DNA from: a virus
DNA: 56,895 bases
IMG/VR virus record: IMGVR_UViG_3300025400_000022
Coordinates: 1-56,895 of that record
Direction: 5' to 3' (one strand)
In this document: one piece after another, positions 1 to 56,895 of the stretch
Numbering within the stretch: the first letter of the stretch is position 1
How the letters are laid out: each line of letters starts with the position of its first letter
Made by a program: the position numbers and the translations under genes
The notes under the pieces: generated by a model
What the model was told of the DNA's origin: nothing
What the model saw: only the letters and a program-made list of their open reading frames with translations
Database searches by the model: none

Positions 1-231
1 ATCTACGTTCTGATGGACGATGAACAAGTGGATAAAATGGTCGGCTACCAGTACGAACACGTCATCACACTGGACAGCGCCAGCGAGTACGAGATGCTTT
101 GCGCGGTTGAGGAATGGTTTGAGGAGTCTTGCAGTCTGCGCTTCGTTCAGTCTGTCAGGAGCGCACTAGAGGGTGAAGACCCTAACAAGGGTTTCACCGT
201 TCTGATTGAACAGGGTTTCGGGGAAGACTAG
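1..231 (+). CDS. Small acidic protein, 5' end missing
   Basis: The reading frame is open to the first base of the window, and the first ATG (13) has no ribosome site before it, so this is the 3' part of a gene that starts outside. The visible 76 codons are rich in Asp and Glu and carry no motif I recognise. It is followed by the hairpins at 254-297. It resembles the other short acidic proteins of this arm in size and composition; the function is unknown. Confidence 0.6.
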   Translation: MYVLMDDEQVDKMVGYQYEHVITLDSASEYEMLCAVEEWFEESCSLRFVQSVRSALEGEDPNKGFTVLIEQGFGED

Positions 232-253
232 GGGAGTGGGGTGGCTATCACAG

Positions 254-297
254 CACCCCCTCACTGATACGCCGAGGGGGTGGGGTCACTTGACCCC
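254..297 (+). terminator. Double hairpin after the first gene
   Basis: A 9-bp stem (254-262 with 274-282) is followed at once by a second stem, GGGGTC with GACCCC (282-287/292-297). A T-run (321-326) lies further downstream, directly before the CGCG array. This is probably a transcription end for the gene cut by the window edge. The symmetry would also hinder leftward transcription. Confidence 0.55.
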
Positions 298-325
298 GCC
301 CCCTTGAGGTATCCCCACTCTCTTT

Positions 326-389
326 TTCGCGTGTGTGCACCCGTACGCGAATCGCGTGCAGGAATCGCGTATGCGAATCGCGTGCACGA
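326..389. repeat. CGCG palindrome array 1
   Basis: The array holds several near-palindromes built from TACGCGA and TCGCGTA, for example ACGCGAATCGCGT, interspersed with GTGCAC-like steps. It begins with TTCGCGT directly after the T-run and ends with a GCACGAG step. No open frame with a start signal uses it. Together with 390-503 it fills the 338-bp gap between the first two genes. Confidence 0.8.
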
Positions 390-427
390 GATGACAATGG
401 CAATTTTACAAATAAAGTTGGGGAAAA

Positions 428-456
428 ATTATACCATAACGTCGGCCACAAGTCAA
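428..456 (-). promoter_or_regulatory. Leftward promoter facing array 1
   Basis: On the minus strand there is TTGACT (456-451), a 17-bp spacer and TATAAT (433-428), the -10 being preceded by TGG (extended -10). Initiation would fall near 421, and the RNA would run left through array 1 towards the terminator hairpins. No ribosome site with an open frame follows, so a non-coding or antisense RNA is the simplest product. Confidence 0.6.
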
Positions 457-467
457 GTCAATTCTAC

Positions 468-482
468 AGATAATGCCTATCT
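468..482. promoter_or_regulatory. AGATA-N5-TATCT dyad 1
   Basis: This is a perfect 15-bp dyad with spacer ATGCC, centred at 475. The centre is 19 bp from the outer edge of the leftward -35 and 29 bp from the first base of the rightward -35. The same geometry recurs at 1789 and 2523. It is likely a binding site for a dimeric regulator; the protein is unknown. Confidence 0.6.
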
Positions 483-503
483 CAAAAAAAGATTGAAACC
501 GGC

Positions 504-554
504 TTGACTTTCTTCCCTGCACCTGCCATAATGGATACGTCGGGGAAAAGCCCC
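504..554 (+). promoter_or_regulatory. Rightward promoter and 5' mRNA hairpin, unit 2
   Basis: TTGACT (504-509), 17 bp, CATAAT (527-532). The expected start is near 539, so the mRNA begins with the hairpin GGGG-AAAAG-CCCC (542-554), then the ribosome site AAAGGAG (558-564) and ATG at 570. The -10 region and the loop are shared with the other promoters of this arm. Confidence 0.75.
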
Positions 555-569
555 AACAAAGGAGATGAG

Positions 570-1001
570 ATGACCTACACCTACGAAACGCCTAAGGGCG
601 GAGTGTTCGAGAGCAACTATGCCCTCACAAAAGAACGTAGCGCCGACATTTGGTTCTGCGAAGGCGGTGGCATTGTAAACGCAATTGGAGACTACTACTA
701 TGGCAACGGTCGGGTGACTATCTACTGCTTGGGGGAGATGCGCCTAAACTTGGCAGACGGAACAGTCTGGCGAAGTGCTTGGGACTTGCCTAGCAACATC
801 ACTAACGACGAAGAACTAATGAACGTGTGGAGCGCCCCCGAAAACGACGTGGTGAACAACTGTTGGATAGAACTGTTCGACACCAGCGAGGGACAAGACG
901 TTGAGAACGAAGAGACCTACATCATTTGCGGGGACATTTGGGAAGCAATAGACGAAGCCCACGCCTACCTAGTGGCCACCTATCCAGAAGTTGAAGGGTA
1001 G
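570..1001 (+). CDS. Hypothetical protein, 143 aa
   Basis: The start is ATG 570, five bases after AAAGGAG; earlier in-frame starts lie inside the promoter. The protein is acidic with scattered Trp and Tyr and no signal peptide or membrane segment. I do not recognise a family. It is the only gene of its unit, flanked on both sides by promoter/array cassettes, so it is probably transcribed alone. Confidence 0.8.
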   Translation: MTYTYETPKGGVFESNYALTKERSADIWFCEGGGIVNAIGDYYYGNGRVTIYCLGEMRLNLADGTVWRSAWDLPSNITNDEELMNVWSAPENDVVNNCWIELFDTSEGQDVENEETYIICGDIWEAIDEAHAYLVATYPEVEG

Positions 1002-1012
1002 GTGGTGCAGGG

Positions 1013-1034
1013 TTCGCGTATACACACACGCGAA
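1013..1034. repeat. CGCG palindrome array 2 (short)
   Basis: This is the shortest array: one inverted repeat, TTCGCGT with ACGCGAA, eight bases apart. Its gap also lacks the leftward promoter and the AT-rich GGGGAAAAATTAT box found in most others, so it looks like a reduced cassette. Confidence 0.65.
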
Positions 1035-1057
1035 GAATCTCGAGGTATCTAGAAAAA

Positions 1058-1072
1058 AGATAGGGGGTATCT
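1058..1072. promoter_or_regulatory. AGATA-N5-TATCT dyad 2
   Basis: A perfect dyad with spacer GGGGG, centred at 1065. Here it lies 19 bp, not 29, upstream of the rightward -35, which is one helical turn closer; no leftward promoter is present. Another TATCT half-site lies at 1046-1050. Confidence 0.55.
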
Positions 1073-1083
1073 ACGAAAGTGAT

Positions 1084-1134
1084 TTGACTTTTTTCCCTGC
1101 ACCTGTCATAATGGATACATACCGAAAAGCGGTA
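1084..1134 (+). promoter_or_regulatory. Rightward promoter and 5' mRNA hairpin, unit 3
   Basis: TTGACT (1084-1089), 17 bp, CATAAT (1107-1112). The hairpin UACCG-AAAAG-CGGUA (1120-1134) begins at the expected transcription start. AAAGGAG (1141-1147) precedes ATG 1153. Confidence 0.75.
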
Positions 1135-1152
1135 TAACGAAAAGGAGAAACA

Positions 1153-1611
1153 ATGACCACAACCACTTACCCTGCTAAGGGAGTAATCACCTCTAGTTGC
1201 ACCTGCTACTACTGCCCTAGTTGCGAGATGACTTTCACGGACGACACCTATCCCGAAAACTGCGACTGCGGGACACCCTGCACACCTGCCTATGAGTCTT
1301 GCTCCGGCGAGTGCTGGGACTTCGCAACCGAAGACTTTGCCTACAACGCTTTTACTCCGTGGTGCTTGGCGAACGAGACCGACGAGTTCGCTATCTATGG
1401 TCGGCGTATGGGTTGGACTAACGGTAGCGGACACACGGGACGACTGACCGCGTTCAGGGAATTGCTGAACAACCTGACCCTGAACGGGGACTTCATTCTT
1501 CGCTGGGAGTTGAGCGAAGACAACAAGACCCTGACCGTCATTCGCTCTAGCCACGACGAAATGGGTGCGATGTTTGAGGTAGTGCCGTGGAATGAGGGAG
1601 ACGACGAGTAG
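1153..1611 (+). CDS. Cys-rich protein, probable zinc binder, 152 aa
   Basis: About nine Cys occur between residues 16 and 53, including CTC, CPSC and CDCG groups, followed by an acidic C-terminal part rich in Trp. The Cys spacing suits one or two zinc ribbons, but I cannot name a family. Start ATG 1153 follows AAAGGAG. It is a single-gene unit with its own promoter and leader hairpin. Role unknown; nucleic-acid or protein binding through zinc is a guess. Confidence 0.8.
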   Translation: MTTTTYPAKGVITSSCTCYYCPSCEMTFTDDTYPENCDCGTPCTPAYESCSGECWDFATEDFAYNAFTPWCLANETDEFAIYGRRMGWTNGSGHTGRLTAFRELLNNLTLNGDFILRWELSEDNKTLTVIRSSHDEMGAMFEVVPWNEGDDE

Positions 1612-1617
1612 GAGTAG

Positions 1618-1637
1618 GGTGGGGGGCGACCCCCACC
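1618..1637 (+). terminator. Stable hairpin with GCGA tetraloop
   Basis: GGTGGGGG (1618-1625) pairs with CCCCCACC (1630-1637) around GCGA, a GNRA-type tetraloop. It starts seven bases after the stop codon of the Cys-rich gene. There is no long T-run after it, so it may block exonucleases as much as stop polymerase. Confidence 0.45.
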
Positions 1638-1649
1638 TGAAACACCCCC

Positions 1650-1715
1650 TTCGCGTATGCCCGCATACACGCGAATCGCGTATCGCGTACACATACACGC
1701 GAACACGCACGCGAG
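1650..1715. repeat. CGCG palindrome array 3
   Basis: About six CGCG cores, with inverted repeats TTCGCGTATG/CATACACGCGAA and TCGCGTATCGCGTA. It is followed by the AT-rich box (1719-1746), which shares a stretch of more than 20 bp with the box at 403-424. Confidence 0.8.
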
Positions 1716-1741
1716 GAGATTTTACAAATAAAGTTGGGGAG

Positions 1742-1770
1742 ATTTTAGCACACGGGGCCACAAAAGTCAA
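1742..1770 (-). promoter_or_regulatory. Leftward promoter facing array 3
   Basis: Minus strand: TTGACT (1770-1765), 17 bp, TAAAAT (1747-1742). The RNA would enter the AT-rich box and array 3. No coding frame with a ribosome site follows. Confidence 0.5.
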
Positions 1771-1781
1771 GCATCAAAAGG

Positions 1782-1796
1782 AGATAGCCCCTATCT
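1782..1796. promoter_or_regulatory. AGATA-N5-TATCT dyad 3
   Basis: A perfect dyad with spacer GCCCC, centred at 1789. It is 19 bp from the leftward -35 edge (1770) and 29 bp from the rightward -35 (1818), the same as dyads 1 and 4. Confidence 0.6.
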
Positions 1797-1817
1797 CAAA
1801 AATAGTTGGAAAACGAT

Positions 1818-1871
1818 TTGACTTTTGCCCCGACCTATGGCATACTAGTTAGGTCGAGGAAACGCCGAGAC
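1818..1871 (+). promoter_or_regulatory. Rightward promoter and 5' hairpin, unit 4
   Basis: TTGACT (1818-1823), 17 bp, CATACT (1841-1846). The 5' hairpin (1853-1871) is GUC, then tandem G-A/A-G mismatches, then GG, loop AAACG, CC and GAC. Tandem sheared G-A pairs would keep the stem continuous. A GGATTACAACA ribosome-site region precedes ATG 1895. Confidence 0.65.
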
Positions 1872-1894
1872 AAACTACCGAAAGGATTACAACA

Positions 1895-2335
1895 ATGGAA
1901 CACGTCACTTACGGCACTGAGGTTGCCTCCGAGTTCACGCCCACTACCACCGCCGAGTTGGCGTTGGAAAACCGTGAGCGTGCAGTTGGGGTCAAGGAGC
2001 GTGCCATCACCGCTAAGGAGAATGACCTCTCCGAGCGTGAAGCATACCTCTCAAATGTCAAGGGTCAGATTATTGAGTTGGCTAAGTCCCTGATGGGTGA
2101 TGACGTTATTGTCGTTCAGCGTGAAGACTTTGATACTTTGGTTGATTTGGTGGAGACGGCTATCTCTAACTCCGAGGATAGCAAGGCGGCTATTGAAGAT
2201 TTGCAGTCTGAAATCTATGACCTGAAGCGGAACGCCGACAGCGTTGAGAGTAGCGCCGAAGATGCAAGTAGCAACCTTGAGAGTTCGCTTGCGGACTTGG
2301 AGAACGCCCTAGACAACCTGAAGGGTCTCGCTTAG
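1895..2335 (+). CDS. Coiled-coil protein, 146 aa
   Basis: The protein is acidic and almost entirely helical by composition. Residues ~22-70 and ~85-143 show long runs of Glu, Lys, Ala and Leu with heptad-like spacing and no Cys or Trp. It looks like a coiled-coil oligomer or binding protein. Start ATG 1895 lies about 9 bases after AAAGGA. Single-gene unit with its own promoter and leader hairpin. No family recognised. Confidence 0.8.
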   Translation: MEHVTYGTEVASEFTPTTTAELALENRERAVGVKERAITAKENDLSEREAYLSNVKGQIIELAKSLMGDDVIVVQREDFDTLVDLVETAISNSEDSKAAIEDLQSEIYDLKRNADSVESSAEDASSNLESSLADLENALDNLKGLA

Positions 2336-2345
2336 GCAACGGGTA

Positions 2346-2371
2346 GGGGGTTGGGCGCAAGCCCGACCCCC
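2346..2371 (+). terminator. GC-rich hairpin with GCAA tetraloop
   Basis: An eleven-pair stem (2346-2356 with 2361-2371, one G-T pair) is capped by GCAA, a GNRA loop. A second small CCCC/GGGG hairpin and ATTT follow, directly before array 4. Probable end of the coiled-coil gene transcript. Confidence 0.6.
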
Positions 2372-2391
2372 GATAACCCCGTTGGGGGCAT

Positions 2392-2442
2392 TTCGCGTAT
2401 GTAGGCACGCGATTCGCGTATCGCGTACGTATGCACGCGAAG
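2392..2442. repeat. CGCG palindrome array 4
   Basis: Begins TTTCGCGTATG and ends GCACGCGAA, with ACGCGATTCGCGT in the middle, a perfect palindrome around one base. The same family as the other six arrays. Confidence 0.8.
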
Positions 2443-2475
2443 CGACCCGAGGATTTTTAGAAAACGTATGGGGAA

Positions 2476-2504
2476 ATTATACCATAGGCCACACCAAAAG
2501 TCAA
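2476..2504 (-). promoter_or_regulatory. Leftward promoter facing array 4
   Basis: Minus strand: TTGACT (2504-2499), 17 bp, TGG plus TATAAT (2481-2476). The transcript would cross the AT-rich box and array 4; no gene lies on that strand. Confidence 0.6.
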
Positions 2505-2515
2505 GTATCAAAGGC

Positions 2516-2530
2516 AGATAGTCCCTATCT
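2516..2530. promoter_or_regulatory. AGATA-N5-TATCT dyad 4
   Basis: A perfect dyad with spacer GTCCC, centred at 2523: 19 bp from the leftward -35 edge (2504) and 29 bp from the rightward -35 (2552). Confidence 0.6.
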
Positions 2531-2551
2531 AAAAAAAAGATGCGTTTTGAC

Positions 2552-2603
2552 TTGACAGCGACGCCGAGACCTGTCATAATGGATACGTTCCGAAATGCGG
2601 AGC
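2552..2603 (+). promoter_or_regulatory. Rightward promoter and 5' hairpin for the antirestriction gene
   Basis: TTGACA (2552-2557), 17 bp, CATAAT (2575-2580). Leader hairpin GUUCCG-AAAUG-CGGAGC (2587-2603; one U-G pair). AAAGGAG then precedes ATG 2626. The loop differs from AAAAG at two positions while the stem stays paired. Confidence 0.75.
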
Positions 2604-2625
2604 AACTAATCAAAGGAGCAAGCAA

Positions 2626-3516
2626 ATGAGCAAGACCGCTTACGAGGTAGTCGCCCAGACTATCATCAAGCAACTGGAAAACAACGTCGCACCGTGGCGC
2701 AAGGAATGGATAGCCTACGGATACAAGCCTAAGTCAATGAGCAGTGGCAAGACCTACAAGGGTATGAACTTTATGCTCTTGATGTTTGAGGCTATGGACA
2801 AGGGCTACGAAAGCCCGTGGTGGGGAACGTTCAAGCAGATTACCGAGCGTGGAGGCGTGGTCACGAAGGGCGAGAGGGGCACTCCCGTAGTCCTGTGGAA
2901 GCAGTTTGAGACCGAAAACGCTGACGGGGACAAGAAGAAGGCGGTGGTGATGCGCTACTTCACCGTGTTCAACGCCCAGCAAGCGACGTGGGAAGACGGG
3001 AAAGCGCCAGCCTACGATAAGCCCGTTGCCCGTGATGCCGTTGCAGTCATTGAGGGGGCGCAGAGCATTATGGACAACTACTTCGCCCGTGACAATGCAC
3101 CGAGCCTAGCCTTTGGTGGAAACCGAGCCTACTACTCACCTAGTCGAGACGGTATCCAACTTCCCCAGCAGTCCAACTTCGTGAGCGATAGTTCGTTCTA
3201 TGCAACGGCGTTTCACGAGATGGGTCACTCAACCGGTCACAAGTCACGCCTAAACCGTGACGGCGTCGTGGAAAACCACTACTTCGGTAGCGAACTCTAC
3301 AGCGAAGAGGAATTGGTGGCAGAGTTCACGAGTGCGTTTTTGTGCAGTGAAACCGGTGTTTTGCCCGAGACACTGGACAACAGCACCGCTTACATCAAGT
3401 CTTGGCTGAAGGTTCTGAAGAACGACCCGAAGATGCTAGTAAAGGCAGTGGGTCGGGCGCAGAAGGCTACGAACTTCATCACCGGCGCAGAGACGGAGAC
3501 GGTGGAAGCCGAGTAG
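2626..3516 (+). CDS. ArdC-like antirestriction protein, 296 aa
   Basis: The N-terminal part (about residues 1-125) matches the ssDNA-binding domain of ArdC/TraC-type proteins: a helix beginning AYEVVAQTIIKQLE, then NVAPWRKEW and a Y-K-G-M-N motif. The C-terminal part is a zincin-like metallopeptidase domain with HEMGHSTGH (HExxH, about residue 198) and a downstream ELVAEFTSAF helix that supplies the third ligand in this family. ArdC proteins are carried by plasmids and phages and protect incoming DNA against restriction. Length is typical. It is the only gene of its unit, with a strong promoter, which fits early expression right after injection. Confidence 0.85.
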   Translation: MSKTAYEVVAQTIIKQLENNVAPWRKEWIAYGYKPKSMSSGKTYKGMNFMLLMFEAMDKGYESPWWGTFKQITERGGVVTKGERGTPVVLWKQFETENADGDKKKAVVMRYFTVFNAQQATWEDGKAPAYDKPVARDAVAVIEGAQSIMDNYFARDNAPSLAFGGNRAYYSPSRDGIQLPQQSNFVSDSSFYATAFHEMGHSTGHKSRLNRDGVVENHYFGSELYSEEELVAEFTSAFLCSETGVLPETLDNSTAYIKSWLKVLKNDPKMLVKAVGRAQKATNFITGAETETVEAE

Positions 3517-3522
3517 TGGCAG

Positions 3523-3567
3523 GGGGTCGGGGCGAACGTGTGTTCGCTCCGGCTCCGCCATTTTTTT
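3523..3567 (+). terminator. Intrinsic terminator after the antirestriction gene
   Basis: A 15-pair stem (3523-3537 with 3542-3556, a few G-T pairs) with loop GTGT, then GCCA and seven T (3561-3567). The T-run runs straight into CGCG array 5. This is the clearest intrinsic terminator of the left arm. Confidence 0.8.
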
Positions 3568-3623
3568 CGCGTGCGTGTATACGCGAATCGCGTAGGCGCG
3601 GGTACGCGAATCGCGTACGCGAG
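3567..3623. repeat. CGCG palindrome array 5
   Basis: Contains two copies of TACGCGAATCGCGTA separated by a GGCGCGG step, bounded by TTCGCGT on the left and CGCGAGA on the right. Confidence 0.8.
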
Positions 3624-3698
3624 AGGATTTCTAAAGAAACTACGGGCGAAAGTAGCCAGTTTTTGAGAAAAAGATGGGGAAAAATTATCGCACGACTA

Positions 3699-3727
3699 AT
3701 TATAGCGTATGCGTGAGTGAAAGTCAA
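3699..3727 (-). promoter_or_regulatory. Leftward promoter facing array 5
   Basis: Minus strand: TTGACT (3727-3722), 17 bp, TATAAT (3704-3699). It lies 16 bp further right of the AT-rich box than in the other cassettes. No AGATA-N5-TATCT dyad is found here. Confidence 0.6.
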
Positions 3728-3741
3728 GAATAATTACGTGT

Positions 3742-3767
3742 CATACTGTAAGCCCCTCAGACGGGTT
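3742..3767 (+). promoter_or_regulatory. Possible extended -10 promoter for 3787 gene
   Basis: TGTCATACT (-10 CATACT, 3742-3747) resembles the other -10 elements, but no -35 lies 17 bp upstream. A weak hairpin AGCCC/GGGUU (3751-3755/3763-3767) follows, so the arrangement imitates the other units with a degraded -35. Confidence 0.35.
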
Positions 3768-3786
3768 ATTTATGGGAAGGTATCAG

Positions 3787-4077
3787 ATGACACAGAACTT
3801 GTATTTCGTGACGGCAGACGGGCTTATAGGCATCGCTGACGGGCTTTTGCTTGTGCGCAGTGACGAGGTGACTTGGACAGAGTTGCAGGAAGCCGTAGAG
3901 AAGCCTAATCCGAAGTCGCAGGTTATGCGACTGCTACAGCGTGACAAGGGTATTCGCCCAGACGCAGTTGCACTAACTAAGGCCACAGCGTTCACCACAC
4001 CAGAGGCGGCGCAGGAGTTCCGAGAAGACCTTGAAGAAAAAGGTTGGACTTGGCTTGACAAGGACACAAACCCCTGA
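3787..4077 (+). CDS. Hypothetical protein, 96 aa
   Basis: ATG 3787 is preferred over ATG 3772 because GGGAAGG (3774-3780) sits six bases before it. The protein is mixed alpha/beta with an LIGIADGLLLV hydrophobic stretch near the N-terminus that is too short and interrupted to be a membrane segment. A promoter for the next unit lies inside its last 25 bases. No family recognised. Confidence 0.7.
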   Translation: MTQNLYFVTADGLIGIADGLLLVRSDEVTWTELQEAVEKPNPKSQVMRLLQRDKGIRPDAVALTKATAFTTPEAAQEFREDLEEKGWTWLDKDTNP

Positions 4078-4106
4078 TACAATGGTTGAGTACCGGAAAA
4101 GCCGGT
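4055..4106 (+). promoter_or_regulatory. Rightward promoter and 5' hairpin inside a gene end
   Basis: TTGACA (4055-4060), 17 bp, TACAAT (4078-4083). The -35 lies within the last codons of the upstream gene and the -10 directly follows its stop. Leader hairpin ACCGG-AAAAG-CCGGU (4092-4106). Confidence 0.75.
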
Positions 4107-4128
4107 GCTTTTATCAGAAGGGATTACC

Positions 4129-4515
4129 GTGGGAGACCGTGGAAACATCAAGTTAGTTAGTGAATACGGACAGCCGATTTACTTTTACACTCATTGGACT
4201 GCTTACCGACTGCCCGAAATTGTGGCGCAGGGGCTGGACAAGGGGCGTGACCGGTGGGGCGATGAGGACTACCTCAATCGTATCATCTTTCAGACGCTCC
4301 TCGGAGGCGACGAGAGCAACCTTTCTTACGGCATCAGTACCCGTGAGGCTGGCGACGCTTGGCGCTTGGTAGAAGTAGACCACGTAAAGGAAGAAGTTTC
4401 TATCTATGAGCGTGTCTACAGCGAAGACTTTGCGGACAGTCACTGGCGACCCGTCTATGAGCCTAAGTCGTTTCACGAGTTTGTCCTTGACTTTCTCCCC
4501 GTGGTAGCGGTATGA
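4129..4515 (+). CDS. Conserved-type hypothetical protein, 128 aa
   Basis: GTG 4129 follows AGAAGGGAT; the upstream in-frame GTG (4105) lies in the leader hairpin. The N-terminal motif IYFYTHWTAYRLPEI, followed by a DRWGDEDYLNRII motif, recalls a family of small actinobacterial and phage proteins of unknown role; this is memory of a pattern, not a search. It overlaps the next gene by four bases (ATGA), so the two are translated together. Confidence 0.75.
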   Translation: MGDRGNIKLVSEYGQPIYFYTHWTAYRLPEIVAQGLDKGRDRWGDEDYLNRIIFQTLLGGDESNLSYGISTREAGDAWRLVEVDHVKEEVSIYERVYSEDFADSHWRPVYEPKSFHEFVLDFLPVVAV

Positions 4516-4784
4516 TGAAGTTCGAGGATTGGTGGAACCAGTATCAGCCCCTAGATAATCATTTCCAATCTAGGGCATACTACTTTGTCAAGATGTTCGA
4601 GACCTACGGCGAGGAACTGGAGTTTGTTCAGGGTCAGCCCGTCGAGATGGTGTGGACGGAACTGGACGACGGAACCATTGTGAACGGCTACCACATTGTG
4701 AACAGAATGGGCTACTACATCACAGTCAAGCCGTGGAGCGAGGAAACTGTGGTCGAGGACGAAGAGTTGGAAGAATTGGACTAG
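4512..4784 (+). CDS. Hypothetical protein, 90 aa
   Basis: Starts in a 4-bp overlap with the previous stop. Acidic C-terminus (EDEELEELD), several Trp and Tyr, no membrane segment. A hairpin (4789-4811) follows its stop. No family recognised. Confidence 0.7.
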   Translation: MMKFEDWWNQYQPLDNHFQSRAYYFVKMFETYGEELEFVQGQPVEMVWTELDDGTIVNGYHIVNRMGYYITVKPWSEETVVEDEELEELD

Positions 4785-4788
4785 GAGG

Positions 4789-4811
4789 TTGCCCCCGAAG
4801 TTTGGGGGCAA
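4789..4811 (+). terminator. Hairpin TTGCCCCC/GGGGGCAA
   Basis: An eight-pair stem with loop GAAGTTT starts four bases after the stop codon of the 4512-4784 gene. There is only a short T-poor tail, so termination may be partial. Array 6 begins within ten bases. Confidence 0.55.
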
Positions 4812-4820
4812 TCTCCCCCT

Positions 4821-4884
4821 ATCGCGTGTGCGCATACGCGAAATCGCGTATCGCGTGGGCATGTACGCGAATCGCGTACGCGAA
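4821..4884. repeat. CGCG palindrome array 6
   Basis: Starts with the 20-base palindrome TCGCGTGTGC/GCATACGCGA (one G-T pair) and ends with TACGCGAATCGCGTACGCGAA. The cassette has an AT-rich box (4885-4912) but no leftward promoter and no dyad. Confidence 0.8.
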
Positions 4885-4915
4885 GAGTTTTTCAAAAAAA
4901 AATGGGGAAAATGAT

Positions 4916-4967
4916 TTGACATTGACGTCGGCGTGTGTCATACTGTTTGGGTCGAGAAAACGTCTCG
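4916..4967 (+). promoter_or_regulatory. Rightward promoter and 5' hairpin, unit 9
   Basis: TTGACA (4916-4921), 17 bp, CATACT (4939-4944). Leader hairpin CGAGA-AAACG-UCUCG (4953-4967), the most A-U rich stem of the set yet still perfectly paired. Confidence 0.75.
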
Positions 4968-4990
4968 GCAATTTACCGAAAGGATTACCA

Positions 4991-5197
4991 ATGGCGACAG
5001 CCACTAAGAAAGTTGTAAGCACCGAGGTTCAGGATACTGAAGATGACAGCCCTACGTCGTACAGCGTGACGGTAATGGTTGAGTACCGGTTTGACGTAGA
5101 TGCCGACGGCGAAGCGGAAGCGGAAGCCGAGGGCTGGCGCTACGAAGACTACAAGGGTTTTGCATCAGTATACAGCATTGACGTGGAGGAGAACTAA
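4991..5197 (+). CDS. Small acidic protein, 68 aa
   Basis: ATG 4991 follows AAAGGATTACCA. The C-terminal half carries a D/E/A-rich repeat (GEAEAEAEG) and aromatic residues. First gene of a four-gene run with 1-4 bp overlaps (4991-5674). No family recognised. Confidence 0.75.
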   Translation: MATATKKVVSTEVQDTEDDSPTSYSVTVMVEYRFDVDADGEAEAEAEGWRYEDYKGFASVYSIDVEEN

Positions 5198-5343
5198 TGA
5201 CCAACTACACCACTATTGAGCAGTTAGTAGAGGCGGTGCAGAAAGCACTCCCGAATTGCGACATTGACCTTGACAACGAGGGTCAGGTCATCATTTACAC
5301 CAACTATTCATTCATTGACGGCGTTCTAAAGGAGAGCGAATAA
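5197..5343 (+). CDS. Small protein, 48 aa
   Basis: Starts on the last base of the previous stop (TAATG) with GGAGGAG upstream. The pattern of a short helix followed by DIDLDNEGQVIIYTN resembles small phage proteins with one helix and a beta hairpin. Function unknown. Confidence 0.65.
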   Translation: MTNYTTIEQLVEAVQKALPNCDIDLDNEGQVIIYTNYSFIDGVLKESE

Positions 5344-5513
5344 TGGCAAAAATGTATGTAGGCTTTGACGGCAACTATGGTAGCGCCGAGGATTACGACC
5401 TCTTTATCTTCGACACCGAGGATTTTAGCGAGGCGCAACTGCACCTTTTTGATGAAGACCCCGCCGAGTTTTACCTACGGGCGACGAGCGACGACTGGGA
5501 GGGCTTAGAGTGA
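5343..5513 (+). CDS. Small acidic protein, 56 aa
   Basis: Begins in a TAATG overlap, preceded by AAGGAGAGCG. Very acidic (many Asp and Glu, one Lys, one Arg). The charge suggests it could act as a DNA mimic or binder of a basic partner, but nothing specific supports that. Confidence 0.6.
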   Translation: MAKMYVGFDGNYGSAEDYDLFIFDTEDFSEAQLHLFDEDPAEFYLRATSDDWEGLE

Positions 5514-5674
5514 GGAGCGCAACCGAGGCGTCGAGCGCCCTTATCCTATACGCCGAGCGCAAGTTTCACGGCGAGGAGACGGAAGCCAACGAACTGCTGT
5601 ATTCTTTGCTAGTAGAGATGCTACAGTGGAACGTAGCAGTCACGGACAAAGTTTTCGATTTCTTTGACCACTGA
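5510..5674 (+). CDS. Small helical protein, 54 aa
   Basis: The GTG start overlaps the previous stop by four bases (GTGA). Predominantly helical composition with ELLYSLLVEMLQW in the middle. The next promoter begins directly after its stop. Confidence 0.55.
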   Translation: MRSATEASSALILYAERKFHGEETEANELLYSLLVEMLQWNVAVTDKVFDFFDH

Positions 5675-5675
5675 C

Positions 5676-5727
5676 TTGACAAAGTAAAAAACCCCTGTTA
5701 TAATAGATGAGTACCGGAAAAGCCGGT
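5676..5727 (+). promoter_or_regulatory. Consensus promoter and 5' hairpin, unit 13
   Basis: TTGACA (5676-5681), exactly 17 bp, TATAAT (5699-5704): a perfect match to the sigma-70 consensus. Leader hairpin ACCGG-AAAAG-CCGGU (5713-5727), identical to that at 4092. Confidence 0.85.
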
Positions 5728-5746
5728 GCAGAGACAAAGGAGCATA

Positions 5747-6226
5747 ATGCACGTATTACATTTTATCGCAGTAGAGGCTGACAACGCCGAAGACGCAATC
5801 TCTCAAGTAGACATTGCTTTGACGCACGATGACAACCCCGTTTTTCCGTGGAGCGACTGGGCAGAAATCGGGGGGCGCTGGGAGGACGAGGGCGAGGTTC
5901 ACTGCTACGCAGACGACCCCACAAAGTTTGAGGACTTTTTGGAGCGTGCCCGTCTCAACCGAGTGAATGAAATCAAGTTTCTGTTGAGCAACATTGACAC
6001 CGAGGCAATCATTGAAGAAGTGCGCAACTTTGATGGCCGTGATGCCGGACGCAGTCTTGATTTTTACCATCTCCGTCAGGCTATTGCCATTGCCGAGGGC
6101 AACGGAAAGCACGATGCCTACTTCTACGACCTGAAAGAATGGTGCGAAGACTTCAAGTATCTCCGTGAGCGCATGGAAACAGACCCCACTCGTCAATTCT
6201 TAGTCTTGGTAGATTTTCACCACTAG
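5747..6226 (+). CDS. Hypothetical protein, 159 aa
   Basis: ATG 5747 follows AAAGGAG. An N-terminal beta-helix unit is followed by WSDWAEIGGRWEDEG (residues ~37-51), a motif I associate with small phage proteins of unknown role, and then long acidic helices. Single-gene unit under the strongest-looking promoter of the window. No catalytic motif is visible. Confidence 0.8.
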   Translation: MHVLHFIAVEADNAEDAISQVDIALTHDDNPVFPWSDWAEIGGRWEDEGEVHCYADDPTKFEDFLERARLNRVNEIKFLLSNIDTEAIIEEVRNFDGRDAGRSLDFYHLRQAIAIAEGNGKHDAYFYDLKEWCEDFKYLRERMETDPTRQFLVLVDFHH

Positions 6227-6229
6227 GAC

Positions 6230-6284
6230 TTGACAAAGCAAAAAACCCGTGGTACAATGGTTCATCACCGAAAAGCGGTGGTGA
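6230..6284 (+). promoter_or_regulatory. Rightward promoter and long 5' hairpin, unit 14
   Basis: TTGACA (6230-6235), 17 bp, TACAAT (6253-6258). The leader hairpin has core CACCG-AAAAG-CGGUG and extends to nine pairs (6262-6270 with 6276-6284), the longest stem in the set. It drives the five genes 6304-7166. Confidence 0.75.
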
Positions 6285-6303
6285 CAGACAGAAAGGATAC
6301 AAA

Positions 6304-6522
6304 ATGGGAGAGCACCACGTTTACTTCGTAAGCATTACTTGCGACCACATGGTTCTAAACACTGTTGTCTACTACGACAGAACGCCCGACGACGACCGGC
6401 TGGAAGCGGACATTGAAGACGTTCTGCTGGAACTTGCATCACGAAAGATTTTTCAAGAATACGGTTTCAACCCCTACAACTGGGCTATTGACACCGACTA
6501 CACCTACGGAGGAGAACAATAA
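6304..6522 (+). CDS. Hypothetical protein, 72 aa
   Basis: ATG 6304 after GAAAGGATACAAA. Beta-strand-rich start (HHVYFVSITCDH) and an acidic helix. First gene of a tightly overlapping run (6304-7166). Unknown function. Confidence 0.7.
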   Translation: MGEHHVYFVSITCDHMVLNTVVYYDRTPDDDRLEADIEDVLLELASRKIFQEYGFNPYNWAIDTDYTYGGEQ

Positions 6523-6689
6523 TGACTGTAAACTATGACACCGACGGGACGCCATACATGGAGGTCTCTTACACCTACACCGTAAGCGTTATCGCTGAAA
6601 ACGCTGATGAGGCGCTGATGTACGCTGACGGGCTTTTCAACGACCAGACGGGCGCAAACCCCAATGACTTTCACGTGGAGGTGCTGTAA
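6522..6689 (+). CDS. Small protein, 55 aa
   Basis: TAATG overlap with the previous gene and GGAGGAG upstream. Similar in layout to the 68-aa product of 4991-5197: both have a beta strand with SYTYTVSVIAE/SYSVTVMVEY character followed by an acidic turn, so they may be distant paralogues. Confidence 0.65.
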   Translation: MTVNYDTDGTPYMEVSYTYTVSVIAENADEALMYADGLFNDQTGANPNDFHVEVL

Positions 6690-6913
6690 TGAGTACCTAC
6701 ACGCACTATTTTGTGGTGGGCTACCACAAAGACCGTGGGTTCTTTTGCGACACCGACGTCTTGGAAGCACATTTTCCTGACGGCTGTATCTGGGATGAAG
6801 ACCTACAAGAGTATCTTCGTATCCCTGACCAGGGATTTAGGGAATACGACGCCGACCTTTATTCGGCGCTACTGCATTACATCCGCAAACTAAACGAAGA
6901 AGGAGGCTACTAA
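6689..6913 (+). CDS. Hypothetical protein, 74 aa
   Basis: TAATG overlap and GGAGGTGC upstream. The aromatic-rich N-terminus THYFVVGYHKDRGFF is followed by an acidic helix. No family recognised. Confidence 0.65.
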   Translation: MSTYTHYFVVGYHKDRGFFCDTDVLEAHFPDGCIWDEDLQEYLRIPDQGFREYDADLYSALLHYIRKLNEEGGY

Positions 6914-7110
6914 TGAGTAAGTGGATTATCAAGGACTGGGCGGGCAACCGACTGTGGACAGAGTTCGGGAGCGACGACCCGAACCTATCGTTCAACAGTT
7001 TTGAGGAAGCGTGGGACTTTATCTACGTCGCAAAGCCCGAACCAGAAGAAGACAGCCCAGACTGGGTTGATGGCTGGTACGACGACTACTTCGTGGAGGA
7101 GTCAGAATGA
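6913..7110 (+). CDS. Hypothetical protein, 65 aa
   Basis: TAATG overlap with AAGAAGGAGGC upstream, the best ribosome site in the run. Rich in Trp, Asp and Glu. No family recognised. Confidence 0.65.
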   Translation: MSKWIIKDWAGNRLWTEFGSDDPNLSFNSFEEAWDFIYVAKPEPEEDSPDWVDGWYDDYFVEESE

Positions 7111-7166
7111 TGAGCGACGGCTCAGAGTTTGTAGGTGTTTGTGACCTGTGTGACGAATACTTCTAA
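7107..7166 (+). CDS. Possible 19-aa Cys peptide
   Basis: A 4-bp overlap (ATGA) and GTGGAGGAG upstream make translation plausible. The peptide has a CDLC pair. Very short; it could equally be a remnant of a zinc-ribbon gene cut by recombination at the cassette boundary. Confidence 0.35.
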   Translation: MMSDGSEFVGVCDLCDEYF

Positions 7167-7184
7167 GTAGTGCCCTAGTCTCGG

Positions 7185-7268
7185 CTAGGTAGTCTATCCA
7201 AAACCCCCTGTAGTGCCCCTGTATTGCCCTGTAGTGCCCGTATTATCCAAACCGGATAGACTGCCTAG
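7185..7268. repeat. 15-bp inverted repeat enclosing TAGTGCCC repeats
   Basis: CTAGGTAGTCTATCC (7185-7199) is repeated inverted at 7254-7268 with one change. The 54 bases between hold repeated TGCCC(C)TGTA steps. It may be a large terminator-like stem for the 6304-7166 operon or a recombination scar; there is no T-run directly after it. Confidence 0.5.
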
Positions 7269-7299
7269 CCAGTGCCCCAAAATGTCTCAAATCAAAGCC

Positions 7300-7357
7300 T
7301 CGCGTGTGTATACGTATCGCGTACGCGAATCGCGTATATATATCGCGTATACGCGAA
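7300..7357. repeat. CGCG palindrome array 7
   Basis: Contains ACGCGAATCGCGT and ends with the perfect 14-base palindrome TCGCGTATACGCGA. It is the last array and marks the end of the plus-strand left arm. Confidence 0.8.
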
Positions 7358-7387
7358 GGGCCGGTTCTTTGGAAAAATGTCTGGGGT

Positions 7388-7470
7388 CTGGCAGTTTTTC
7401 AAAAAAATGTGGGGAAAAATTATTCTGTGTGGCCCCTGGCAGTTTTTGACCCAAATGTGGGGAAAAATTA
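7388..7470. repeat. Two copies of the AT-rich cassette box
   Basis: A 35-bp unit starting CTGGCAGTTTTT and ending GGGGAAAAATTA occurs at 7388-7422 and 7436-7470. Single copies of the same box adjoin arrays 1, 3, 4, 5 and 6. In each, a T-run and an A-run can pair, so a leftward RNA would have an AU-rich hairpin near its 5' end. Confidence 0.65.
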
Positions 7471-7533
7471 CGCTTTTGGGGCCGGCCTTATTACTTGTGG
7501 TTTCGGCCACATTTGGTACGTTATCATACTAAT

Positions 7534-7562
7534 AGTATACCATAAATTGACATTCATGTCAA
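7534..7562 (-). promoter_or_regulatory. Leftward promoter with palindromic -35 region
   Basis: Minus strand: TTGACA (7562-7557), 17 bp, TGG plus TATACT (7539-7534). The palindrome TTGACATTCATGTCAA (7547-7562) contains this -35 and, on the plus strand, TTGACA (7547-7552) followed 17 bp later by TACGAT (7570-7575). So two divergent promoters share the site. Neither has an obvious gene nearby; the region 7167-7676 (510 bp) is otherwise non-coding, with ATGGTTTTTT repeats at 7644-7668. Confidence 0.5.
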
Positions 7563-7676
7563 ATATTGGTACGATAACTGGGGGTTATGCGGGTATGGGT
7601 ACCCTATACGCGCGGGAATGTGCGTTTAGACGGGCGTATTGACATGGTTTTTTATGGTTTTTTATGGTTCCCATCG

Positions 7677-7955
7677 CTACTCATTCCACTTGCCTTTATT
7701 ATCAAGGTCCCGCTCCGTCAGGCTATTTCCCCATGCGTTCAGAAACGTATCAATCTGAGCCTCTAGGCGTTCAATATCCTTCGTTCCATCAACTTCAGTG
7801 TTCAACTGCTCACCTGTCTCTGGGTTTATTCCACTCTTAGTCATTGTCTCGTTGTATAAGTCTACTAAGTAGTTCTGTAGGTCTTCTATTGAGTTGCCTG
7901 AATAAGCCCCGGTTGCTTCCTCTTCTTGGTTGCCCCCCTCAAAAAAATTACTCAT
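7677..7955 (-). CDS. Hypothetical acidic protein, 92 aa
   Basis: Last gene of the minus-strand run from 10306 (the chain begins further back at 11665). It overlaps the upstream gene by 8 bp. Acidic with a helical centre (SIEDLQNYLVDLYNETM). No family recognised. Confidence 0.7.
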   Translation of the reverse strand: MSNFFEGGNQEEEATGAYSGNSIEDLQNYLVDLYNETMTKSGINPETGEQLNTEVDGTKDIERLEAQIDTFLNAWGNSLTERDLDNKGKWNE

Positions 7956-8187
7956 CAGGATAACCCCACAAAAGGTTCACGATGGCTTCTTCTTCTTCGG
8001 TCATCTCAGGGTAATTGGGGGCAATAATAGCCACGGCTTGCTCAATGCGTTCTTCTAGGCTGGCATCTGATGGCTTTGGCTTGCCTTCGAGATACTCAAC
8101 ACGTCGTACCGTCTCTACTAATACTTCAGAGAGGCTTAGAAGGCGTTGTGCTAGGTCTAGGTCAAACTCGCTGGGCTGGTCACTCAC
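7948..8187 (-). CDS. Hypothetical helical protein, 79 aa
   Basis: Leu-rich helices with heptad-like spacing (DLAQRLLSLSEVLVETVRRV), then an acidic helix ending NLLWGYPDE. One base after the previous stop. Possibly a small oligomer or binding protein; no family recognised. Confidence 0.7.
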   Translation of the reverse strand: MSDQPSEFDLDLAQRLLSLSEVLVETVRRVEYLEGKPKPSDASLEERIEQAVAIIAPNYPEMTEEEEAIVNLLWGYPDE

Positions 8188-8188
8188 G

Positions 8189-8644
8189 TTAGTTTGCTTC
8201 CTTCCAGTAGTTGCGCCAACGCTCAGGGTAGGGCTTCCAGTCTTCCTTTGGTTGCCCCTCTAATTCTGCAATGCGTTGCTTTAGCACCATAACGTCTGAA
8301 AGCAGTTGCTCGATGTTGGTTTCAGCGTATGCCAAGTCTTCGGCTGTTTGGATACCAAACTGACGTACTTCTTCCAGTTGGCGCTCGAGCCCGTCTTCCT
8401 TTACAAAAGGCTTGAGAGGTTTGTCGGTGACCTGTGTGCCGATTGTGTGAGTTGTAAAGTCATAACGGGGGCGAGTATCCTGCTCAAAGTTGCTGTGGAT
8501 TTGCTCGTCAATGTGCTGTAGGCCACGACGATAGCCCATCCAATACATCTTGTCTTCGGTGGTTTTGGCAATCTCGTAATACGCTAACGCCGTTTGGTGC
8601 GCCCGATTCAAAATCTCAGTGACCCTGCTGTGAAGGACTGTCAT
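8189..8644 (-). CDS. Helical protein, 151 aa
   Basis: ATG 8644 is chosen because it overlaps the previous stop as ATGA. Two coiled-coil-like regions (about residues 5-50 and 85-130) flank a central non-helical part; the C-terminus is Trp/Pro-rich. No recognised family. It resembles structural or scaffolding helpers in composition only. Confidence 0.7.
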   Translation of the reverse strand: MTVLHSRVTEILNRAHQTALAYYEIAKTTEDKMYWMGYRRGLQHIDEQIHSNFEQDTRPRYDFTTHTIGTQVTDKPLKPFVKEDGLERQLEEVRQFGIQTAEDLAYAETNIEQLLSDVMVLKQRIAELEGQPKEDWKPYPERWRNYWKEAN

Positions 8645-8844
8645 TGGTTGTCCTCTTCTTCCCACACTGGGTCAATGTGGCCGAGGAAGTCAATACGAAC
8701 AGTTTTCTTGCCCTCGTGAAACGTCCGGGCCTCGGCGCTGGGCTCTTTTGTGACAAGTCGAACAACGTTAATACGCTGTTGCAACTCATACAACTTGGTC
8801 TCCAACATGTCAATACGATACTTCAGTTCTTTCTTACTTGCCAT
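8641..8844 (-). CDS. Small basic protein with coiled coil, 67 aa
   Basis: ATG 8844 (MASKKELK) is preferred; GAGAGGA lies 11 bases before it. The N-terminal helix ELKYRIDMLETKLYELQQRI is a plausible short coiled coil. It overlaps the upstream gene by 11 bp. Confidence 0.65.
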   Translation of the reverse strand: MASKKELKYRIDMLETKLYELQQRINVVRLVTKEPSAEARTFHEGKKTVRIDFLGHIDPVWEEEDNQ

Positions 8845-9097
8845 AGTGGCGCATCCTCTCACTCTCTTGTTTGTCTAACTCCCGATTTATTGCCCACACC
8901 AGTTGGATAAAGGTGCAAGCGGTAATCAGGAATACCAATGATACCACAATTACTTTCCAATTGCAAATCGCAAACCATGTTGCGAGGCCGGCGAACCAGC
9001 CAATTGAAAGTTTAGTTGCAGTTCTGAAACTCCTAATTTTTGACCAAAATTTTTTAATCAATAACGGGGGCTTATTAATAGTTTTGTTTGTATTCAT
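8834..9097 (-). CDS. Two-helix membrane protein, 87 aa
   Basis: A basic N-terminus (about 26 residues) is followed by two hydrophobic segments at about 30-46 and 49-70, then a charged tail (ELDKQESERMRH). The topology is a hairpin in the membrane. It sits next to another small membrane protein (9101-9334), so the pair may act together in the host membrane; no holin motif is evident. Confidence 0.7.
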   Translation of the reverse strand: MNTNKTINKPPLLIKKFWSKIRSFRTATKLSIGWFAGLATWFAICNWKVIVVSLVFLITACTFIQLVWAINRELDKQESERMRHYGK

Positions 9098-9100
9098 CTA

Positions 9101-9334
9101 TTAGTTGTCGCCACGCTTCTTGAACGGCGTTAGGCCGCTCGTAAAGGCGTAGAGAAGGGCGTAGATGAACGTGGCCTGCCAGAAGCCCATAGGTCGGAAC
9201 TGGGGCGCCCAGCGATGAATGTCGCCCGCCAAAAGCATCGTCACCAGTCCGCCCACCAATGCGGCGAGAGGCCACATCAGAAAACTGAAGATAGCAAACG
9301 TCAGGTTGCTAGTAGTCTTGAACTTTACCTGCAT
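9101..9334 (-). CDS. Two-helix membrane protein, 77 aa
   Basis: Hydrophobic segments at about residues 10-36 and 50-68, with a basic C-terminus (FKKRGDN). It begins in a 1-bp overlap with the stop of the GroES-like gene. A different frame of this stretch (9075-9275) is also open but lacks codon-like character and signals. Confidence 0.7.
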   Translation of the reverse strand: MQVKFKTTSNLTFAIFSFLMWPLAALVGGLVTMLLAGDIHRWAPQFRPMGFWQATFIYALLYAFTSGLTPFKKRGDN

Positions 9335-9603
9335 TAGTTATCCTTGTCGAGCACCGCTACGATGCCGGCAACTGGGACCTGAACGTACTTGACGCCGGCA
9401 ATCTCAACTGCGTATGCCAAACCGTGCTTGAAGACAACACTGTCGCCCTCACTGATGCCCTCAACGTCGGGGCCAACTGAGATAACCTCAGCAATGTCGG
9501 GCAGTGGTACTGCGCCCTGTGGAATTACGAGACCCGTCTCTGTGGTCTTTTCTTTGTGCTCCATGCGAAGAATCACATTGTCGCTAGTGGCCTTGAAAGC
9601 CAT
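9334..9603 (-). CDS. GroES-like co-chaperonin, 89 aa
   Basis: Features of the Cpn10 family can be seen: an N-terminal strand ending DNVILRM, a mobile loop with TTETGLVIPQGA (residues ~19-31), and the pattern VISVGPDVEGISEGDSVVF corresponding to the GroES core. It is slightly shorter than bacterial GroES (about 97 aa). By analogy with T4 gp31 it would replace host GroES on GroEL to fold a phage protein, perhaps the capsid protein; that is inference. No GroEL gene is in the window. A ribosome site GAAGGAG lies 6-7 bases before the ATG. Confidence 0.8.
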   Translation of the reverse strand: MAFKATSDNVILRMEHKEKTTETGLVIPQGAVPLPDIAEVISVGPDVEGISEGDSVVFKHGLAYAVEIAGVKYVQVPVAGIVAVLDKDN

Positions 9604-9778
9604 TTTTTTCTCCTTCTAGTTTTTCGATAGTTAGTCTGATGTGCATGCGGCAATCTTCCACGCCGCCCTTGTAGCCGAGCCACTCCGGTGCTTGCAGGGT
9701 GGCGGCAAAATGCTCTAGCCCAGCCAACTGCCGGTGTAGTGTTTCTAACTCAAGGATGGCGCGGTCGATTGCGGACAT
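9584..9778 (-). CDS. Small helical protein, 64 aa
   Basis: Alpha-helical (AILELETLHRQLAGLEHFAAT) with one Cys and no membrane segment. It overlaps the GroES-like gene by 20 bp and starts in a TAATG overlap with the 44-aa gene upstream. Confidence 0.65.
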   Translation of the reverse strand: MSAIDRAILELETLHRQLAGLEHFAATLQAPEWLGYKGGVEDCRMHIRLTIEKLEGEKNGFQGH

Positions 9779-9912
9779 TACTGCTCTGGTGGGTTGAACG
9801 CGGTGGAAAGCGACTTTCCAATGCCTTCTTCGTCAAGCCCGGCCTTGAGCAACAAGGCTCCAATGCCGTTGAAAAGCATTGCGCCAATCTGTACGAGGTC
9901 TACTTCTTCCAT
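9778..9912 (-). CDS. Small protein, 44 aa
   Basis: ATG 9912 is preceded by GAGGAGAAGTA and overlaps the upstream stop; its own stop overlaps the next start (TAATG). A hydrophobic helix, IGAMLFNGIGALLLKAG, is amphipathic rather than clearly transmembrane. Unknown role. Confidence 0.6.
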   Translation of the reverse strand: MEEVDLVQIGAMLFNGIGALLLKAGLDEEGIGKSLSTAFNPPEQ

Positions 9913-10163
9913 TACTTCTCCTCTTCGGATAATCCGGCTTGTTCACGACCGGTCTTGATTGCGCCTACGAATAGGCTCTTGTACTGCGCTTCTGCGTGCT
10001 CGCCCGACAGGTTTGCAAGGCCACCGGCAAGGGCAATAAGCGCCTCACGGTAGACTTCAGCCTGAAGTTCGGGGTCGAGTGGCTCTAGAAACTCTAGAGT
10101 CTCACGGTACTTCTGTTGCAGGTGTGCCAGAAACTCTGGGTCTTGTGCCTGTTCGGGTGTCAT
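9912..10163 (-). CDS. Helical protein, 83 aa
   Basis: Starts in a 4-bp overlap with the membrane peptide gene upstream. Pro-rich acidic N-terminus (MTPEQAQDPEFL), then helices with EPLDPELQAEVYREALIAL. No family recognised. Confidence 0.65.
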   Translation of the reverse strand: MTPEQAQDPEFLAHLQQKYRETLEFLEPLDPELQAEVYREALIALAGGLANLSGEHAEAQYKSLFVGAIKTGREQAGLSEEEK

Positions 10164-10306
10164 CGGTTGTTCCCCTTGATAATGTGTCGAGTAAACTGGC
10201 CCTTCTGAAAGATGCCAGCCTTAACTGCCTTGTTCCAGCGGTAAGCAAAATAGCCAACCATTGCGAAGAACAGAGCAGGAAACAGCAATTCTAGTAGCAA
10301 AATCAT
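10160..10306 (-). CDS. Single-pass membrane peptide, 48 aa
   Basis: ATG 10306 follows AGAAAGGATTACAA. Residues 2-22 are a continuous hydrophobic segment, followed by a basic tail (RWNKAVKAG ... RHIIKGNNR). First gene behind the promoter at 10339-10367, so it is the head of the operon that runs to 7677. Confidence 0.7.
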   Translation of the reverse strand: MILLLELLFPALFFAMVGYFAYRWNKAVKAGIFQKGQFTRHIIKGNNR

Positions 10307-10338
10307 TTGTAATCCTTTCTGTTGTTTGTTACCCGTCT

Positions 10339-10367
10339 ATTATAGCACAGGTTTTGGGGCAATGCAA
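10339..10367 (-). promoter_or_regulatory. Promoter of the 10306-7677 operon
   Basis: Minus strand: TTGCAT (10367-10362), 17 bp, TATAAT (10344-10339). The leader of about 25 bases carries the ribosome site and no clear hairpin, unlike the left-arm promoters. Confidence 0.7.
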
Positions 10368-10414
10368 GTACATATCATCGGCACTTTTGTCGAGTACCAT
10401 GACCATACTTATTT

Positions 10415-10582
10415 TTAGAAGGTACTTTCCAGTACCCGCAGCACTTCACAGGGCCACGTTTGAATCAAGGTGCCATTGGGACCCTTACAGCCGGCGCAGT
10501 AATTAACGTCACCAGCCCTGCCAATGTTCTGAAACACGGGCTGGTGCTTCTCTCGTAGGGCTTTGATTTCGGTGGGGGTCAT
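10415..10582 (-). CDS. Cys-containing small protein, 55 aa
   Basis: ATG 10582 overlaps the upstream stop (ATGA). It starts MTPTEIKALREKHQP, almost the same as the upstream gene's MTPDERQALREKHSQ, and both contain CxxC and a WPCEV/YPCDV motif, so the two genes are tandem paralogues. A zinc-binding role is likely from the Cys pattern. Confidence 0.7.
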   Translation of the reverse strand: MTPTEIKALREKHQPVFQNIGRAGDVNYCAGCKGPNGTLIQTWPCEVLRVLESTF

Positions 10583-10899
10583 AGTTTCTCTCCGCACTTG
10601 GGGCAGTAGGTGAAAACAGTCCATTGGTATTTAGCATTGGCTCTACTGAGCCATAGGTGTTCGCACTCAACTTTAGTTTTTAGGTCGTTAAACTTTAGGT
10701 TTTCGGTAGCGTCCAGTACCTTATAACCGTCATCGTATCCACGTTCGTAATTTATTGCCGCTTGAAAGTTTGCTTGGTCTACTTCGTCCAGCACCTTGAT
10801 TACGTCGCAGGGGTACCTTTCATACAAACAGTAAGAACATTGATTCTTTTCGTCCTGGCTGTGCTTCTCTCGTAGGGCTTGGCGTTCGTCGGGGGTCAT
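10579..10899 (-). CDS. Zinc-ribbon-like protein, 106 aa
   Basis: N-terminal part paralogous to the 55-aa gene downstream (CSYC, YPCDVIKVL). The C-terminus ends YCPKCGEKL, a typical half zinc ribbon, with CEHLW upstream that could complete a metal site. The same CPKCGEKL end is found in the 36-aa gene upstream, so a zinc-ribbon tail has been duplicated. Confidence 0.7.
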   Translation of the reverse strand: MTPDERQALREKHSQDEKNQCSYCLYERYPCDVIKVLDEVDQANFQAAINYERGYDDGYKVLDATENLKFNDLKTKVECEHLWLSRANAKYQWTVFTYCPKCGEKL

Positions 10900-11006
10900 A
10901 GTTTCTCTCCGCACTTGGGGCAGAAGTCTTTTAGACCGCTAACCGATGCTTGAGTTTCGTTGTTTGCTAAAGAAGCAAACACACCCATTTCTGGCAACAA
11001 CGTCAT
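10896..11006 (-). CDS. 36-aa peptide ending in CPKCGEKL
   Basis: ATG 11006 and the stop are both in 4-bp ATGA overlaps with neighbouring genes. Only the C-terminal FCPKCGEKL is recognisable, identical to the end of the next gene. It may be a truncated copy of that gene kept because translation passes through it. Confidence 0.5.
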   Translation of the reverse strand: MTLLPEMGVFASLANNETQASVSGLKDFCPKCGEKL

Positions 11007-11083
11007 CGGTCCAGCCAGACGTAGAGCGTAATCAGCGCCACGATAGGCACCAAAAAAAGCCAGAGTTCCCATGCGTATTTCAT
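11003..11083 (-). CDS. 26-aa membrane peptide
   Basis: ATG 11083 follows GGGAGGGGTCG. Nearly all of the peptide is one hydrophobic helix (WELWLFLVPIVALITLYVW) with Asp-Arg at the end. The overlap arrangement on both sides supports translation. Confidence 0.5.
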   Translation of the reverse strand: MKYAWELWLFLVPIVALITLYVWLDR

Positions 11084-11148
11084 CGACCCCTCCCAATATT
11101 TCCAATTGCCGTAATAAAAAGCAATGTACATAGAATTGCAACTAACAC
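11080..11148 (-). CDS. 22-aa hydrophobic peptide
   Basis: GTG 11148 shares a base with the previous TAG; its stop overlaps the next ATG. The sequence begins VAILCTLLFITAIG, a short membrane-type helix, and ends GRGR. Evidence is only the coupling and the hydrophobicity. Confidence 0.4.
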   Translation of the reverse strand: MLVAILCTLLFITAIGNIGRGR

Positions 11149-11252
11149 TATTCTTCCTCCTCTGGGTTGCAGTCTTCACACTTCCATGGCACTTCACCAA
11201 ATTCTTCGCAGTGCCACGTCTCAACAGGGTCGGGTGTGTATTCTTCTCGCAC
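11148..11252 (-). CDS. 34-aa Cys peptide
   Basis: GTG 11252 shares a base with the previous TAG, with AAGGG just upstream. It has WHCEEFGEVPWKCEDC, so three Cys and a His in a metal-site-like pattern, then an acidic tail. Probably zinc-binding. Confidence 0.5.
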   Translation of the reverse strand: MREEYTPDPVETWHCEEFGEVPWKCEDCNPEEEE

Positions 11253-11665
11253 TAGATTCCCTTCAAGATGTTTTGCAGATTAGCACGGAAATTGCCTACT
11301 TCTTGGTAGCCGGCGGTCTCGATGTGCATAATAGCCTTTTCAATTCGGCGTTCCAGTTCGCTCCGAGATGGGCGACTTGGCTCTGCTGCTTCGCCGGCCT
11401 CCCAGATTACAGCATTGCGACCCGATGAGTTCTTGCGACGCAGTTGAGAGTCTCGAACTCGTCCCTCAAGAACCAATGCTCGGCGTCGAGCGGTAATGGA
11501 AGAAATCTGCATACCAAGAACCTTGGCTACTTCTTGGTCGGTGCGTGGCTTTTCGCTAATGAGCGAGTAAACTTTTTCCAGTTGGGTTTCAACCAAGTGT
11601 TCAACAGATTCTGCGGCCTCTCGGCTGGTCTTAGAACTCCGTTGAAATGGTGCTGTAATTTTCAT
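11252..11665 (-). CDS. Winged-helix DNA-binding protein, 137 aa
   Basis: ATG 11665 follows AAAGGAGTGAC. Residues ~25-90 read as a winged helix: VYSLISEKPRTDQEVAKVLG, then ISSITARRRALVLEGRV and a wing with NAVIW. The C-terminus is helical. Likely a transcription regulator. It heads the chain of tiny coupled genes to 10415 and lies under its own promoter, so it could regulate the divergent unit at 11947. Confidence 0.7.
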   Translation of the reverse strand: MKITAPFQRSSKTSREAAESVEHLVETQLEKVYSLISEKPRTDQEVAKVLGMQISSITARRRALVLEGRVRDSQLRRKNSSGRNAVIWEAGEAAEPSRPSRSELERRIEKAIMHIETAGYQEVGNFRANLQNILKGI

Positions 11666-11684
11666 GTCACTCCTTTTGTCTTTA

Positions 11685-11737
11685 GAACGCCCCAATGCGT
11701 TCGATTCAAAGATACCACACCCTCGAGCCCGTGTCAA
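11685..11737 (-). promoter_or_regulatory. Promoter and 5' hairpin of the winged-helix gene
   Basis: Minus strand: TTGACA (11737-11732), 17 bp, TATCTT (11714-11709). The mRNA would begin with hairpin GAACGC-AUUGGG-GCGUUC (11702-11685). The position of the hairpin at the RNA start is the same as in the left arm, although the loop differs. Confidence 0.65.
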
Positions 11738-11746
11738 GTCAGAAAC

Positions 11747-11785
11747 GCAAAATCCCCGACCTTTTTAGGGGCCGGGGCATTTTGC
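11747..11785. terminator. Strong hairpin between divergent promoters
   Basis: GCAAAAT...ATTTTGC with a CCCCG/CGGGG core forms a long stem flanked by A- and T-runs, as in two-way terminators. Since the adjacent genes diverge, it would insulate their promoters from read-through. An isolated ribosome site with a four-codon frame (11806-11820) lies beside it. Confidence 0.5.
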
Positions 11786-11872
11786 AGTGACAGAAAGGAA
11801 CTACAATGAACAGGGAGTGAGACTGCTCGGTTATAAGTATAACGTGTAATTATCGTTCCCAGGGCTCTCGAT

Positions 11873-11926
11873 TTGACTGCGACGCTGGAAAATGTTAGAA
11901 TGGATGCGTTGCAGATAGGCTGTAAC
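11873..11926 (+). promoter_or_regulatory. Promoter and 5' hairpin of the 11947 operon
   Basis: TTGACT (11873-11878), 17 bp, TAGAAT (11896-11901). The mRNA begins with hairpin GUUGCAG-AUAGG-CUGUAAC (11908-11926; one G-U pair). The perfect palindrome GTTATAAGTATAAC (11830-11843) lies upstream and may be an operator. Confidence 0.65.
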
Positions 11927-11946
11927 ATTCGAGAGAAAGGAATTAC

Positions 11947-12279
11947 ATGTTCTTAATGGACAAATTTATTGCAGAAGCAGACGACTTGGAGTTGGAGTTG
12001 CTAAAGCCTACTAACTTAGAGTTGCTTAACGACTACTACTTTGCTATGGAGGCGGTCAGCGACAACGGAAACTGGTTCGGCTACATTGTTTTGCCCGACA
12101 ACCGTGAGGTTGCTGTTGCTTACAATGCGGCGTCTGGTGCCACCAAATACCGCAAAGACGATGCTTACTATCAGTTTGCGGACGACGCCAAGAAGATTTT
12201 CCCTTTGGATTCTTGCGCAATTGACACTATGAGCGCACTTTTGGTGCTGTCAGAAGCACGGGGCTGGGACGACGCATGA
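11947..12279 (+). CDS. Hypothetical protein, 110 aa
   Basis: ATG 11947 follows AGAAAGGAATTAC. Acidic helices at the start, then aromatic-rich strands (NWFGYIVLPDNREVAVAY). First of four overlapping genes ending at the terminator 13517-13558. No family recognised. Confidence 0.75.
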   Translation: MFLMDKFIAEADDLELELLKPTNLELLNDYYFAMEAVSDNGNWFGYIVLPDNREVAVAYNAASGATKYRKDDAYYQFADDAKKIFPLDSCAIDTMSALLVLSEARGWDDA

Positions 12280-12761
12280 ACCACTTCTACGAAATAGAAA
12301 CCCCTTTTGTTATCTCGGCATACGAAAAACGCGGTCGGGAATACAAGGAAATTGGGGTTTTGTTTGAGGGCGGAATTGCCCCCGTTGAAGCCTTTGAGAT
12401 GTTTACGCAGTTTTGCAATGCAATCCCCATGTGGCAAGTAGTCCAACATTCCCTAGAAGCAGAAAAGATTGACCCTACGTTGCCAACGTCGGCATACGAG
12501 GTTCGTCTTATCAACTCACTGTCTCGGCGTGTTGTCGCTTCTGTCTTGTGGGAAGCATCGTCAATAGACGAGTGCAAAGAAGACTTTAAGAGCCGCAACG
12601 TCAAAACATACAATTTGTATGCAGAGATTGACCTAGCAGAAGGCGAAGACATTGAAGAAATCAATCTTACAGCCTTGTTTGCTAGCAATGGATTTAGGGT
12701 ACTTGACATTACACCCTCTGATGAGGTAGAATATACAGACACAGAAAGAAAGGAGCAGTAA
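12276..12761 (+). CDS. Hypothetical protein, 161 aa
   Basis: ATGA overlap with the previous gene. Mixed alpha/beta, acidic, one WQVVQHSLEAEK helix, no visible catalytic motif or membrane segment. No family recognised. Confidence 0.75.
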   Translation: MNHFYEIETPFVISAYEKRGREYKEIGVLFEGGIAPVEAFEMFTQFCNAIPMWQVVQHSLEAEKIDPTLPTSAYEVRLINSLSRRVVASVLWEASSIDECKEDFKSRNVKTYNLYAEIDLAEGEDIEEINLTALFASNGFRVLDITPSDEVEYTDTERKEQ

Positions 12762-13075
12762 TGGGAGTAAATCATCGCTGGACAGACGGAGAAGAGTCTT
12801 TGGCTGGAAGTCTAATCACCACGTTTGCAGTGGGAGAGTTAAAGTTGTTGGCATTGTCAGTTCCGGCTTCATCGTTGTCGTCAGGCAATTTTTATGACGT
12901 TATCGAGATGCCCGGAGGCACGACGCTTTATGTCTGCATTTCTCAAGACCACATCAAAGAACTGGTTTCAGACGTAGACGACCCGTACCAAGTTGGGTTT
13001 TCGTTTGGTGTCTTCATTGGCAACCTATTAACGTCGATTTATTTTGAACTTATGTCAGAAGCGGAAGATGACTAA
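12761..13075 (+). CDS. Hypothetical protein, 104 aa
   Basis: TAATG overlap, with AAAGGAGC before the start. A central hydrophobic part (VGFSFGVFIGNLLTSIYFEL, near the C-terminus) could be a buried helix or a weak membrane segment. No family recognised. Confidence 0.7.
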   Translation: MGVNHRWTDGEESLAGSLITTFAVGELKLLALSVPASSLSSGNFYDVIEMPGGTTLYVCISQDHIKELVSDVDDPYQVGFSFGVFIGNLLTSIYFELMSEAEDD

Positions 13076-13499
13076 AAAACTCACAAAGGAAGAGCGTTGG
13101 GAAGTTAGCGAACGCTGGCGCGCAAATGCAATCATTGAAAAGTCCGTTAGGGACGACAAGAATGTTATTGAAGAACTGACCTCTCACTTTGTTGCCCGCC
13201 GTTTGATTGAAGAATTGACCGGTGAGGAGGTTGTGCTGAACAAAAAGAATCGCCGGCAAGACCCTAATAAGGTCCTGCCGGCGTGGGGCAAAGAAAACGT
13301 TGGTCGAGAGATGACCACTGAAGAAATTCAAAACTCGCTTGGGGTAACTTACTCTATTGTAATAAAGTTGCTCAAGAACACCGACTACTTTTACAAGGTC
13401 AAGCGAGGGCTGTATAAAGTTTACGATGGTGCGGGAGACCGAGAAGCGGCTAAGGTCGCTAGCAAGAAAAAGGTTGATGCACCTGCTACACTGATTTAG
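13068..13499 (+). CDS. Putative DNA-binding protein, 143 aa
   Basis: ATG 13068 (MTKKLTKEER) overlaps the upstream stop by 8 bp; AAGCGGAAG lies before it. A basic helical N-terminus is followed at residues ~85-125 by a winged-helix-like unit: MTTEEIQNSLGVTYSIVIKL then FYKVKRGLYKV. Its C-terminus is Lys/Ala-rich. Likely a nucleic-acid binder, possibly the regulator of this operon. Confidence 0.65.
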   Translation: MTKKLTKEERWEVSERWRANAIIEKSVRDDKNVIEELTSHFVARRLIEELTGEEVVLNKKNRRQDPNKVLPAWGKENVGREMTTEEIQNSLGVTYSIVIKLLKNTDYFYKVKRGLYKVYDGAGDREAAKVASKKKVDAPATLI

Positions 13500-13516
13500 T
13501 AGCCCGACAAGGTTTG

Positions 13517-13558
13517 CGGGGCACTTGAGTTTGGAACGACTCAGGTGCCCCGTTTTTT
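13517..13558. terminator. Strong intrinsic terminator between convergent genes
   Basis: A 14-pair stem (13517-13530 with 13539-13552, one T-G) with loop TTGGAACG, followed by TTTTTT (13553-13558). The convergent minus-strand gene stops at 13559. It ends the plus operon and may act on the minus strand too. Confidence 0.9.
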
Positions 13559-14266
13559 CTATTCTACGACTTCCCCGTCAATAAGACCAGAGGCCCAGGT
13601 AGGCGTCATGCCGTCGCCAAGGTCCATGATAGAGCGAGCAAACATTGTGCGTGCTGTCTCAATCTGGTTTTCCTTAAGGTTCAGGTCACGGCTAAGAATA
13701 ACAGCCATGAACGCCGCGCCAATCATGTTGGCTTGTTGCTCCTCGAGCGCCACGATGCGCTTCTGCAAGTCAAACTTGAGCAAGAACTCTAGGGACTTTT
13801 GGTATCGCTCCCAAGCACGTTCAAGAACCTCAATAAGCGCACGGGTGTGCTCAATGCCTGTCTTGTCAGTGACCTCTAGGATGCCGTTTAGTTCCTGCAA
13901 CTTTTCTTCAAGCACCAGAGACCACTGCTTCATTTTACCGGCCAGTACAAAGGCTTCTACCTCTGGTGGTCGAATGGGTTCAGGCTCTCCAAGGCGCTCA
14001 GTAAGCGTTGCAAACTCACGCTTCATTTGAACCTGCACAGCGCCCTTGACGTGAGTAGGCGTTGAGCCACCATGCCACTTACAGCGACCTTCGCCAAGGT
14101 GGGAAGTGCCCATGCCTTGTGTTTTGACGCAGTAGCGAGTAATGTCAAGTTCTTTGAGTTCCTTGCTACGAAGCCTGGCCCCGCATTTGCCCTCAACGGG
14201 TTCTGCGGAGCCAGGAATCTTTTGGTCTGGGTATGTTTCACTCCAAAGGAGTTCATCGTCGGTCAT
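13559..14266 (-). CDS. Zinc-finger protein, possible small terminase, 235 aa
   Basis: The N-terminal part has CGAR, YCVKTQGMGTSHLGEGRCKWHGGSTP (spaced Cys-Cys-His-Cys-His with HGG), followed by long helices (residues ~75-230). Phage proteins with this HGG signature followed by helices are often annotated as small terminase subunits, which would bind packaging sites. No large terminase gene is in the window, so context does not confirm it. It could instead be another DNA-binding helper. Confidence 0.5.
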   Translation of the reverse strand: MTDDELLWSETYPDQKIPGSAEPVEGKCGARLRSKELKELDITRYCVKTQGMGTSHLGEGRCKWHGGSTPTHVKGAVQVQMKREFATLTERLGEPEPIRPPEVEAFVLAGKMKQWSLVLEEKLQELNGILEVTDKTGIEHTRALIEVLERAWERYQKSLEFLLKFDLQKRIVALEEQQANMIGAAFMAVILSRDLNLKENQIETARTMFARSIMDLGDGMTPTWASGLIDGEVVE

Positions 14267-14414
14267 TGCTACTCAATTCGTAGTTGTGTGATGCGGCATT
14301 GTTAGTGCCAACAACAATCCAAGTTTTTACAATCGGTTTGCCTGCGGGCTTTGGTTGCGAACTAGGGTGTCGCTTCATTGCTCGCTTGCGTTTTAGTGAT
14401 TTATAAAATCTCAT
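14253..14414 (-). CDS. Small basic protein, 53 aa
   Basis: ATG 14414 overlaps the WhiB stop (ATGA) and its end overlaps the next start by 14 bp. The N-terminus is very basic (FYKSLKRKRAMKRH), so nucleic-acid binding is likely; then PKPAGKPIVKTWIVVGTN. Similar sequence has no name that I know. Confidence 0.6.
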   Translation of the reverse strand: MRFYKSLKRKRAMKRHPSSQPKPAGKPIVKTWIVVGTNNAASHNYELSSNDRR

Positions 14415-14872
14415 GCCTTCAATTTCTTTTCTGCCTCTTCGGCCTTTTTCTTGCGTCGGTATTCGGCAATGTATTCACGATGTGCGGCCTTACATGGGTC
14501 ACACATTGGCTCAAGCCGCTTGTTGTGAAGGATGTAGCCCTTCTCAGTGCCGTGAGCAATGGGAACGTCCGAAACAAGGTCTCCTCGCTTTTGAGCACGG
14601 CGCTCTTTCTGCAACTGCTTATTGATTGTACGGTCAAAAAACGGCTGAGAAATGCCAAGCGCACGACGCTTTGCGTATCGCTCTCGTTCTGTTGTGCCCG
14701 CCCAAAATCCGTAATGCTCGTACTGCATTGCTTGCTTTAAACACTGCTCCTTTACGGGGCAAACATCACAAAGTTCGTAGCATTCTTCTGACGGCTCTTC
14801 TGCAAAGAAATCAAGCCCGCTGTTTCGACAAGCGGCATCGTCTGCCCATTCATAGTTGCGAATTGGTTCCAT
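14411..14872 (-). CDS. WhiB-like Fe-S protein with extra C-terminal motif, 153 aa
   Basis: ATG 14872 (MEPIRNYEW) is used. Four Cys of the WhiB cluster are present: ACR, then CDVCPVKEQC, with the GFWAGTTERER turn in place of the usual G-V/I-W-G-G-x. The C-terminus adds HGTEKGYILHNKRLEPMCDPC, a second metal-binding motif seen in some actinobacterial and phage WhiB relatives. WhiB proteins occur only in Actinobacteria and their phages, where they control transcription with the main sigma factor. Overlaps neighbours on both sides. Confidence 0.85.
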   Translation of the reverse strand: MEPIRNYEWADDAACRNSGLDFFAEEPSEECYELCDVCPVKEQCLKQAMQYEHYGFWAGTTERERYAKRRALGISQPFFDRTINKQLQKERRAQKRGDLVSDVPIAHGTEKGYILHNKRLEPMCDPCKAAHREYIAEYRRKKKAEEAEKKLKA

Positions 14873-15075
14873 TAGATAGAAAACCAATCTTCTGGCAGTT
14901 CCCAGTCTTCGACGTTTCCAAGTCGCACCATGTGGGCGCAGGGGTCTAGGCCCTCGTCCCAAGCACGCTCTTCGGATTCATGCAAAGGGTAGGCATCGTG
15001 GGTCATGCAAAACTGCTCACTGCAAAACCCCTTCTCCATACCAATCTTGTACCATTGTTCAAACGTTATTTCCAT
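14872..15075 (-). CDS. Conserved-type small Cys protein, 67 aa
   Basis: ATG 15075 follows ACAGAAAGGAACAAA. The pattern FCSEQFCMTHDAYPLHESEE and the GLDPCAHMVRL motif is one I associate with small proteins next to WhiB genes in actinophages; the exact role is unknown. Cys and His suggest metal binding. Confidence 0.7.
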   Translation of the reverse strand: MEITFEQWYKIGMEKGFCSEQFCMTHDAYPLHESEERAWDEGLDPCAHMVRLGNVEDWELPEDWFSI

Positions 15076-15089
15076 TTTGTTCCTTTCTG

Positions 15090-15590
15090 TTAAAAACACT
15101 CTTTGTCTGCTGACCACTCGGGCAAAAATCCCCCGTTGGCTTTATACACTGCTACTGCTACTGCGTCTTGCTCAGGACCACTCGCATTCTGAGCAAGTGC
15201 CGCATACTTTAAGCCACCGTAGTGAGCCCAAATGTAGTCGGCAAATTGGTAAAGCCCTCCATCACCAGAGTAAACATTTACGCTTGTCGGGTGATTGGTT
15301 GATTCGTGAAACCGGATGCACGCAAAGGCTGCTTGGGCTGAGAGCGGAATCGAGGCAATGGGGCTTGACGCTGAAGGCCAGTAGGCCGTTGAGTCCGTTG
15401 CCCTTGTGTCCCATTCGTTTCCTGCACTAAGTTTTGCTGCTGGTTTTGAGGCTGGCTCTGGGAACTTGATTTCAAGAATAGCCTCTGTTGTTTTAATGTT
15501 TGCTTTGTCATTTGCATCAATTGTACCATGGTTAGCACTATGATTGCAAATCAATGTGGCAATAAAAATTGCCGCTATTACGTTTTTCAT
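15090..15590 (-). CDS. Secreted Rpf/transglycosylase-like protein, 166 aa
   Basis: The N-terminus looks like a signal peptide (MKNVIAAIFIATLIC). After a linker, residues ~88-150 carry CIRFHESTNHPTSVN, GDGGLYQFADYIW and an Ala-rich helix, which match the lysozyme-like transglycosylase fold of resuscitation-promoting factors; the E of the HES motif is the catalytic residue of that family. It would cut or remodel peptidoglycan outside the membrane. It is far from the lysis genes and lies in the replication/regulation segment, so a role early in infection or in host growth is possible. Confidence 0.7.
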   Translation of the reverse strand: MKNVIAAIFIATLICNHSANHGTIDANDKANIKTTEAILEIKFPEPASKPAAKLSAGNEWDTRATDSTAYWPSASSPIASIPLSAQAAFACIRFHESTNHPTSVNVYSGDGGLYQFADYIWAHYGGLKYAALAQNASGPEQDAVAVAVYKANGGFLPEWSADKECF

Positions 15591-16093
15591 TACAGCCTTT
15601 CTCTAGCGGCACAATGAAGATTTTTCACAGGCCCAGAGACGCTGGTGGAATACTTGATTGCTGCTTCCACTGCGCCGGTTAGCGCACCCTTGTTCAACTC
15701 TTTGCGACCTTCTAGGTAGCCAAGAGCGTAGGGCGAACCGGAACCCACTGCCATAAACGGTGAGTTCAATTGAAGAACCGAAAAGTCATTCTGAATAATG
15801 ACCAACGGTTTTCCGGGCCACGCACAAAGAATCTCCATGTCAGACATAGAGGATTCTTCGCCCGTAATCCCTTTAAGCAAATCCACAATGTTTTGTGGAG
15901 TGCAGTTTTCGGACTTCAAGGAAGCAACGAGGTTGATTACTCGCCACGACCCTGCAACTCCGATTAACCCATTGCCGGCATGTTTGATTGCCTTGGGCGT
16001 CTTTACTTCAAAAATCATTCCGTCGCCGGAAGCACCGGAGTCGAAAGACATTGAGCATTCGTCTTTGTTTGTGTATGCAACGATGACACTCAT
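15590..16093 (-). CDS. Proteasome/HslV-like Ntn-hydrolase, 167 aa
   Basis: ATG 16093 shares bases with the helicase stop (TGATG). After Met removal the N-terminus is SVIVAYTNKDECSMSFDSG, which lines up with the HslV and proteasome beta start (T-T-I-V...D17), with Ser in place of Thr as nucleophile. The K-T-P-K region fits the catalytic Lys, GLIGVAGS matches the G-F-A-G strand, and VGSGSPYALGYLEG matches the family's GSG-x-x-A-L turn. Either a peptidase or a structural relative. Length (167) is near HslV (about 175). Confidence 0.7.
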   Translation of the reverse strand: MSVIVAYTNKDECSMSFDSGASGDGMIFEVKTPKAIKHAGNGLIGVAGSWRVINLVASLKSENCTPQNIVDLLKGITGEESSMSDMEILCAWPGKPLVIIQNDFSVLQLNSPFMAVGSGSPYALGYLEGRKELNKGALTGAVEAAIKYSTSVSGPVKNLHCAARERL

Positions 16094-17289
16094 CAGTCCC
16101 ACACGCCATCAAACAAGAACTGACGGTCACGCAAAATACGGTCAGGCCAGTCTACACCCTGCAAACGGTCGCCACGGAAACGCTTTACATGGAGCATGGT
16201 CTTATCCACTTCGTCCTTGTAGAGCGAGATACCGGTCTCAGGCCACGCCATCCATCGTTGCGAACCCATAGGGGTGAGTTCACGCTCGCCCTTGGCACCC
16301 TTGGCGGCGTGGTGCTCCATGACCAAAGCAAAGTCGTATGTTGTGCGCAGTTTGTCAAGTACCGCCATTGCGCCGTCGGCAGAGTCTTCGTAGGTCTCGT
16401 TAGCCCCACGTCGATACATCTTGTAAATGGGTCCAATGCATACCAACTCTGGTCGGTGCGCCGCAATCTCACGCTGAATCTCAGCGAGGTCAGACAACTT
16501 GCGAATCTCAATGCCACCGGGACGACGGAAAAACTTCAGTCGGCTCTCGTCGTAGTTATCGCCCACACGCTCACGAAGCATGTTCATAAATGGAACACCG
16601 GTTTGGGTAATGGCCTGCGTAGGGTTCTCGAGGTCAATGATGAGCGCCCGAACTGGCGGAATCTCACGGTGACTAAACGGGTGAACGCCCTGCGACGCAG
16701 CCATCGCAATGGTGCGAAGAATCATTGACTTACCGGCACCTTCCTCGGCCACAACAATTGTGCGGCTTTCACGGGTCATCATGCCGGGGATAACAATAGG
16801 CGCAATGGAATCAGCGTTCATCTCAAGTTCGCTCATCGTCATTGCTTCGGGCTGAACTGAGCGTACAGCACCGACGCCAGCAATAACATTGCCCATTGTC
16901 TGAGCCACTTCGTATGGACTGCCACCAGTCTCAATAGAATCTTGAGCCTTCTGCAAATCGGAGAGCAAACGCCGAGCGGCGGCGTGCTTCGCAACAATAG
17001 CGGCGTAACCATCGGCGTTGTTTGCCGAGGGGCAGTTGACCGACATGCTGACAATGGTTGAAACCAACGAACTGTTGTTGAGTTCCGCCGAAATCGTCAC
17101 GGGGTCGACCTTTTCGCCACGACTAAAAATGTTGCAAATGGCACCAAAAATGTCGGAGTTGCGAGGACGGTAAAAGTCCTCAGCCGTCACAAGGTCTGCG
17201 GCGGTGATAATAGCCCCCACCGAAAGAATCATTGCTCCAATGAGCGAATCCTCGGCAACCAAGTCATGTGGAATCTTCTTTTCTGTCAT
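16093..17289 (-). CDS. DnaB-like replicative helicase/ATPase, 398 aa
   Basis: N-terminal part (1-110) matches the DnaB N-terminal domain (PHDLVAEDSLIGAMIL, then FYRPRNSDIFGAI). The motor core has a Walker A AEEGAGKS (~residues 181-188) and a Walker B-like ALIIDLEN, then IGPIYKMYRR and LVMEHHAAKG. The core is closer to RepA/AAA_25 ATPases than to classic DnaB, so it is a hybrid layout. It should unwind DNA at the phage fork. The initiator gene lies just upstream, 11 bp away. Confidence 0.85.
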   Translation of the reverse strand: MTEKKIPHDLVAEDSLIGAMILSVGAIITAADLVTAEDFYRPRNSDIFGAICNIFSRGEKVDPVTISAELNNSSLVSTIVSMSVNCPSANNADGYAAIVAKHAAARRLLSDLQKAQDSIETGGSPYEVAQTMGNVIAGVGAVRSVQPEAMTMSELEMNADSIAPIVIPGMMTRESRTIVVAEEGAGKSMILRTIAMAASQGVHPFSHREIPPVRALIIDLENPTQAITQTGVPFMNMLRERVGDNYDESRLKFFRRPGGIEIRKLSDLAEIQREIAAHRPELVCIGPIYKMYRRGANETYEDSADGAMAVLDKLRTTYDFALVMEHHAAKGAKGERELTPMGSQRWMAWPETGISLYKDEVDKTMLHVKRFRGDRLQGVDWPDRILRDRQFLFDGVWD

Positions 17290-17300
17290 CTCGCTCCTAT

Positions 17301-18299
17301 CTACTTAAGCCAGTAACTACCGGAACGACGAACACCCTGTGCATCCAAAGCGTATGTAGTTCCGTCACCGGCAAGCAACTCACCTTTTGAGTTGGTAGGA
17401 CGAGTATACCCGTATTTTGCAGGGTTGTCAAGTCGAACTTCGTTGTTCTTGGGGTCTTTCCACTCACTGCCGGCATCGTAGGCGTCGTAAATAACCGCCA
17501 AAACCCTTTGTTCGTCTGTAAGTTCGACCTCAACGGTGTTTGATTCCGTACCGCCAACAAATTCTCGCCAACGCTCGGTGTGACCAAAAAATGTCTGTGC
17601 GTAAATTGTGTAAGCAGGGTCTTCGCCCTTACGGCTCAAAGCATAATTCTGAGCGGCAAGAAGAAGCAACGCAGGTTCAACTCCACGCTTGACCGTGGCG
17701 CTGTACTTTTCAAAAGCCCCGGCCTTGGCATCGTGACGTGGGTAAAACTTCCACATCTCCTCAAAAGCATCAGGGTATGAAGCACGTGGCTTACGTGGCA
17801 CCGGCTTCTTCGTATCAACTGTTGGGGATATTGTATTAATATTATTAGTATTAATATACCCCTCCTCACTGGTGACGACCCCCCTCCTCACTGGTGAGGA
17901 CCCATTACCGGTTGGTAAGGCCGGCCACAGGTAGTAGATGTTGCCAACTTGACGACCGTTTGAAAACGAATGCACAATTTGAAGCGCACCGGCATCACGA
18001 AGTTCGTAAATAGTACGCTCAGCAGTGCTGTCGCTAACGTCGAGAAGCGTCGCAATGGAGCGATGACTCGTCCCCGGGATGCTCAACGACCCATTCAATG
18101 CGCCACGAAGATAAGCCCATAGGCGCACCGCTCGGCTCGAGAGCGTGTCATGTGTTAAAATCCATACAGGAATTGATACCGACGTATCACCCGTTACGTC
18201 CCCCACCAACGTGTTATCTCCAAACTTCAGCGAAGCAACTATTTGCTTGCCGTCTTTTGAGTAACGCCGTGGCTGTTGTTCTTTCACTCGTTCTGTCAT
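17301..18299 (-). CDS. Replication initiator with winged helix, 332 aa
   Basis: Residues ~45-120 are a winged helix typical of phage replisome organisers (WAYLRGAL, HRSIATLLDVSDSTAERTI, then a wing). The C-terminal half has FEEMWKFYPRHDAKAGAFEKY, a motif of helicase-loader or initiator proteins. Paired with the downstream helicase, it likely opens the origin and loads the helicase. An AT-rich stretch and a 22-bp tandem repeat lie inside the gene (17828-17902). ATG 18299 may be nearly leaderless. Confidence 0.75.
   Translation of the reverse strand: MTERVKEQQPRRYSKDGKQIVASLKFGDNTLVGDVTGDTSVSIPVWILTHDTLSSRAVRLWAYLRGALNGSLSIPGTSHRSIATLLDVSDSTAERTIYELRDAGALQIVHSFSNGRQVGNIYYLWPALPTGNGSSPVRRGVVTSEEGYINTNNINTISPTVDTKKPVPRKPRASYPDAFEEMWKFYPRHDAKAGAFEKYSATVKRGVEPALLLLAAQNYALSRKGEDPAYTIYAQTFFGHTERWREFVGGTESNTVEVELTDEQRVLAVIYDAYDAGSEWKDPKNNEVRLDNPAKYGYTRPTNSKGELLAGDGTTYALDAQGVRRSGSYWLK
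17828..17902. other. Candidate replication origin inside the initiator gene
   Basis: A run of about 31 bases, 17828-17858, is almost only A and T (three G, no C), in a region otherwise near even composition. It is followed by two adjacent 22-bp copies (17859-17880, 17881-17902) differing at one base, each containing TCACTGGTGA. Since 22 is not a multiple of three, the repeats are read in different frames and cannot reflect protein repetition. A further inverted repeat, TTACC/GGTAA, follows at 17905. The layout of iterons next to an AT-rich block inside the initiator gene is that of lambda-type origins. Confidence 0.55.
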
Positions 18300-18310
18300 A
18301 GGCCATCAAC

Positions 18311-18338
18311 CTTACACCATAAACACCCCCCGTGTCAA
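18311..18338 (-). promoter_or_regulatory. Promoter of the initiator operon, short leader
   Basis: Minus strand: TTGACA (18338-18333), 16 bp, TGG plus TGTAAG (18316-18311). The RNA start would fall near 18304, only about five bases before ATG 18299, so the mRNA is leaderless or nearly so. Leaderless mRNA is common in Actinobacteria. Confidence 0.45.
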
Positions 18339-18351
18339 GCGTCCACCTCCT

Positions 18352-18365
18352 AGAACATTTGTTCT
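18352..18365. promoter_or_regulatory. LexA-type SOS box at the recA promoter
   Basis: AGAACATTTGTTCT is a 14-bp dyad with the GAAC-N4-GTTC core of Gram-positive and actinobacterial LexA boxes. It ends two bases before the likely -10, TACACT (18368-18373); no good -35 is seen. Repression by host LexA and release after DNA damage is the inferred effect. Confidence 0.65.
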
Positions 18366-18397
18366 GATACACTTGAGAGACGAAAGAAGGGTTGCTA

Positions 18398-19417
18398 ATG
18401 GCAAAAAAGACAGATACTGCCTCTATTTTAGACGCAGTTATGGCACAAATTGACAAAGACTTTGGTGAAGGGTCTATTGTACGACTGAGTAACGACAAGG
18501 TTTCACCCGTAGAAGTTATTTCTACTGGCGTGCTTCCGTTGGACATGGCGCTGGGCGCTGGCGGTCTTCCGCTGGGCCGAATCGTTGAGTTCTACGGGCC
18601 GCCCTCATCAGGCAAATCAACGCTGGCGATGCACTCAATTGCAGAAGCGCAGAAGCAGGGCAAAGTGTGTGCGTACATTGACGCTGAGCACGCTATTGAC
18701 CCTGTGTATGCCAAGGCTCTTGGTGTGAACTTAGACGAATTGCTTTTGTCTCAGCCCAGCACTGCCGAGGAAGGCTTGGAGATTACTATTCGCCTTGCAG
18801 AGACCGGAATGGTTTCCGTAATTGTGGTGGACTCCGTTGCCGCTTTGACCCCCCGCGCCGAACTTGAGGGCGAAATGGGCGATGCCAACGTCGGCCTTCA
18901 GGCTCGCCTTATGGGTAAGGCGTTGCGCAAGTTGGCCGGTCCCGCGTTTGACAACAACACACTGGTTATCTTTATCAATCAGTTGCGAGAGTCAATTGGC
19001 AAGATGTACGGGCCGTCTGAATACACCCCAGGCGGCAAGGCGTTGCCTTACTACGCATCAGTTCGCTTGGACATTCGACGAATCAAGACCATCACTAAGG
19101 GCGACGAAGCAACGGCTAACCGCACAAAGGTCAAGGTTGTCAAGAACAAGATTGCCGCACCGTATCGTGTTGCAGAGTTTGACCTTGAGTACGGCGTTGG
19201 CGTCCCAAAGGCTAACGCGTTGATTGACTGCGCCACCGATGTAGGCGTGTTGCAGTCTCGTGGCGCTTGGATTTACTACGATGGCGAGCAGTTTGCAAAC
19301 GGGCGTGCAAAGGCTAAGGCAAAGATTGAGTCCGACCCAGCGTTGTACGAAGAGTTGTACCAGCGTGTATTAGCACTAATCAACGTCACTAAGGCACTGG
19401 ACGAAAACGATGAGTGA
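18398..19417 (+). CDS. recA: RecA recombinase, 339 aa
   Basis: ATG 18398 follows GAAAGAAGGG. Recognised features: Walker A GPPSSGKST (~residues 68-76), IDAEHAIDPVYAKALGV, LSQPSTAEEGLEI, Walker B region VIVVDSVAALTPRAELEGEMGD (split by position), and loop 2 INQLRESIGKMYG with GGKALPYYASVRLDI. Length is that of a bacterial RecA core without the long acidic tail. It promotes strand exchange; in a phage it may support recombination-dependent replication or repair. The SOS box in front links it to host damage signalling. Confidence 0.95.
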   Translation: MAKKTDTASILDAVMAQIDKDFGEGSIVRLSNDKVSPVEVISTGVLPLDMALGAGGLPLGRIVEFYGPPSSGKSTLAMHSIAEAQKQGKVCAYIDAEHAIDPVYAKALGVNLDELLLSQPSTAEEGLEITIRLAETGMVSVIVVDSVAALTPRAELEGEMGDANVGLQARLMGKALRKLAGPAFDNNTLVIFINQLRESIGKMYGPSEYTPGGKALPYYASVRLDIRRIKTITKGDEATANRTKVKVVKNKIAAPYRVAEFDLEYGVGVPKANALIDCATDVGVLQSRGAWIYYDGEQFANGRAKAKAKIESDPALYEELYQRVLALINVTKALDENDE

Positions 19418-19634
19418 GAAGAACGCACAAAAAAACAATCAAGTTCGAGTTGCGGAAGCAATCAAGATGTGGTATATTGGACATACGTACGGACCGAGTT
19501 ACCGAGACATTTCCCGCATTACGGGCATTTCTCTTGGCACCGTGTTCAACGTGTGCAAGGAATTAAAAGAAACAAATGTAATTGAATTAAACGAAAAGGT
19601 GGCAAGGTCCATCAAACTGAAAGGAACAGAGTGA
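19410..19634 (+). CDS. Small helix-turn-helix protein, 74 aa
   Basis: Overlaps recA by 8 bp. Residues ~28-55, PSYRDISRITGISLGTVFNVCKEL, are a clear helix-turn-helix. Basic N-terminus. Likely a DNA-binding regulator of this recombination operon. Confidence 0.75.
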   Translation: MSEKNAQKNNQVRVAEAIKMWYIGHTYGPSYRDISRITGISLGTVFNVCKELKETNVIELNEKVARSIKLKGTE

Positions 19635-20665
19635 ACAAAGTAGAAGTAATCCCCGTATGGGATATGAGCAATGATGAGTGGCTCGAGGCTCGCAAGGGCG
19701 GAATCGGTGGCTCAGACGCAGGCACTATTGTCGGCGTAAACAAGTACAAGTCAGCCTACGCATTGTGGGGCGAGAAGACCGGCATCATGCCCACTGAATT
19801 TAGTGGTAACGATGCGACTGATTGGGGTCACGACCTCGAGCGTCCTATTGCGGCTCACTATGCACGTAAGCACAACAAGGCTGTAGTTGAGTGGCCCGTC
19901 ATTCTTCGTTCGCTCGAAGAGGGGCGTGAGTTCATGTTTGCCAACCTTGACTTCTTGATTGTGGAGCCCAGCGAGGAATTCCCTGCCGGCACAGTTCAGA
20001 CGTGGCGCTTTGCTACGCCCCCGCCCAACGTTGAAGGCATTCTTGAAGTCAAGACCGCTGGTATTGCTAGCCCCGGTAATCCCGGTGCATGGGCGTACAA
20101 CAACATTCCCGAGAGTTACATGTTGCAGGGGTACCACTACGGTATCGTGGCTGGTTTCCATGAAGTGCCAAAGATTACGTTTGCGGCGCTTATTGGTGGT
20201 CAGGGCTTGCAGGTTCGTGAGATGGAATGGAACCAGAACATTGCCGACAACCTTATTATTGCCGAGGCGGAGTTTTGGGAGCAGGTCGTAACAAAGACCG
20301 CGCCACCTACAGACGGTAGCGAGGCGACCGAAGCCGCACAACGTCAGCGTTATCCTCGCCACGAAGAAGGCAAGTTTGTTGAAGCAGAGGTAGACCTTCT
20401 CGCTTTGATTGCCGAGTTTGAGGCCGCTAAGGAAGAAGCAGATGCCGCCGACGCTAAGCGCAAGGCTCTGCGCGCACAGATTGTTGAATTGGTAGGCGAT
20501 GCCGAATCAGCCAAGTACAACGGGACCGTGCTGCTTACCTACAAGGCCGGCAAGGAAGTTGAAAGCCTTGACGCAGACCGAATCAAGAAGGAAGCACCCG
20601 AAATCTGGGAACGGTTCAAAAAGGTTCGTCCCGGTGCACGCACTCTTCGGATTAATTCTAAATAA
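19631..20665 (+). CDS. YqaJ-like exonuclease, 344 aa
   Basis: GTG 19631 overlaps the previous stop (GTGA). The N-terminal motif GGIGGSDAGTIVGVNKYKS is characteristic of the YqaJ/lambda-exonuclease family. Catalytic residues are visible in GHDLERPIAAHY, FANLDF and EGILEVKTA (E-V-K). The C-terminus has a helical coiled part (EFEAAKEEADAADAKRKAL) also usual in the family. It would resect 5' strands to give 3' tails for annealing by the Erf-like protein. Confidence 0.9.
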   Translation: MNKVEVIPVWDMSNDEWLEARKGGIGGSDAGTIVGVNKYKSAYALWGEKTGIMPTEFSGNDATDWGHDLERPIAAHYARKHNKAVVEWPVILRSLEEGREFMFANLDFLIVEPSEEFPAGTVQTWRFATPPPNVEGILEVKTAGIASPGNPGAWAYNNIPESYMLQGYHYGIVAGFHEVPKITFAALIGGQGLQVREMEWNQNIADNLIIAEAEFWEQVVTKTAPPTDGSEATEAAQRQRYPRHEEGKFVEAEVDLLALIAEFEAAKEEADAADAKRKALRAQIVELVGDAESAKYNGTVLLTYKAGKEVESLDADRIKKEAPEIWERFKKVRPGARTLRINSK

Positions 20666-20666
20666 T

Positions 20667-20699
20667 GAACTTGACACGTTCAAGTTCGTATGGTATAGT
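20667..20699 (+). promoter_or_regulatory. Promoter with a perfect operator-like inverted repeat
   Basis: TTGACA (20671-20676), 17 bp, TGG plus TATAGT (20694-20699), in front of the annealing protein and ssb genes. Arms GAACTTGA (20667-20674) and TCAAGTTC (20680-20687) form a perfect dyad around CACGT, covering the -35 and half the spacer. A protein bound there would block polymerase. Confidence 0.6.
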
Positions 20700-20727
20700 G
20701 GTTACACCTCTAAAGAAAGGAATGTAA

Positions 20728-21414
20728 ATGAAGAGTGATTCAATCAAGAATCTTGCAGTTGCTCTTGCCGCTGCGCAAGGGGAGTTTTCAGCAGTACCCA
20801 AGGGAGCGGACAACCCGTTCTTCAAGAGCAAGTACGCCGCATTGCCGGACGTAGTTGCCACGGCGACACCAGTGTTGTCTAAGAATGGTTTGTCTGTCGC
20901 TCAGTTCGTTGACTCTGACGACCTCGGTGACTTACTCACCACGTATTTGCTTCACTCATCGGGTGAGTTCATTAGTCACTCAATGCGACTTCACGTTGCT
21001 AAGTCTAATGACCCACAATCACAGGGTAGCGCCATTACCTACGCTCGTCGTTACAGTTACATGGCGGCGCTCGGTTTGGTTGCAGACAATGACGACGACG
21101 GCAACGCCGCTACGTTTGCCGCTGATGTTCAGAAGGCTTTTGTAAAGCCCGCTCAGTCTGCTCCACCAAAGCAGTCGCTTGACTCTAAGGTTGCAAGTGC
21201 AGCCGGACAGCCAGCGCCAGCCAAGGCTTCGGGTATGGCTACCGAGAAGATGACCCGCATGATTTGGGCCATCTGCCACAAGACGCTTAACTTTGACGAC
21301 GCACAGCAGTTCGCTACCGTGTCAGAAGTCATCGGGCGTGAAATTAGTGACCTTACCAAGTTGACCTTTGACGAGGCCAAGAAGGTCATCGAACACCTAC
21401 AATCACTTCAGTAA
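20728..21414 (+). CDS. Erf-family ssDNA annealing protein, 228 aa
   Basis: ATG 20728 after TAAAGAAAGGAATGTAA. The core matches Erf: NPFFKSKYAALPDVV (residues ~29-43), VLSKNGLSVAQFV, then SAITYARRYSYMAALGLVADNDDDGNAA. It binds and anneals complementary single strands. The C-terminal part has a Pro/Ala linker and a small helical domain. With the YqaJ exonuclease and SSB it forms a complete annealing module. Confidence 0.9.
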   Translation: MKSDSIKNLAVALAAAQGEFSAVPKGADNPFFKSKYAALPDVVATATPVLSKNGLSVAQFVDSDDLGDLLTTYLLHSSGEFISHSMRLHVAKSNDPQSQGSAITYARRYSYMAALGLVADNDDDGNAATFAADVQKAFVKPAQSAPPKQSLDSKVASAAGQPAPAKASGMATEKMTRMIWAICHKTLNFDDAQQFATVSEVIGREISDLTKLTFDEAKKVIEHLQSLQ

Positions 21415-21429
21415 CAGAAAGGACTTAAC

Positions 21430-21843
21430 ATGTCATCAACAATCACCATTACAGGCAACATTACCCGTGACCCTGAACTCAAGTTCGGCAATAGCGGCAT
21501 GGCAACGGTTCGCTTTGGCGTAGCCGAAACCTACAAGAACAAGGAGAAGGAACACACCAGTTTCTACGACGTGGTTGCTTTCGGCAAGAGCGCCGAAAAC
21601 ATTCACGCTTCTTTGGTCAAGGGTTCTGGCGTCATCGTCAAGGGTCGTCAGGAAGTTCGTGAATACGAGCGTAACGACGGCTCCAAGGGCACCAGCGTTC
21701 AGGTGGTAGCCGACGAAGTGGGCGCACTGCTCCGCTTTGCAACGGTTTCAATCACCAAGAACGAGCGTTCCGCACCCAATGGTTTCAACCAGCCCAACCG
21801 TGACGTTAACAACGGAAACGTTTGGGACGACGACCAGTTTTAG
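21430..21843 (+). CDS. ssb: Single-stranded DNA-binding protein, 137 aa
   Basis: OB-fold SSB pattern: ITITGNITRDPELKFGNSG, VRFGVAET, TSFYDVVAFGKSAENI, VKGSGVIVKGRQEVREY. The C-terminus ends in the acidic tip DDDQF, the usual partner-binding tail. ATG follows AGAAAGGACTTAAC. It protects single strands at the fork and in recombination. Confidence 0.95.
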   Translation: MSSTITITGNITRDPELKFGNSGMATVRFGVAETYKNKEKEHTSFYDVVAFGKSAENIHASLVKGSGVIVKGRQEVREYERNDGSKGTSVQVVADEVGALLRFATVSITKNERSAPNGFNQPNRDVNNGNVWDDDQF

Positions 21844-21851
21844 GTTGAACC

Positions 21852-22214
21852 ATGTCTGATTACTCCGCTCCGCTTACCTACAAAAATATTGAGTCTTCCA
21901 TCTTGCATTCGGTTGACCGAATGGACGAATTGACCAAGATTTTTGCGGGGACGGCGGACGAGTACGGCAGAGCAGAAGCGGCCTTCAAGTCAGCCTATGC
22001 CAAAAGCCGTCTAAATGCCCGTATCGCCGGCCCAATTAACGGGGTAAAGGTAACTTCCGATATGGCTGAAGACATTGCTACAGTGGACACAGAAGTGGAG
22101 CGAATGGCAATGGAAGCGGCAAAGGCAAAAAATGATTCTACGCGTCAGGCGCTTATGTCTGTACGTAGTAGACTAGAAGTGTTAAGAAGTCTTATGGCTT
22201 CTTATCGAGACTAG
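21852..22214 (+). CDS. Helical protein next to ssb, 120 aa
   Basis: All-helical composition (ESSILHSVDRMDELTKIF, then EAAFKSAYAKSRL). Small helical proteins of this size often follow ssb or erf in phages without a known role. Eight bases after the ssb stop. Confidence 0.7.
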   Translation: MSDYSAPLTYKNIESSILHSVDRMDELTKIFAGTADEYGRAEAAFKSAYAKSRLNARIAGPINGVKVTSDMAEDIATVDTEVERMAMEAAKAKNDSTRQALMSVRSRLEVLRSLMASYRD

Positions 22215-22222
22215 GAGGCTTT

Positions 22223-22375
22223 ATGTACGAAGAAGAGTTGCAAAAGTACATCTTGACGCTGGAAAAGCAAATCGAGGATTTGAACATTCAGATTGAGATG
22301 CTACAAACCTCTCTGCGTGAGTCGCACCGACTTAACGCAATTCTAAATACACAACAGCAACACATCGACTTTTAG
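22223..22375 (+). CDS. 50-aa coiled-coil protein
   Basis: ATG 22223 follows TAGGAGGCTTT. Heptad pattern through residues 2-35 (LQKYILTLEKQIEDLNIQIE). Its TAG stop is followed in the same frame, without a gap, by the next gene, so the two could be joined by stop read-through. Confidence 0.65.
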   Translation: MYEEELQKYILTLEKQIEDLNIQIEMLQTSLRESHRLNAILNTQQQHIDF

Positions 22376-22768
22376 TTGGAGCGCAAGAAGCCCCTCGTTG
22401 CCCGCAAGGGATTACAACGGGGGGTTTCGTTGCGTCAAAATACAGGTCTAAAAAGCAAAAAAGGGCTAACAACGAAAAAATCGCTGTCGCCCCGTTCCAA
22501 AAAAACAAAAGAAGTCTACAAAGAACGTTCTGCATTTGTTGCATCGTTCTTTGCAGCAAACCCACATTGCCAAGCACGGTGGGATAATGAATGCTCTGGG
22601 CGTTCTGTGGACGTCCATGAGGTGTTACCCCGCGGCGCAGGGGGTGCTATACTAAGCGAAGATTTAAGTCAATTTATGGCTGTGTGTCGCTACTGCCACA
22701 CCATGATTACAGACAACCCCGCAGAAGCGCATAGAAGAGGATTTAGAAAATGGTCATGGGAAAAGTAA
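22376..22768 (+). CDS. HNH-type nuclease, 130 aa
   Basis: The frame starts at TTG 22376 directly after the TAG of the 50-aa gene; no ATG or good ribosome site is present upstream of the conserved part. The basic N-terminus (many Lys/Arg) is followed by CQARWDNECSGRSVDVHEVLPRG (split here: two Cys, D-H-E) and CRYCHTMITDNPAEAHRRG, the two Cys pairs and His residues of a zinc-stabilised HNH fold. Probable role: recombination or nicking endonuclease. Confidence 0.7.
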   Translation: MERKKPLVARKGLQRGVSLRQNTGLKSKKGLTTKKSLSPRSKKTKEVYKERSAFVASFFAANPHCQARWDNECSGRSVDVHEVLPRGAGGAILSEDLSQFMAVCRYCHTMITDNPAEAHRRGFRKWSWEK

Positions 22769-22923
22769 AAAAGCACATCGTAGAAGTGGTTTTTGAGAAG
22801 GGCACGTACAACACTGTTTGCTCATGCCATTGGAGCGGAAAGTATAAGACGCGCTCCCTGGCCCATTCAGCGGGCCATCTCCACATCTCGGAATCATTCG
22901 GTGCCAATGCTACCGGAGTTTAA
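22750..22923 (+). CDS. Small Cys/His protein, 57 aa
   Basis: ATG 22750 after AGAAGAGG; it overlaps the HNH gene by 19 bp and the next gene by 17 bp. It carries CSCHWSGKYKTRSLAHSAGHLH, with two Cys and four His, likely a zinc-binding site. Its place directly before a WhiB gene is notable. Confidence 0.65.
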   Translation: MVMGKVKKHIVEVVFEKGTYNTVCSCHWSGKYKTRSLAHSAGHLHISESFGANATGV

Positions 22924-23236
22924 TTTTACCGAGTTTGAAATCTATCAGTTCATCAACACTCTTGCTGATGCGCGCCCAGATTTTTACAACTACGCGGCTT
23001 GTAAGAACCAAGGAATTGCAAACTTTTTTCCCGGTCGGGGCAAGTCCTCGGTCATTAAAAAGGCAATAAATACATGCAGGTTTTGTCCTGTCCAGTACGA
23101 ATGCTTTGAATACGCAATGAACACACAAACCGAAGACGGGGTTTGGGGCGGAAGCACGCCAGAAGAGCGCACGAAATTAATTCAAGCCAACATTAGCGTA
23201 GAGGAAGCATGGCTAAGCCTAGAATCAAAAGAGTGA
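22907..23236 (+). CDS. Second WhiB-like protein, 109 aa
   Basis: ATG 22907 (MLPEFNF). Fe-S Cys residues in YAACKNQG and CRFCPVQYEC, followed by GVWGGSTPEER, the WhiB turn, here in its standard form. It lacks the extra C-terminal metal motif of the first copy. Probably binds the host sigma factor and redirects transcription. Its end overlaps the convergent gene 23225-23482 by 12 bp. Confidence 0.85.
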   Translation: MLPEFNFTEFEIYQFINTLADARPDFYNYAACKNQGIANFFPGRGKSSVIKKAINTCRFCPVQYECFEYAMNTQTEDGVWGGSTPEERTKLIQANISVEEAWLSLESKE

Positions 23237-23482
23237 AGAGGGCGCTTCTACTTCTTGGCGTTGTTTTTCTAATTCTTTGACCCGCTTGGGGTATTCAGGT
23301 TCCATTGTGCAACACATATGCACCTCATCAAAAGCGGCAAAAGCGCCCTCAAGTTGCTGAGGGCACAGGTCCCCGCAAACAATGCAGGGCACCCAGAGCA
23401 ATTTTTCTTCTTTGCTAAGGTATAGATTGCTACGCTTTGCGTATTCTATGCTTGACTGAGAAGGCTCTTTGTTTCGCTTCAT
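23225..23482 (-). CDS. Cys-containing protein, 85 aa
   Basis: Last gene of the virion-strand run. CIVCGDLC and CC pairs suggest a metal site; the rest is helical and charged. Starts in an ATGA overlap with the phosphoesterase stop. Confidence 0.65.
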   Translation of the reverse strand: MKRNKEPSQSSIEYAKRSNLYLSKEEKLLWVPCIVCGDLCPQQLEGAFAAFDEVHMCCTMEPEYPKRVKELEKQRQEVEAPSSLF

Positions 23483-24471
23483 AGAATCTGTTGGTCACTC
23501 CATCCAAACGGTCCGCAGCCGGAACCGACTAACAATGTTAGCATACCTGGGGGGCAGTTGACGCCCGCAGTGCTAGTAATCCAGTGTGAGCCGCCGTCTG
23601 CGGCTGGTGCCATAAAGACTTGACGACCCGTTGCGCTCGAGGCTACGTAGTGGTGCAGGTGGCCACAGAAAAGAATCTTAGCCTTAGAGACGGGCTGATT
23701 TCCCATTACCTGTCCCTGCCACCATGATTCAATCTTGCCAATGCTACCGTTGGTCTTTACCCAGTTCTTATTGCTTCCATTGCGGAAAGAGTGACCGTGT
23801 GCAAAGGCGCAAGTAACGCCGGCAATGTCAAGGGTCATTGTAAGGTCTTCGGCAATGGCGCCGAGGGGAATGCTTACGTTAGCGTAGCGTTCTGGGTTGT
23901 GCGCAATGATTTCGGATACGCCGTCAAAGATAGCAAGGTCGTCGTTGTCAGTCCAAGACGTATACGCTTTTCCGTAGGCGTTGCGATTCTCTCCGTGGTT
24001 GCCCGGAACGGCCCCTAGAACGACCCTGTAGCCCTCGTCAACCAACAGGTCGACTATTCGCATTACCAAACGACGAGCGACCCGCATTTGCTCACGACGG
24101 TCGAGGTCCGTATTGGCGGTCTGCATTGCGTAGTGTCCCGAACATTGTTCGATAAGGTCACCCAGACCCACAAGATAAACCGTTGTTACGCCGCGCCCAA
24201 GTTTTTTCAAATCACGGAGGCGGAAAATAAGACGGTCTTGGAACGTAACAATCCGATTGACAATGGCTTTGCTGCCACCGCCCTCCATTTTTCCCATTTG
24301 CCAGTCGGCCAAAAGCGCCAACATAGCAACTTCGCCCTCTGGCTCAACTGGCTTTGCCGGCTTCTTTCGCTCAACCATTTTTTGAAGAGCCGTTAGGTCT
24401 TCTTGGTCAACCTCAATTGGCTCAAGACGGTGACGGTAAAATTCGGTCAAATCCAGTTTCTTAGATGCCAT
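23479..24471 (-). CDS. Calcineurin-like metallophosphoesterase, 330 aa
   Basis: The family motifs appear in order: LADWQMGK (D-x-Q in place of D-x-H), VYLVGLGDLIEQ (GD), AVPGNHGENR (GNH), AHGHSFR (H) and FCGHLHHY (GH-x-H). These bind two metal ions. Phages of actinobacteria often carry such a gene near the tail or replication genes; substrate unknown (nucleotide or nucleic-acid phosphates are likely). It overlaps the 77-aa gene by 11 bp. Confidence 0.85.
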   Translation of the reverse strand: MASKKLDLTEFYRHRLEPIEVDQEDLTALQKMVERKKPAKPVEPEGEVAMLALLADWQMGKMEGGGSKAIVNRIVTFQDRLIFRLRDLKKLGRGVTTVYLVGLGDLIEQCSGHYAMQTANTDLDRREQMRVARRLVMRIVDLLVDEGYRVVLGAVPGNHGENRNAYGKAYTSWTDNDDLAIFDGVSEIIAHNPERYANVSIPLGAIAEDLTMTLDIAGVTCAFAHGHSFRNGSNKNWVKTNGSIGKIESWWQGQVMGNQPVSKAKILFCGHLHHYVASSATGRQVFMAPAADGGSHWITSTAGVNCPPGMLTLLVGSGCGPFGWSDQQIL

Positions 24472-24694
24472 AGCAAATACATTCCTTTTTACGATGCCTT
24501 AAAAGGGCGGGGTGCTTGGCGTCAAGGCCGCGCTTCTGAATAAAGCGCACAATAGAGGCGCCGTCAATGGTTGTTTCCAATAGCGCCGCTTCAACCTTTT
24601 CACGGTCTTCTTTGTCAAGGCGCTGAATTAACTGGTTGGAAATGCAAATACGTTTTGGTTTCTCAAGAAACTCGGACAAATCGGGTTTAGCCAT
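24461..24694 (-). CDS. Hypothetical protein, 77 aa
   Basis: ATG 24694 follows GAAGGGAACACCC. The helix EDREKVEAALLETTIDGASIV is followed by IQKRGLDAKHPALLRHRKKECIC, which looks like a small helical DNA-binding domain. Upstream of the phosphoesterase, probably in one operon. Confidence 0.6.
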   Translation of the reverse strand: MAKPDLSEFLEKPKRICISNQLIQRLDKEDREKVEAALLETTIDGASIVRFIQKRGLDAKHPALLRHRKKECICYGI

Positions 24695-24737
24695 TGGGTG
24701 TTCCCTTCTAAAAAACACCCCCAGTTTATCATTGTAA

Positions 24738-25121
24738 TTACCCTAAAGGAAACGCAGGCTGTTCGATAATAAGTTGCTTGTCGTTCGAGCGAACCTTGGT
24801 CTTTGTAGAGTCAATGTTTACTTCTTCGGAAGGTTCGCCCATCCACGAATACACCCAAACGCCCGCGGGGTAAAGGCTAGAGTCAATAGACGCTTGGTAC
24901 GCGCCGACACTGGTACGCACAATGGTTCCCGTGGTGTCGCCCACCCCGTTTGTGTATTTAAAGGTTAAAAGGGTTGTGGAGCCGTCGTTGCCATTGATTT
25001 GCACGCCAAGGTACACAAGGTCGGGGTCAACAACCGTTCCCAAGTACGACGTAAAGGGTTCGCCGGTTGTAAGAATAACGGCAGTTCCCTGTTCGTATTT
25101 GTTTACTGTTACTGGATACAT
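24738..25121 (-). CDS. Probable virion beta-strand protein, 127 aa
   Basis: Beta-rich composition: VILTTGEPFTSYLGTVVDPD, TLLTFKYTNGVGD and VWVYSWMGEP. Resembles small fibre- or baseplate-attached domains in phages, but not a family I can name. The stop of the 67-aa gene overlaps its start. Confidence 0.6.
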   Translation of the reverse strand: MYPVTVNKYEQGTAVILTTGEPFTSYLGTVVDPDLVYLGVQINGNDGSTTLLTFKYTNGVGDTTGTIVRTSVGAYQASIDSSLYPAGVWVYSWMGEPSEEVNIDSTKTKVRSNDKQLIIEQPAFPLG

Positions 25122-25324
25122 TATTGCTCCTGATTGTTGTCTTTGCCCCAGAGCGCGTCGGCGTGGTCCGCCCCGCTAACCGTAGCAGAAATGTCTAAGT
25201 TCCAAAGTTTTGCAGAAAAGTCAATTGCTACAACGTTGCCTGGCTGCGCCGTTAATTGTGGGTAGGTCGGGCTGGTGTACCAAGTTTTAGGAAGACCGTA
25301 ATATCCTTGATTAAATAATGACAT
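25121..25324 (-). CDS. Hypothetical virion-associated protein, 67 aa
   Basis: Aromatic and Pro-rich N-terminus (FNQGYYGLPKTWYTSPTYP), then one beta-rich region and a short acidic tail. Lies between the glycine-rich protein and the 127-aa protein. No family recognised. Confidence 0.6.
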   Translation of the reverse strand: MSLFNQGYYGLPKTWYTSPTYPQLTAQPGNVVAIDFSAKLWNLDISATVSGADHADALWGKDNNQEQ

Positions 25325-25373
25325 TAAAGTCTCCTGTCAGTTTTGCCAATTTGCTGTAAATGCCTAAAATTTT

Positions 25374-26216
25374 TTAAAAAGTGATGGTGTTCGAGTTGGT
25401 GTTGATGTCAAACACGACGTACTTGTAGTTGCCGTTGGTCTGCACCGTAGGGGGGACGGTGCCGTTGAACTTGGGCGTCCCTTTGTAAGCCGAGGCAGGC
25501 CACGCCAAAATAACCACGCCGTAGTTGCCGTTTGCGCCGTTGGCTAAAGCAGTGTTGCCAGCGTATCCACCGCACCCGTAGGTCGTGGGGCCAGAGGTCT
25601 GTCCTGCGGACCCACCGATGCAGTAGGTCACTGACGTTCCGGTAATCGTGTTTGCCAGTCCTGCGCCGCCGGTTCCCGTTGAAGTTCCGACCGCGCTCGC
25701 ACCACCACCACCGGCTCCTATGCCGCTTCCCGACGGAGCGGTACCACCGGCATAAACATTAGTTCCTATTGCGGCCCCGCCAGCGCCACTTGCTCTACCA
25801 CCACCACCGCCAGAGCCACCTGCACTACCAAACGTTGCCGATGTTCCGCCGAGGCCACCATAACCACCACCGTTGGCGATGATAATTTTCTGATTGCCAA
25901 GTGCGCCGTAGGCGATGGAAGAATTAGTACCTGTAGTTCCCGATACGTCGCCTATGCCCCCAAAGCCAGGAATACCCGAAAGGATGGTGAGGACTGTGCC
26001 AGGGGTAATGCCACTGAGTTTGGGGCTGGTCACTCCACCAGTAGCGAAGGTCGCGGTCTGAAGCAGGTCGCCCGCACCTCCACCACCACCAAAGCGAGCG
26101 GGGCCCGAGCCACCACCTCCGCCTCCGCCACCGATGACGAGGTAGTCCAGCGAGAACGAGTAGAACTCGCCAAGTGCGTGTGATGTGTTCGAAGCAAGCG
26201 TTGAGGTGAGTGGCAT
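25374..26216 (-). CDS. Glycine-rich tail tip/adhesin-like protein, 280 aa
   Basis: Residues ~30-230 are dominated by Gly runs (GGGGGGGGSGPARFGGGGGAGD, GSGGGGGRASGAGGAA), the composition of polyglycine-II helix bundles found at phage fibre tips (gp38-like adhesins) and related glycine-rich domains. The N-terminus LDYLVIGGGGGGGG and the C-terminal VVILAWPAS strand are usual borders of such domains. It begins where the large fibre ends (shared base at 26216), so it likely caps it and sets host contact. Confidence 0.75.
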   Translation of the reverse strand: MPLTSTLASNTSHALGEFYSFSLDYLVIGGGGGGGGSGPARFGGGGGAGDLLQTATFATGGVTSPKLSGITPGTVLTILSGIPGFGGIGDVSGTTGTNSSIAYGALGNQKIIIANGGGYGGLGGTSATFGSAGGSGGGGGRASGAGGAAIGTNVYAGGTAPSGSGIGAGGGGASAVGTSTGTGGAGLANTITGTSVTYCIGGSAGQTSGPTTYGCGGYAGNTALANGANGNYGVVILAWPASAYKGTPKFNGTVPPTVQTNGNYKYVVFDINTNSNTITF

Positions 26217-29200
26217 TAGAACTGTGTCTGGGAAGCGAGAACGGTGTAGGTGCTTGCGGCGGTCTTGATAATCGTGACGGTGTAGGCGTACATTGTCGAG
26301 AGGGCTGGGGTTGAGGGAGCGGAGCCACCCTGCCAGTTCACGGTTTGCGAGGTTCCGTCTACCGAGATACCGGTGAGGTAGTAGGCGTTTGATGACCCGT
26401 TCGTGACCAGCACCGTGAAAGTGAATGACTGCCCGACACCAAGAGCGGCGTTCAGCGTCTGCCCCGAGGTCGAGGCCACGTTGAAGGTGAAGTTTGCGCT
26501 CGGCGTTCCGGTGTTCAGGATGAGCGAGCCGTTGGTGTAGGAGTAGATGTTGTAGGTTCCGTTGAGAACGGTGCTATCGACGTAGGCAAGTTCAAACGAC
26601 GATTTCAGGACTGGCGTTGTGAGCAGTGGGCTGGTGGACTGAACAACGCTGCCGTTGCCGGTGTAGTTCGTGTTACCGCCAATGAAGTACCAAACGCCCG
26701 AATAGTAGATGAGAGATGCGCTGAAGTAGTACGGCAGGGTGTAGGCCGTGTTCGTGGTTGAACTGCCGAAAGCGATGGTGTCGGTTCCGCCTCGGTTGAT
26801 GGTCGCGGCGTTCGTGTTGTTGTAGATGGTGTTGATAGTGCCGTTCGCCGGAGCCGAGGGGAGCGTAACCGACCCCGAGAAGCCGACACCTAAGAACGAG
26901 TTTTCTCCTGCGGCTGGGGCCGCGCCGCCCGATGAGGTGTAGGACTTGAAGTTGCCAGCCTGACCAAGAACGGTGGCTTGCGCCGAGGTAATCGACTTGC
27001 CTTGAATTGCTGCAACAGTGGGGTTGGGGTACGAGCCTGTAAGGTCGCCGCCAGCGGTACCTGTTGAGGGGCCCGTGGCACCTTGGTACCCTTGGTAGCC
27101 CTGATAACCTTGCGGTCCTTGAGCGCCATTTACTCCATTTGCGCCCTGCGCTCCTTGCGCACCGTTTGCACCGTTTGCACCTTGAACGCCTTGGTTTCCT
27201 TGATAGCCCTGTGAACCTTGTGTACCAGTAGAACCTGCTGTCCCTTGGTATCCTTGAGGGCCCTGAACAGATGCGCCTTGGTATCCTTGAGGACCTGTTG
27301 CACCCTGGGCCCCTTGAGCCCCCGTGGCACCCTGCGAACCAGTTGCACCAACGACGCCTTGATAACCTTGACTGCCCTGAGCACCAGTAGCACCCGTAGC
27401 GCCCTGAACGCCCGTGGCACCCTGAGCACCGGTTGCGCCCTGTGAGCCTTGAGCACCAGCATTGTTTGAGTAAATAAGACCGGTGCCGCTTGGATTAACC
27501 ACAAGTGCTTGACCGGCGGTGCCAATTGTAGAAAGACCAGTTCCACCATTAGTAGTGGGGAGCACACCAGAAACGTTATTCGTTAATGAAAGGGTGCCAA
27601 TAAGGTTTGACAAGTTGTTGCTGTTTGTCATGTACCAATTGCCGCCGTTGTAGTTGACAAAACTTAACGTTCCATAGGATAACAAGGTGTAAGTAGTGAC
27701 GCTTGAGCCGGAACCAAGCGGGTACATTGAGTTGGCAAAACTCAGCGTGACTGAGTTGGCGCTGTTGTTAATAATTGTCCAAGAAGAACCGTCAATGGGG
27801 TTGCTAGGGGTTGAAAGTGTTTGACCTGCGGTTCCGGTAAATACCGTTATCTCGTTGCGTCCGACCGTTGCCGTTGCCGAACGCAAAACAAGGTGATTTG
27901 AAATAGTGGTAGACCAGCCAGCAGTAGAACCGGTGTATACCCACATAGTTGCGGTCTGGTCAATTACAAAGTCGCCAACCGTCCACGTTCCCGAAGTAGG
28001 TGCGCCGTTTATCGTGCCACCGACAAAACGAGCACCAGACGTAGCGCCGGTAAGGCCCGTAGCCTTAAAGTCAGTCGCAACATCTTCTCCGGAAAGAGAG
28101 ATAGACGTACCAGCAACGGCACCCGTTAAGGTGCCACCGCTAAGGGGAAGGTATGGGCCGCCGCTAAGACCTTGTGCCCCTTGAGCACCTTGGGCACCTT
28201 GAGCACCTTGGGCACCTTGGGCCCCCTGCGAGCCAACAACCTGAGCCCAAGTGCCCGGTGAACCCGCAGCGGTGCAAATCCAAATAGCCCCCGTGCGGTC
28301 AACCGCAAAGTCACCAACAAGATAGGCGTAACTTGTTGAATTTGGAGCGCCGGAAGTTGTAGAACCAACAAATCGTGACGACTGAAGGCCCAATGCAGAA
28401 GAAACTTGCAGTGGTCCACCGTTTACAACAAGGCTTCCTTTTTGCGCAACTCCACCATCATTCCATTGAACATAATTTACTGCACCCGACTGTTTTAATA
28501 CAGTAATGGTTGATGAACCGTTTGCGTAAATAACTGGCGTACTAACGTACTGAGAAAAAATACCCTGCGTTCCGTTAAGGGGGTTGGTTATTGTTCCGCC
28601 ATTAAAAGTCGTGGAACCTTGGGGACCTTGATTGCCTTGAGCACCATTGGAACCCTGGGCGCCCGTTGAACCTTGAAAACCCTGATAACCTTGGGGCCCC
28701 TGAACAGATGCGCCTTGGTATCCTTGTGGCCCCTGAACAGATGCGCCTTGGTATCCTTGTGGCCCTTGAGCGCCCGTAGGGCCCTGCAAGCCGGTGCTTC
28801 CCTGCGCGCCCGTTGAACCTTGAATGCCTTGGTTGCCTTGAAAACCTTGGTTTCCTTGCGTTCCCTGGGCGCCAGTCTGGCCTTGAACGCCTTGAATGCC
28901 TTGGTTTCCTTGAGGCCCTTGAACGCCTTGCGTTCCTTGACTGCCTTGAACACCAGTCTGGCCTTGAACGCCTTGCGTTCCCTGATAACCCTGTGGGCCT
29001 TGTGGACCGGTAAGACCCTGCACGTATGAAAGTGCTTGGTTGGCGGTGGTGATTGCTGATTGAACGCCATGGTTAAACTGAAGGCTTTCGGTTGCTGAGG
29101 CACCGTGAAAAACGTCGTTTGTTTTGTTTTGCGTGGTCTGGTGGTAGTGGGCAGAGATGATGTTGCCGTCGTATCCACGACCGTTGTTTGTGCCGTCTGT

Positions 29201-29476
29201 CCAAACCGCAATGGTGGAGGTTGCCAGATTAACAGAAGAGCAAAGAATGTGCTCCTCGTTTGTTTCGCCCGGATTCAACACAATTACAAATGGACCTGAA
29301 GTGCCAAGCGGGTTTGTTGTTGCTTGACCCGTGGCGCTTACTTCGTACCAACCCGCCAAAGAAGCAACCGTGATGCCTTGATTGGGGATGTAAGAGTTAG
29401 GTACGTCTGTTGTAATGTACGTGGGCGGAACGGAGCCTCCGTACGAACGAATTGTTGTTGAAGTTGGGTATGCCAT
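26216..29476 (-). CDS. Large tail fibre with collagen-like repeats, 1086 aa
   Basis: Several blocks of G-x-Q/G-x-y triplets (about residues 155-285, 425-450 and 680-835) alternate with globular modules such as [15 protein letters not shown] and [17 protein letters not shown]. Collagen-like triplets make thin trimeric shafts in phage fibres. The DNA coding the shafts is itself repeated, for example 33-bp units at 28697-28762 and a related one near 27257. Last fibre gene of the structural run; attachment to the host is the likely role. Confidence 0.85.
28697..28762. repeat. 33-bp tandem repeat in a collagen block
   Basis: Two adjacent 33-bp units (28697-28729, 28730-28762) encode the [11 protein letters not shown] block; a third similar unit lies about 1.4 kb away in the same gene. 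Such repeats allow slippage that changes fibre length. Confidence 0.7.
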
Positions 29477-29479
29477 TGT

Positions 29480-29923
29480 TTATTTTTCCTCAGTAACCGG
29501 TGATATTAAACCGCGAACGTATTTTTCTGCTTCAAAATCAGAGGCGGCAGCAACGTGAATTCCGCCTGCGCCACGGTGGTGGGCTTCGCAAAGCCACATA
29601 AGGTTTTCTGCGGACTCGACCCATGCGCCAACAATTGAAGGGTCCGAAACGCCGGGGTAGTCAGCCTCGAGCCACTTTAAGTCTACACCATTCTGCAAGG
29701 AAAACTCGATGTGTGCATGGTGCAATTCTAAAGGCTTGCTTAGCGAACATTCGCTAAAGTCGTTGCGGTGAGCGCCAATAGCGCATACCGCCGTTGCTTT
29801 TGTGCGACGACGATATGCGTTAAAGTCTTTGTAATGCGGGTCGTGCTCACGTGGTTCGTGATGCGGATAATGAACCACGTAGTGATGCGTTACACCCTGG
29901 TCATGAGCCGGGGTCTCGAGCAT
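29480..29923 (-). CDS. HNH endonuclease-like protein, 147 aa
   Basis: The core LELHHAHIEFSLQNGVD and ENLMWLCEAHHRGAGGIH give the H-H, N and H pattern of HNH nucleases. His-rich N-terminus (HHYVVHYPHHEPREHDPHY). It sits between two structural genes with almost no spacing, which suits either a homing-type insertion or an old passenger kept in the operon. Confidence 0.65.
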   Translation of the reverse strand: MLETPAHDQGVTHHYVVHYPHHEPREHDPHYKDFNAYRRRTKATAVCAIGAHRNDFSECSLSKPLELHHAHIEFSLQNGVDLKWLEADYPGVSDPSIVGAWVESAENLMWLCEAHHRGAGGIHVAAASDFEAEKYVRGLISPVTEEK

Positions 29924-30349
29924 CTAGAAAGAACCCTCAGTAAGTACGTTAACCGAAGAGATTGTGGCGCTGTTAGTTGTAGTCACCTTGATGTACCACT
30001 GCGAAGGAACTCGCACCGTAATGGCGTGGTTGTTTGCCGCGTTGCCCGCAGACGAAGGAATAACTACGTTTGCACAAGCACTAGTTGAACCAAAAGCAAC
30101 TTGAACTGTACCGTTTGTGGCACCGCCAATAAAGATGTAGTACGTGGCAAAACAAGGAGCGGTGTTTTGCACCGCCGTGCCAGACGTGAATGGGACGTTG
30201 CTAGTAAACGCAGGCGCAAATCCACCCACCTGAACATTTGCTGTCCCATTGAAGTGCTGAACAGAACCTGAAGTTGTGTCAAAAAATACAGGGTATGGAG
30301 AAATGGGGTGGTTTGGAGTGTTGCTAAAAAGAGTGTTGCTGGTTGTCAT
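29924..30349 (-). CDS. Small virion protein, 141 aa
   Basis: Beta-rich and Ser/Thr/Ala/Asn-rich, with few charges, like capsid decoration or fibre-associated proteins. Ends with VNVLTEGSF one base before the HNH start. No family recognised. Confidence 0.6.
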   Translation of the reverse strand: MTTSNTLFSNTPNHPISPYPVFFDTTSGSVQHFNGTANVQVGGFAPAFTSNVPFTSGTAVQNTAPCFATYYIFIGGATNGTVQVAFGSTSACANVVIPSSAGNAANNHAITVRVPSQWYIKVTTTNSATISSVNVLTEGSF

Positions 30350-30358
30350 AATGACTCC

Positions 30359-30880
30359 TTAATAAATTTGTACGCCACCACCACCGAGAACGCCGTCGAA
30401 CTCAGCAGGGGTAATGTCGAATGGGTCGGTTGGGCAGTCCCAAGAGCCGTGCTCCCAAGAGCGGGCCACAAGGGCAGAGCAGATGAGTGTGTCGGCAATG
30501 CGAATGTCAAAACGGAAAAATGCCGGAAGCATAATGTTGATAGCAATGCTGACAATGGTAAGTACGCCATACTTTGTGCCCAATTGACGTTGCGCATAGG
30601 CAACCGCTTCTTCACAATTGACTGTTTTGGGGCAGGGAATCACTTTGACGTGACCGCCGGGGGCAACGTCCTCAATGCGCACGCGCTCACAGCGTCGAGC
30701 CATTTGAATGACCCAAACTTGACCGTTTGCGTCAACCGATTCAACAATTGCCATGTGGTTCCATGAGCGATACTTCCACCAGCGAACGGCTTGAGCAAAG
30801 CGAATCATTGCGCCGTAAGGGTTGTGGGTGTGCGCAAAAACTGCGTCGCCTGGCTGTGGAATATAGTTGTTGTTAGTCAA
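30359..30880 (-). CDS. Permuted papain-like (YiiX/NlpC-type) hydrolase, 173 aa
   Basis: PGDAVFAHT and SWNHMAIVESVD (His) come first, and the likely nucleophile Cys is in DTLICSALVARSW near residue 133. This order is that of circularly permuted papain-fold enzymes. It starts in a small overlap with the C1-like gene. Cell-wall peptide or ester bond cleavage is inferred. Confidence 0.65.
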   Translation of the reverse strand: MTNNNYIPQPGDAVFAHTHNPYGAMIRFAQAVRWWKYRSWNHMAIVESVDANGQVWVIQMARRCERVRIEDVAPGGHVKVIPCPKTVNCEEAVAYAQRQLGTKYGVLTIVSIAINIMLPAFFRFDIRIADTLICSALVARSWEHGSWDCPTDPFDITPAEFDGVLGGGGVQIY

Positions 30881-31604
30881 GGTTTTTTAGGTCCTCTTGC
30901 AAAGAAAGAATATTTACGTTCCAAACGGGGCCGTGGTCAAGTTCAACAAATGCTTCTGGGATAACAACCCATGCTTCAGAGCCGTAGGTTTCCCACCATT
31001 GCCACGTCATCGACTCTGTGGCGCCCCAAGTGATAATGTCTACACCAAACCTGTTACAGCCCGTAGCCACGACACAGTGGCCACCAGAGGCTTCCTCCGC
31101 GTACTGGGGAACATGCCAGGGTTGGTGAGACTCAAACTGGGTTTCCGCATCTGGCGGCATTTCAACACCAAGGTAGACAGAGCCAAAAAGGTAAATGGCA
31201 GCAGCCAACTCATCACGGTTTTTGATATTAACCGGCGCATAAGCAGAGATTTTTGTTCCAAACAATCCATCGTTCATCCATGTCTTTAAGACTTCATGCT
31301 CAACCAGGCCCGTGTCGGCGCCGCCAGTGAGTTTAAAGTATTCTTGCTTTACGGCTTCATCGCCTGGGTACTCAAAAACCTCACCGATTTCTGCGTAAGC
31401 AAGTTGAAGCATGTGAATAACGCCTGCAATGGTGCAGTCGCCATACGTGTCATTAAGGGCCATTGGGTAGTCCTTGACACGATTGGAGTAGTCAAAAGAA
31501 CGTGGCGCAGATGGAACCGTGCCCTTAACGTAATTGGACAGGGTGCCCATTGAAAGTTTTACGGCTGGGGCCTTGCCCCGCCGTCCAGCGATACGTTCTT
31601 GCAT
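30873..31604 (-). CDS. Papain-like (C1/C39-type) protein, 243 aa
   Basis: YGDCTIAGVIHMLQL (Cys nucleophile, about residue 57), GGHCVVATGCN (His) and IITWGATESMTW, with the W-G turn that follows the active-site Asn in C1 enzymes. Fits the papain fold. It lies between holin-like genes and another Cys hydrolase, so it belongs to the lysis or entry set. Its first 35 residues are basic with RRGK. Confidence 0.7.
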   Translation of the reverse strand: MQERIAGRRGKAPAVKLSMGTLSNYVKGTVPSAPRSFDYSNRVKDYPMALNDTYGDCTIAGVIHMLQLAYAEIGEVFEYPGDEAVKQEYFKLTGGADTGLVEHEVLKTWMNDGLFGTKISAYAPVNIKNRDELAAAIYLFGSVYLGVEMPPDAETQFESHQPWHVPQYAEEASGGHCVVATGCNRFGVDIITWGATESMTWQWWETYGSEAWVVIPEAFVELDHGPVWNVNILSLQEDLKNLD

Positions 31605-31904
31605 CTACTTTTCCTCTGTGACGTTCTTGTGAGACCAGTTGGTAGCGTGTTCTGTTGTAAACTTGCCAATAATTCCGATGGGAAGAATGCCTAGCCAGCC
31701 GCGCCAGCCAAGGTGAATGAGTTGTACGCCGGAAAAAGAGGCAAGGACAATGTTTACAATGTCGCTAAGCCCGTCCATGTTGCCGGCAAGTTTTGCGTGA
31801 CCTTCAGCAATTGCTTTGGTCAGAACAGTGTTGAGAACGTCGCGAGCAATCATGCAAACGCAACCAACAAATGAGTAAAACGCAACGTCTAACCAGATGT
31901 GCAT
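31605..31904 (-). CDS. Holin-like membrane protein, 99 aa
   Basis: Two hydrophobic segments (about 3-25 and 48-82, the second possibly two helices) and a hydrophilic C-terminus. Size and position next to peptidoglycan hydrolases suit a holin. No family motif, so position is the main argument. Confidence 0.6.
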   Translation of the reverse strand: MHIWLDVAFYSFVGCVCMIARDVLNTVLTKAIAEGHAKLAGNMDGLSDIVNIVLASFSGVQLIHLGWRGWLGILPIGIIGKFTTEHATNWSHKNVTEEK

Positions 31905-32269
31905 TACTTTCTTTCTTTCAGTTCAGACAAAATTTGCTTAATTTCCGCAAGCATTTCAGCGTGGTCAAGTGTTGTCTTAAGGTGAAACTTTTGCAACTCC
32001 GCAGAGATTTTGTCACTGCGCTTTGCTGCGATAAGAAGAACGGAACCTTGCAGCCCCGCCAGCATTGACAAGGCAAGGTTTAGCCGAAAATAAGGCGCGG
32101 GGTCAATTCCAAAACCGCCGCTGGCAATCCAAAACGTCATCAAAACGAGAAACGTCATTAGGAATGTCCATGTTCCCATTCCCAGGCGCATTCTGTCTGC
32201 CGCTCGTTCTCCAATTGTTCGTTCTTTGCCGGTCCGAACCGAAGGGTGAAACTCCCAGTGTTTTGCCAT
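31904..32269 (-). CDS. DUF1003-family membrane protein, 121 aa
   Basis: The family pattern is clear: GERAADRMRLGMGTWTF, then a membrane segment, DPAPYFRLNLALSMLAGLQGS and a second segment, then a helical tail (AEMLAEIKQILSEL). DUF1003 proteins are small two-helix membrane proteins of unknown role. In this lysis module it may act as a second holin or spanin-like helper. Confidence 0.75.
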   Translation of the reverse strand: MAKHWEFHPSVRTGKERTIGERAADRMRLGMGTWTFLMTFLVLMTFWIASGGFGIDPAPYFRLNLALSMLAGLQGSVLLIAAKRSDKISAELQKFHLKTTLDHAEMLAEIKQILSELKERK

Positions 32270-32661
32270 TAATCATCATGCCCATCGTGATAGCCAAGGT
32301 GGCGTTCCATCACCTTTTCCAGTTTTTGAATGTAACGCTCCATGCGCTCCATCTGCTCGTCTACCTTTTTAAATCCTTCGTTTTGGTTTCGCTCTACACG
32401 GTCGATGGCGTCCTTCATGCTGGACCCGCCATTGTTTTTAGTTTCGTGGTGAATTTCTTCAACAGCCTTTGCCAAGTTCTTGATAAGGTCGCTGTCAAGT
32501 TCGGAGATAAGTTCTTCGCGAACTACGTTTTTGATTTGTTTGCGGTGGTGTCGCCAGACAAAAGCACCAACGGTACCCAGTCCGGCGAGGAACCAACCAA
32601 TGCTGTCCCAAAGGTTTGCTGTATTGCTAATCCAAGTTACAAATGTCTCTGCTACTAACAT
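32269..32661 (-). CDS. Membrane-anchored coiled-coil protein, 130 aa
   Basis: One hydrophobic segment at about residues 15-36 is followed by a long charged coiled coil (residues ~45-122) and a His/Asp-rich end. The topology is that of phage proteins called hemolysin-XhlA-like or holin partners. Four-gene overlap chain 31605-32661 supports joint function in lysis. Confidence 0.65.
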   Translation of the reverse strand: MLVAETFVTWISNTANLWDSIGWFLAGLGTVGAFVWRHHRKQIKNVVREELISELDSDLIKNLAKAVEEIHHETKNNGGSSMKDAIDRVERNQNEGFKKVDEQMERMERYIQKLEKVMERHLGYHDGHDD

Positions 32662-32668
32662 GACGGTA

Positions 32669-33229
32669 CTATGCGGCTGGCGGCATGCGCACTGGCTTTG
32701 TGTTAGCCGTTACATTGCGAAGGAACGTTTGTGGCATGCGACCGTCGACGGGGTAACCGTGAGGATTTGCTGACGGTGGGTTAACCCAGCAGTATGTTGG
32801 GTTGCCCTGCTCGCCATGGCTTACCGTAAGAATGTCGTTGCCTTGAATTTCGACAATAATTGCTACATGTTCACCCACTCCGGGGCCGTAAACAACGTAG
32901 TCACCAACTTCAATGTCTTGAATTGTTGCCACGGGATTTTGCTTCACCCAAAGAGCAAGGTGCTCCTCATGGCTCAAAAGTGTGCCCGTGTAGCCTTCGT
33001 GGTCAAAGTTAAGCCCGTTGGGGTCGTTGCCCTGCGCCAAGTAGGCGTAAAGAGTGATGGAGCCCGAGCAGTCGGTTGTGATGGGAAACTTAATGGGCCA
33101 CTGACCGATGTTTGCCATGCGGTTTGCGCCCTCTGAATAAACCCAGTGTTCGGGGTGCTTGATGCGGTCAGCAACCGCCCAATGGGCCCATGCGACTTCG
33201 GCGGTGCGGTGGTCAATAGGTGTTGTCAT
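32669..33229 (-). CDS. NlpC/P60- or CHAP-like endolysin, 186 aa
   Basis: TTDCSGSITLYAYLAQGNDP (Cys at the start of a helix, about residue 53) and GEHVAIIVEIQGNDILTVSHG (His) give the NlpC/P60 dyad order. GDYVVYG is the usual strand between them. No separate binding domain is visible. It would cut peptidoglycan stems and is the best endolysin candidate of the window. Confidence 0.75.
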   Translation of the reverse strand: MTTPIDHRTAEVAWAHWAVADRIKHPEHWVYSEGANRMANIGQWPIKFPITTDCSGSITLYAYLAQGNDPNGLNFDHEGYTGTLLSHEEHLALWVKQNPVATIQDIEVGDYVVYGPGVGEHVAIIVEIQGNDILTVSHGEQGNPTYCWVNPPSANPHGYPVDGRMPQTFLRNVTANTKPVRMPPAA

Positions 33230-33243
33230 ATTTGTCCTTTGTT

Positions 33244-35481
33244 TTAGTTGAATCCAATAATTGAAAGAGTGGCAACTACAATAGTTCCTTGCGTTACACC
33301 ACCGAAAGAAGCCTGACCGGAAATGGTGATGTTTCCGGTCCCCTGAGAGGTAAAGAGGTATTGATTTGAGTTTGTTATTAATCCGCCAGCAAATGTTGTT
33401 GATTGCATTGCTGGGGTGCTAGTCGTACCATTTGTAATAGCGGTAGACAAAACACGCGTTACGGTGTCGTTGTTTCTACCGCTAAGAGTAAAGGCAACCA
33501 GATAATTGTTGTAACCTGCAACGGTTTGAGAAATTACGGTTCCTATCGAACCGTTCACAATACTTCCGCTTGTAACGTTGGCCGGTTGGAAAACGCCCAA
33601 AACGTTTGTTGCGTTGGAAAGATTTACAGCCGAGGGCGTTCCGAGGTTTGGCGTTGTCAACGTAGGACTTGTGGAACGAACCAGCGAGCCGGTTCCATTT
33701 GTGCTCGAGGCTGAGAACGTAACGTTGCCGGGGGTCGTGTAATTAACCGTAATGTCTGAAGAGCCTGCAAGGGATTGAATCATTGAAGCCCAGGAGCCGG
33801 TTGTGCCGGTCGTTTCTACAACACCCATCCAGTATGCGTACGGTTGAAGAGTAATTGCAACACCGCCAGCGGCAGAGTCAATTGTTTGACTTGCGCCATT
33901 TGGATAAACCAAGATTGAATAATTATTTGCGTTGTCAATAATTACAAATTGACCCAACGTAGTAATTGCCGGAAGCGTTACGGCTTGCCCCGACGCGGTT
34001 GCGTTAACAACGTTGTATTGCGCTGAAAGAGTAGGCCCCTTGCCAGTTGAGGGGGAGACGGTTGCTTCGGTAAAAGCAATTGTGCTATTCCAAAGGCCGT
34101 TTGTAACAGTGCCCGTTGTGACAATTGAAGAGGAGCCTACTGCCGGTGCAGCGCCAAGGTTTGTTAGAGCGGCGCTTGCGGTTGAGGCGCCCGTTCCACC
34201 AGCGACCACCGGAGTTGTGCCGTATGAAAGGTTTTCAGCGTACCAGTTGGTGCTTCCATCGTAAACAAAGGAAATGCTAGTTCCAGGGTTAACGGTAATA
34301 GACGTTGCACCAGCAAAAGAACCGTAAAGGTGAAAAGATTGGCCCGAGTAAGCAGAGATTGTTACAACAAAGTTGGTGTTGTTGTAAAAATCAGTTTTTG
34401 AACCAGACGTTGCAACGTTTGGCCAAGTGTAGGATTGCGCCGTGCTTCCCGCATACATGTTGTACTGGTTTGCAATAATTGACTGAGAGCCAGTCGTCAA
34501 AATATTTGGGAATGCAATGTTTTGACCAGTTGTTGAGGTCAACAAAGTTGAAGAAGCCGGAATTGTTGTGCCGTTTACCGACGTTGTTGAGCCAAGGGTT
34601 GTAGGAATGTCCGATGCAGAAAGCGTTGTTCCTGCGGTTACGCGCCCCTTTGCGTCTGTTGTGACCTTTGTGTACGTGCCCTGTGTGCCGGTTGCAATCA
34701 AAGCGGGTGCCGTTGATGTTCCAGTGAGGTCGCCCGCTAATTGAATAACGCCCTGCGCGCCCGTAGTTGCGGCTGTAATGGTTTGCGGAGTGGAGGCACC
34801 TTGGTATCCTTGAGGGCCTTGAGAGCCGGTTGGGCCCTGCGAACCCGTTGAACCTTGAGGGCCCTGCACGGTTGCGCCTTGGACACCTTGAGTTCCTTGG
34901 GCTCCCTGTGAGCCGGTTGCGCCCTGTGAGCCGGTTGCGCCCTGCGAGCCGGTCGACCCTTGAGCGCCCTGTGCGCCAGTAGAACCTTGCGGGCCGGTTG
35001 CGCCCTGATAACCCTGCGGACCCTGAACTGCAACGGCAGACGAGTATTGAGGGCCGGCAGCGCCGGAGGTCATAATCAAACCTCTGGTTGATGTTCCGGG
35101 CACAACGGTAATCCAAGTAGAGCCGCTGTAGTAAGAAATAGAAGGGTTGGTGTAAGTGGTATTGACCCAAACCTGACCAGGGAAAGCCACGGTTGGGGCT
35201 GTTGTGCCTACGTAAACGGAGTCGGCGCCCAAATTGACCCACGAAGTTCCGTTGTAGTAATTAAGGCCGTAACTTGCAGATGTTGCCAGCGCGCACCACC
35301 AGAATTCACCGCCAGTGCTGTTTACTGAAGGCGTTGGCGTTGAGCCGTCCGAAGTCGTGGCCCAAAGCGGAACGTTGCTGTCAATAAAGTTGGCAACGCT
35401 CTGAATGTCAGAGGCAACGTTTGCCGTGTCGCTTGAAACCGGGTATGGAACCTGGGCCCGCGTTGTCTTTCCACTTGACAT
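33244..35481 (-). CDS. Tail fibre with collagen-like shaft, 745 aa
   Basis: N-terminus (1-150) has two copies of a [18 protein letters not shown]-type beta unit, a collagen-like block follows at about 155-235, then repeated beta modules ([18 protein letters not shown]..., [15 protein letters not shown]) typical of fibres. It starts in a TAATG overlap with the baseplate I-like gene, so the fibre is attached to the baseplate edge. Confidence 0.85.
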
Positions 35482-36749
35482 TAGTATCCTCCTACGAAGA
35501 TTTGCATTCCGGCAGGCCGGTAACGATAGATAAAGTTGATGTACGGTGAGTTGTTACTTGCAACGGTGCTGCCCTGAAGGTCAAAGTAAAGACCACCAAT
35601 GCTTGTAAGATACGTTTGAAGTGACGAGTACGTTGAAGAAGCGCCACCGGCATCAGCCGTCAAAGTCTGATACGACTGTGACGAAAAATAAATAGATGGA
35701 AGCAAGATTGTCATTGCATTAAAACTGTTTGAATACGGCTCTTTGAGCGCACAAGCGCCTTGTTGGCTTGTAACTGTTGTTCCCGTTGCTGAATTTGTGA
35801 CCGTAAATTGCGTTGCAGTTGCCGACGCCACCGTAACGTTTGTAAGGTTAAACGCTGTTGTAGACAATCCCGAGATGGTTACAACTTGACCCGCAATAAG
35901 AGAGTTGGCACACGTGTAAGTTACTGTTGTGCCGTTTGCAGAAGCGCCCGTAATTGCGTACGAGGTTGATTGCGTGTTTTCCATGATGATTACTTGCGAC
36001 TCAGACAACTGAGAAACGCTTGAAACCAACTGGGAGTTAATTACCTGAATCAACTGTTGCGTAATTGCTTCGGCGGTTGCCCGATTAAAACCACCAAGGG
36101 AGTTAATCGTTTGGACAATCTGCTGACGGCTCATGGTTGTGTCAGATGGGATTGAAGCGCCTACAAATTGAGCAAGCCAAGGCAGGGCGTAGTTTGGGCA
36201 ACGTTGAATGTCAACCGCTTGAGACCAGCCGGGAGCGCCGGCCCAGTCCTGAAGGTAAACGCTTCCGTCTGCTCCTGTGCTTGCGGGCCAGGATAGGCCG
36301 GCGCCGCCCGTAGGATAGTTGCGCGTAACACCCGTAAAGGTGATTGTTGGCGCGTTCCAATCACTGTATCCGGCGGGGACCGAAATTGTTTCAACGGCGC
36401 CAGTAAGCGAATTGACCAACTCTAAAAGAATTGGTTGATTTGTTGGGAACACATACCAAGTGCTGTCTGTTCCAAAAATTGTAATTGTTGTGTCGCCGGG
36501 TGCAAGAGGGTTTGCAATTTGAACGTCTGTGATTTCGTACGTTGCATAAGCACCAAAGTTTGCTTCAACGTGAATGCCTTGACCGACATTGTTTCTAGTC
36601 AGAATGTCAAGTTGGTCAAGTTGCGACGCGGCGCCGTAAATAAAGTACCAAAGAGCGTAACCATTTTGCGCGTCTTGGTCTTGGATAAATTGCGGCACCG
36701 TGTTATAAATCGACTGGGTGTTGTAACTATTCGGTAAGGTTACCGTCAT
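35481..36749 (-). CDS. Baseplate/tail protein I-like, 422 aa
   Basis: Position (after baseplate J and before a fibre) and the N-terminal part ([32 protein letters not shown]) fit the tail protein I/P2 gpI class. Residues ~258-335 insert a beta module ([20 protein letters not shown], then ATQFTVTN) that is found in many viral fibre proteins. A fibre-adaptor role is likely. Confidence 0.65.
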
Positions 36750-36751
36750 AA

Positions 36752-39421
36752 TTAAAGTCCAGTAAACGTGTTGCTTGTATTGGCATAAACCGTTCCGGCA
36801 ATTGCGTTAGCAATTGGAAGAGGAGCGATTCCGGAAAGCGGGACCGTTGTGGTCAAGTAGGCTCCGCCGGTTGGGTATGAAGTTCTGGCGCTTACGGTAA
36901 CAACGTTTGATACGCCTTCAACAGAACCAATGATTGTGGCAAGGTCCATAATGTTTACCGACGTTGCGGCTCCATTCCAATATGGCGGCGTGTTTGTTCC
37001 ACCAGCCCAGTTAGCGGGGCTTAGGAACAAACGAATAGCGGCGGTAACCGAAGACTGCACTGACGTTGTTGTGTAAGCCGGCGAAACGTAAATAGTGTAC
37101 TGAACGTCAATTGGAATGTAATTGGGGTTAATCGTGTTAACCGTAAAGTTTGTCTCGCGACGGGTTGCAAGGTAGGCAGAGAGGCTTTGGGCGATTGAAG
37201 GAACAACCGGCAAACCATTTGCATCAACGGGCACAACAGAAACGGTGCGAGGGTAGTTAAACGTGTTGGGGTTGTAGAGTCCACCTGGCGTCCATGTGTA
37301 GTTGTACTGGTTGAGCGCCGGAAGCGTTGTCAATGTGTACGAGCCAGAGACAACTGCAACGTTTGAAACAATAACGCTCGAACCCAATGGCACGTTGAGG
37401 CCGGCTCCAAAGATAATGTTAACCTGAACGTCAGCCGCAGATGAAAGCGTAAACGTAATTGGAAGCGTCACCGTGGCCGCAGCCGCAGGGCTAACAGTAG
37501 CAAGAACGGCAGATGTGGCAACGTTGACAACTTGAATCGTAATGTTGCTGTACGTTGTGCCGGTCACGTAATTGGCGTTAACGGTCGCAAACAACGTGTA
37601 CGTGCGCGTGGTTGCCGTGGTGTCAGAAACGACGTGCGACAAATTAAAGATTTGCGAACTTACCGTAAGGGCGGAGCCGAGTGCGGAGCCGGTTCCCTGG
37701 TACTGAACTCCCGTTCCCGGCAATATGACAGTACCATTTGGGTTGCTCCAGGACGAGCCGTACCCACCGCTGAATTCGTAGTCAAGGAAGGTGGCGTCAG
37801 GAATAAAGTTGTAGTCACTGTTTGTTAGCGTTTGACTTTGAGCGGAAGAAAGGTCAACCTGAACCTCATTAAGCGACACGTAAGTAACTTCGTGCGTCTT
37901 GCTTGTTTCCGTTGTGGAAAAAGCAATGTACATTTGAATGTTTGTTACGTATGGACGTGGAGCGTTAGGGTTGGTTGCCGAATAAATTGTTGGCACACCG
38001 GGGTCAAAAGCAAGCACGTTTGCAGAGTTTGCGTTTGTTGAGGGAATGTTGCAGCAAACAACTTTTGAGTTTGACGTGTAGGTGTAAAGGGAATCGTCAA
38101 ACTGTGGCAATGAAGAAAACGCGCGCGTCGAACCGTCAATGTAAGTGGCAAGAGCCACAATGTACGGGCGCTCTGTTGCCGTTGTTGCCGGCGCGGAACC
38201 AGCAGCCTTGATGACGGCGGCGGCTTGGTACCAATAAGAGTTTGCGTACAGACCCGTAGCGGCAGGTGCCGACGCACCTTGAAGCAAGGTTGCGGTTGCG
38301 CTTGTTGAGTGAGCGTACTGCATTGGGGCGGCCAGCGTCAATGTTTGCGCACCACCGGAAGCGGCTGAAACGGTTGTTGCAATTACAATTTCATTGCCGT
38401 TTGTGCTGTCGGAAATCAAGAAAAGGTCTGGCGCTGAAGAACTTGCAGTTGTGTGCAAAGCGGTTGTCGTCAACTTTATTGAAGACGCACCTGCCGTTGT
38501 TGCGGTGTTTACTGCAAGCCCGCTTGGAAGCGCGGTTGACGTACTTGTAAATTGCAAGTAGTTTGACGGCGAAGTTCCGGGGGTCGATATAGATGGAACA
38601 GTTGTTGTTCCGTCACCAACAACACCCCAGCCAGAGGGGGCGGAACCAGAAGTCGATGCTGTTGTAAAGTTTGCGTTAGCGGCAGAGAAAAGATTGGTCA
38701 AAGAGTTGAAGCCATCAAATGCCTGCGCACGGTAAATGCCGGATACGTTTTGAGCAAACAACGCGTAGTCGCTGGGCGTAATTGGGCGGGGCGCAAGAAG
38801 TTGCAATTCTGCCGTCAAACGGCTCAAGAATGAATCTGTTGTCTCTGGGTCAGTGCCCGCTACAAGGTTTGAGTTTGTTGCAGGGGTTGCCGTAACCACA
38901 ACGCTAGAGATGTTGGGGTTTTGAGTTTGCAGTTGCAAGAATGCGCCAACGGAGTTAAAACTTGAAAAGTTCTGAATGTTGTAAGCGGTGCCTGGGGTTA
39001 CTGCTTCAACAAGAACGTTGGTAAGCGCGTTTGTCCCCGCTGCAATTGTAATGCTATTTACAAGTTGAAACTGGTAAGAAGCGCCGGAAAAGAAGAGGCC
39101 GACAACGGTTCCGGCGGCAATTTGGTATCCACCGGTAGGGGCGTTGCTAACCAATGTCCATGTTGTGTAAAGTTGGTTTTGAAGGCCCGCATTTGGTGTA
39201 ATTCCGATAAGTGAACCGAAATATTGAAAGATAGATTTGGGGACGTCAGAAGCCACGTTAGCGGCCTCTGCGGCCATTGAGGCAAACTGTTCCAGAAGAA
39301 GAACTTCAAGGTTGCCTTCACGCGGCACCCAGCCGGGAACGTTGGCAGCAATTGAGGCAAGAGATTGCTGAACAAGTACGTCAGCCTCTGTTACGATGGG
39401 AATGTCAATGTAACCGCTCAT
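36752..39421 (-). CDS. Baseplate J-like protein with large insertion, 889 aa
   Basis: N-terminal hallmark: SLASIAANVPGWVPREGNLEVLLLEQFASMAAEAANV, split into separate motifs, then GTVVGLFFSG and AVTPGTAYNIQ, and DSFLSRLTAELQLLAPRPITPSDYALFAQNVSGIYRAQAFDG, as in P2 gpJ/T4 gp6. The C-terminal part returns to the J pattern (VDVQYTIYVSP, EGVSNVVTVS). Between lies an extra region of about 400 residues rich in Ser/Thr/Ala, probably beta-domains on the baseplate surface. Usual J proteins are 350-450 aa. Confidence 0.85.
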   Translation of the reverse strand: MSGYIDIPIVTEADVLVQQSLASIAANVPGWVPREGNLEVLLLEQFASMAAEAANVASDVPKSIFQYFGSLIGITPNAGLQNQLYTTWTLVSNAPTGGYQIAAGTVVGLFFSGASYQFQLVNSITIAAGTNALTNVLVEAVTPGTAYNIQNFSSFNSVGAFLQLQTQNPNISSVVVTATPATNSNLVAGTDPETTDSFLSRLTAELQLLAPRPITPSDYALFAQNVSGIYRAQAFDGFNSLTNLFSAANANFTTASTSGSAPSGWGVVGDGTTTVPSISTPGTSPSNYLQFTSTSTALPSGLAVNTATTAGASSIKLTTTALHTTASSSAPDLFLISDSTNGNEIVIATTVSAASGGAQTLTLAAPMQYAHSTSATATLLQGASAPAATGLYANSYWYQAAAVIKAAGSAPATTATERPYIVALATYIDGSTRAFSSLPQFDDSLYTYTSNSKVVCCNIPSTNANSANVLAFDPGVPTIYSATNPNAPRPYVTNIQMYIAFSTTETSKTHEVTYVSLNEVQVDLSSAQSQTLTNSDYNFIPDATFLDYEFSGGYGSSWSNPNGTVILPGTGVQYQGTGSALGSALTVSSQIFNLSHVVSDTTATTRTYTLFATVNANYVTGTTYSNITIQVVNVATSAVLATVSPAAAATVTLPITFTLSSAADVQVNIIFGAGLNVPLGSSVIVSNVAVVSGSYTLTTLPALNQYNYTWTPGGLYNPNTFNYPRTVSVVPVDANGLPVVPSIAQSLSAYLATRRETNFTVNTINPNYIPIDVQYTIYVSPAYTTTSVQSSVTAAIRLFLSPANWAGGTNTPPYWNGAATSVNIMDLATIIGSVEGVSNVVTVSARTSYPTGGAYLTTTVPLSGIAPLPIANAIAGTVYANTSNTFTGL

Positions 39422-40092
39422 TATTTATTTCCTAAACTGCTGGTGATGGCAACGCCCACAGAGGCAACGTTTTGGTCGTTATATTTTACAGAAACCCTTG
39501 CGTTGGCTCGAGGTTCCCATTGATTGATTGCGTCTTGGATTTCAATAGCATTTACGTCGGCAAATGTAGGGTCTTGAATGCCAAAGTCCGGGAGCATTGT
39601 TCGTTCGCCAACCAAAGCACCCACAACCATTGCAACAGAGGCAGAGATTTCTTCGTAAGAATCTTGCGGGTTCATGGCGATTTGACCAAAGGGGTCAAGT
39701 GTAATGCCATTCTGAAAATGCGGCGGCCCAAAAACCGGATTAACGGGAGGGGGGAAAGAAGAGACGTTTAATGCGTCGCTTTCTGCACCGGTTGAGTCAA
39801 CATGGATAATACTAAATGCCACCGAAAGCGGGGGGCTTGTAAGAGACGGGAACTGATAAAAGTAAGAAGTCATTGGGGCCGCAAGCGAATACGACGCTTG
39901 ACCAGTTTGTCTTACGACGTTTGCCCCAAGAGTTGTAACAAGCGACCACGTTGGAACCATTTGGTTGACGTTTTGCAATACATAAACTTCGTACAAAGAA
40001 CCGGTCGTAGCATCATCTGCCGCGGTCCAATTAAGTTGAACGCCTTTGCCTTCAACCCACGTTTCTGTAAGTTCTGTAATTGCGTCAGCCAT
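39421..40092 (-). CDS. gp25-like baseplate wedge with N-terminal extension, 223 aa
   Basis: C-terminal half: ITLDPFGQIAMNPQDSYEEIS, GERTMLPDFGIQDPTF and AINQWEPRANARV, the T4 gp25/lysozyme-fold wedge pattern (ERxxxPxFG). The N-terminal ~105 residues look like a fibronectin-type domain (VQLNWTAADDATTGSLYEVYV, YSLAAPMTSYFYQF). A bare gp25 has about 130 aa, so this is a fusion. Confidence 0.8.
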   Translation of the reverse strand: MADAITELTETWVEGKGVQLNWTAADDATTGSLYEVYVLQNVNQMVPTWSLVTTLGANVVRQTGQASYSLAAPMTSYFYQFPSLTSPPLSVAFSIIHVDSTGAESDALNVSSFPPPVNPVFGPPHFQNGITLDPFGQIAMNPQDSYEEISASVAMVVGALVGERTMLPDFGIQDPTFADVNAIEIQDAINQWEPRANARVSVKYNDQNVASVGVAITSSLGNK

Positions 40093-40093
40093 T

Positions 40094-41335
40094 TTAGATT
40101 CCTAGTCTGCCCCCCTGGCGTGGCCCCTCCTTAATAGCAATAAGGTTGGCGCAGACGTAAGGGATATTGTGTGTTTTGTGCCACTCTGAAGGGAAGTGTG
40201 TAAAGAGTTGGCTTACTTGAAAGTTTACTTTAATTTCTGGGACGTAACGACGGTAATTGTCGTCAACCCAATACCAGAAACTATTTTCATTGTAAAACGC
40301 AACATGCGTTGGGTCTTGGTAGGCGCCCCGTCCGTCGGTGCTGGGTGTAAGGCTTACAACCATGCCACCATGAGCAAGAACGCGGTAAAACTCATTCCAC
40401 AAACGAATCTTGTCGGCAATGTGTTCGCAAAAGTCAACAGCACGAATAACGCCTACTGAGTTGTCTTCGAGTTCGCCCAAAACGTTGAAAATGTCACCGA
40501 CGTAATAAGCGGGTTCGTGCAAGTCTACGGTTTTGTATCCCGGCGCGGGGTTGTGCGCACCGCCCAAGTCCAAAGCGAGAAGCCCGTTGTCTTCAGACCA
40601 CTTTAAAAGAAGGGACTGAATGTTTTGAGAGTGCAGACGAACGGTTTCCTCTTGAATGAAAACGTTGGTCTCTGGGTCTACTTGAGTGTTTTCCCCGTGA
40701 AGACGCTGGTAATACAAGCATTTTTCAATGTGATGAAACTTGCCTTGAAGGTAGAGCCGAGCCATAAGGTCTTGGTCATCAAGAACCTTGCGTGAATAAT
40801 CGTATCCGCCTGCGGCGTCGTAAGCGGACTTTCGGAAAGCGCGCACGTGATTTGGAGCATACCAAATAAACGAAACGTTGTGGGGCGTGGGCTTCATGCC
40901 GGCACAAACGACGTGCTCTCCATCGGTGTAATAGTTCCAACCGTATGTTTGGTCAAACATGTGAGCGTGCGGTTTGCCGTCAACGTCAAGATGAGCAAAG
41001 TCTGAATAAACAAAAACGGTTTCGGGGTCTCCGTTAAAAACCTTTTTAATTTCTTCTAGTGCCGTTGGTGCAAGCGTGTCATCGTGGTCTAATTCGACCA
41101 AAATGGTGCCGGAGCAAAGGTCGACGGCGTGGCGCTTAAGCGCGCCTACAGAGCCGTTCATGTGGGGCTCGGCGTATGCTACCCGAACGCGGTCATCGTA
41201 ATTTGGGCGCTCCCAATGGGCATCACCGTTGAGAAGAACCACCCATTCCCAATCTTGAATGGTTTGAGCCCTAATGCTTTCATAGGCTTCATCAAGATAT
41301 TTAGGATTGTGGCTCGGCGTAAATATTGAAATCAT
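40094..41335 (-). CDS. Glycosyltransferase-methyltransferase fusion, 413 aa
   Basis: Residues 1-230 are a GT-A family 2 glycosyltransferase: ISIFTPSHNPKYLDEAYESI at the start, WEWVVLLNGD, ILVELDHDDTLAP (D-x-D) and LDDQDLMARLYLQG. Residues ~240-400 are a SAM methyltransferase: LALDLGGAHNPAPGYKTVDL (motif I), IRAVDFCEHIAD and VLAHGGMVVSLTPS. It sits in the baseplate operon but has its own promoter. Possible targets: host cell-wall glycans, or virion proteins. Looks like a moron gene. Confidence 0.85.
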   Translation of the reverse strand: MISIFTPSHNPKYLDEAYESIRAQTIQDWEWVVLLNGDAHWERPNYDDRVRVAYAEPHMNGSVGALKRHAVDLCSGTILVELDHDDTLAPTALEEIKKVFNGDPETVFVYSDFAHLDVDGKPHAHMFDQTYGWNYYTDGEHVVCAGMKPTPHNVSFIWYAPNHVRAFRKSAYDAAGGYDYSRKVLDDQDLMARLYLQGKFHHIEKCLYYQRLHGENTQVDPETNVFIQEETVRLHSQNIQSLLLKWSEDNGLLALDLGGAHNPAPGYKTVDLHEPAYYVGDIFNVLGELEDNSVGVIRAVDFCEHIADKIRLWNEFYRVLAHGGMVVSLTPSTDGRGAYQDPTHVAFYNENSFWYWVDDNYRRYVPEIKVNFQVSQLFTHFPSEWHKTHNIPYVCANLIAIKEGPRQGGRLGI

Positions 41336-41352
41336 GTCGTTCCCCTCAGAGC

Positions 41353-41407
41353 GGCAGTAAATGCCCCATTATAGAGACATAATACACCATACAAGAAGAA
41401 AAATCAA
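41353..41407 (-). promoter_or_regulatory. Internal promoter of the glycosyltransferase gene
   Basis: Minus strand: TTGATT (41407-41402), 17 bp, TATTAT (41384-41379). The leader has a small hairpin GGCA-UUUAC-UGCC (41365-41353) and GAGGGGAACGAC before the ATG. The 81-bp gap it occupies is the widest in the baseplate operon. Confidence 0.6.
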
Positions 41408-41416
41408 GGATTTACT

Positions 41417-42121
41417 TTATCCAATTGGAAAAACAATCCCAGAAAGCCACGTTGCCGATGCGCTGGGAACAACGGTACCGTCAGTATTTACCGTCACGTA
41501 CGTGTAGCCAGACGTGCCAAAGTTTTGCGTCATAATTACCGTTGCGGCAGAAGGCCGGTATCCCGAAGGAAGAGTAAATGCCGTAGCGTTTGCGGAGCCG
41601 CCGGTTACGTTGCCCCGAAGGTATACAACATTGTTTAGTAGCCGATAAGCAGGAGCCGTTCCAGCAGAGCCAAAGCCATTAGAAAAAGAAGAAACGTTTG
41701 CCCAGCCACTATCGCCAACGGTTGATGGCGTCGCTCCCTGAGGGCCTTGGTAGCCCTGCAAGCCCTGAGAACCTTGCGCGCCTTGCGGGCCTTGTGGCCC
41801 TTGTGCGCCGCTACCATTTCCAAAGCCAAGAAATCCGTGAATGACCGGAACGTTTTGAGGTGTAAATGTAACGGTGCAAGACGTGCCGACCGGCGGAGCA
41901 ACAGAACCCGGATACGGGACCGGACCCCATACTTGCGTGCCACTGTATGAGGGAATTGTAAAAGTCAAATTTCCAGCAGTGATTGAACCGTCTGTTACGG
42001 ACGCGTCTGTCTGCACAACGGTGCCATAATACGTTCCTTCTGTCTGCCGCCCAGATGCAAAGATATTTCCTTGCCACTTCAACTGGTTTTGCATAAGAGT
42101 AAACGTGTCTTGACTTCTCAT
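41417..42121 (-). CDS. Baseplate spike-like protein with collagen linker, 234 aa
   Basis: ATG 42121 is chosen, just after the previous stop. N-terminal ~100 residues are beta-rich with an OB-like pattern (TYYGTVVQTDASVTDGSITAG, then CTVTFTPQNVPVIHGFLG), expected for a gp5/gpV-type spike hub. A short G-x-Q block (~residues 103-130) links to a C-terminal beta domain ending SGIVFPIG, like fibre heads. Likely a central or side spike. Confidence 0.65.
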   Translation of the reverse strand: MRSQDTFTLMQNQLKWQGNIFASGRQTEGTYYGTVVQTDASVTDGSITAGNLTFTIPSYSGTQVWGPVPYPGSVAPPVGTSCTVTFTPQNVPVIHGFLGFGNGSGAQGPQGPQGAQGSQGLQGYQGPQGATPSTVGDSGWANVSSFSNGFGSAGTAPAYRLLNNVVYLRGNVTGGSANATAFTLPSGYRPSAATVIMTQNFGTSGYTYVTVNTDGTVVPSASATWLSGIVFPIG

Positions 42122-42123
42122 TG

Positions 42124-43521
42124 TTAACCTGTCGTTGTTGTAGTTGTGGGGGAGCCGTTTGCAGATGCAATAGCGGCCCATGCGGCGGCGCTGTACTCTG
42201 AACCAATTGGGAACGGAGCAAGAGGCTGGGAACTGGGGTCGTAAACTTGACCGTATGGCATTGGAACCTGAAGGACGATTGAAGCCTGTGGGTTAAATGC
42301 GTCACGTTGCATAGACGAAACCATCCACTGCCCGTCAGCAATTCCACAGCCAGAAACCATAACAATTTCGCCAATGTCAAATTGCCAGTTGTCAAGCATG
42401 CAAGTTACCGTGGCTTGACCGAGGGGCTTGCCCACGTCCCAGTCAAAGTCAATCAACTGAATTGTGTCATTGAACTCTGAGATAACCTGCATATTCTTGC
42501 CGGTTGTGCCTTTAATTTTGTTGATTGGCGGCTCGCCGTTTTGCCCTGGCAGAATACCAAGCCAGTATTCGTCTGGGCCAAAATAAACGGTATTAGCGTT
42601 TTCCCAGATGCGCCAACCAATACTCGAAGCGATGCGGCTCATTGCTGTCCATGAGTCTTCATACGGGTCTGTTGTAGTGCCTCGACCCAATGCAACCGTA
42701 ATTACCGGAACATTGTTATTGCCCGTAAGAGCGTTCCAAATTGTGGCGTAGTCTGGCGCAACAAGGTTAATGTCTGAATAAAAACTGTTTTTTGGAGCGG
42801 GGTTAAGGGCCGTTACAAGACCTGCCATAAACGGGGTTACGCCCGCGCTTGTGGTGCTAGTTATGTTGCCGTTACCGCGTTGTTGCTGAAGACGAAAAAC
42901 CGCTTCTGATTCAAACACCAGTTGCACCTGGTCGCCGGATTTGACAAATTGCACAAGCGTGTAAACCAATTTGTTTGATTGCTGAATAACTTTTTTGTCC
43001 GCGGTTGTAAGCACATAATTGGAAGCGGCAGCAAGCGCGCTTGAGTCAACAAAGGGTTGCGTTCTGCCATTGCCTGTTCCGGCAACAATTAAAGTAAGCC
43101 CTTGCTTGATTCCTTGACCACCGCCACCAGCGGCGGAGTCAGTAACTTCAGCAAAAGAAAGAAAACCGCCTGTGGTCTTGTTGCTTCCGGCTCCGGTACT
43201 ACGCAAAATCTGACGCGTGGGGTCTGTCAACTGAATGGTAATAGTTGACGTTCCCAGCATGTTTTGTTGAAGAATAATGTCGGTAATTGCGTCTTCGTAA
43301 TAGTAACCAAGTTTTTGATAAACGGTTCCCGTTTTGGGGTCAAGAGTTACAAAGTTTGCAAGGTCGTCTGGTCCAAACCCAATGCCCGTCGGCAGCGTTT
43401 GAAGTTTAAGTTTCCCGCTGTTGTCGGGGACCATTGAAGGATTTGCAACAACAGTATCGGTAACGCCAGACGTGGCGCTTTTTGTAGTTTTTCTTGTTGC
43501 GGCTTTTTTCTTGTGAGCCAT
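42124..43521 (-). CDS. Baseplate hub (late control D/XkdQ-like), 465 aa
   Basis: Lys/Thr-rich N-terminus, then LQQNMLGTSTITIQLTDPTRQILRS and repeated beta units, SSIGWRIWENANTVYFGPDEYWLG, and LIDFDWDVGKPLGQATVTCMLDNWQF with GEIVMVSG: the double-barrel hub pattern. Position after the LysM protein and before the spike agrees with XkdP-XkdQ-XkdR order. Confidence 0.75.
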   Translation of the reverse strand: MAHKKKAATRKTTKSATSGVTDTVVANPSMVPDNSGKLKLQTLPTGIGFGPDDLANFVTLDPKTGTVYQKLGYYYEDAITDIILQQNMLGTSTITIQLTDPTRQILRSTGAGSNKTTGGFLSFAEVTDSAAGGGGQGIKQGLTLIVAGTGNGRTQPFVDSSALAAASNYVLTTADKKVIQQSNKLVYTLVQFVKSGDQVQLVFESEAVFRLQQQRGNGNITSTTSAGVTPFMAGLVTALNPAPKNSFYSDINLVAPDYATIWNALTGNNNVPVITVALGRGTTTDPYEDSWTAMSRIASSIGWRIWENANTVYFGPDEYWLGILPGQNGEPPINKIKGTTGKNMQVISEFNDTIQLIDFDWDVGKPLGQATVTCMLDNWQFDIGEIVMVSGCGIADGQWMVSSMQRDAFNPQASIVLQVPMPYGQVYDPSSQPLAPFPIGSEYSAAAWAAIASANGSPTTTTTTG

Positions 43522-43523
43522 GA

Positions 43524-44246
43524 TTATACGGGGATTTTAATAGTAGTGTGCGCTTTGATTTTGGTTGTGTCTTTAGGGTCTCTAAGGTTGTTTAACCGAC
43601 CTACTTCTGCAATCCACGTGTTAAGAGTTGTGTACTTTTTACAGTGTTTGTAGCCATTGGGCCCTGTTGCAATTTGTTGCAAAGTTTCATTAGCCTTTAC
43701 AAGATATGGCCGGCTTGTAGGGGTTGACGTTTTTTTACTCGATTGGGCGGCGTGGCTTTGAACACTGGGAATAGGGCTTTGGTATTCGTAGCAAACAATG
43801 GAAACGGTTTGCTGAAGTGGCTCGCCTGTTTGCCCGTCACGGATTGCTTCACGCAACTCAAAAGAATAAAGATACCAAAGAGTAGAAGAACCAGCAGCCG
43901 TTGGACCAGAGATTTTAAAAACCGGAGGTTGATATGTGTTTGGGATTGGCTCAACCCAGGAAATCAATTGTTCATACATTTCCGTAACGCTTCTGCCGCT
44001 AGGGAGCATGTCGTTTTGGAACATAATAGTCATCTGGGTTTGATACAAAGCACGGTCATACCACTGGGTTGCCGAGGTGTTTTTAGGGCGTTCTACAATT
44101 TGCCAACCACCAGCGCCTTGAACTTGACTAAATGTTGAGTCGCCAAGAAGGTTCCCGACAACGGGAAAATAGGCGTCATTGTTTACGCCTTGTGGTGTAA
44201 ACGTTACTTGTGTTTTTGTATTAACGTTGCCGTCTGCGTATCCCAT
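43524..44246 (-). CDS. LysM baseplate protein (XkdP-like), 240 aa
   Basis: Residues 1-150 contain the tail-associated part (PVVGNLLGDSTFSQVQG, LYQTQMTIMFQND). The C-terminal ~65 residues are a LysM unit: YLVKANETLQQIATGPNGYKH..., ending IKAHTTIKIPV. In myophages this protein joins tape measure and hub, and the LysM may touch peptidoglycan during penetration. Confidence 0.8.
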   Translation of the reverse strand: MGYADGNVNTKTQVTFTPQGVNNDAYFPVVGNLLGDSTFSQVQGAGGWQIVERPKNTSATQWYDRALYQTQMTIMFQNDMLPSGRSVTEMYEQLISWVEPIPNTYQPPVFKISGPTAAGSSTLWYLYSFELREAIRDGQTGEPLQQTVSIVCYEYQSPIPSVQSHAAQSSKKTSTPTSRPYLVKANETLQQIATGPNGYKHCKKYTTLNTWIAEVGRLNNLRDPKDTTKIKAHTTIKIPV

Positions 44247-44260
44247 GTTTTCCTAGTCTA

Positions 44261-47200
44261 TCACTTTCCTGAAGTGCCGTTCTTGATGATTGTGAGCACA
44301 GCGCCCTTAAGGCCACCGTGCGGCGCGTTAAGAGCCGAACTAAACGCTTGCGCCATGCCGCTTGGTGTAAGACCAATGCTTGTGGCGGCGTTGGCAAAAG
44401 ACGTTTGAACCGCGCTGGCCAAAGCACTCATGTTTTGAGGGTTGAGGCCGTTCTTTTGCGCCACGCCAGTAGCGGCGTTTGCTTCCGCGACGGACTGAGC
44501 CTTGAGCGTTGCGGCGGCGTCCTTCAAAGCCTTGGCTGCGGCAAGGTTGCCGGCTGCGGCTTGAGCGGCTGCGGCTCGAGTGTCCGAAGCCGAGTCAAGA
44601 GCAGACGAAATTGAGGCGTGCGTTAATTGCGCATAAACGCTTGACGCGGTTCCAATGCCAAGGTTTCCTTGCGAGGCTTGCTTTAAAAGCGACTTACTTG
44701 CAGTGTCGTTTGCCATTTGATTCTTAATTGCATTTTGAGCGCCAGTTAACGAAACGCTTTGAGGCAATTGTGAAATTTGCGTCTTAACTTGATTTTCGGT
44801 TCCCTTAAGAACGCCTTGAACGTCGTTAAGAAGTGCTTGGTTTCCGCCAGACCAATTTGGACCATTGTATTTAGCATAAATGCTCTTAATAGCCGCTTGA
44901 GTGCTGGTGGGCAAAGTATTAAGAGATGGAACTTGTTTTTGCAAAGAGGCGTAGGTTAGAACAGTGCCTTCGTTACTTCCATAGCCGCCTTCATTCCGAG
45001 CCCATGAAAGGCTGCTGGAAACCCACGCTAAATTCGTCGCTTGCGCTGTCCAGTTTTTAAGATTTGCCGCATTGGCCGCAATAACCTTTGCGCTTGCAGC
45101 GCTGGTACTTAAACCTTTGAACAGATTCAGTTGACCTTGTACGTTTCTAATGGTTTGCTGGTCTTGATAGAACTTGGCGTAGTCTGATGTTGTTGCTTTA
45201 TTGCTTCCAATAAGGCCAGAAAGACGAGTCATGTCCGCTTGTGCGTTTAAAATTTCAGCATTTAGAGCGGCTGGGCCTAGCGCCACCGAACCCGTTGGCT
45301 TAATAGGTACGATTGGTTTTTGAGTTCCGCTTGAGCCGCCGCCAAACAAACCACCAAAAAAGTGGCCCAAGCCACCGATGGCAGAGCCAAGCCCCTTAGC
45401 AATGTATGGCATAAGCATTGGGCCAATGGTTGACATGGCAAGCATGCCAATGGGGCCACCCAAAAGGCCGCCCGCAATGTCGCCCACACCAGCGCCGGCA
45501 AATCTAGCAAGAAGACCACCGCCCTCTTTTTCAGCAAGACCAACAATGTCGTTGGCTCCTGTTTTTTCGACAAAAGAACCGACCTCTTTAAGGGCGCCAC
45601 CTTGAATGCCACGAAGTTTGTCAAGGGTGGAGCCAATAAGTTGTTCTGCTTCCTTACCGCGTCCGGCTCCTTCAATCTTTCCTGCGTCAATAAGTGCTTG
45701 GCGAACGGAAGCCTTGGTGACTGCTTCGCCCTTAGTAAGCAAAGACTTTTCAACGTCTGAAAGGGCAGTTTTTTCACCCTTGCCAAACAGTTTTGCGAGA
45801 GGGTTTCCGCCACCGCCCACACCAGCAGCCTCGAGCATTTTGTCCGCAGCAAGGTTCATCTTGTCGGCGGGCGTTGAGAAAAGGTTGCTATTGCGGCTTA
45901 GCGAAGCAAAGAATCCTCCCAATTTGGTGCGCTGGATGCTTTCGTCCATAACGTCGCCACCGGCAATTTTGCCGTAGAAACGTCCAAGGCTGCCGGAAGC
46001 CTTTCCAAACATTCCGATGAATCCTTGTACTAACCTGGCACCTTTAGAAACAACAGCAACGCCAGCCATTGCGCCAATAAACTCTACAAGCGGAATAAGG
46101 ACTGCTTTGGTTTTGGTCAACCAAGTAATTATGTCGGCAAAAGCGTGGCCGAGACGAAGAGCGATAGGCGTAATCTCTTTACCAAAGCGAACAAGAGCAA
46201 CCATAACTTGTTCTTCGATGCGACGCATCTGCACTTGCGGCGTGTTCATTGCAATGGCAACGTCTTTATTGTAGTTCGCTGCCGTTGAGTGAGTGTCAAT
46301 ATATTGCTGAATACCGGCAATTTGACCGACGTTGTTAATCAGGGCGTCAATGGTTGCGGAACTGCGTGAACCACCAAATGCCTTGGTAATAATAAGGTTC
46401 TGAAGCGTGTTCTGCCACTGGGCGCCCGAAACTGCGGCTCCATTAGCACCTGAAGTTGTGGTGCCTAATTGCGAAGCGGTGTAAGAGGCAAGGTGTCCTG
46501 TCGCCCAGGCGTTAATGACGCTTTTAGGAAGCGCGCCAGAAGTCCATTTTTCAAGTTGGTATTCTGCGGCAGCCCTACCCGTCAATACAACGCTGGAACC
46601 GTTTGCCAACTTTTCGGTAACGGGCAGTGTGGTGGCGGCAGGATTAAACGTTTGCATCTGCTTGCGCATGTATTCAGCCGCAGCGGTAATACCGTCTTTT
46701 TGCTGAAGCAACGCGCCCAACTGACCAACGTTAATGCCAAGCATGGACATAGCGGTTGAGCCCTGCGCACTAGGCGCGGTCATCAGGGTAAGCGCAGTCT
46801 TTGCGTACTGACCAGCGGTTGAACCTGGCGTACCCAATGTCGTCAGAAGGTCAACGAACGCAGAACCACTGGAAGCAGAGATATTGTGTGCCGACAGAGA
46901 GGCAAGAAGACCTCGACCCATGGCAGAGATAAACTCTGATTGCTTAATGTCACCAGCACCGACCGATGCGTTAACCCACGCGGCTGCGGACGCGGCGCTG
47001 GTGCCAACACCTTGCAGGTTGGCATTCATAACAGCACCCATGATTCGGGCAGACTGCTCTGAAGGGGCACCGCCGGAAACGCCACCAAGAACGTTCAGGT
47101 TTGCCGTTTGCTGAGCCATTTGCGCCAACTGCGCGTTAGTGGCACCAAGTCCTTTGTTCCAGTTGGCAGTTGCAGACGAAACACGGTAAATAATGTTTGC

Positions 47201-47863
47201 AACGTCGGTAAGGTGCATACCGGTACGCTGAGCGATGCTCATTGCGGTTTGGCTCAAGAAAGGCATGCTGTTTTGTGCGCGCCCGGCTTGAGTAATTGAT
47301 TGCGTAAGAGCAGAATTGAACGAAGCGTATTGCTTGACGGCTTCGTATGCAATACCGCCAACGGCAAAGGCACTCCACGTTGCAGCCTTCATCAACTCTG
47401 GCGTACCAAGGTTCCCGAGTTTTGTGAGAATGCTTGTTGACTCTGCGCGAGCGGTGCTTGCCGCCTTGCCCGCGGAGGCGGATTCAACATCCGCAGAAGC
47501 CATTTCACGTGAGGCAGCAGCGGCTTCGTTCAACGCAACAATAAGGCCGCGAAGTTCTTCAATCTCTTTTGCCTGAACAGCAATGGCTTCTTCTGTTGCC
47601 TTTGTGTTTGCGTCCGTAGCAACTACGTTGTCTTCGCTTGCCTTGGCAACGTCGGCCATGACTTTGGCAAGGTCGCTAATTGATTTAGTTAAGTCGCTAG
47701 AAGCAGTCGTTGCGCTGTCAAGACCTTTAACAAGGTCGGCACCGACTTTGACGTTATCGTCCATCGACGTTGACAAGTCATCAATAGAGACCTGAAGGTT
47801 CTCAATATTTTTGACCGCATCAGACGTGCGGAACTCTAGATTAAAACTTAACTGTTCGTCCAT
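44261..47863 (-). CDS. Tail tape measure protein, 1200 aa
   Basis: The longest gene of the tail run. Coiled-coil N-terminus (LQVSIDDLSTSMDDNVKVGADL, AKASEDNVVATDANTKATEE), long Ala-rich helices, hydrophobic stretches at about 625-645 (IPLVEFIGAMAGVAVVS) and 830-860 (GGLLGGPIGMLAMSTIGPML), and further helices to the end. Place between the tail chaperone and LysM protein fits. Tail length set by such a protein would be roughly 1.5 Angstrom per residue, about 180 nm, as a rule of thumb. Confidence 0.9.
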   Translation of the reverse strand: MDEQLSFNLEFRTSDAVKNIENLQVSIDDLSTSMDDNVKVGADLVKGLDSATTASSDLTKSISDLAKVMADVAKASEDNVVATDANTKATEEAIAVQAKEIEELRGLIVALNEAAAASREMASADVESASAGKAASTARAESTSILTKLGNLGTPELMKAATWSAFAVGGIAYEAVKQYASFNSALTQSITQAGRAQNSMPFLSQTAMSIAQRTGMHLTDVANIIYRVSSATANWNKGLGATNAQLAQMAQQTANLNVLGGVSGGAPSEQSARIMGAVMNANLQGVGTSAASAAAWVNASVGAGDIKQSEFISAMGRGLLASLSAHNISASSGSAFVDLLTTLGTPGSTAGQYAKTALTLMTAPSAQGSTAMSMLGINVGQLGALLQQKDGITAAAEYMRKQMQTFNPAATTLPVTEKLANGSSVVLTGRAAAEYQLEKWTSGALPKSVINAWATGHLASYTASQLGTTTSGANGAAVSGAQWQNTLQNLIITKAFGGSRSSATIDALINNVGQIAGIQQYIDTHSTAANYNKDVAIAMNTPQVQMRRIEEQVMVALVRFGKEITPIALRLGHAFADIITWLTKTKAVLIPLVEFIGAMAGVAVVSKGARLVQGFIGMFGKASGSLGRFYGKIAGGDVMDESIQRTKLGGFFASLSRNSNLFSTPADKMNLAADKMLEAAGVGGGGNPLAKLFGKGEKTALSDVEKSLLTKGEAVTKASVRQALIDAGKIEGAGRGKEAEQLIGSTLDKLRGIQGGALKEVGSFVEKTGANDIVGLAEKEGGGLLARFAGAGVGDIAGGLLGGPIGMLAMSTIGPMLMPYIAKGLGSAIGGLGHFFGGLFGGGSSGTQKPIVPIKPTGSVALGPAALNAEILNAQADMTRLSGLIGSNKATTSDYAKFYQDQQTIRNVQGQLNLFKGLSTSAASAKVIAANAANLKNWTAQATNLAWVSSSLSWARNEGGYGSNEGTVLTYASLQKQVPSLNTLPTSTQAAIKSIYAKYNGPNWSGGNQALLNDVQGVLKGTENQVKTQISQLPQSVSLTGAQNAIKNQMANDTASKSLLKQASQGNLGIGTASSVYAQLTHASISSALDSASDTRAAAAQAAAGNLAAAKALKDAAATLKAQSVAEANAATGVAQKNGLNPQNMSALASAVQTSFANAATSIGLTPSGMAQAFSSALNAPHGGLKGAVLTIIKNGTSGK

Positions 47864-47887
47864 AATTGGCCCTTATAAACAAGAAAA

Positions 47888-47911
47888 CCGCTACCCCCGT
47901 AGAGGTAGCGG
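47888..47911 (-). terminator. Hairpin between tail chaperone and tape measure
   Basis: On the minus strand CCGCTACC pairs with GGTAGCGG and is followed by TTTTC. It lies 42 bp after the frameshift product's stop and 24 bp before the tape measure start. Partial termination would lower tape-measure mRNA relative to the chaperone and tube. Confidence 0.6.
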
Positions 47912-47952
47912 CTGTCCTGCCGCCCAAGTAAATTTGTAAGCGGAGTTGGTGG

Positions 47953-48183
47953 TTAGAAAATCTTGGCTAGGTTCTTTGCGAATTCATAGCCAATTAGTTC
48001 CGCGAGAACTTTGATTTCTTCGATTTTTTCTGAATTCTTTAATTTCATTGCGCTTTGAAGCACGGCAATGCTAATCATGTAGTCTTCAGTGCCCTGGCTT
48101 AGTAGGACGTTTGGGTCCATGCCTAGGTATGCGGCATACCCCGCCGATTCAACGTAGGGGTCTTCGCGCAGGGCTTCTAGAAA
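47953..48183 (-). CDS. Tail chaperone extension, -1 frame
   Basis: A frame with no ATG at its start follows the end of the 181-aa tail chaperone in the -1 phase and runs 76 codons to TAA 47953 (FLEALREDPYVESAGYAAYL, ..., AKNLAKIF). The -1 frame is closed by TGA only 9 bases before it, so the shift must happen at ACT-TTC-TAG, by Phe-tRNA slipping from TTC to TTT beside the stop. The fused protein would have 256 aa, as in gpG-gpGT systems. Confidence 0.65.
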   Translation of the reverse strand, partial: FLEALREDPYVESAGYAAYLGMDPNVLLSQGTEDYMISIAVLQSAMKLKNSEKIEEIKVLAELIGYEFAKNLAKIF

Positions 48184-48722
48184 GTTTCGTCAGCCTCATT
48201 GTTGGCAATGTTGCTCCAACGGAACAAACGGTTTGCCGTTTCAATGAGGTCACCCTCTGCAAAGAAGGTGGCGACAACAACATCTGTGGCGCGCGCGGCT
48301 TCAATACCAAGCGCAGCGGCCATGTCCTCGTCAAAGCGCGTCCAAGGGCTGTGAGGCTCGTTGGGACGAAGCGACAACTTATTGTCCTTGTCGCCATCTA
48401 CAACAGCGTAGATACCGATGCAAGCGTCAAGAAGCATCTCAGCGTTGGCCAAGAATGACCAGTCTGTGTTCTTGTCGGCCTTTGCCTTGTTTTGATACTT
48501 CTCAATTGTCTTGCCCAGTTTCGTTGCCGAAACAGGCTTGAAGCGCAGGTAAAGTTCTGGGTTGTCCCAGCGTGGAACCTTAATGTCAATGTACAAGTCA
48601 TTAACAATTTGCTCACGGCGCTTCTTCAGCGACAGAAGGGGAGTTGCTTCCGCAGGAGCAGAGACAATCTCCCCCTCTGTTGCCGTAGAAATTTCTTGCC
48701 CGTCAATAGTAAAATCAACCAT
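48177..48722 (-). CDS. Tail assembly chaperone, 181 aa
   Basis: Position between tube and tape measure and a composition of acidic, helical segments fit the gpG-type chaperone (LSLKKRREQIVNDLYIDIKVP, then LLDACIGIYAV and FRWSNIANNEADETF). It ends at TAG 48177 where the -1 frame takes over (see 47953-48183). It would hold the tape measure during tail assembly. Confidence 0.75.
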   Translation of the reverse strand: MVDFTIDGQEISTATEGEIVSAPAEATPLLSLKKRREQIVNDLYIDIKVPRWDNPELYLRFKPVSATKLGKTIEKYQNKAKADKNTDWSFLANAEMLLDACIGIYAVVDGDKDNKLSLRPNEPHSPWTRFDEDMAAALGIEAARATDVVVATFFAEGDLIETANRLFRWSNIANNEADETF

Positions 48723-48760
48723 GTTTCCTCCAAGGTTTATAATGTTGCTAGTCTATCAGA

Positions 48761-49339
48761 CTAGATGATTGTTTGAGTGCCCCAAAGAGAAGCGCCCATT
48801 GAGGTGCTCGGCGTGGTCGAACCATCGGAGCCGACGCCGTTAGCCGTAACAAGGCCAACCGTCTCGACCGAAAGGCCAACTTCAAGCAAACGAACGCTGT
48901 TGCTGTTCGAGTCAGTACCACCAGGCATAGCCTTGTTGATGCGACCCGTGTAGACAGTGGCAGCGCCCCAGGCGTTACCGCCGTCGTCAAGGGGCTGAAC
49001 CGTGACCTGCGCAATTGAGTTACCAATCACGCTAGTAAGGTCCTGCCACAGAGCGTTGTCTGTGCCGGTGTTCCAAGCCTTTGAGATTGAAACGTCCGAG
49101 TACGTGGGGAGGGCCAAGAACGAAATCTCGGGACCCATGCCGCCGGGACGATGCTTGTTGATTGTGCTCTGCACGTCGCCGCCGCTGAACTTGTCGAACG
49201 TTACGGATGCGTTTGCAGCAAGGTTGCTCGAGAAGGTAACGTTGGAAGGCGCCGTAAGAATGCTGAGCGACACAAGAAACTGCTGCTCGGAACCAAAGTA
49301 CGTAGGTGTCCCTGCGTTGGTGTAATTTGTTGATGACAT
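48761..49339 (-). CDS. Tail tube protein, 192 aa
   Basis: Directly after the sheath gene, with typical size. Beta-rich with EQQFLVSLSILTAPSNVTFSS, SFLALPTYSDVSISKAW, and VTVQPLDDGGNAWGAATVYTGRI. It forms the inner tube of a contractile tail. ATG after AAGGAAAACAA. Confidence 0.85.
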   Translation of the reverse strand: MSSTNYTNAGTPTYFGSEQQFLVSLSILTAPSNVTFSSNLAANASVTFDKFSGGDVQSTINKHRPGGMGPEISFLALPTYSDVSISKAWNTGTDNALWQDLTSVIGNSIAQVTVQPLDDGGNAWGAATVYTGRINKAMPGGTDSNSNSVRLLEVGLSVETVGLVTANGVGSDGSTTPSTSMGASLWGTQTII

Positions 49340-49365
49340 TTGTTTTCCTTAAAGGCTAGTTCTGA

Positions 49366-50910
49366 TTATTGGGGAAGCGTAGCGGTTACGGCGTACTTGG
49401 CAATGCTGATGTTCACAAACTCACCGAATGGCGACATTTTGAGGCTCACAACAGCGTTGATTTGACCGGCCTGAATGGTGGCAGGGGTGTTGACCGTTGG
49501 GCCAACGTTGACCACGTAGGCGCTGCCGGCTGTTGGGCCGTACAGGCTTCCGCGCAGCCAGTATGCCTGGCACTGAGCGCCGAGGGCACCCGACAACTTC
49601 GAGAACAACTGTCCCTTGCCGTCGATTTCCTGGAACACGTATCCTTCTGCGATGGCGTCGAACTGCTTGACAACCTGCATGCGGAAGCGCACGTTGCTGA
49701 AGTAAATCCAAGCAGGGTTCACGGCAGCGGAGCGGAAGCCATAGATGCAGATTGTGCCAACGTTAGGTACGTTACGAACAACGTTCACACCGGCAGAGTT
49801 CAGGGTGCCGCGGTCGGCGGCGCTGTAAACTTGAGTAACACCAGTCACGTACGAGGCGGCACCGTTGACCAAACCAGCGGCAGGCACGTTTGAGTCGTGT
49901 CCAGCGTCGGTCTGTGCAATCTTGGCGGCAGCCAAAGCAACAGGGGCGACTGTGCGAGTAAACGCGTAGGGGTTTGTTGCCGAGGGGTTGGTGTTGACGT
50001 TACCGGGGGTCAGCAGCCAAGGTCCGAAAAACGCGGCGTACGAAGGGTCGGTAACGCTCGAGTTGCCCTGGAAGGTCGACACGGCGGAAGCAACGGTGGT
50101 TGCGGTGGCCGAGTTGGGCGCGTCCAGCAAGGCGACACGGTTAAAGGCAGCGGCGTGGTTAGCAAGGCTAACGTACATTGCAGCGTCGGTGTTACCGGGG
50201 TACGAAACCTGACCGGGACCGTAGGCTTCGGTGATTGAAGCAAGAGCGGCTGTAACGTCAACGTCGACAACAGCAACGTCCGTACCACCGGTCATGTAAA
50301 CAACGAGAGGCGCGGCGGTTGTGGTCGGCAGTGTCGAAGCACCGGCAGACGAGGCGGCGCTAACAAGGCCCTGATAAAGAGGCAGCGAGTTAATCCAGTT
50401 GATAATGTCGGTGTCACCAGAAAGACCAGTGATTGAAGCGTTGATGTTTCCGTTGTACGCAATTGTGGCGCTGTAGTTACCGGCTGAAATGTAGTTAACG
50501 GTAACGATAACACCGTTGGCGGCGGCGCTTGACGAGTTAGCCCATGTTCCCTTACCGCTAGCGGTAAGAGTCCAGGCACCACCAGTTGTGCCGGAAGTGG
50601 CGGCAACACCGGTCGAAGTGGGCTGAACGCGGACTACGTAAGCCTGCATGCCGCCTTCACGGAAATACGTGTCAAGGGCGTCGTACAGCAATGTGCTGTT
50701 TACGTTGGCGGTTGTGTAGCGACCAGTAATCTGACCGTTCACAATCTGACCGAACACGGCGTTAAAGTCGTTCATTGACTGAACGGGGACCGGAATGTTG
50801 GCAGGACCGGCGGCAACACCAAGTGCAAACCAAGTACCCGTGGGGTTTTGGACTGCAACATTGGCGGCATTAGCGGTCACTGTAACATAAGTGCCTGGGG
50901 CTTGAGCCAT
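49366..50910 (-). CDS. Tail sheath protein, 514 aa
   Basis: N-terminal APGTYVTVTANAANVAVQNPTGTWFALGVAAG and the conserved loop MNDFNAVFGQ; then VNWINSLPLY-like and GTDVAVVDVDVTAAL segments; C-terminal VNVVRNVPNVGTICIYGFRS, FSNVRFRMQVVKQFDAIAEGYVFQEIDGKGQLFSKL match the sheath C-terminal fold that interlocks with neighbours. Defines the phage as a myovirus. (Motifs given in pieces.). Confidence 0.9.
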   Translation of the reverse strand: MAQAPGTYVTVTANAANVAVQNPTGTWFALGVAAGPANIPVPVQSMNDFNAVFGQIVNGQITGRYTTANVNSTLLYDALDTYFREGGMQAYVVRVQPTSTGVAATSGTTGGAWTLTASGKGTWANSSSAAANGVIVTVNYISAGNYSATIAYNGNINASITGLSGDTDIINWINSLPLYQGLVSAASSAGASTLPTTTAAPLVVYMTGGTDVAVVDVDVTAALASITEAYGPGQVSYPGNTDAAMYVSLANHAAAFNRVALLDAPNSATATTVASAVSTFQGNSSVTDPSYAAFFGPWLLTPGNVNTNPSATNPYAFTRTVAPVALAAAKIAQTDAGHDSNVPAAGLVNGAASYVTGVTQVYSAADRGTLNSAGVNVVRNVPNVGTICIYGFRSAAVNPAWIYFSNVRFRMQVVKQFDAIAEGYVFQEIDGKGQLFSKLSGALGAQCQAYWLRGSLYGPTAGSAYVVNVGPTVNTPATIQAGQINAVVSLKMSPFGEFVNISIAKYAVTATLPQ

Positions 50911-51164
50911 TAGATTTCTCCTGTGCTAGTTGAAACAGTTTCCTGATTCTTAGAATTTTTTGTTGTTGTGGCGGCCTTTGGTGCTACTTCTTGAACCGGC
51001 GCTTCGACTACGGGCGTAGGGACAATAGTGGCTTGACCATTTGAGATAAGGTCCTCAATAACCGGCGTCTGATTGACAGTGTGGATTTCTCCTTGTGCCA
51101 TCGGTTGCCCCAAGTCGTCAAATACTACATAGTTCGACTGGATTAGAATTGTGATTTGATTCAT
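50910..51164 (-). CDS. Small tail-region protein, 84 aa
   Basis: Beta-strand start (ITILIQSNYVVFDDLGQP) and a disordered Pro/Val/Thr-rich tail. TAATG overlap with the sheath gene, ATGA overlap upstream. Function unknown. Confidence 0.6.
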   Translation of the reverse strand: MNQITILIQSNYVVFDDLGQPMAQGEIHTVNQTPVIEDLISNGQATIVPTPVVEAPVQEVAPKAATTTKNSKNQETVSTSTGEI

Positions 51165-51796
51165 AGCGATTCTTTCTCGACGGTAATGTTGTACGTTTCC
51201 ACTTCTGGCAACGGCGCTGGGGCCGCTGTAGAGGGAGCAGGAACACCACCAAAGATGTTCATTACATTGCCGATGGTAACCAAGAAACGAATGTGCGATA
51301 CGCCGGTTGTTCGACCGGAACTGTGTTCGCCTTCAAGGTATTCTTCGCCCACCCAAATAGTGCTTTCGGCAAGACCGCCGAGGGCACGATTTTGAACAAT
51401 GCAGGTACGGATACAGGACGCATACGCCTGTGTAAGTGCTTCTGTTTCTTGCCAGTCGGTTGTACCATAAATGTACACCATAACGTCAACGTGAAAGTGA
51501 GCACGAACATTGTTTTGGTAAATCTCTGGTTGCCCGGCTGTGCCAGGAACCGTTACTAACACTGCTGCCTTTGCGTTGCGGGGCAGTGTGCGATAATCGG
51601 GGCGGTGGCGATATTCAAAAGGAACGGCAAGAACGTTACTTCCAATTGCACGATTGAATTCGGCAATGTAAGTTGGAAACCACGTCTGAAGCGTGTTGTA
51701 AAAAGCCTCTTGAACTGAATGACCGCCGTAGACCGGACCGTAAGCATCGCCAAGGTCTGTCATGGACCAATTTGTCCACCACTCTTTGTTTGCCAT
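51161..51796 (-). CDS. Tail terminator/neck-like protein, 211 aa
   Basis: Alpha/beta: SVQEAFYNTLQTWFPTYIAEFNRAI, AAVLVTVPGTAG, HFHVDVMVYIYGTTDWQETEALTQAY. The layout (helix, strands, long helix) and location before the sheath fit tail-completion proteins; no direct motif. Confidence 0.65.
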   Translation of the reverse strand: MANKEWWTNWSMTDLGDAYGPVYGGHSVQEAFYNTLQTWFPTYIAEFNRAIGSNVLAVPFEYRHRPDYRTLPRNAKAAVLVTVPGTAGQPEIYQNNVRAHFHVDVMVYIYGTTDWQETEALTQAYASCIRTCIVQNRALGGLAESTIWVGEEYLEGEHSSGRTTGVSHIRFLVTIGNVMNIFGGVPAPSTAAPAPLPEVETYNITVEKESL

Positions 51797-52545
51797 TAGT
51801 AGCCCCTCTTACCAAGTCTTCCGCCGCCAAGGAATGTTGACTGCTGTTCGTATTTGGGAATGCCGCGACCACTGTGAATAATGTGGCTTTCACCAAAAGT
51901 GCGAAGGCCCGCCTTGCGACGTTCCATTCGACGTTCGTACTTGCGGAGTTCCGCTTTAACGTCTTCACGACGCCAAGTGTTAGAAGGAATGTTAACCTTT
52001 TTGCGGTCAACTTCTTTTCCTGCGCCTTCAAGCACGTAGACTTTAATAATTTTGTTAGCGATTTTAACAAACGCTGGTGTGATGGTAACAATTTCACGCT
52101 TAGGGTTTTGGCCTAATCCGTGTTGGTGAAACTCACCATAGTTGCGACCATGAGAATAACCCCTGGGCGCTTCCCGGGTTGGGTCAATAATCATCTTTAC
52201 CGCTTTAACCCCAACATAATCTAGTTCGGGATTAGATGCGGCTCGAGCAAGATAACCAAAATTCAAAAGGGTTTGGTCGGTGTTTTTGTTTCCGCCCTCA
52301 GAATTGCGATTATACCCTTGCTCCTTGCTAATAGGAGTCCATGCTTTATTAATGCCAAATTCAGGAGCAAAACCGCCATCAAGAAAACGTTGCGCTTCCA
52401 TGAGGCCAAACTCTGCAACAATTGAGTTTAGTGCCGGCTGTGGGTCTTCAAGGCGTTCCTTGATAATGTCAAGCCGGGCTGCAAAATTAGCGAAGTTTTT
52501 TTCCGATTTAGACGTTTTGCCGTAAACAATTGTCTTAACTGGCAT
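51796..52545 (-). CDS. Virion morphogenesis/neck protein (gpG/HK97 gp10-like), 249 aa
   Basis: ATG 52545 (MPVKTIVYG) starts in a TAATG overlap. Pattern: FANFAARLDIIKERLEDPQPAL, AEFGLMEAQRFLDGG, then ARAASN..., RGYSHGRNYGEFHQHGLGQNPKREIV. The Y-x-x-x-H-Q-x-G motif near P-R-E is characteristic of the phage virion morphogenesis family. The C-terminus is very basic (KYERRMERRKAG). Confidence 0.75.
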   Translation of the reverse strand: MPVKTIVYGKTSKSEKNFANFAARLDIIKERLEDPQPALNSIVAEFGLMEAQRFLDGGFAPEFGINKAWTPISKEQGYNRNSEGGNKNTDQTLLNFGYLARAASNPELDYVGVKAVKMIIDPTREAPRGYSHGRNYGEFHQHGLGQNPKREIVTITPAFVKIANKIIKVYVLEGAGKEVDRKKVNIPSNTWRREDVKAELRKYERRMERRKAGLRTFGESHIIHSGRGIPKYEQQSTFLGGGRLGKRGY

Positions 52546-53231
52546 TAACCACGTACCCAAGGCCCAATTAGACTGTTAATTTGCTTGTCTATGTCGTCAA
52601 GGTTCATCTCGCGACGGGTTTGTGGTTCAAATTCAAGCATAATAAATTTAGCGGCTTGGAACAAGCACGCACGTCGCAATGACGGTGGAATGCCGTTTGT
52701 ATAACCGCCGTCATAAACAACTTCAATTCGTGAGCCCTCGGGGGCAAATGTACCTAGTCGAATCCAAACGTGACCGTCGGTTACGTCTGGGCCGCGGACG
52801 CCACCATGATTAAAGTCAATTGGCTGGTAGTCACCATAGGTACGGTAAATGGTCATGGACTGAATGTTGTAAGTCCATAGTTCAGGGTATGCCGGCGCGT
52901 GCTGGTCAAGCCAAAAGTGGCGGACGAGCGTTGAGGCGCCAAGTGCAATAGCCTGTGACATGCCCAATGAACCAAAAATGTCCATCGGCATGTCGGCGTT
53001 GTTGCCGTACTCACCTGGGTCAATCCCAAAGAGACGGTCTTGGTAAATGTGCCCCTTGAAAGGAGCAAGACGACGACCTGTAAGGTCTTCAAGGTGGGCA
53101 GTTGCCTCAACAAGAATGTCCGCAATAGTTGTCGCATCCAAGTCAACAACCAATTCAGGATAGCGCTTTGAGAACTCGGCAACCGTGGCAAGAGCAACGG
53201 GGTCCGAATATTGTGACCCGTTATTTGCCAT
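52545..53231 (-). CDS. Head-tail connector (gp6-like), 228 aa
   Basis: Helical N-terminus with ATVAEFSKRYPELVVDLDATTIADILVEATAHLEDLTGRRLAP (as separate motifs), a pattern seen in gp6-type adaptors, followed by beta strands and a C-terminal helix (LRRACLFQAAKFIMLEFEPQT). Placed right after the capsid genes. Confidence 0.75.
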   Translation of the reverse strand: MANNGSQYSDPVALATVAEFSKRYPELVVDLDATTIADILVEATAHLEDLTGRRLAPFKGHIYQDRLFGIDPGEYGNNADMPMDIFGSLGMSQAIALGASTLVRHFWLDQHAPAYPELWTYNIQSMTIYRTYGDYQPIDFNHGGVRGPDVTDGHVWIRLGTFAPEGSRIEVVYDGGYTNGIPPSLRRACLFQAAKFIMLEFEPQTRREMNLDDIDKQINSLIGPWVRG

Positions 53232-53238
53232 GGTATAC

Positions 53239-53547
53239 CTATTCCTTTGTTGCGCGTCGCTTAGTTGGTGATGTTGCTTCTAAGGCATCTGAGAGGTCGT
53301 CTCCGACCTTCTCTTCAGCGGCAGGTGCCTCGGGGGCTGCCTTTTTGGTAACGACCTTTTCGACCGCTTCCTTTACTTCTTCTTCGGCCTTCTTCAATTC
53401 TTTTTCAACAACGAAGAATAGTTTTCCGGGAATGGCAAGAAGTTCTTGGGCCAACTGAGGGTGAATCTCAATGGCGCCTTCCGCTCCTGCTTTTTCCCAA
53501 ACCAGTCCGGCAGCGCCGCCTGGCTCGTTCTTTGCAAGCAAAGTCAT
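53239..53547 (-). CDS. Small head protein with helical tail, 102 aa
   Basis: ATG 53547 follows AAAGG by seven bases. Short beta part (MTLLAKNEPGGAAGLVWEKAG, EIHPQLAQELLAIPGKLFFVVE) and a charged helix with a disordered basic end. Could be a head decoration or neck protein; no named family. Confidence 0.65.
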   Translation of the reverse strand: MTLLAKNEPGGAAGLVWEKAGAEGAIEIHPQLAQELLAIPGKLFFVVEKELKKAEEEVKEAVEKVVTKKAAPEAPAAEEKVGDDLSDALEATSPTKRRATKE

Positions 53548-53573
53548 TTTAAACCTTTCGGGAAATCCAGCGC

Positions 53574-53608
53574 GGCGGGCGGGGGAGGAACGAGGGGCCC
53601 CGCCCGCC
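53574..53608 (-). terminator. GC-rich hairpin after the capsid gene
   Basis: An 11-pair stem, GGCGGGCGGGG with CCCCGCCCGCC (53574-53584/53598-53608), lies between the capsid gene and the next gene. There is no T-run, so it may act by RNA stabilisation or partial termination, giving more capsid mRNA. Confidence 0.5.
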
Positions 53609-53655
53609 ACACTAGAATTGTGTGCTACTTAAACCGTAACCACACGTTGACTAAA

Positions 53656-55203
53656 TTAGTCAACAATGAAGTTAGGCGTGTACGACGTGTTGGTAGGCAG
53701 GATGCCGTTACCAGCGGTGCTGTCGAGAGCAGCCTTGACATTAGCCAAGCGACCGATGTACTTCGGAGCGCGAACGGCGAGCGTGGTGTCCGCAACGAAT
53801 GCGAACGGCAGGCTGTCGGGCGAAGCAGTGGTCGGGAACACGTTCACTGGCTGCATCTCACGGACGTGAGGACGAACGATGTAGTTCGGGTCACGTGACA
53901 TGAGGTAGATGCTCTGCTCACCGTTGGCGGTCAGAGGGTTCAGGCCAGTGTTGGCGTAGAAGTAGCCCGATGAGGCGGACGTAGCGTGCGTGCCGTCAGT
54001 TGCAACAAGGCCAGCGCCGTTGTCCACAATCTGAGTGACAGGCCAGATGTTGCCCGACGAGTCGAGGTAGTTGGCGTCAACCATACCGACGAGGGTGTAG
54101 GCCGTGTTGGCAGGCGACGAACCGGTAGCGCGGTACACCTTGTAGTGGGTAGGCTGAGCGCCTTCAGGACCAACTGGGGTCGAGAAGGTCAGCGTAACGT
54201 TACCGGCACCAGCAAGAGTTGCGGTAGCGGCGGTCGAGCCCTGGATTTCACCGAAGCGAGCGATAACTGCCGACACAACGTAGTTGTATGTAGCAGCGGC
54301 AAGCGTACCAGTAGCAGTCGAGCCAGTTGCAACAACTGTGACCATCTTGTTGGTACGAGGCGAAAGGAAGGACGACTTCACGATTGGAACGCCACGGTAT
54401 GTGGGAACAATCAAACCGGAAGAAATCTCAACCTGGTCGACAAAGCGCTGCTGGTTGATGAGCAACTGCGACAGACGGCTGTTAGCAGCGGGGGACATGA
54501 CGAACATCCACTCCGAGTTCTCGACGGGCTCAGCGACGTTCGATTCAACGAGGTCGATGAGGAGGTCAAGACCACCAAGTGAAAGTTGAGCGCCACCAGC
54601 GTTGATAGCGTTCTGGTCTACGCCGTCAGTCCACGGGCTGTAGTTGGGAGCACCCCAACCGGCTGTGCCCGAAGCGCCGCCGTAGTTGTCAATTGTTCCG
54701 CCACCGATGCCCTGTGTAGGACCGCCGGTTGGGGACGAAGTAAATGATGCACAGATGACGTCAAGACCGTCAAACTGAGGGTATGGGCCCTTTGTTGTGG
54801 GCAGTTCAGCACCCCAGATAAGCGCCGTTTCCATGTCCCAGTACAAACCACGGGCAGCGCCCTCGATTTCACGGGCACGGAGGTCACCAATCAGGTCTGC
54901 GGTAACAGCCTGTGAGTAACCCGTGACAGCACCAACGCTTTGGAGCAGACGAATCTGAAAGTTCTCCTGGGCGTAGTTAGAGGTTGAAACAGCGCGAGCA
55001 CCACCGTCGGTGACAAAGCCACCAGAAGGCAACTGTGTGCGCTTGTTGAAGTAGTAAACTGTTGAGCCCCACTTGACCGTAGGCAGTGCGCGGACCAGTG
55101 GCGCGTAGCGGCGCTGGTACTCGAGCAATACAGGGTCAATTTGCTTCTGTACGAGTGCAGCAGCACCCGCGGCAGTAAGGGCCTCTTCCAAATCGTTAGC
55201 CAT
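53656..55203 (-). CDS. Major capsid protein with inserted Ig/FN3-like domain, 515 aa
   Basis: HK97-type features: N-terminal helix (VQKQIDPVLLEYQRRYAPLVRALPT), WGSTVYYFNKRTQLP, an RAREIEGAARGLYWDMETALIWG helix region, and the P-domain/axial part (EWMFVMSPAANSRLSQLLINQ, GLIVPTYRGVPIVKSSFL). Residues ~295-410 form an extra beta domain (YNYVVSAVIARFGEIQG, NVTLTFSTPVGPEGAQPTHYKVYRA), the fibronectin/Ig pattern. The fold then resumes with NGEQSIYLMSRDP. The domain is probably displayed on the shell. Confidence 0.85.
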   Translation of the reverse strand: MANDLEEALTAAGAAALVQKQIDPVLLEYQRRYAPLVRALPTVKWGSTVYYFNKRTQLPSGGFVTDGGARAVSTSNYAQENFQIRLLQSVGAVTGYSQAVTADLIGDLRAREIEGAARGLYWDMETALIWGAELPTTKGPYPQFDGLDVICASFTSSPTGGPTQGIGGGTIDNYGGASGTAGWGAPNYSPWTDGVDQNAINAGGAQLSLGGLDLLIDLVESNVAEPVENSEWMFVMSPAANSRLSQLLINQQRFVDQVEISSGLIVPTYRGVPIVKSSFLSPRTNKMVTVVATGSTATGTLAAATYNYVVSAVIARFGEIQGSTAATATLAGAGNVTLTFSTPVGPEGAQPTHYKVYRATGSSPANTAYTLVGMVDANYLDSSGNIWPVTQIVDNGAGLVATDGTHATSASSGYFYANTGLNPLTANGEQSIYLMSRDPNYIVRPHVREMQPVNVFPTTASPDSLPFAFVADTTLAVRAPKYIGRLANVKAALDSTAGNGILPTNTSYTPNFIVD

Positions 55204-55253
55204 GGCTAATTCTCCTTAAATATTTTGGATAGGTTGGTTGGGTAATACTTTGC

Positions 55254-56895
55254 TTAGTAGCCGCGGTCGGCTTGGGCAAACTTGTGTGCAAAGAATGGAG
55301 TCGAGCCCCATGCCTCTGCCTGAACCTTACGGAAGGCTGAAGAGTTCATCTCAGCCAACTTGCGAGGGTCCAGTTCCTCCGACTCTGACAAGTCAGAGGC
55401 GTCGTTTCCTACTGAACCGCTGGTTGCGAAGCCCTTACGGAAGGTCTGGCCCCCGTTGCGGTACGTCTCAACAGCGCTTTGCTTAGCAGCGGCAACAGCC
55501 TCAGTAGCGGCCTTAGCGGCGGCTTCTGCAATCATTGCGGCAACTTGTTCAGCGGTAAATGTGTTTTCGCTCACGGTGTTCTCCTGTGATTCGATAGATT
55601 CTTCAGCAGCAACCTCGGCGGCAGGCTCCTCGGCAGCGGGCTCTTCAGCAGGTGCTTCAGCGGCCTCTTCCTCGGGAGCAACCTCGGCGGTTACTTCTTC
55701 TTCGGGTGTTGATTCGACAGGCTTAAGCGCAGCAGCAATGATGCTGGCAAAGGCCATAAGGTCTGCGTCGGTCAGGGTGCGGGTAGCGGTTGATTCAAGC
55801 GCAATTTCCTCAGCCGGAGCCTCAGCAGTAGTCTGGTCGTCAGTCATAGTGACTTCCTCCTCTGTTTGGGTTAGGGCATCGTCGCTTGACTCTGCCTGTG
55901 GTACGGGGTCCCCGCAAGTGGGGCAATACATGGCGTCCTGCGGAGTTGATGCTCCACAAGTGCCGCAGCCAAGCGCATCTGTTGCCGGTGAGGCAGGCAG
56001 AAGTGCTCCGCACATGTGACAGTGGACGGCGCCTTCGTAGCATTCACAGCCACACTCAGCGCACTCCATGTTGTTGTCGTCTATTTTATACATTTCGTCT
56101 TCCGGTCCCATGCCCCCAGCGTCGCCGGTTGCATCTACCTGTGACCAATCAGGCTTAGATAGGTAAATGTCTCCGTCGTCATCTGGGTCAATTGCGTGCA
56201 TTGCGGCAATGGCTCCAAAAGCGATTCGGTTAGCAACCGTTTTCAACTGGTGAGGGTCTGTTGCGTAACCGGTAATGCTGATGCTGTCGTCGTCGTTGAC
56301 AAGAGCAATTGAGGCGTAAGCCTCGAGAACTTGTTGAATGTCAAAAGCAAGCGCTTCTTGCTCGCTGACAATGTTGATGCCAAACTTCTTGGCGGCTGAC
56401 TTGATGCGCGTCTTAATGCGAGCAAGTTGAGCGGCGGTGTAGAGATTGGCGTTGTCACCTTGATTGATGTAAGACCAAGCGGCGCGAACGTGCGCGGCGG
56501 TGTTAATTGGGTAACGCTTCTTCTTGTCCTTCTGGTAACCAGGGTCGGCGTAGTCAACATCGCCGTAAGGCTTTGAAGCGTCCTTCTCGTCTGCCAGTTG
56601 CTCAAGAGCAGAGAAACGCTCAACAACTTCTACGTCTTCAATGGATTCGTAGATTGCGTGTCGGTCGTAGGATTCCGAAAGTTCAGCGTACTGAATCTCC
56701 GCGCCTTCAACGCCGGGGCTGTTTGTAAAGTCAATGCCGTGGACAGCAAGGTCGTCGGCTGTGGTGGCTTCTTCGCCGTCTGTGTGAAGCGTAGAACGGG
56801 GCTCGCCCATCCACTCACCTCGGATTGAAACACCCTTGATGAACTGACCGGCAGCCAAGTTAGCAACGTCACGACCATGAGCCGTGTTGGCAATC
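55254..56895 (-). CDS. Prohead protease/scaffold with zinc ribbons, 5' end cut
   Basis: The frame is open to the window end (residues IANTAHGRDVANLAAGQF before the first TTG), so the N-terminus, with most of the protease, is missing. Visible: the end of a maturation protease (GVSIRGEW, VHGIDFTNSPGVEGAEI), a helical unit (RYPINTAAHVRAAWSYINQG), a region with eight Cys as a double zinc ribbon (CAECGCECYEG, CHMCGALL, CGTCGAS, YCPTCGDPVP), then an acidic Ala/Glu-rich scaffold-like coil and a basic C-terminus ending AQADRGY next to the capsid gene. Confidence 0.8.
   Translation of the reverse strand, partial: IANTAHGRDVANLAAGQFIKGVSIRGEWMGEPRSTLHTDGEEATTADDLAVHGIDFTNSPGVEGAEIQYAELSESYDRHAIYESIEDVEVVERFSALEQLADEKDASKPYGDVDYADPGYQKDKKKRYPINTAAHVRAAWSYINQGDNANLYTAAQLARIKTRIKSAAKKFGINIVSEQEALAFDIQQVLEAYASIALVNDDDSISITGYATDPHQLKTVANRIAFGAIAAMHAIDPDDDGDIYLSKPDWSQVDATGDAGGMGPEDEMYKIDDNNMECAECGCECYEGAVHCHMCGALLPASPATDALGCGTCGASTPQDAMYCPTCGDPVPQAESSDDALTQTEEEVTMTDDQTTAEAPAEEIALESTATRTLTDADLMAFASIIAAALKPVESTPEEEVTAEVAPEEEAAEAPAEEPAAEEPAAEVAAEESIESQENTVSENTFTAEQVAAMIAEAAAKAATEAVAAAKQSAVETYRNGGQTFRKGFATSGSVGNDASDLSESEELDPRKLAEMNSSAFRKVQAEAWGSTPFFAHKFAQADRGY

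Follow-up and report, generated by a model that had tools for sequence, protein, structure and literature searches.

Promoter-linked AGATA-N5-TATCT sites with a common polarity in the early region of a phage record

The window analysed here (the complete 56,895-bp IMG/VR record IMGVR_UViG_3300025400_000022) contains exactly four copies of the perfect dyad AGATA-N5-TATCT. All copies are intergenic and spread over 2.1 kb, and seven consensus-like promoters lie at fixed distances from them, with 11 bp (N11, four promoters) or 21 bp (N21, three promoters) between the near dyad edge and the -35 box. That the dyad would be a regulator-binding site in fixed helical relation to promoters is well supported, because between the paralogous gaps the spacers have diverged but dyads and -35 boxes have stayed invariant, and because relatives carry other palindromes at fixed distances of their own. 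Probably, the site serves a dimeric, lineage-specific regulator that contacts RNA polymerase from upstream. Gene regulation is poorly known for the phages of uncultured freshwater Actinomycetota; homologous genes of the early region (ardC among them) that stand behind unrelated palindromes, each phased to its promoter, provide ready-made sites for a regulator search.

Dyads, polarity and promoters

A scan of the whole record revealed no further copy, either perfect or with one mismatch, and in 60 dinucleotide shuffles the pattern was present once in two shuffles and never more often. The preliminary description had listed the four dyads at the positions below, with their centres 19 or 29 bp from the -35 edges. 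Positions and spacings (as N11 and N21) were borne out in all gaps, and the genome-wide scan that it proposed found no dyad inside a gene.

428-433, minus strand: gap 1 leftward -10, TATAAT
451-456, minus strand: gap 1 leftward -35, TTGACT, 11 bp from dyad 1
468-482: dyad 1, AGATA-ATGCC-TATCT (toward the leftward promoter AGATA-GGCAT-TATCT)
490-494, plus strand: gap 1 third half-site, AGATT (AATCT in the common orientation), 7 bp beyond the dyad
504-509, plus strand: gap 1 rightward -35, TTGACT, 21 bp from dyad 1; -10 CATAAT at 527-532
1046-1050, plus strand: gap 2 third half-site, TATCT
1058-1072: dyad 2, AGATA-GGGGG-TATCT; unit inverted relative to gaps 1, 3 and 4
1084-1089, plus strand: gap 2 rightward -35, TTGACT, 11 bp from dyad 2; -10 CATAAT at 1107-1112
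1765-1770, minus strand: gap 3 leftward -35, TTGACT (N11); -10 TAAAAT at 1742-1747
1782-1796: dyad 3, AGATA-GCCCC-TATCT (GGGGC toward the leftward promoter)
1804-1808, plus strand: gap 3 third half-site, AGTTG, degenerate
1818-1823, plus strand: gap 3 rightward -35, TTGACT (N21); -10 CATACT at 1841-1846
2499-2504, minus strand: gap 4 leftward -35, TTGACT (N11); -10 TATAAT at 2476-2481
2516-2530: dyad 4, AGATA-GTCCC-TATCT (GGGAC toward the leftward promoter)
2538-2542, plus strand: gap 4 third half-site, AGATG
2552-2557, plus strand: gap 4 rightward -35, TTGACA (N21); -10 CATAAT at 2575-2580
3722-3727, minus strand: gap 5 leftward -35, same promoter type without a dyad; -10 TATAAT at 3699-3704

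At gaps 1, 3 and 4 the dyad is N11 from the leftward and N21 from the rightward -35 box, and at gap 2 it is N11 from the rightward one. Oriented to the 11-bp promoter, all four copies share the unit xAtCT-N7-AGATA-GG(C/G)(A/G)N-TATCT-N11-TTGACT. Its third half-site (AATCT, CAACT, CATCT or TATCT) follows at a distance of 7 bp, beyond an A/T tract, on the dyad side away from that promoter, and the centres read GGCAT, GGGGC, GGGAC and GGGGG. The element is thus an asymmetric site, more than a plain dyad. The centres do differ, as had been noted, but they are not arbitrary, since all begin with GG toward the N11 promoter. Gap 2, previously set apart as the odd one out, is no exception, because third half-site and GG centre give the unit a polarity and gap 2 holds the same unit flipped to face its rightward promoter.

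The strict promoter pattern TTGACW-N16-18-[TC]A[TA]A[AC]T has 12 matches in 57 kb, including in the first 5 kb those at 504, 1084, 1818, 2552 and 4916 on the plus strand and at 456, 1770, 2504 and 3727 on the minus strand. Judged by their sequence, the predicted promoters next to the dyads are credible; the fifth leftward promoter (3727) and the rightward ones at 4916 and 5676 have no dyad. For the leftward -35 box of gap 1 an alternative register, 456-461, is also possible.

The fixed distances could also have been inherited, non-functionally, from one promoter cassette copied between genes. Gaps 1, 3 and 4 indeed share stretches beyond the motifs (e.g., 90% over 29 nt, 403-431 vs 1719-1747), and hence some ancestry. 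However, in the six pairwise comparisons of gaps the half-sites were identical at 60/60 and the N11-side -35 boxes at 36/36 positions, whereas the N11 spacers matched at only 22/66 and the N17 spacers at 46/102. Per pair, the N11 spacers shared 1/11 to 5/11 positions, which is near random, except for gaps 3 and 4 with 8/11. Since dyads and -35 boxes stayed intact while the spacers of paralogous gaps diverged, simple duplication fails to account for the spacing. Moreover, the rightward promoters of gaps 1 and 2 are 86% identical over 44 nt, yet the dyad stands at N21 in one and inverted at N11 in the other, so that a single duplicated cassette is insufficient. This already weakened explanation appears improbable. 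No strain variants of the early region were found, and the record is single.

Early genes, predicted leftward transcripts and candidate regulators

The genes behind the gaps and one candidate regulator are the following:

570-1001, plus strand: early gene behind gap 1
1153-1611, plus strand: early gene behind gap 2, Cys-rich N-terminus
1895-2335, plus strand: early gene behind gap 3, coiled-coil-like
2626-3516, plus strand: ArdC-like anti-restriction gene (ardC) behind gap 4
11252-11665, minus strand: MarR-like winged-helix protein (phrog_1123), candidate regulator

The gene leaders examined carry ordinary AAAGGAG-type sites, and for gene 570-1001 an IMG/VR search gave no close relative. The predicted leftward transcripts, with expected starts near 421, 1735, 2469 and 3692, lack a convincing open frame and would overlap the end of the gene upstream in antisense orientation; such gene-less promoters suggest paired antisense control. 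Structure is strong in the predicted leftward RNAs of gaps 3 and 4 (z about -5) and weak in those of gaps 1 and 5, but the folded stretch contains the gap terminators and hence is no evidence for an RNA family; an Rfam search returned nothing above threshold.

Two winged-helix proteins had been proposed as regulators in the preliminary description. The product of 11252-11665, with its predicted MarR-like fold and narrow distribution (1 of 17 relatives), is a possible regulator of the dyads. The second, 13068-13499 (weak winged-helix matches of a middling-confidence model), is unlikely as a dyad-specific regulator because dyad-less relatives have conserved it too; for the ArdC relatives, dyad absence refers to the covered stretches only. 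Two WhiB-like proteins (14411-14962 and 22793-23236) and a small HTH protein (19410-19634) are further candidate binders.

Different palindromes in the relatives

In related records and in scans of IMG/VR, the exact dyad is almost absent. In exact-pattern scans for dyad plus promoter, the matches listed from IMG/VR, like those from GTDB, were all single, unrelated or located in coding sequence. No DNA related to positions 1-4500 was found among about 50,000 deposited phages, a prophage and host search in GTDB with the major head protein yielded nothing, and none of the dyad spellings used matched a searchable paper. The dyad has the appearance of a control site that is specific to the phage and changes fast.

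Other palindromes occupy the same role in relatives. In two of them (L120/L366), TCGCGTACGCGA stands exactly N10 from TTGACA at 13 promoters, and these are the only two records in the IMG/VR collection with the arrangement TCGCGTACGCGA-N10-TTGACA. The relative G043 contains 24 TCGCGC-NN-GCGCGA palindromes, with TAnnnT -10-like boxes 22 times at 25-28 bp from them; 15 such boxes lie at 25-26 bp, compared with at most 5 for random anchors. Many of the -35 boxes near these palindromes are poor, as at activator-dependent promoters. Gene 1153-1611 has a 40% identical homologue in G043 (L295 9994-9575), and both this gene and the ardC homologues have an upstream palindrome in either phage, with unrelated sequences. 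Gene 1895-2335 weakly resembles (E 3e-4) another gene of G043, L295 10454-10164. Conservation in relatives had been set beforehand as a test: the sequence is not conserved, whereas the type of element and its approximate place are. In each phage the site keeps a fixed phase of its own to the promoter (N11/N21 here, N10 in L120/L366, 25-28 bp to the -10 in G043).

Tentatively, we suggest that in this freshwater actinobacterial myophage group corresponding early promoters came under palindromes (AGATA-N5-TATCT, TCGCGTACGCGA and TCGCGC-NN-GCGCGA) that were replaced wholesale between lineages, each with its own fixed distances. If so, regulators would co-evolve with, or be swapped together with, all their sites, providing a natural series on specificity change across a whole phage regulon. 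The palindrome set allows asking how a phage shifts the specificity of a regulator simultaneously at many promoters.

Proposed mechanism, alternatives and known systems

The dyad would form the core of a ~27-bp asymmetric site (xAtCT-N7-AGATA-GGSRN-TATCT) for a dimeric or oligomeric, phage-lineage-specific regulator. At an N11 promoter, where the dyad centre lies 19 bp upstream of the -35 edge, the bound protein would cover roughly positions -47 to -73 relative to the inferred start, just upstream of polymerase. With the centre at about -54 there and at about -64, one helical turn further, at the back-to-back promoter, it could touch the alpha C-terminal domain or sigma region 4 and time both divergent transcripts together, the rightward ones being early genes including ardC. 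Of the earlier suggestion of a polymerase-touching regulator at spacings one turn apart, the fixed helical relation is thus well supported, whereas the contact is what we infer. We lean toward activation or boosting of the early promoters, at about even chances, and consider shut-off distinctly less likely. Against this model stand the near-consensus promoters, which may need no activator, the dyad-less promoter of the same kind at 3727, the degenerate third half-site and the shared ancestry described above, and the absence of CsoR/RcnR (PF02583) and Ogr/delta (PF04606) members from the record, which may be incomplete.

Rather unlikely, but the strongest competitor, are repressor operators (immunity or early shut-off) of a temperate or temperate-descended phage, whose protein would block or trap polymerase at strong early promoters, for instance as an upstream repressor of the phi29 p4 type. 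The near-consensus promoters would be on by default, the sites lie at early genes, and the unrelated palindromes of related phages would represent immunity groups, as for Cluster A repressors and as diverging specificities predict (PMC6550527). However, the sites lie upstream of -46, beyond the usual steric-block zone, and in the perhaps incomplete record no tyrosine integrase (PF00589, the one integrase family searched) was found and no repressor gene next to the dyads was recognised. A hijacked host-regulator site has little probability: G-rich centre and AT-rich arms vaguely recall type 1 CsoR/RcnR operators, but GGCAT in gap 1 interrupts the G tract, the phage has no such gene, and the 39 GTDB loci with dyad-promoter matches form no cluster in freshwater Actinomycetota. 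That the perfect 5-bp stems with their 5-nt loops act as hairpins in RNA or single-stranded DNA is hardly credible, as both divergent starts lie downstream of the sites, which neither predicted transcript contains, the stems never co-vary between copies, and loop polarity and promoter distance are fixed.

The favoured upstream regulator has a counterpart in P2-like phages, where the Ogr/delta site of late promoters lies near -55 and P2 late promoters are activator-dependent with a poor -35. The dyad likewise lies just upstream of the -35, centred at nearly the same distance, and one site serves a divergent pair. Ogr/delta-activated late promoters carry TGT-N12-ACA, and the divergent pair PP'/PO' of Smp131 uses one shared site (PMC3931495); here, by contrast, the sequence is unrelated and near-consensus -35 boxes stand at early genes. 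Cluster A operators and stoperators are also repeated, phage-group-specific sites, some of them in early promoters, but the stoperators are 13 bp long, lie mostly off promoters and block elongation (PMC6550527). The 17-bp dyad repeats TGTTCGG-N3-CCGAACA of Cluster O mycobacteriophages share invariant arms, a variable centre, several copies and phage specificity, but their 34 copies are scattered genome-wide, mostly away from promoters, and the orientation of their centre means little (PMC4351075).

The extended start-associated sequences (ESAS) of Cluster K mycobacteriophages are repeated intergenic units in which a SigA-like promoter (17-18 bp spacer) and an imperfect inverted repeat precede selected non-structural genes (PMC3203893, PMC11373665). 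Their inverted-repeat consensus varies by subcluster while orthologous genes keep a unit, and the repeats are 15-17 bp long, have a spacer of variable length or of 12-14 bp, and accompany a start-associated sequence close to the start codon (PMC3203893, PMC11373665). That 13-bp sequence, GGGATAGGAGCCC, occurs in none of the gene leaders examined, and the element here differs as a perfect 5+5 bp dyad with a 5-bp centre upstream of the -35, with back-to-back promoters in three gaps. The combination of a SigA-like promoter and an inverted repeat in a repeated intergenic unit is common to both, and by this analogy the dyads appear to join a known kind, the repeated promoter-linked dyads of actinophages.

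The dyad and its spacing to early promoters

The dyad AGATA-N5-TATCT occurs in four perfect copies (468, 1058, 1782 and 2516), each intergenic and together within 2.1 kb. The four gaps (gaps 1-4) are those in which the preliminary description had placed it, and a scan of the whole record recovered no perfect copy outside them and no one-mismatch copy anywhere. Nine further listed matches all carry two mismatches, about the shuffle expectation; of 60 dinucleotide shuffles, two contained the dyad, one copy each.

Promoters and start sites are consensus predictions. Matches to TTGACW-N17-[TC]A[TA]A[AC]T, a class nearly limited to the first 5 kb of the record, lie leftward at 456, 1770, 2504 and 3727 and rightward at 504, 1084, 1818, 2552 and 4916. 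From the dyad edge, the leftward -35 is 11 bp away in gaps 1, 3 and 4 and the rightward -35 21 bp in the same gaps and 11 bp in gap 2, equal to the 19 and 29 bp originally counted from the dyad centre. When every copy is turned so that the 11-bp promoter follows it, the centres become GGCAT, GGGGC, GGGAC and GGGGG; since all start with GG, the site is directional. A third half-site follows 7 bp farther out, beyond an A/T tract (AATCT, CAACT, CATCT, TATCT), and 5 of the 19 plus-strand TATCT in the entire record are inside dyad gaps. Gap 2 is an inverted copy of the asymmetric unit of gaps 1, 3 and 4 and therefore has its 11-bp spacing on the right-hand side; its rightward 19-bp spacing thus stands, but not its status as an exception.

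Gaps 1, 3 and 4 have sequence in common, so the spacing might merely have been inherited by gap duplication. However, across the six gap pairs the half-sites (60/60) and the -35 on the 11-bp side (36/36) are invariant, whereas the spacers have diverged (22/66 positions identical in the 11-bp and 46/102 in the 17-bp spacers). Moreover, the rightward promoters of gaps 1 and 2 are 86% alike over 44 nt, yet the dyad stands at 21 bp in the former and at 11 bp, inverted, in the latter. That the dyad and its phase to the promoter are under constraint is the better reading of these sequences.

Strong predicted leftward promoters that lead into no gene were seen in gaps 1, 3 and 4 and at 3722-3699 (-). 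No convincing open frame was found in the predicted leftward transcripts, which enter GC-rich hairpins and the upstream gene's end, antisense to that gene; joint control of gene and antisense RNA is possible. Two further elements accompany the early promoters.

Elements near early promoters in the window
403-432, 1719-1747, 2454-2481, 3660-3690, 4888-4913: TTTTTAGGAAAA-like element
~541-557, 1119-1135, 4088-4104, 5705-5722, 6260-6278: leader hairpin with AAAAG-type loop

The TTTTTAGGAAAA-like element precedes most early promoters in the phage group, with many places in the related records L120 and L366; the stretch from it to the rightward -35 holds the dyad and the leftward promoter in each of gaps 1, 3 and 4. 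The hairpins, just past early-gene start sites and also present in relatives, vary in their stems (GGGG-AAAAG-CCCC, ACCG-AAAAG-CGGT).

Palindromes before promoters in related phages

The preliminary description had proposed conservation in relatives as a check. The dyad sequence is not conserved: among 50 records carrying a head-protein relative, 48 lack it and two have a single copy, and ArdC relatives lack it over the stretches examined. Scanning IMG/VR for the dyad together with a promoter yielded isolated matches only. The layout of a palindrome before a promoter does recur, in L120, L366 and G043 (record L295).

Elements in related phages
L120 918, 1200, 1560, 1775, 2229, 4141, 4450: TCGCGTACGCGA-N10-TTGACA
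L366 10349-13229: TCGCGTACGCGA-N10-TTGACA, seven copies
L295 (G043) 3062-16121 (-): TCGCGC-NN-GCGCGA, 24 copies
L297 (G006) 7417-7428, 9994-10026, 11452-11471, 13553-13560: GATTCTCAG repeats

In L120, whose ArdC is 72% identical to that of the window, TCGCGTACGCGA lies exactly 10 bp ahead of TTGACA at seven promoters, and two more have a two-mismatch copy, also at 10 bp. Across all of IMG/VR, TCGCGTACGCGA-N10-TTGACA was found only in L120 and L366, seven times each (14 places); a -10 is recognisable at most L366 copies, with none at one leftward copy, and one copy is near the contig end. Upstream of ardC, L120 and the window align as far as a TTTTTAGGAAAAC element. Beyond it, L120 goes on with its own palindrome-like site and a promoter; in the window, ~85 bp follow that contain the dyad and the leftward promoter. 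A multiple alignment of these regions misplaces the window -35.

G043 (ArdC 60% identical) carries its palindromes mostly before early genes, nearly one per gene, including the homologues of 1153, ardC and, weakly similar, 1895. Its -10-like TAnnnT boxes lie at 25-28 bp from a palindrome in 22 cases. Of these, 15 are at 25-26 bp, a number that never exceeded 5 when anchors were placed at random 500 times. Consensus is poorly matched by many -35 boxes in G043; with palindromes next to such boxes, this phage resembles an activator-dependent form of the layout. This palindrome-promoter system is larger than the window's. In G006, the tandem GATTCTCAG repeats adjoin several promoter-like sequences, two of which form a divergent pair.

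Gene content and candidate regulators

The analysis rests on one viral record of 56,895 bases, possibly incomplete, and on partial records of relatives. Encoded are tail sheath and collagen-like tail proteins, RecA-like, RecE-like and Erf-like recombination proteins and an ArdC-like anti-restriction protein. In IMG/VR, 69 relatives of the major head protein were found; for the first 4.5 kb of DNA, no relative was found among deposited phages.

Further genes in the window
9334-9603 (-): GroES-like chaperonin 10, phage-encoded
14411-14962 (-): WhiB-like protein with long basic C-terminal part
22793-23236 (+): second WhiB-like protein

The two WhiB-like proteins of this one phage differ from each other. 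Because of the WhiB genes, we infer an actinobacterial host and, together with the freshwater literature, a freshwater actinophage. Short stretches of 10553-10927 are 82-97% identical to many relatives (G045, G040, G017, G049) and repeated inside some; the small ORFs there look like a duplicated gene family.

A candidate regulator is encoded at 11252-11665, with a confidently predicted winged helix (pLDDT ~90 over residues 30-90), a predicted structure matching MarR-type repressors and a homologue in 1 of 17 relatives. The predicted winged-helix protein at 13068-13499, found in relatives without the dyad, is a weaker candidate. The HTH_24 protein at 19410-19634 is widespread among relatives.

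Possible role and known systems

Most naturally, the dyad would be the site of a lineage-specific regulator, a single site serving each early promoter or pair of promoters. A dyad centred near -54, and a turn farther from the second promoter, would suit upstream polymerase contact. Shut-off of the early promoters instead of activation is a serious rival, because the window promoters are near consensus, which counts against activation.

The nearest known system is the ESAS of Cluster K mycobacteriophages, repeated intergenic units, each joining an inverted repeat to a SigA-like promoter; the consensus of that repeat varies by subcluster (PMC3203893, PMC11373665). The window likewise combines promoter and inverted repeat in repeated intergenic units. 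Cluster O dyads are similar in form, but mostly without a promoter link (PMC4351075), and P2 Ogr sites are similar in position, but unlike in sequence and regulator (PMC3931495). As these likenesses are partial, we assign the window dyads to none of the three systems.

Follow-up and report, generated by a model that had tools for sequence, protein, structure and literature searches.

Recurrent pentaloop hairpins at the predicted mRNA starts of a virus and related phage lineages

Closest described elements

Hairpins at the 5' terminus of bacterial messages, as in E. coli ompA and papA and the B. subtilis aprE leader, are known to slow mRNA decay (PMC3997798, PMC7509114); structure at the 5' end stabilises because RppH and RNase E act only on single-stranded 5' termini, and the RppH of B. 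subtilis requires at least two unpaired 5' nucleotides (PMC3997798). Among phages, the ESAS/SAS elements of cluster K mycobacteriophages place repeated inverted repeats, of unproven function, upstream of many small non-structural genes (PMC3203893), and the T4 gp43 translational operator is a hairpin whose loop bases are read by protein (PMC3014915). Lambdoid nut-site boxB, which serves N antitermination, occurs in the early leaders of phages as a short stem whose pentaloop is conserved and purine-rich, and its loops are lineage-specific.

We analysed a 56,895-base virus record (IMG/VR IMGVR_UViG_3300025400_000022, positions 1–56,895), hereafter the window. Its early messages and those of five related lineages are mostly predicted to start with a hairpin, whose job, inferred only, is most likely 5'-end protection or tagging. 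Like the ompA, papA and aprE stem-loops, the phage element is a 5'-end hairpin with a short leader to the Shine-Dalgarno sequence; those cases, however, are single genes, whereas the phage hairpins recur phage-wide, their stems free and their loop conserved, and any stabilisation by them is inferred. As to what defines a stabilising stem-loop, selection of the stem as paired RNA is met; for nearness to the RNA 5' end, the main-class stem lies 6–8 nt after the -10 with the start unmapped, and a second class in one relative (L006, loop AAGTA) does not fit.

The likeness to ESAS lies in a repeated inverted-repeat element before many small actinophage genes. The ESAS repeats are 17 bp with a consensus, mostly with a 4–13 bp spacer, and in Pixie appear to overlap -35/-10-like sequences, whereas the stems described here are 6–9 bp without consensus, enclose a 5-nt loop and are located after the -10. 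The consensus 17-bp half-sites and the apparent promoter overlap in Pixie therefore make ESAS a different thing, and its defining combination (17-bp consensus inverted repeats plus the SAS GGGATAGGAGCCC) was not met: the leaders have an ordinary Shine-Dalgarno sequence and no such 13-mer. The boxB loop is G-N-R-N-A, whereas the present one is A-x-A-x-G closed by G-C, and the GNRNA criterion failed in that 24/24 aligned hairpins have A as the first loop base and G as the last. In contrast to boxB, the hairpin sits at the predicted RNA start of many separate promoters, and no N-like protein was seen in a non-systematic look; by analogy, boxB may work comparably but with a different loop signature. 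The T4 gp43 operator differs in serving one autoregulated gene, with contacts that overlap the ribosome binding site, whereas the phage hairpin occurs in many leaders.

An Rfam scan of the window gave 0 matches at gathering score. A search of 84,980 bacterial and archaeal genomes for GGAAAAGCC downstream of a strong promoter returned only 15 matches, with stems of mostly 2–3 bp; this is therefore not a general bacterial leader. Among control actinophages, Hum25 and Schmidt had no such promoters at the threshold used, and Pixie (right part) had one, without hairpin. The literature searched, of which coverage was partial, yielded no account of such leaders, and absence is unproven. The element likely belongs to a known kind, the 5'-terminal regulatory hairpins, but to no named family, and the form itself is probably new.

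Promoters and leader hairpins of the window

The left arm of the window carries small rightward genes; leftward late genes include those for the major head protein, tail sheath and tape measure.

We located eight + strand sigma-70/extended -10 promoters in the left arm (promoters 1–8, Table 1), which follow the pattern TTGACW-17-YAYAMT (17-nt spacer) with a TG extension before the -10 in 8/8. All eight are followed by a hairpin with a stem of about 7 bp and a 5-nt loop, starting 6–8 nt past the -10, at the expected RNA start; this position relative to the promoter is shown. The loop is AAAAG in five cases, AAACG in two and AAATG in one. Stem pairing was good in 7/8 (6–7 of 7 positions); the remaining stem (hairpin 3) pairs only around a tandem G.A mismatch. 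The sequence-only reading had claimed eight rightward promoters with a short hairpin at each expected RNA start, gave exactly these loop counts, and held that the stems differ by compensating changes. All three claims stood, but the tandem mismatch went unmentioned, and both the element at promoter 11873 (loop ATAGG) and the 6-nt-loop hairpin after the leftward 11737 promoter were missed. Its placement of the hairpin at the RNA 5' end is consistent with the -10-based prediction only, RNA starts being unmapped. A hairpin-like stretch after 17431 (- strand) was not counted; it lies within coding sequence.

Table 1 Promoters and leader hairpins of the window.
Feature	Position	Strand	Sequence	Remark
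Promoter 1	504..532	+	-35 TTGACT, TG-CATAAT	
Leader hairpin 1	539..557	+	core GGGG-AAAAG-CCCC (542-554)	outer pairs with one C.A mismatch
Promoter 2	1084..1112	+		
Leader hairpin 2	1119..1135	+	ATACCG-AAAAG-CGGTAT	
Promoter 3	1818..1846	+		
Leader hairpin 3	1853..1871	+	GTC-GA-GG AAACG CC-GA-GAC	tandem G.A mismatch
Promoter 4	2552..2580	+		ArdC-like gene
Leader hairpin 4	2587..2603	+	GTTCCG-AAATG-CGGAGC	
Promoter 5	4055..4083	+		
Leader hairpin 5	4090..4108	+	GTACCGG-AAAAG-CCGGTGC	
Promoter 6	4916..4944	+		
Leader hairpin 6	4951..4969	+	GTCGAGA-AAACG-TCTCGGC	
Promoter 7	5676..5704	+	TTGACA-17-TATAAT	perfect match
Leader hairpin 7	5711..5729	+	GTACCGG-AAAAG-CCGGTGC	
Promoter 8	6230..6258	+		
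Leader hairpin 8	6264..6282	+	ATCACCG-AAAAG-CGGTGGT	extendable to 6262-6284
Promoter 9	11873..11901	+		beyond the range of the sequence-only reading
Leader hairpin 9	11908..11926	+	GTTGCAG-ATAGG-CTGTAAC	
Leftward promoter	11737-11709	-		
Leftward leader hairpin	11685..11702	-	GAACGC-ATTGGG-GCGTTC	6-nt loop; outlier; after promoter 11737-11709

Pairing and covariation in the window and its relatives

No near-identical DNA record and no head-protein relative was found among 50,697 phage records. The relatives are viral metagenome contigs, mostly fragments, reached via the ArdC-like protein, two small proteins and the promoter-hairpin patterns; a loose pattern scan mostly gave unrelated AT-rich phages without hairpins, and a search of bacterial genomes for the MHVLH protein gave no matches. 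After duplicate contigs of one phage had been merged (L002/L005/L154/L166; L006 with L160–L164, L171–L174, L178 and L195), there remained six independent lineages, all with the element: the window (with L167), L168, L154, the L006 clade (with L189), L007 and L057. Single-promoter matches in L201 and L211 were left out, as chance could not be excluded. The replication genes share less than 60% identity with their counterparts in Mycobacterium, Gordonia, Arthrobacter and other phages; from these low-identity matches, mostly to actinophages, we infer a probable host among the Actinobacteria, which is not established.

Pairing was evaluated by scoring the best hairpin of each leader against dinucleotide shuffles of the same leader. 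The eight window leaders exhibited a mean score of 9.75, compared with 3.16 ± 0.90 in the shuffles (z = 7.3), and z was 6.3 in L154, 8.1 in L006 and 6.3 in L007; in each of these four genomes, 0/2000 shuffles reached the observed mean, and pairing is thereby shown. Across the window, A-N-A-N-G-loop hairpins about as strong as these lie at promoters in 8/11 cases on the + strand and 0/7 on the - strand, and the orientation of the hairpin relative to the promoter is constant. The predicted energy is -4 to -10 kcal/mol at 37 °C, and the hairpin formed in most 65-nt leaders, failing to be the dominant fold in 2 of the 18 folded (window 6230, L154 5274).

Covariation was investigated in a gapless alignment of 24 distinct 19-nt hairpins from five lineages. 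Paired cells made up 92.3% (57% when shuffled), 7/7 stem pairs showed compensatory changes, with both sides changed, and cells changed on both sides numbered 57, compared with 17.9 ± 3.3 in shuffles. The covariation score was 0.928 vs 0.254 shuffled, dropping to 0.06–0.35 when the partners were slid, and RNAalifold recovered the same seven pairs. Re-dealing the 3' arms among hairpins left 127 ± 8.5 pairs, against 232/252 observed; this comparison is biased upward, since the hairpins were located by pairing, a bias guarded against by the dinucleotide-shuffle test. There were 24 G-U wobbles and only 5 A-C mismatches, a ratio that fits the sense RNA but neither the opposite strand nor DNA. Covariation is thus shown, and on this basis the structure is very likely kept by selection on RNA. 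This supports the core inference of the sequence-only reading, which had also proposed the covariation test; run on the relatives, the test was passed.

The same behaviour is seen at corresponding genes. For the gene starting MFL, the window leader reads GTTGCAG-ATAGG-CTGTAAC, the L007 leader GTTGCGG-AAACG-CCGTAAC and the L168 leader GCCACAA-AAGAG-TTGTGGC, with place and gene family shared and the stem different. Those of the MHVLH gene read GTACCGG-AAAAG-CCGGTGC in the window, ATACCG-AAAAG-CGGTAT in L154 and ATCAACG-ACAAG-CGTTGGT in L006, and the leaders of the MSVE/MATAT and ArdC-like genes show the same pattern.

Could the hairpins reflect chance, or promoter cassettes copied by shared ancestry without RNA selection? 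The L006 promoters are mutually similar, so cassettes do get copied; however, the pairing z of 6–8 in four genomes, the compensatory changes at all pairs, and the promoter spacers of the window, which are 36% identical whereas its loops are 82% identical, leave this explanation all but excluded. Alternatively, the inverted repeat might work as DNA, in the form of an operator or cruciform, and not as an RNA element. Near-palindromes at +1 to +19 do occupy the classic operator position, but the half-sites differ among promoters while pairing is kept, the common wobble pairs fit one strand only, and the loop has the same orientation at all promoters; we consider this explanation very unlikely.

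Position, loop constraint and possible functions

In the main class, the loop starts 12–14 nt past the -10, placing the 7-bp stem from nucleotide 6–8, where bacterial RNA starts lie, whereas the distance from loop to start codon varies between 24 and 37 nt. A fixed distance to the -10 and a wandering distance to the start codon tie the element to the RNA start rather than to the gene, and a 5'-end or early-transcription role therefore fits better than a translation role. The latter would make the hairpin an insulator freeing the Shine-Dalgarno sequence, or a ribosome standby site. In its favour, every hairpin closely precedes the Shine-Dalgarno sequence and the leader is always short, and the AAGTA class of L006 keeps a near-constant loop-to-start distance (24–27 nt in 10/11); against it stands the main-class spacing just described, and we regard it as unlikely. 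An attenuator or intrinsic terminator in the leader would agree with a hairpin early in the transcript. The terminator criterion of a GC-rich stem plus U tract was, however, not met: no U tract follows the hairpin, and A/G-rich bases extend to the Shine-Dalgarno sequence, which all but excludes this role.

The mechanism we prefer is a 5'-end shield with the loop as an added feature, although we consider it slightly more likely to be wrong than right; the RNA start, the protection and any loop-reading factor are inferred. Each early transcript would open, at most 1–2 nt from its first base, with a hairpin of about 7 bp whose pentaloop reads A-x-A-x-G; after a short stretch would come the Shine-Dalgarno sequence and the start codon. 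Host enzymes of 5'-end-dependent decay (RppH-type pyrophosphohydrolase, RNase J or RNase E) would act poorly on the paired 5' end. The conserved loop would add a folding or recognition feature, such that the phage early mRNAs would be handled as a group. Several points count against the shield: a pure shield has no need of a fixed loop, the AAGUA class of L006 would leave about 5 unpaired 5' nucleotides, the hairpin is not the dominant fold in the two leaders given above, and the host and its nucleases are unidentified while RNA starts remain unmapped. If true, viruses whose hosts are uncultured and probably actinobacterial would carry a 5'-end element on mRNAs across the phage, much like a structural cap, and the stems, which differ in sequence, would be ready-made leader variants for testing the effect of a paired 5' end on mRNA life.

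The loop constraint is also shown. A at positions 1 and 3 and G at position 5 (A-x-A-x-G) occurred in 27/27 main-class rows compared, with L057 8545 in register; L168 has the sole G at loop position 3, and nearly all hairpins close the loop with a G-C pair. Between genomes, the loop is 76% identical, compared with 43% for the stem arms and 32% for the -35/-10 spacer. This constraint is unexplained by the shield alone and points to a loop reader, namely a phage or host protein that would bind the pentaloop whatever the stem sequence and run an early regulon through translation, processivity or timed decay. In support, loop positions 1, 3 and 5 are nearly fixed while stems are free, and individual phages tend towards a single loop (ACAAG in 5/5 start-proximal hairpins of the L006 clade, AAACG in 3/3 of L057, AAAAG mostly elsewhere; label permutation by lineage, P = 0.003). 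The permutation result is suggestive only, as promoters of one genome are not independent; within-genome cassette copying could also homogenise the loops, and the test ignores such relatedness. Furthermore, AAACG, AAATG and ATAGG coexist as alternatives in one phage, and no RNA-binding candidate was found; a conserved basic protein (13068–13496), considered as a possible RNA binder, gave a folded model that weakly resembles a winged-helix DNA binder. We judge loop reading more likely to be absent than present, and less likely than the shield. Shield and loop reader may both be true, and their stem and loop predictions are cleanly separable. As for the functions guessed in the sequence-only reading, a 5'-end guard and a protein-binding site, position favours the former and the loop data favour some loop recognition; neither is established.

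A bolder reading, which we put forward only as a possibility, is that a lineage-specific loop-reading factor binds a shared 5' hairpin tag across this uncultured phage group, with L006 running two tag classes as two regulons. Also in favour of loop reading, the stems ATCAACG/CGTTGGT and ATCAGGG/CCCTGCT are shared between genomes yet enclose AAAAG in L154 and ACAAG in L006/L162. The relatives seem to have changed their loops together, which offers a route to such a factor. The second class of L006 has mostly the stem GUUUGC/GCAAAC with the loop AAGUA, starts 10–12 nt after the -10 and follows TATAGT-like promoters. The two loop classes of this phage track its two -10 variants, TATACT with ACAAG and TATAGT with AAGTA, which also speaks for loop reading.

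Intergenic gaps of the left arm

CGCG-rich near-palindromes, such as TCGCGTACGCGA, were clustered in all long left-arm intergenic gaps of the window, and similar clusters were observed in the intergenic gaps of the related viral contig L006. The clusters contain alternating purine/pyrimidine runs and, judged by sequence, are prone to form Z-DNA; a GGATTTTTAGAAAA-like motif adjoins them, upstream of the promoter. Four good sigma-70-like promoters share these gaps and point leftward, into the clusters. The starts that follow them are C-rich, with CCCCAACTTTATTTGTAAAAT in two of the four, and we found no clear gene for them. They are possible sources of short non-coding RNAs, a candidacy inferred from sequence alone.

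Start hairpins in relatives

In the second hairpin class of L006, the stem is preceded by a conserved UAUYRA-like stretch, and the distance to the start codon is near-constant. Leaders of the ERF-type recombinase gene carried start hairpins in three relatives, with loops differing from that of the main left-arm hairpin; the window's own leader for this gene (promoter 20671) lacked a start hairpin. The MHVLLVF gene of two more distant relatives had G-rich start hairpins with A-rich loops of 6–7 nt.

Conserved proteins

Two window proteins, the Cpn10 chaperonin and a basic protein, are conserved in relatives. For the basic protein, a model prediction weakly suggests a winged helix.

Coordinates of the features described
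Feature	Location	Strand
CGCG clusters	window 325-395, 1655-1715, 2385-2450, 3560-3625, 4820-4885	
Leftward promoters	window 456-428, 1770-1742, 2504-2476, 3727-3699	-
Second-class hairpins (GUUUGC AAGUA GCAAAC; TATAGT-like promoters; about 11 copies)	L006 65-6953	
ERF-type recombinase leaders	L154 17694, L156 10889, L157 7264 (-)	
MHVLLVF leaders	L008 1069, L159 2004 (-)	
Cpn10 (GroES-like) chaperonin, phage-encoded	window 9337-9603	-
Basic protein, 143 aa, family unknown	window 13068-13496	+
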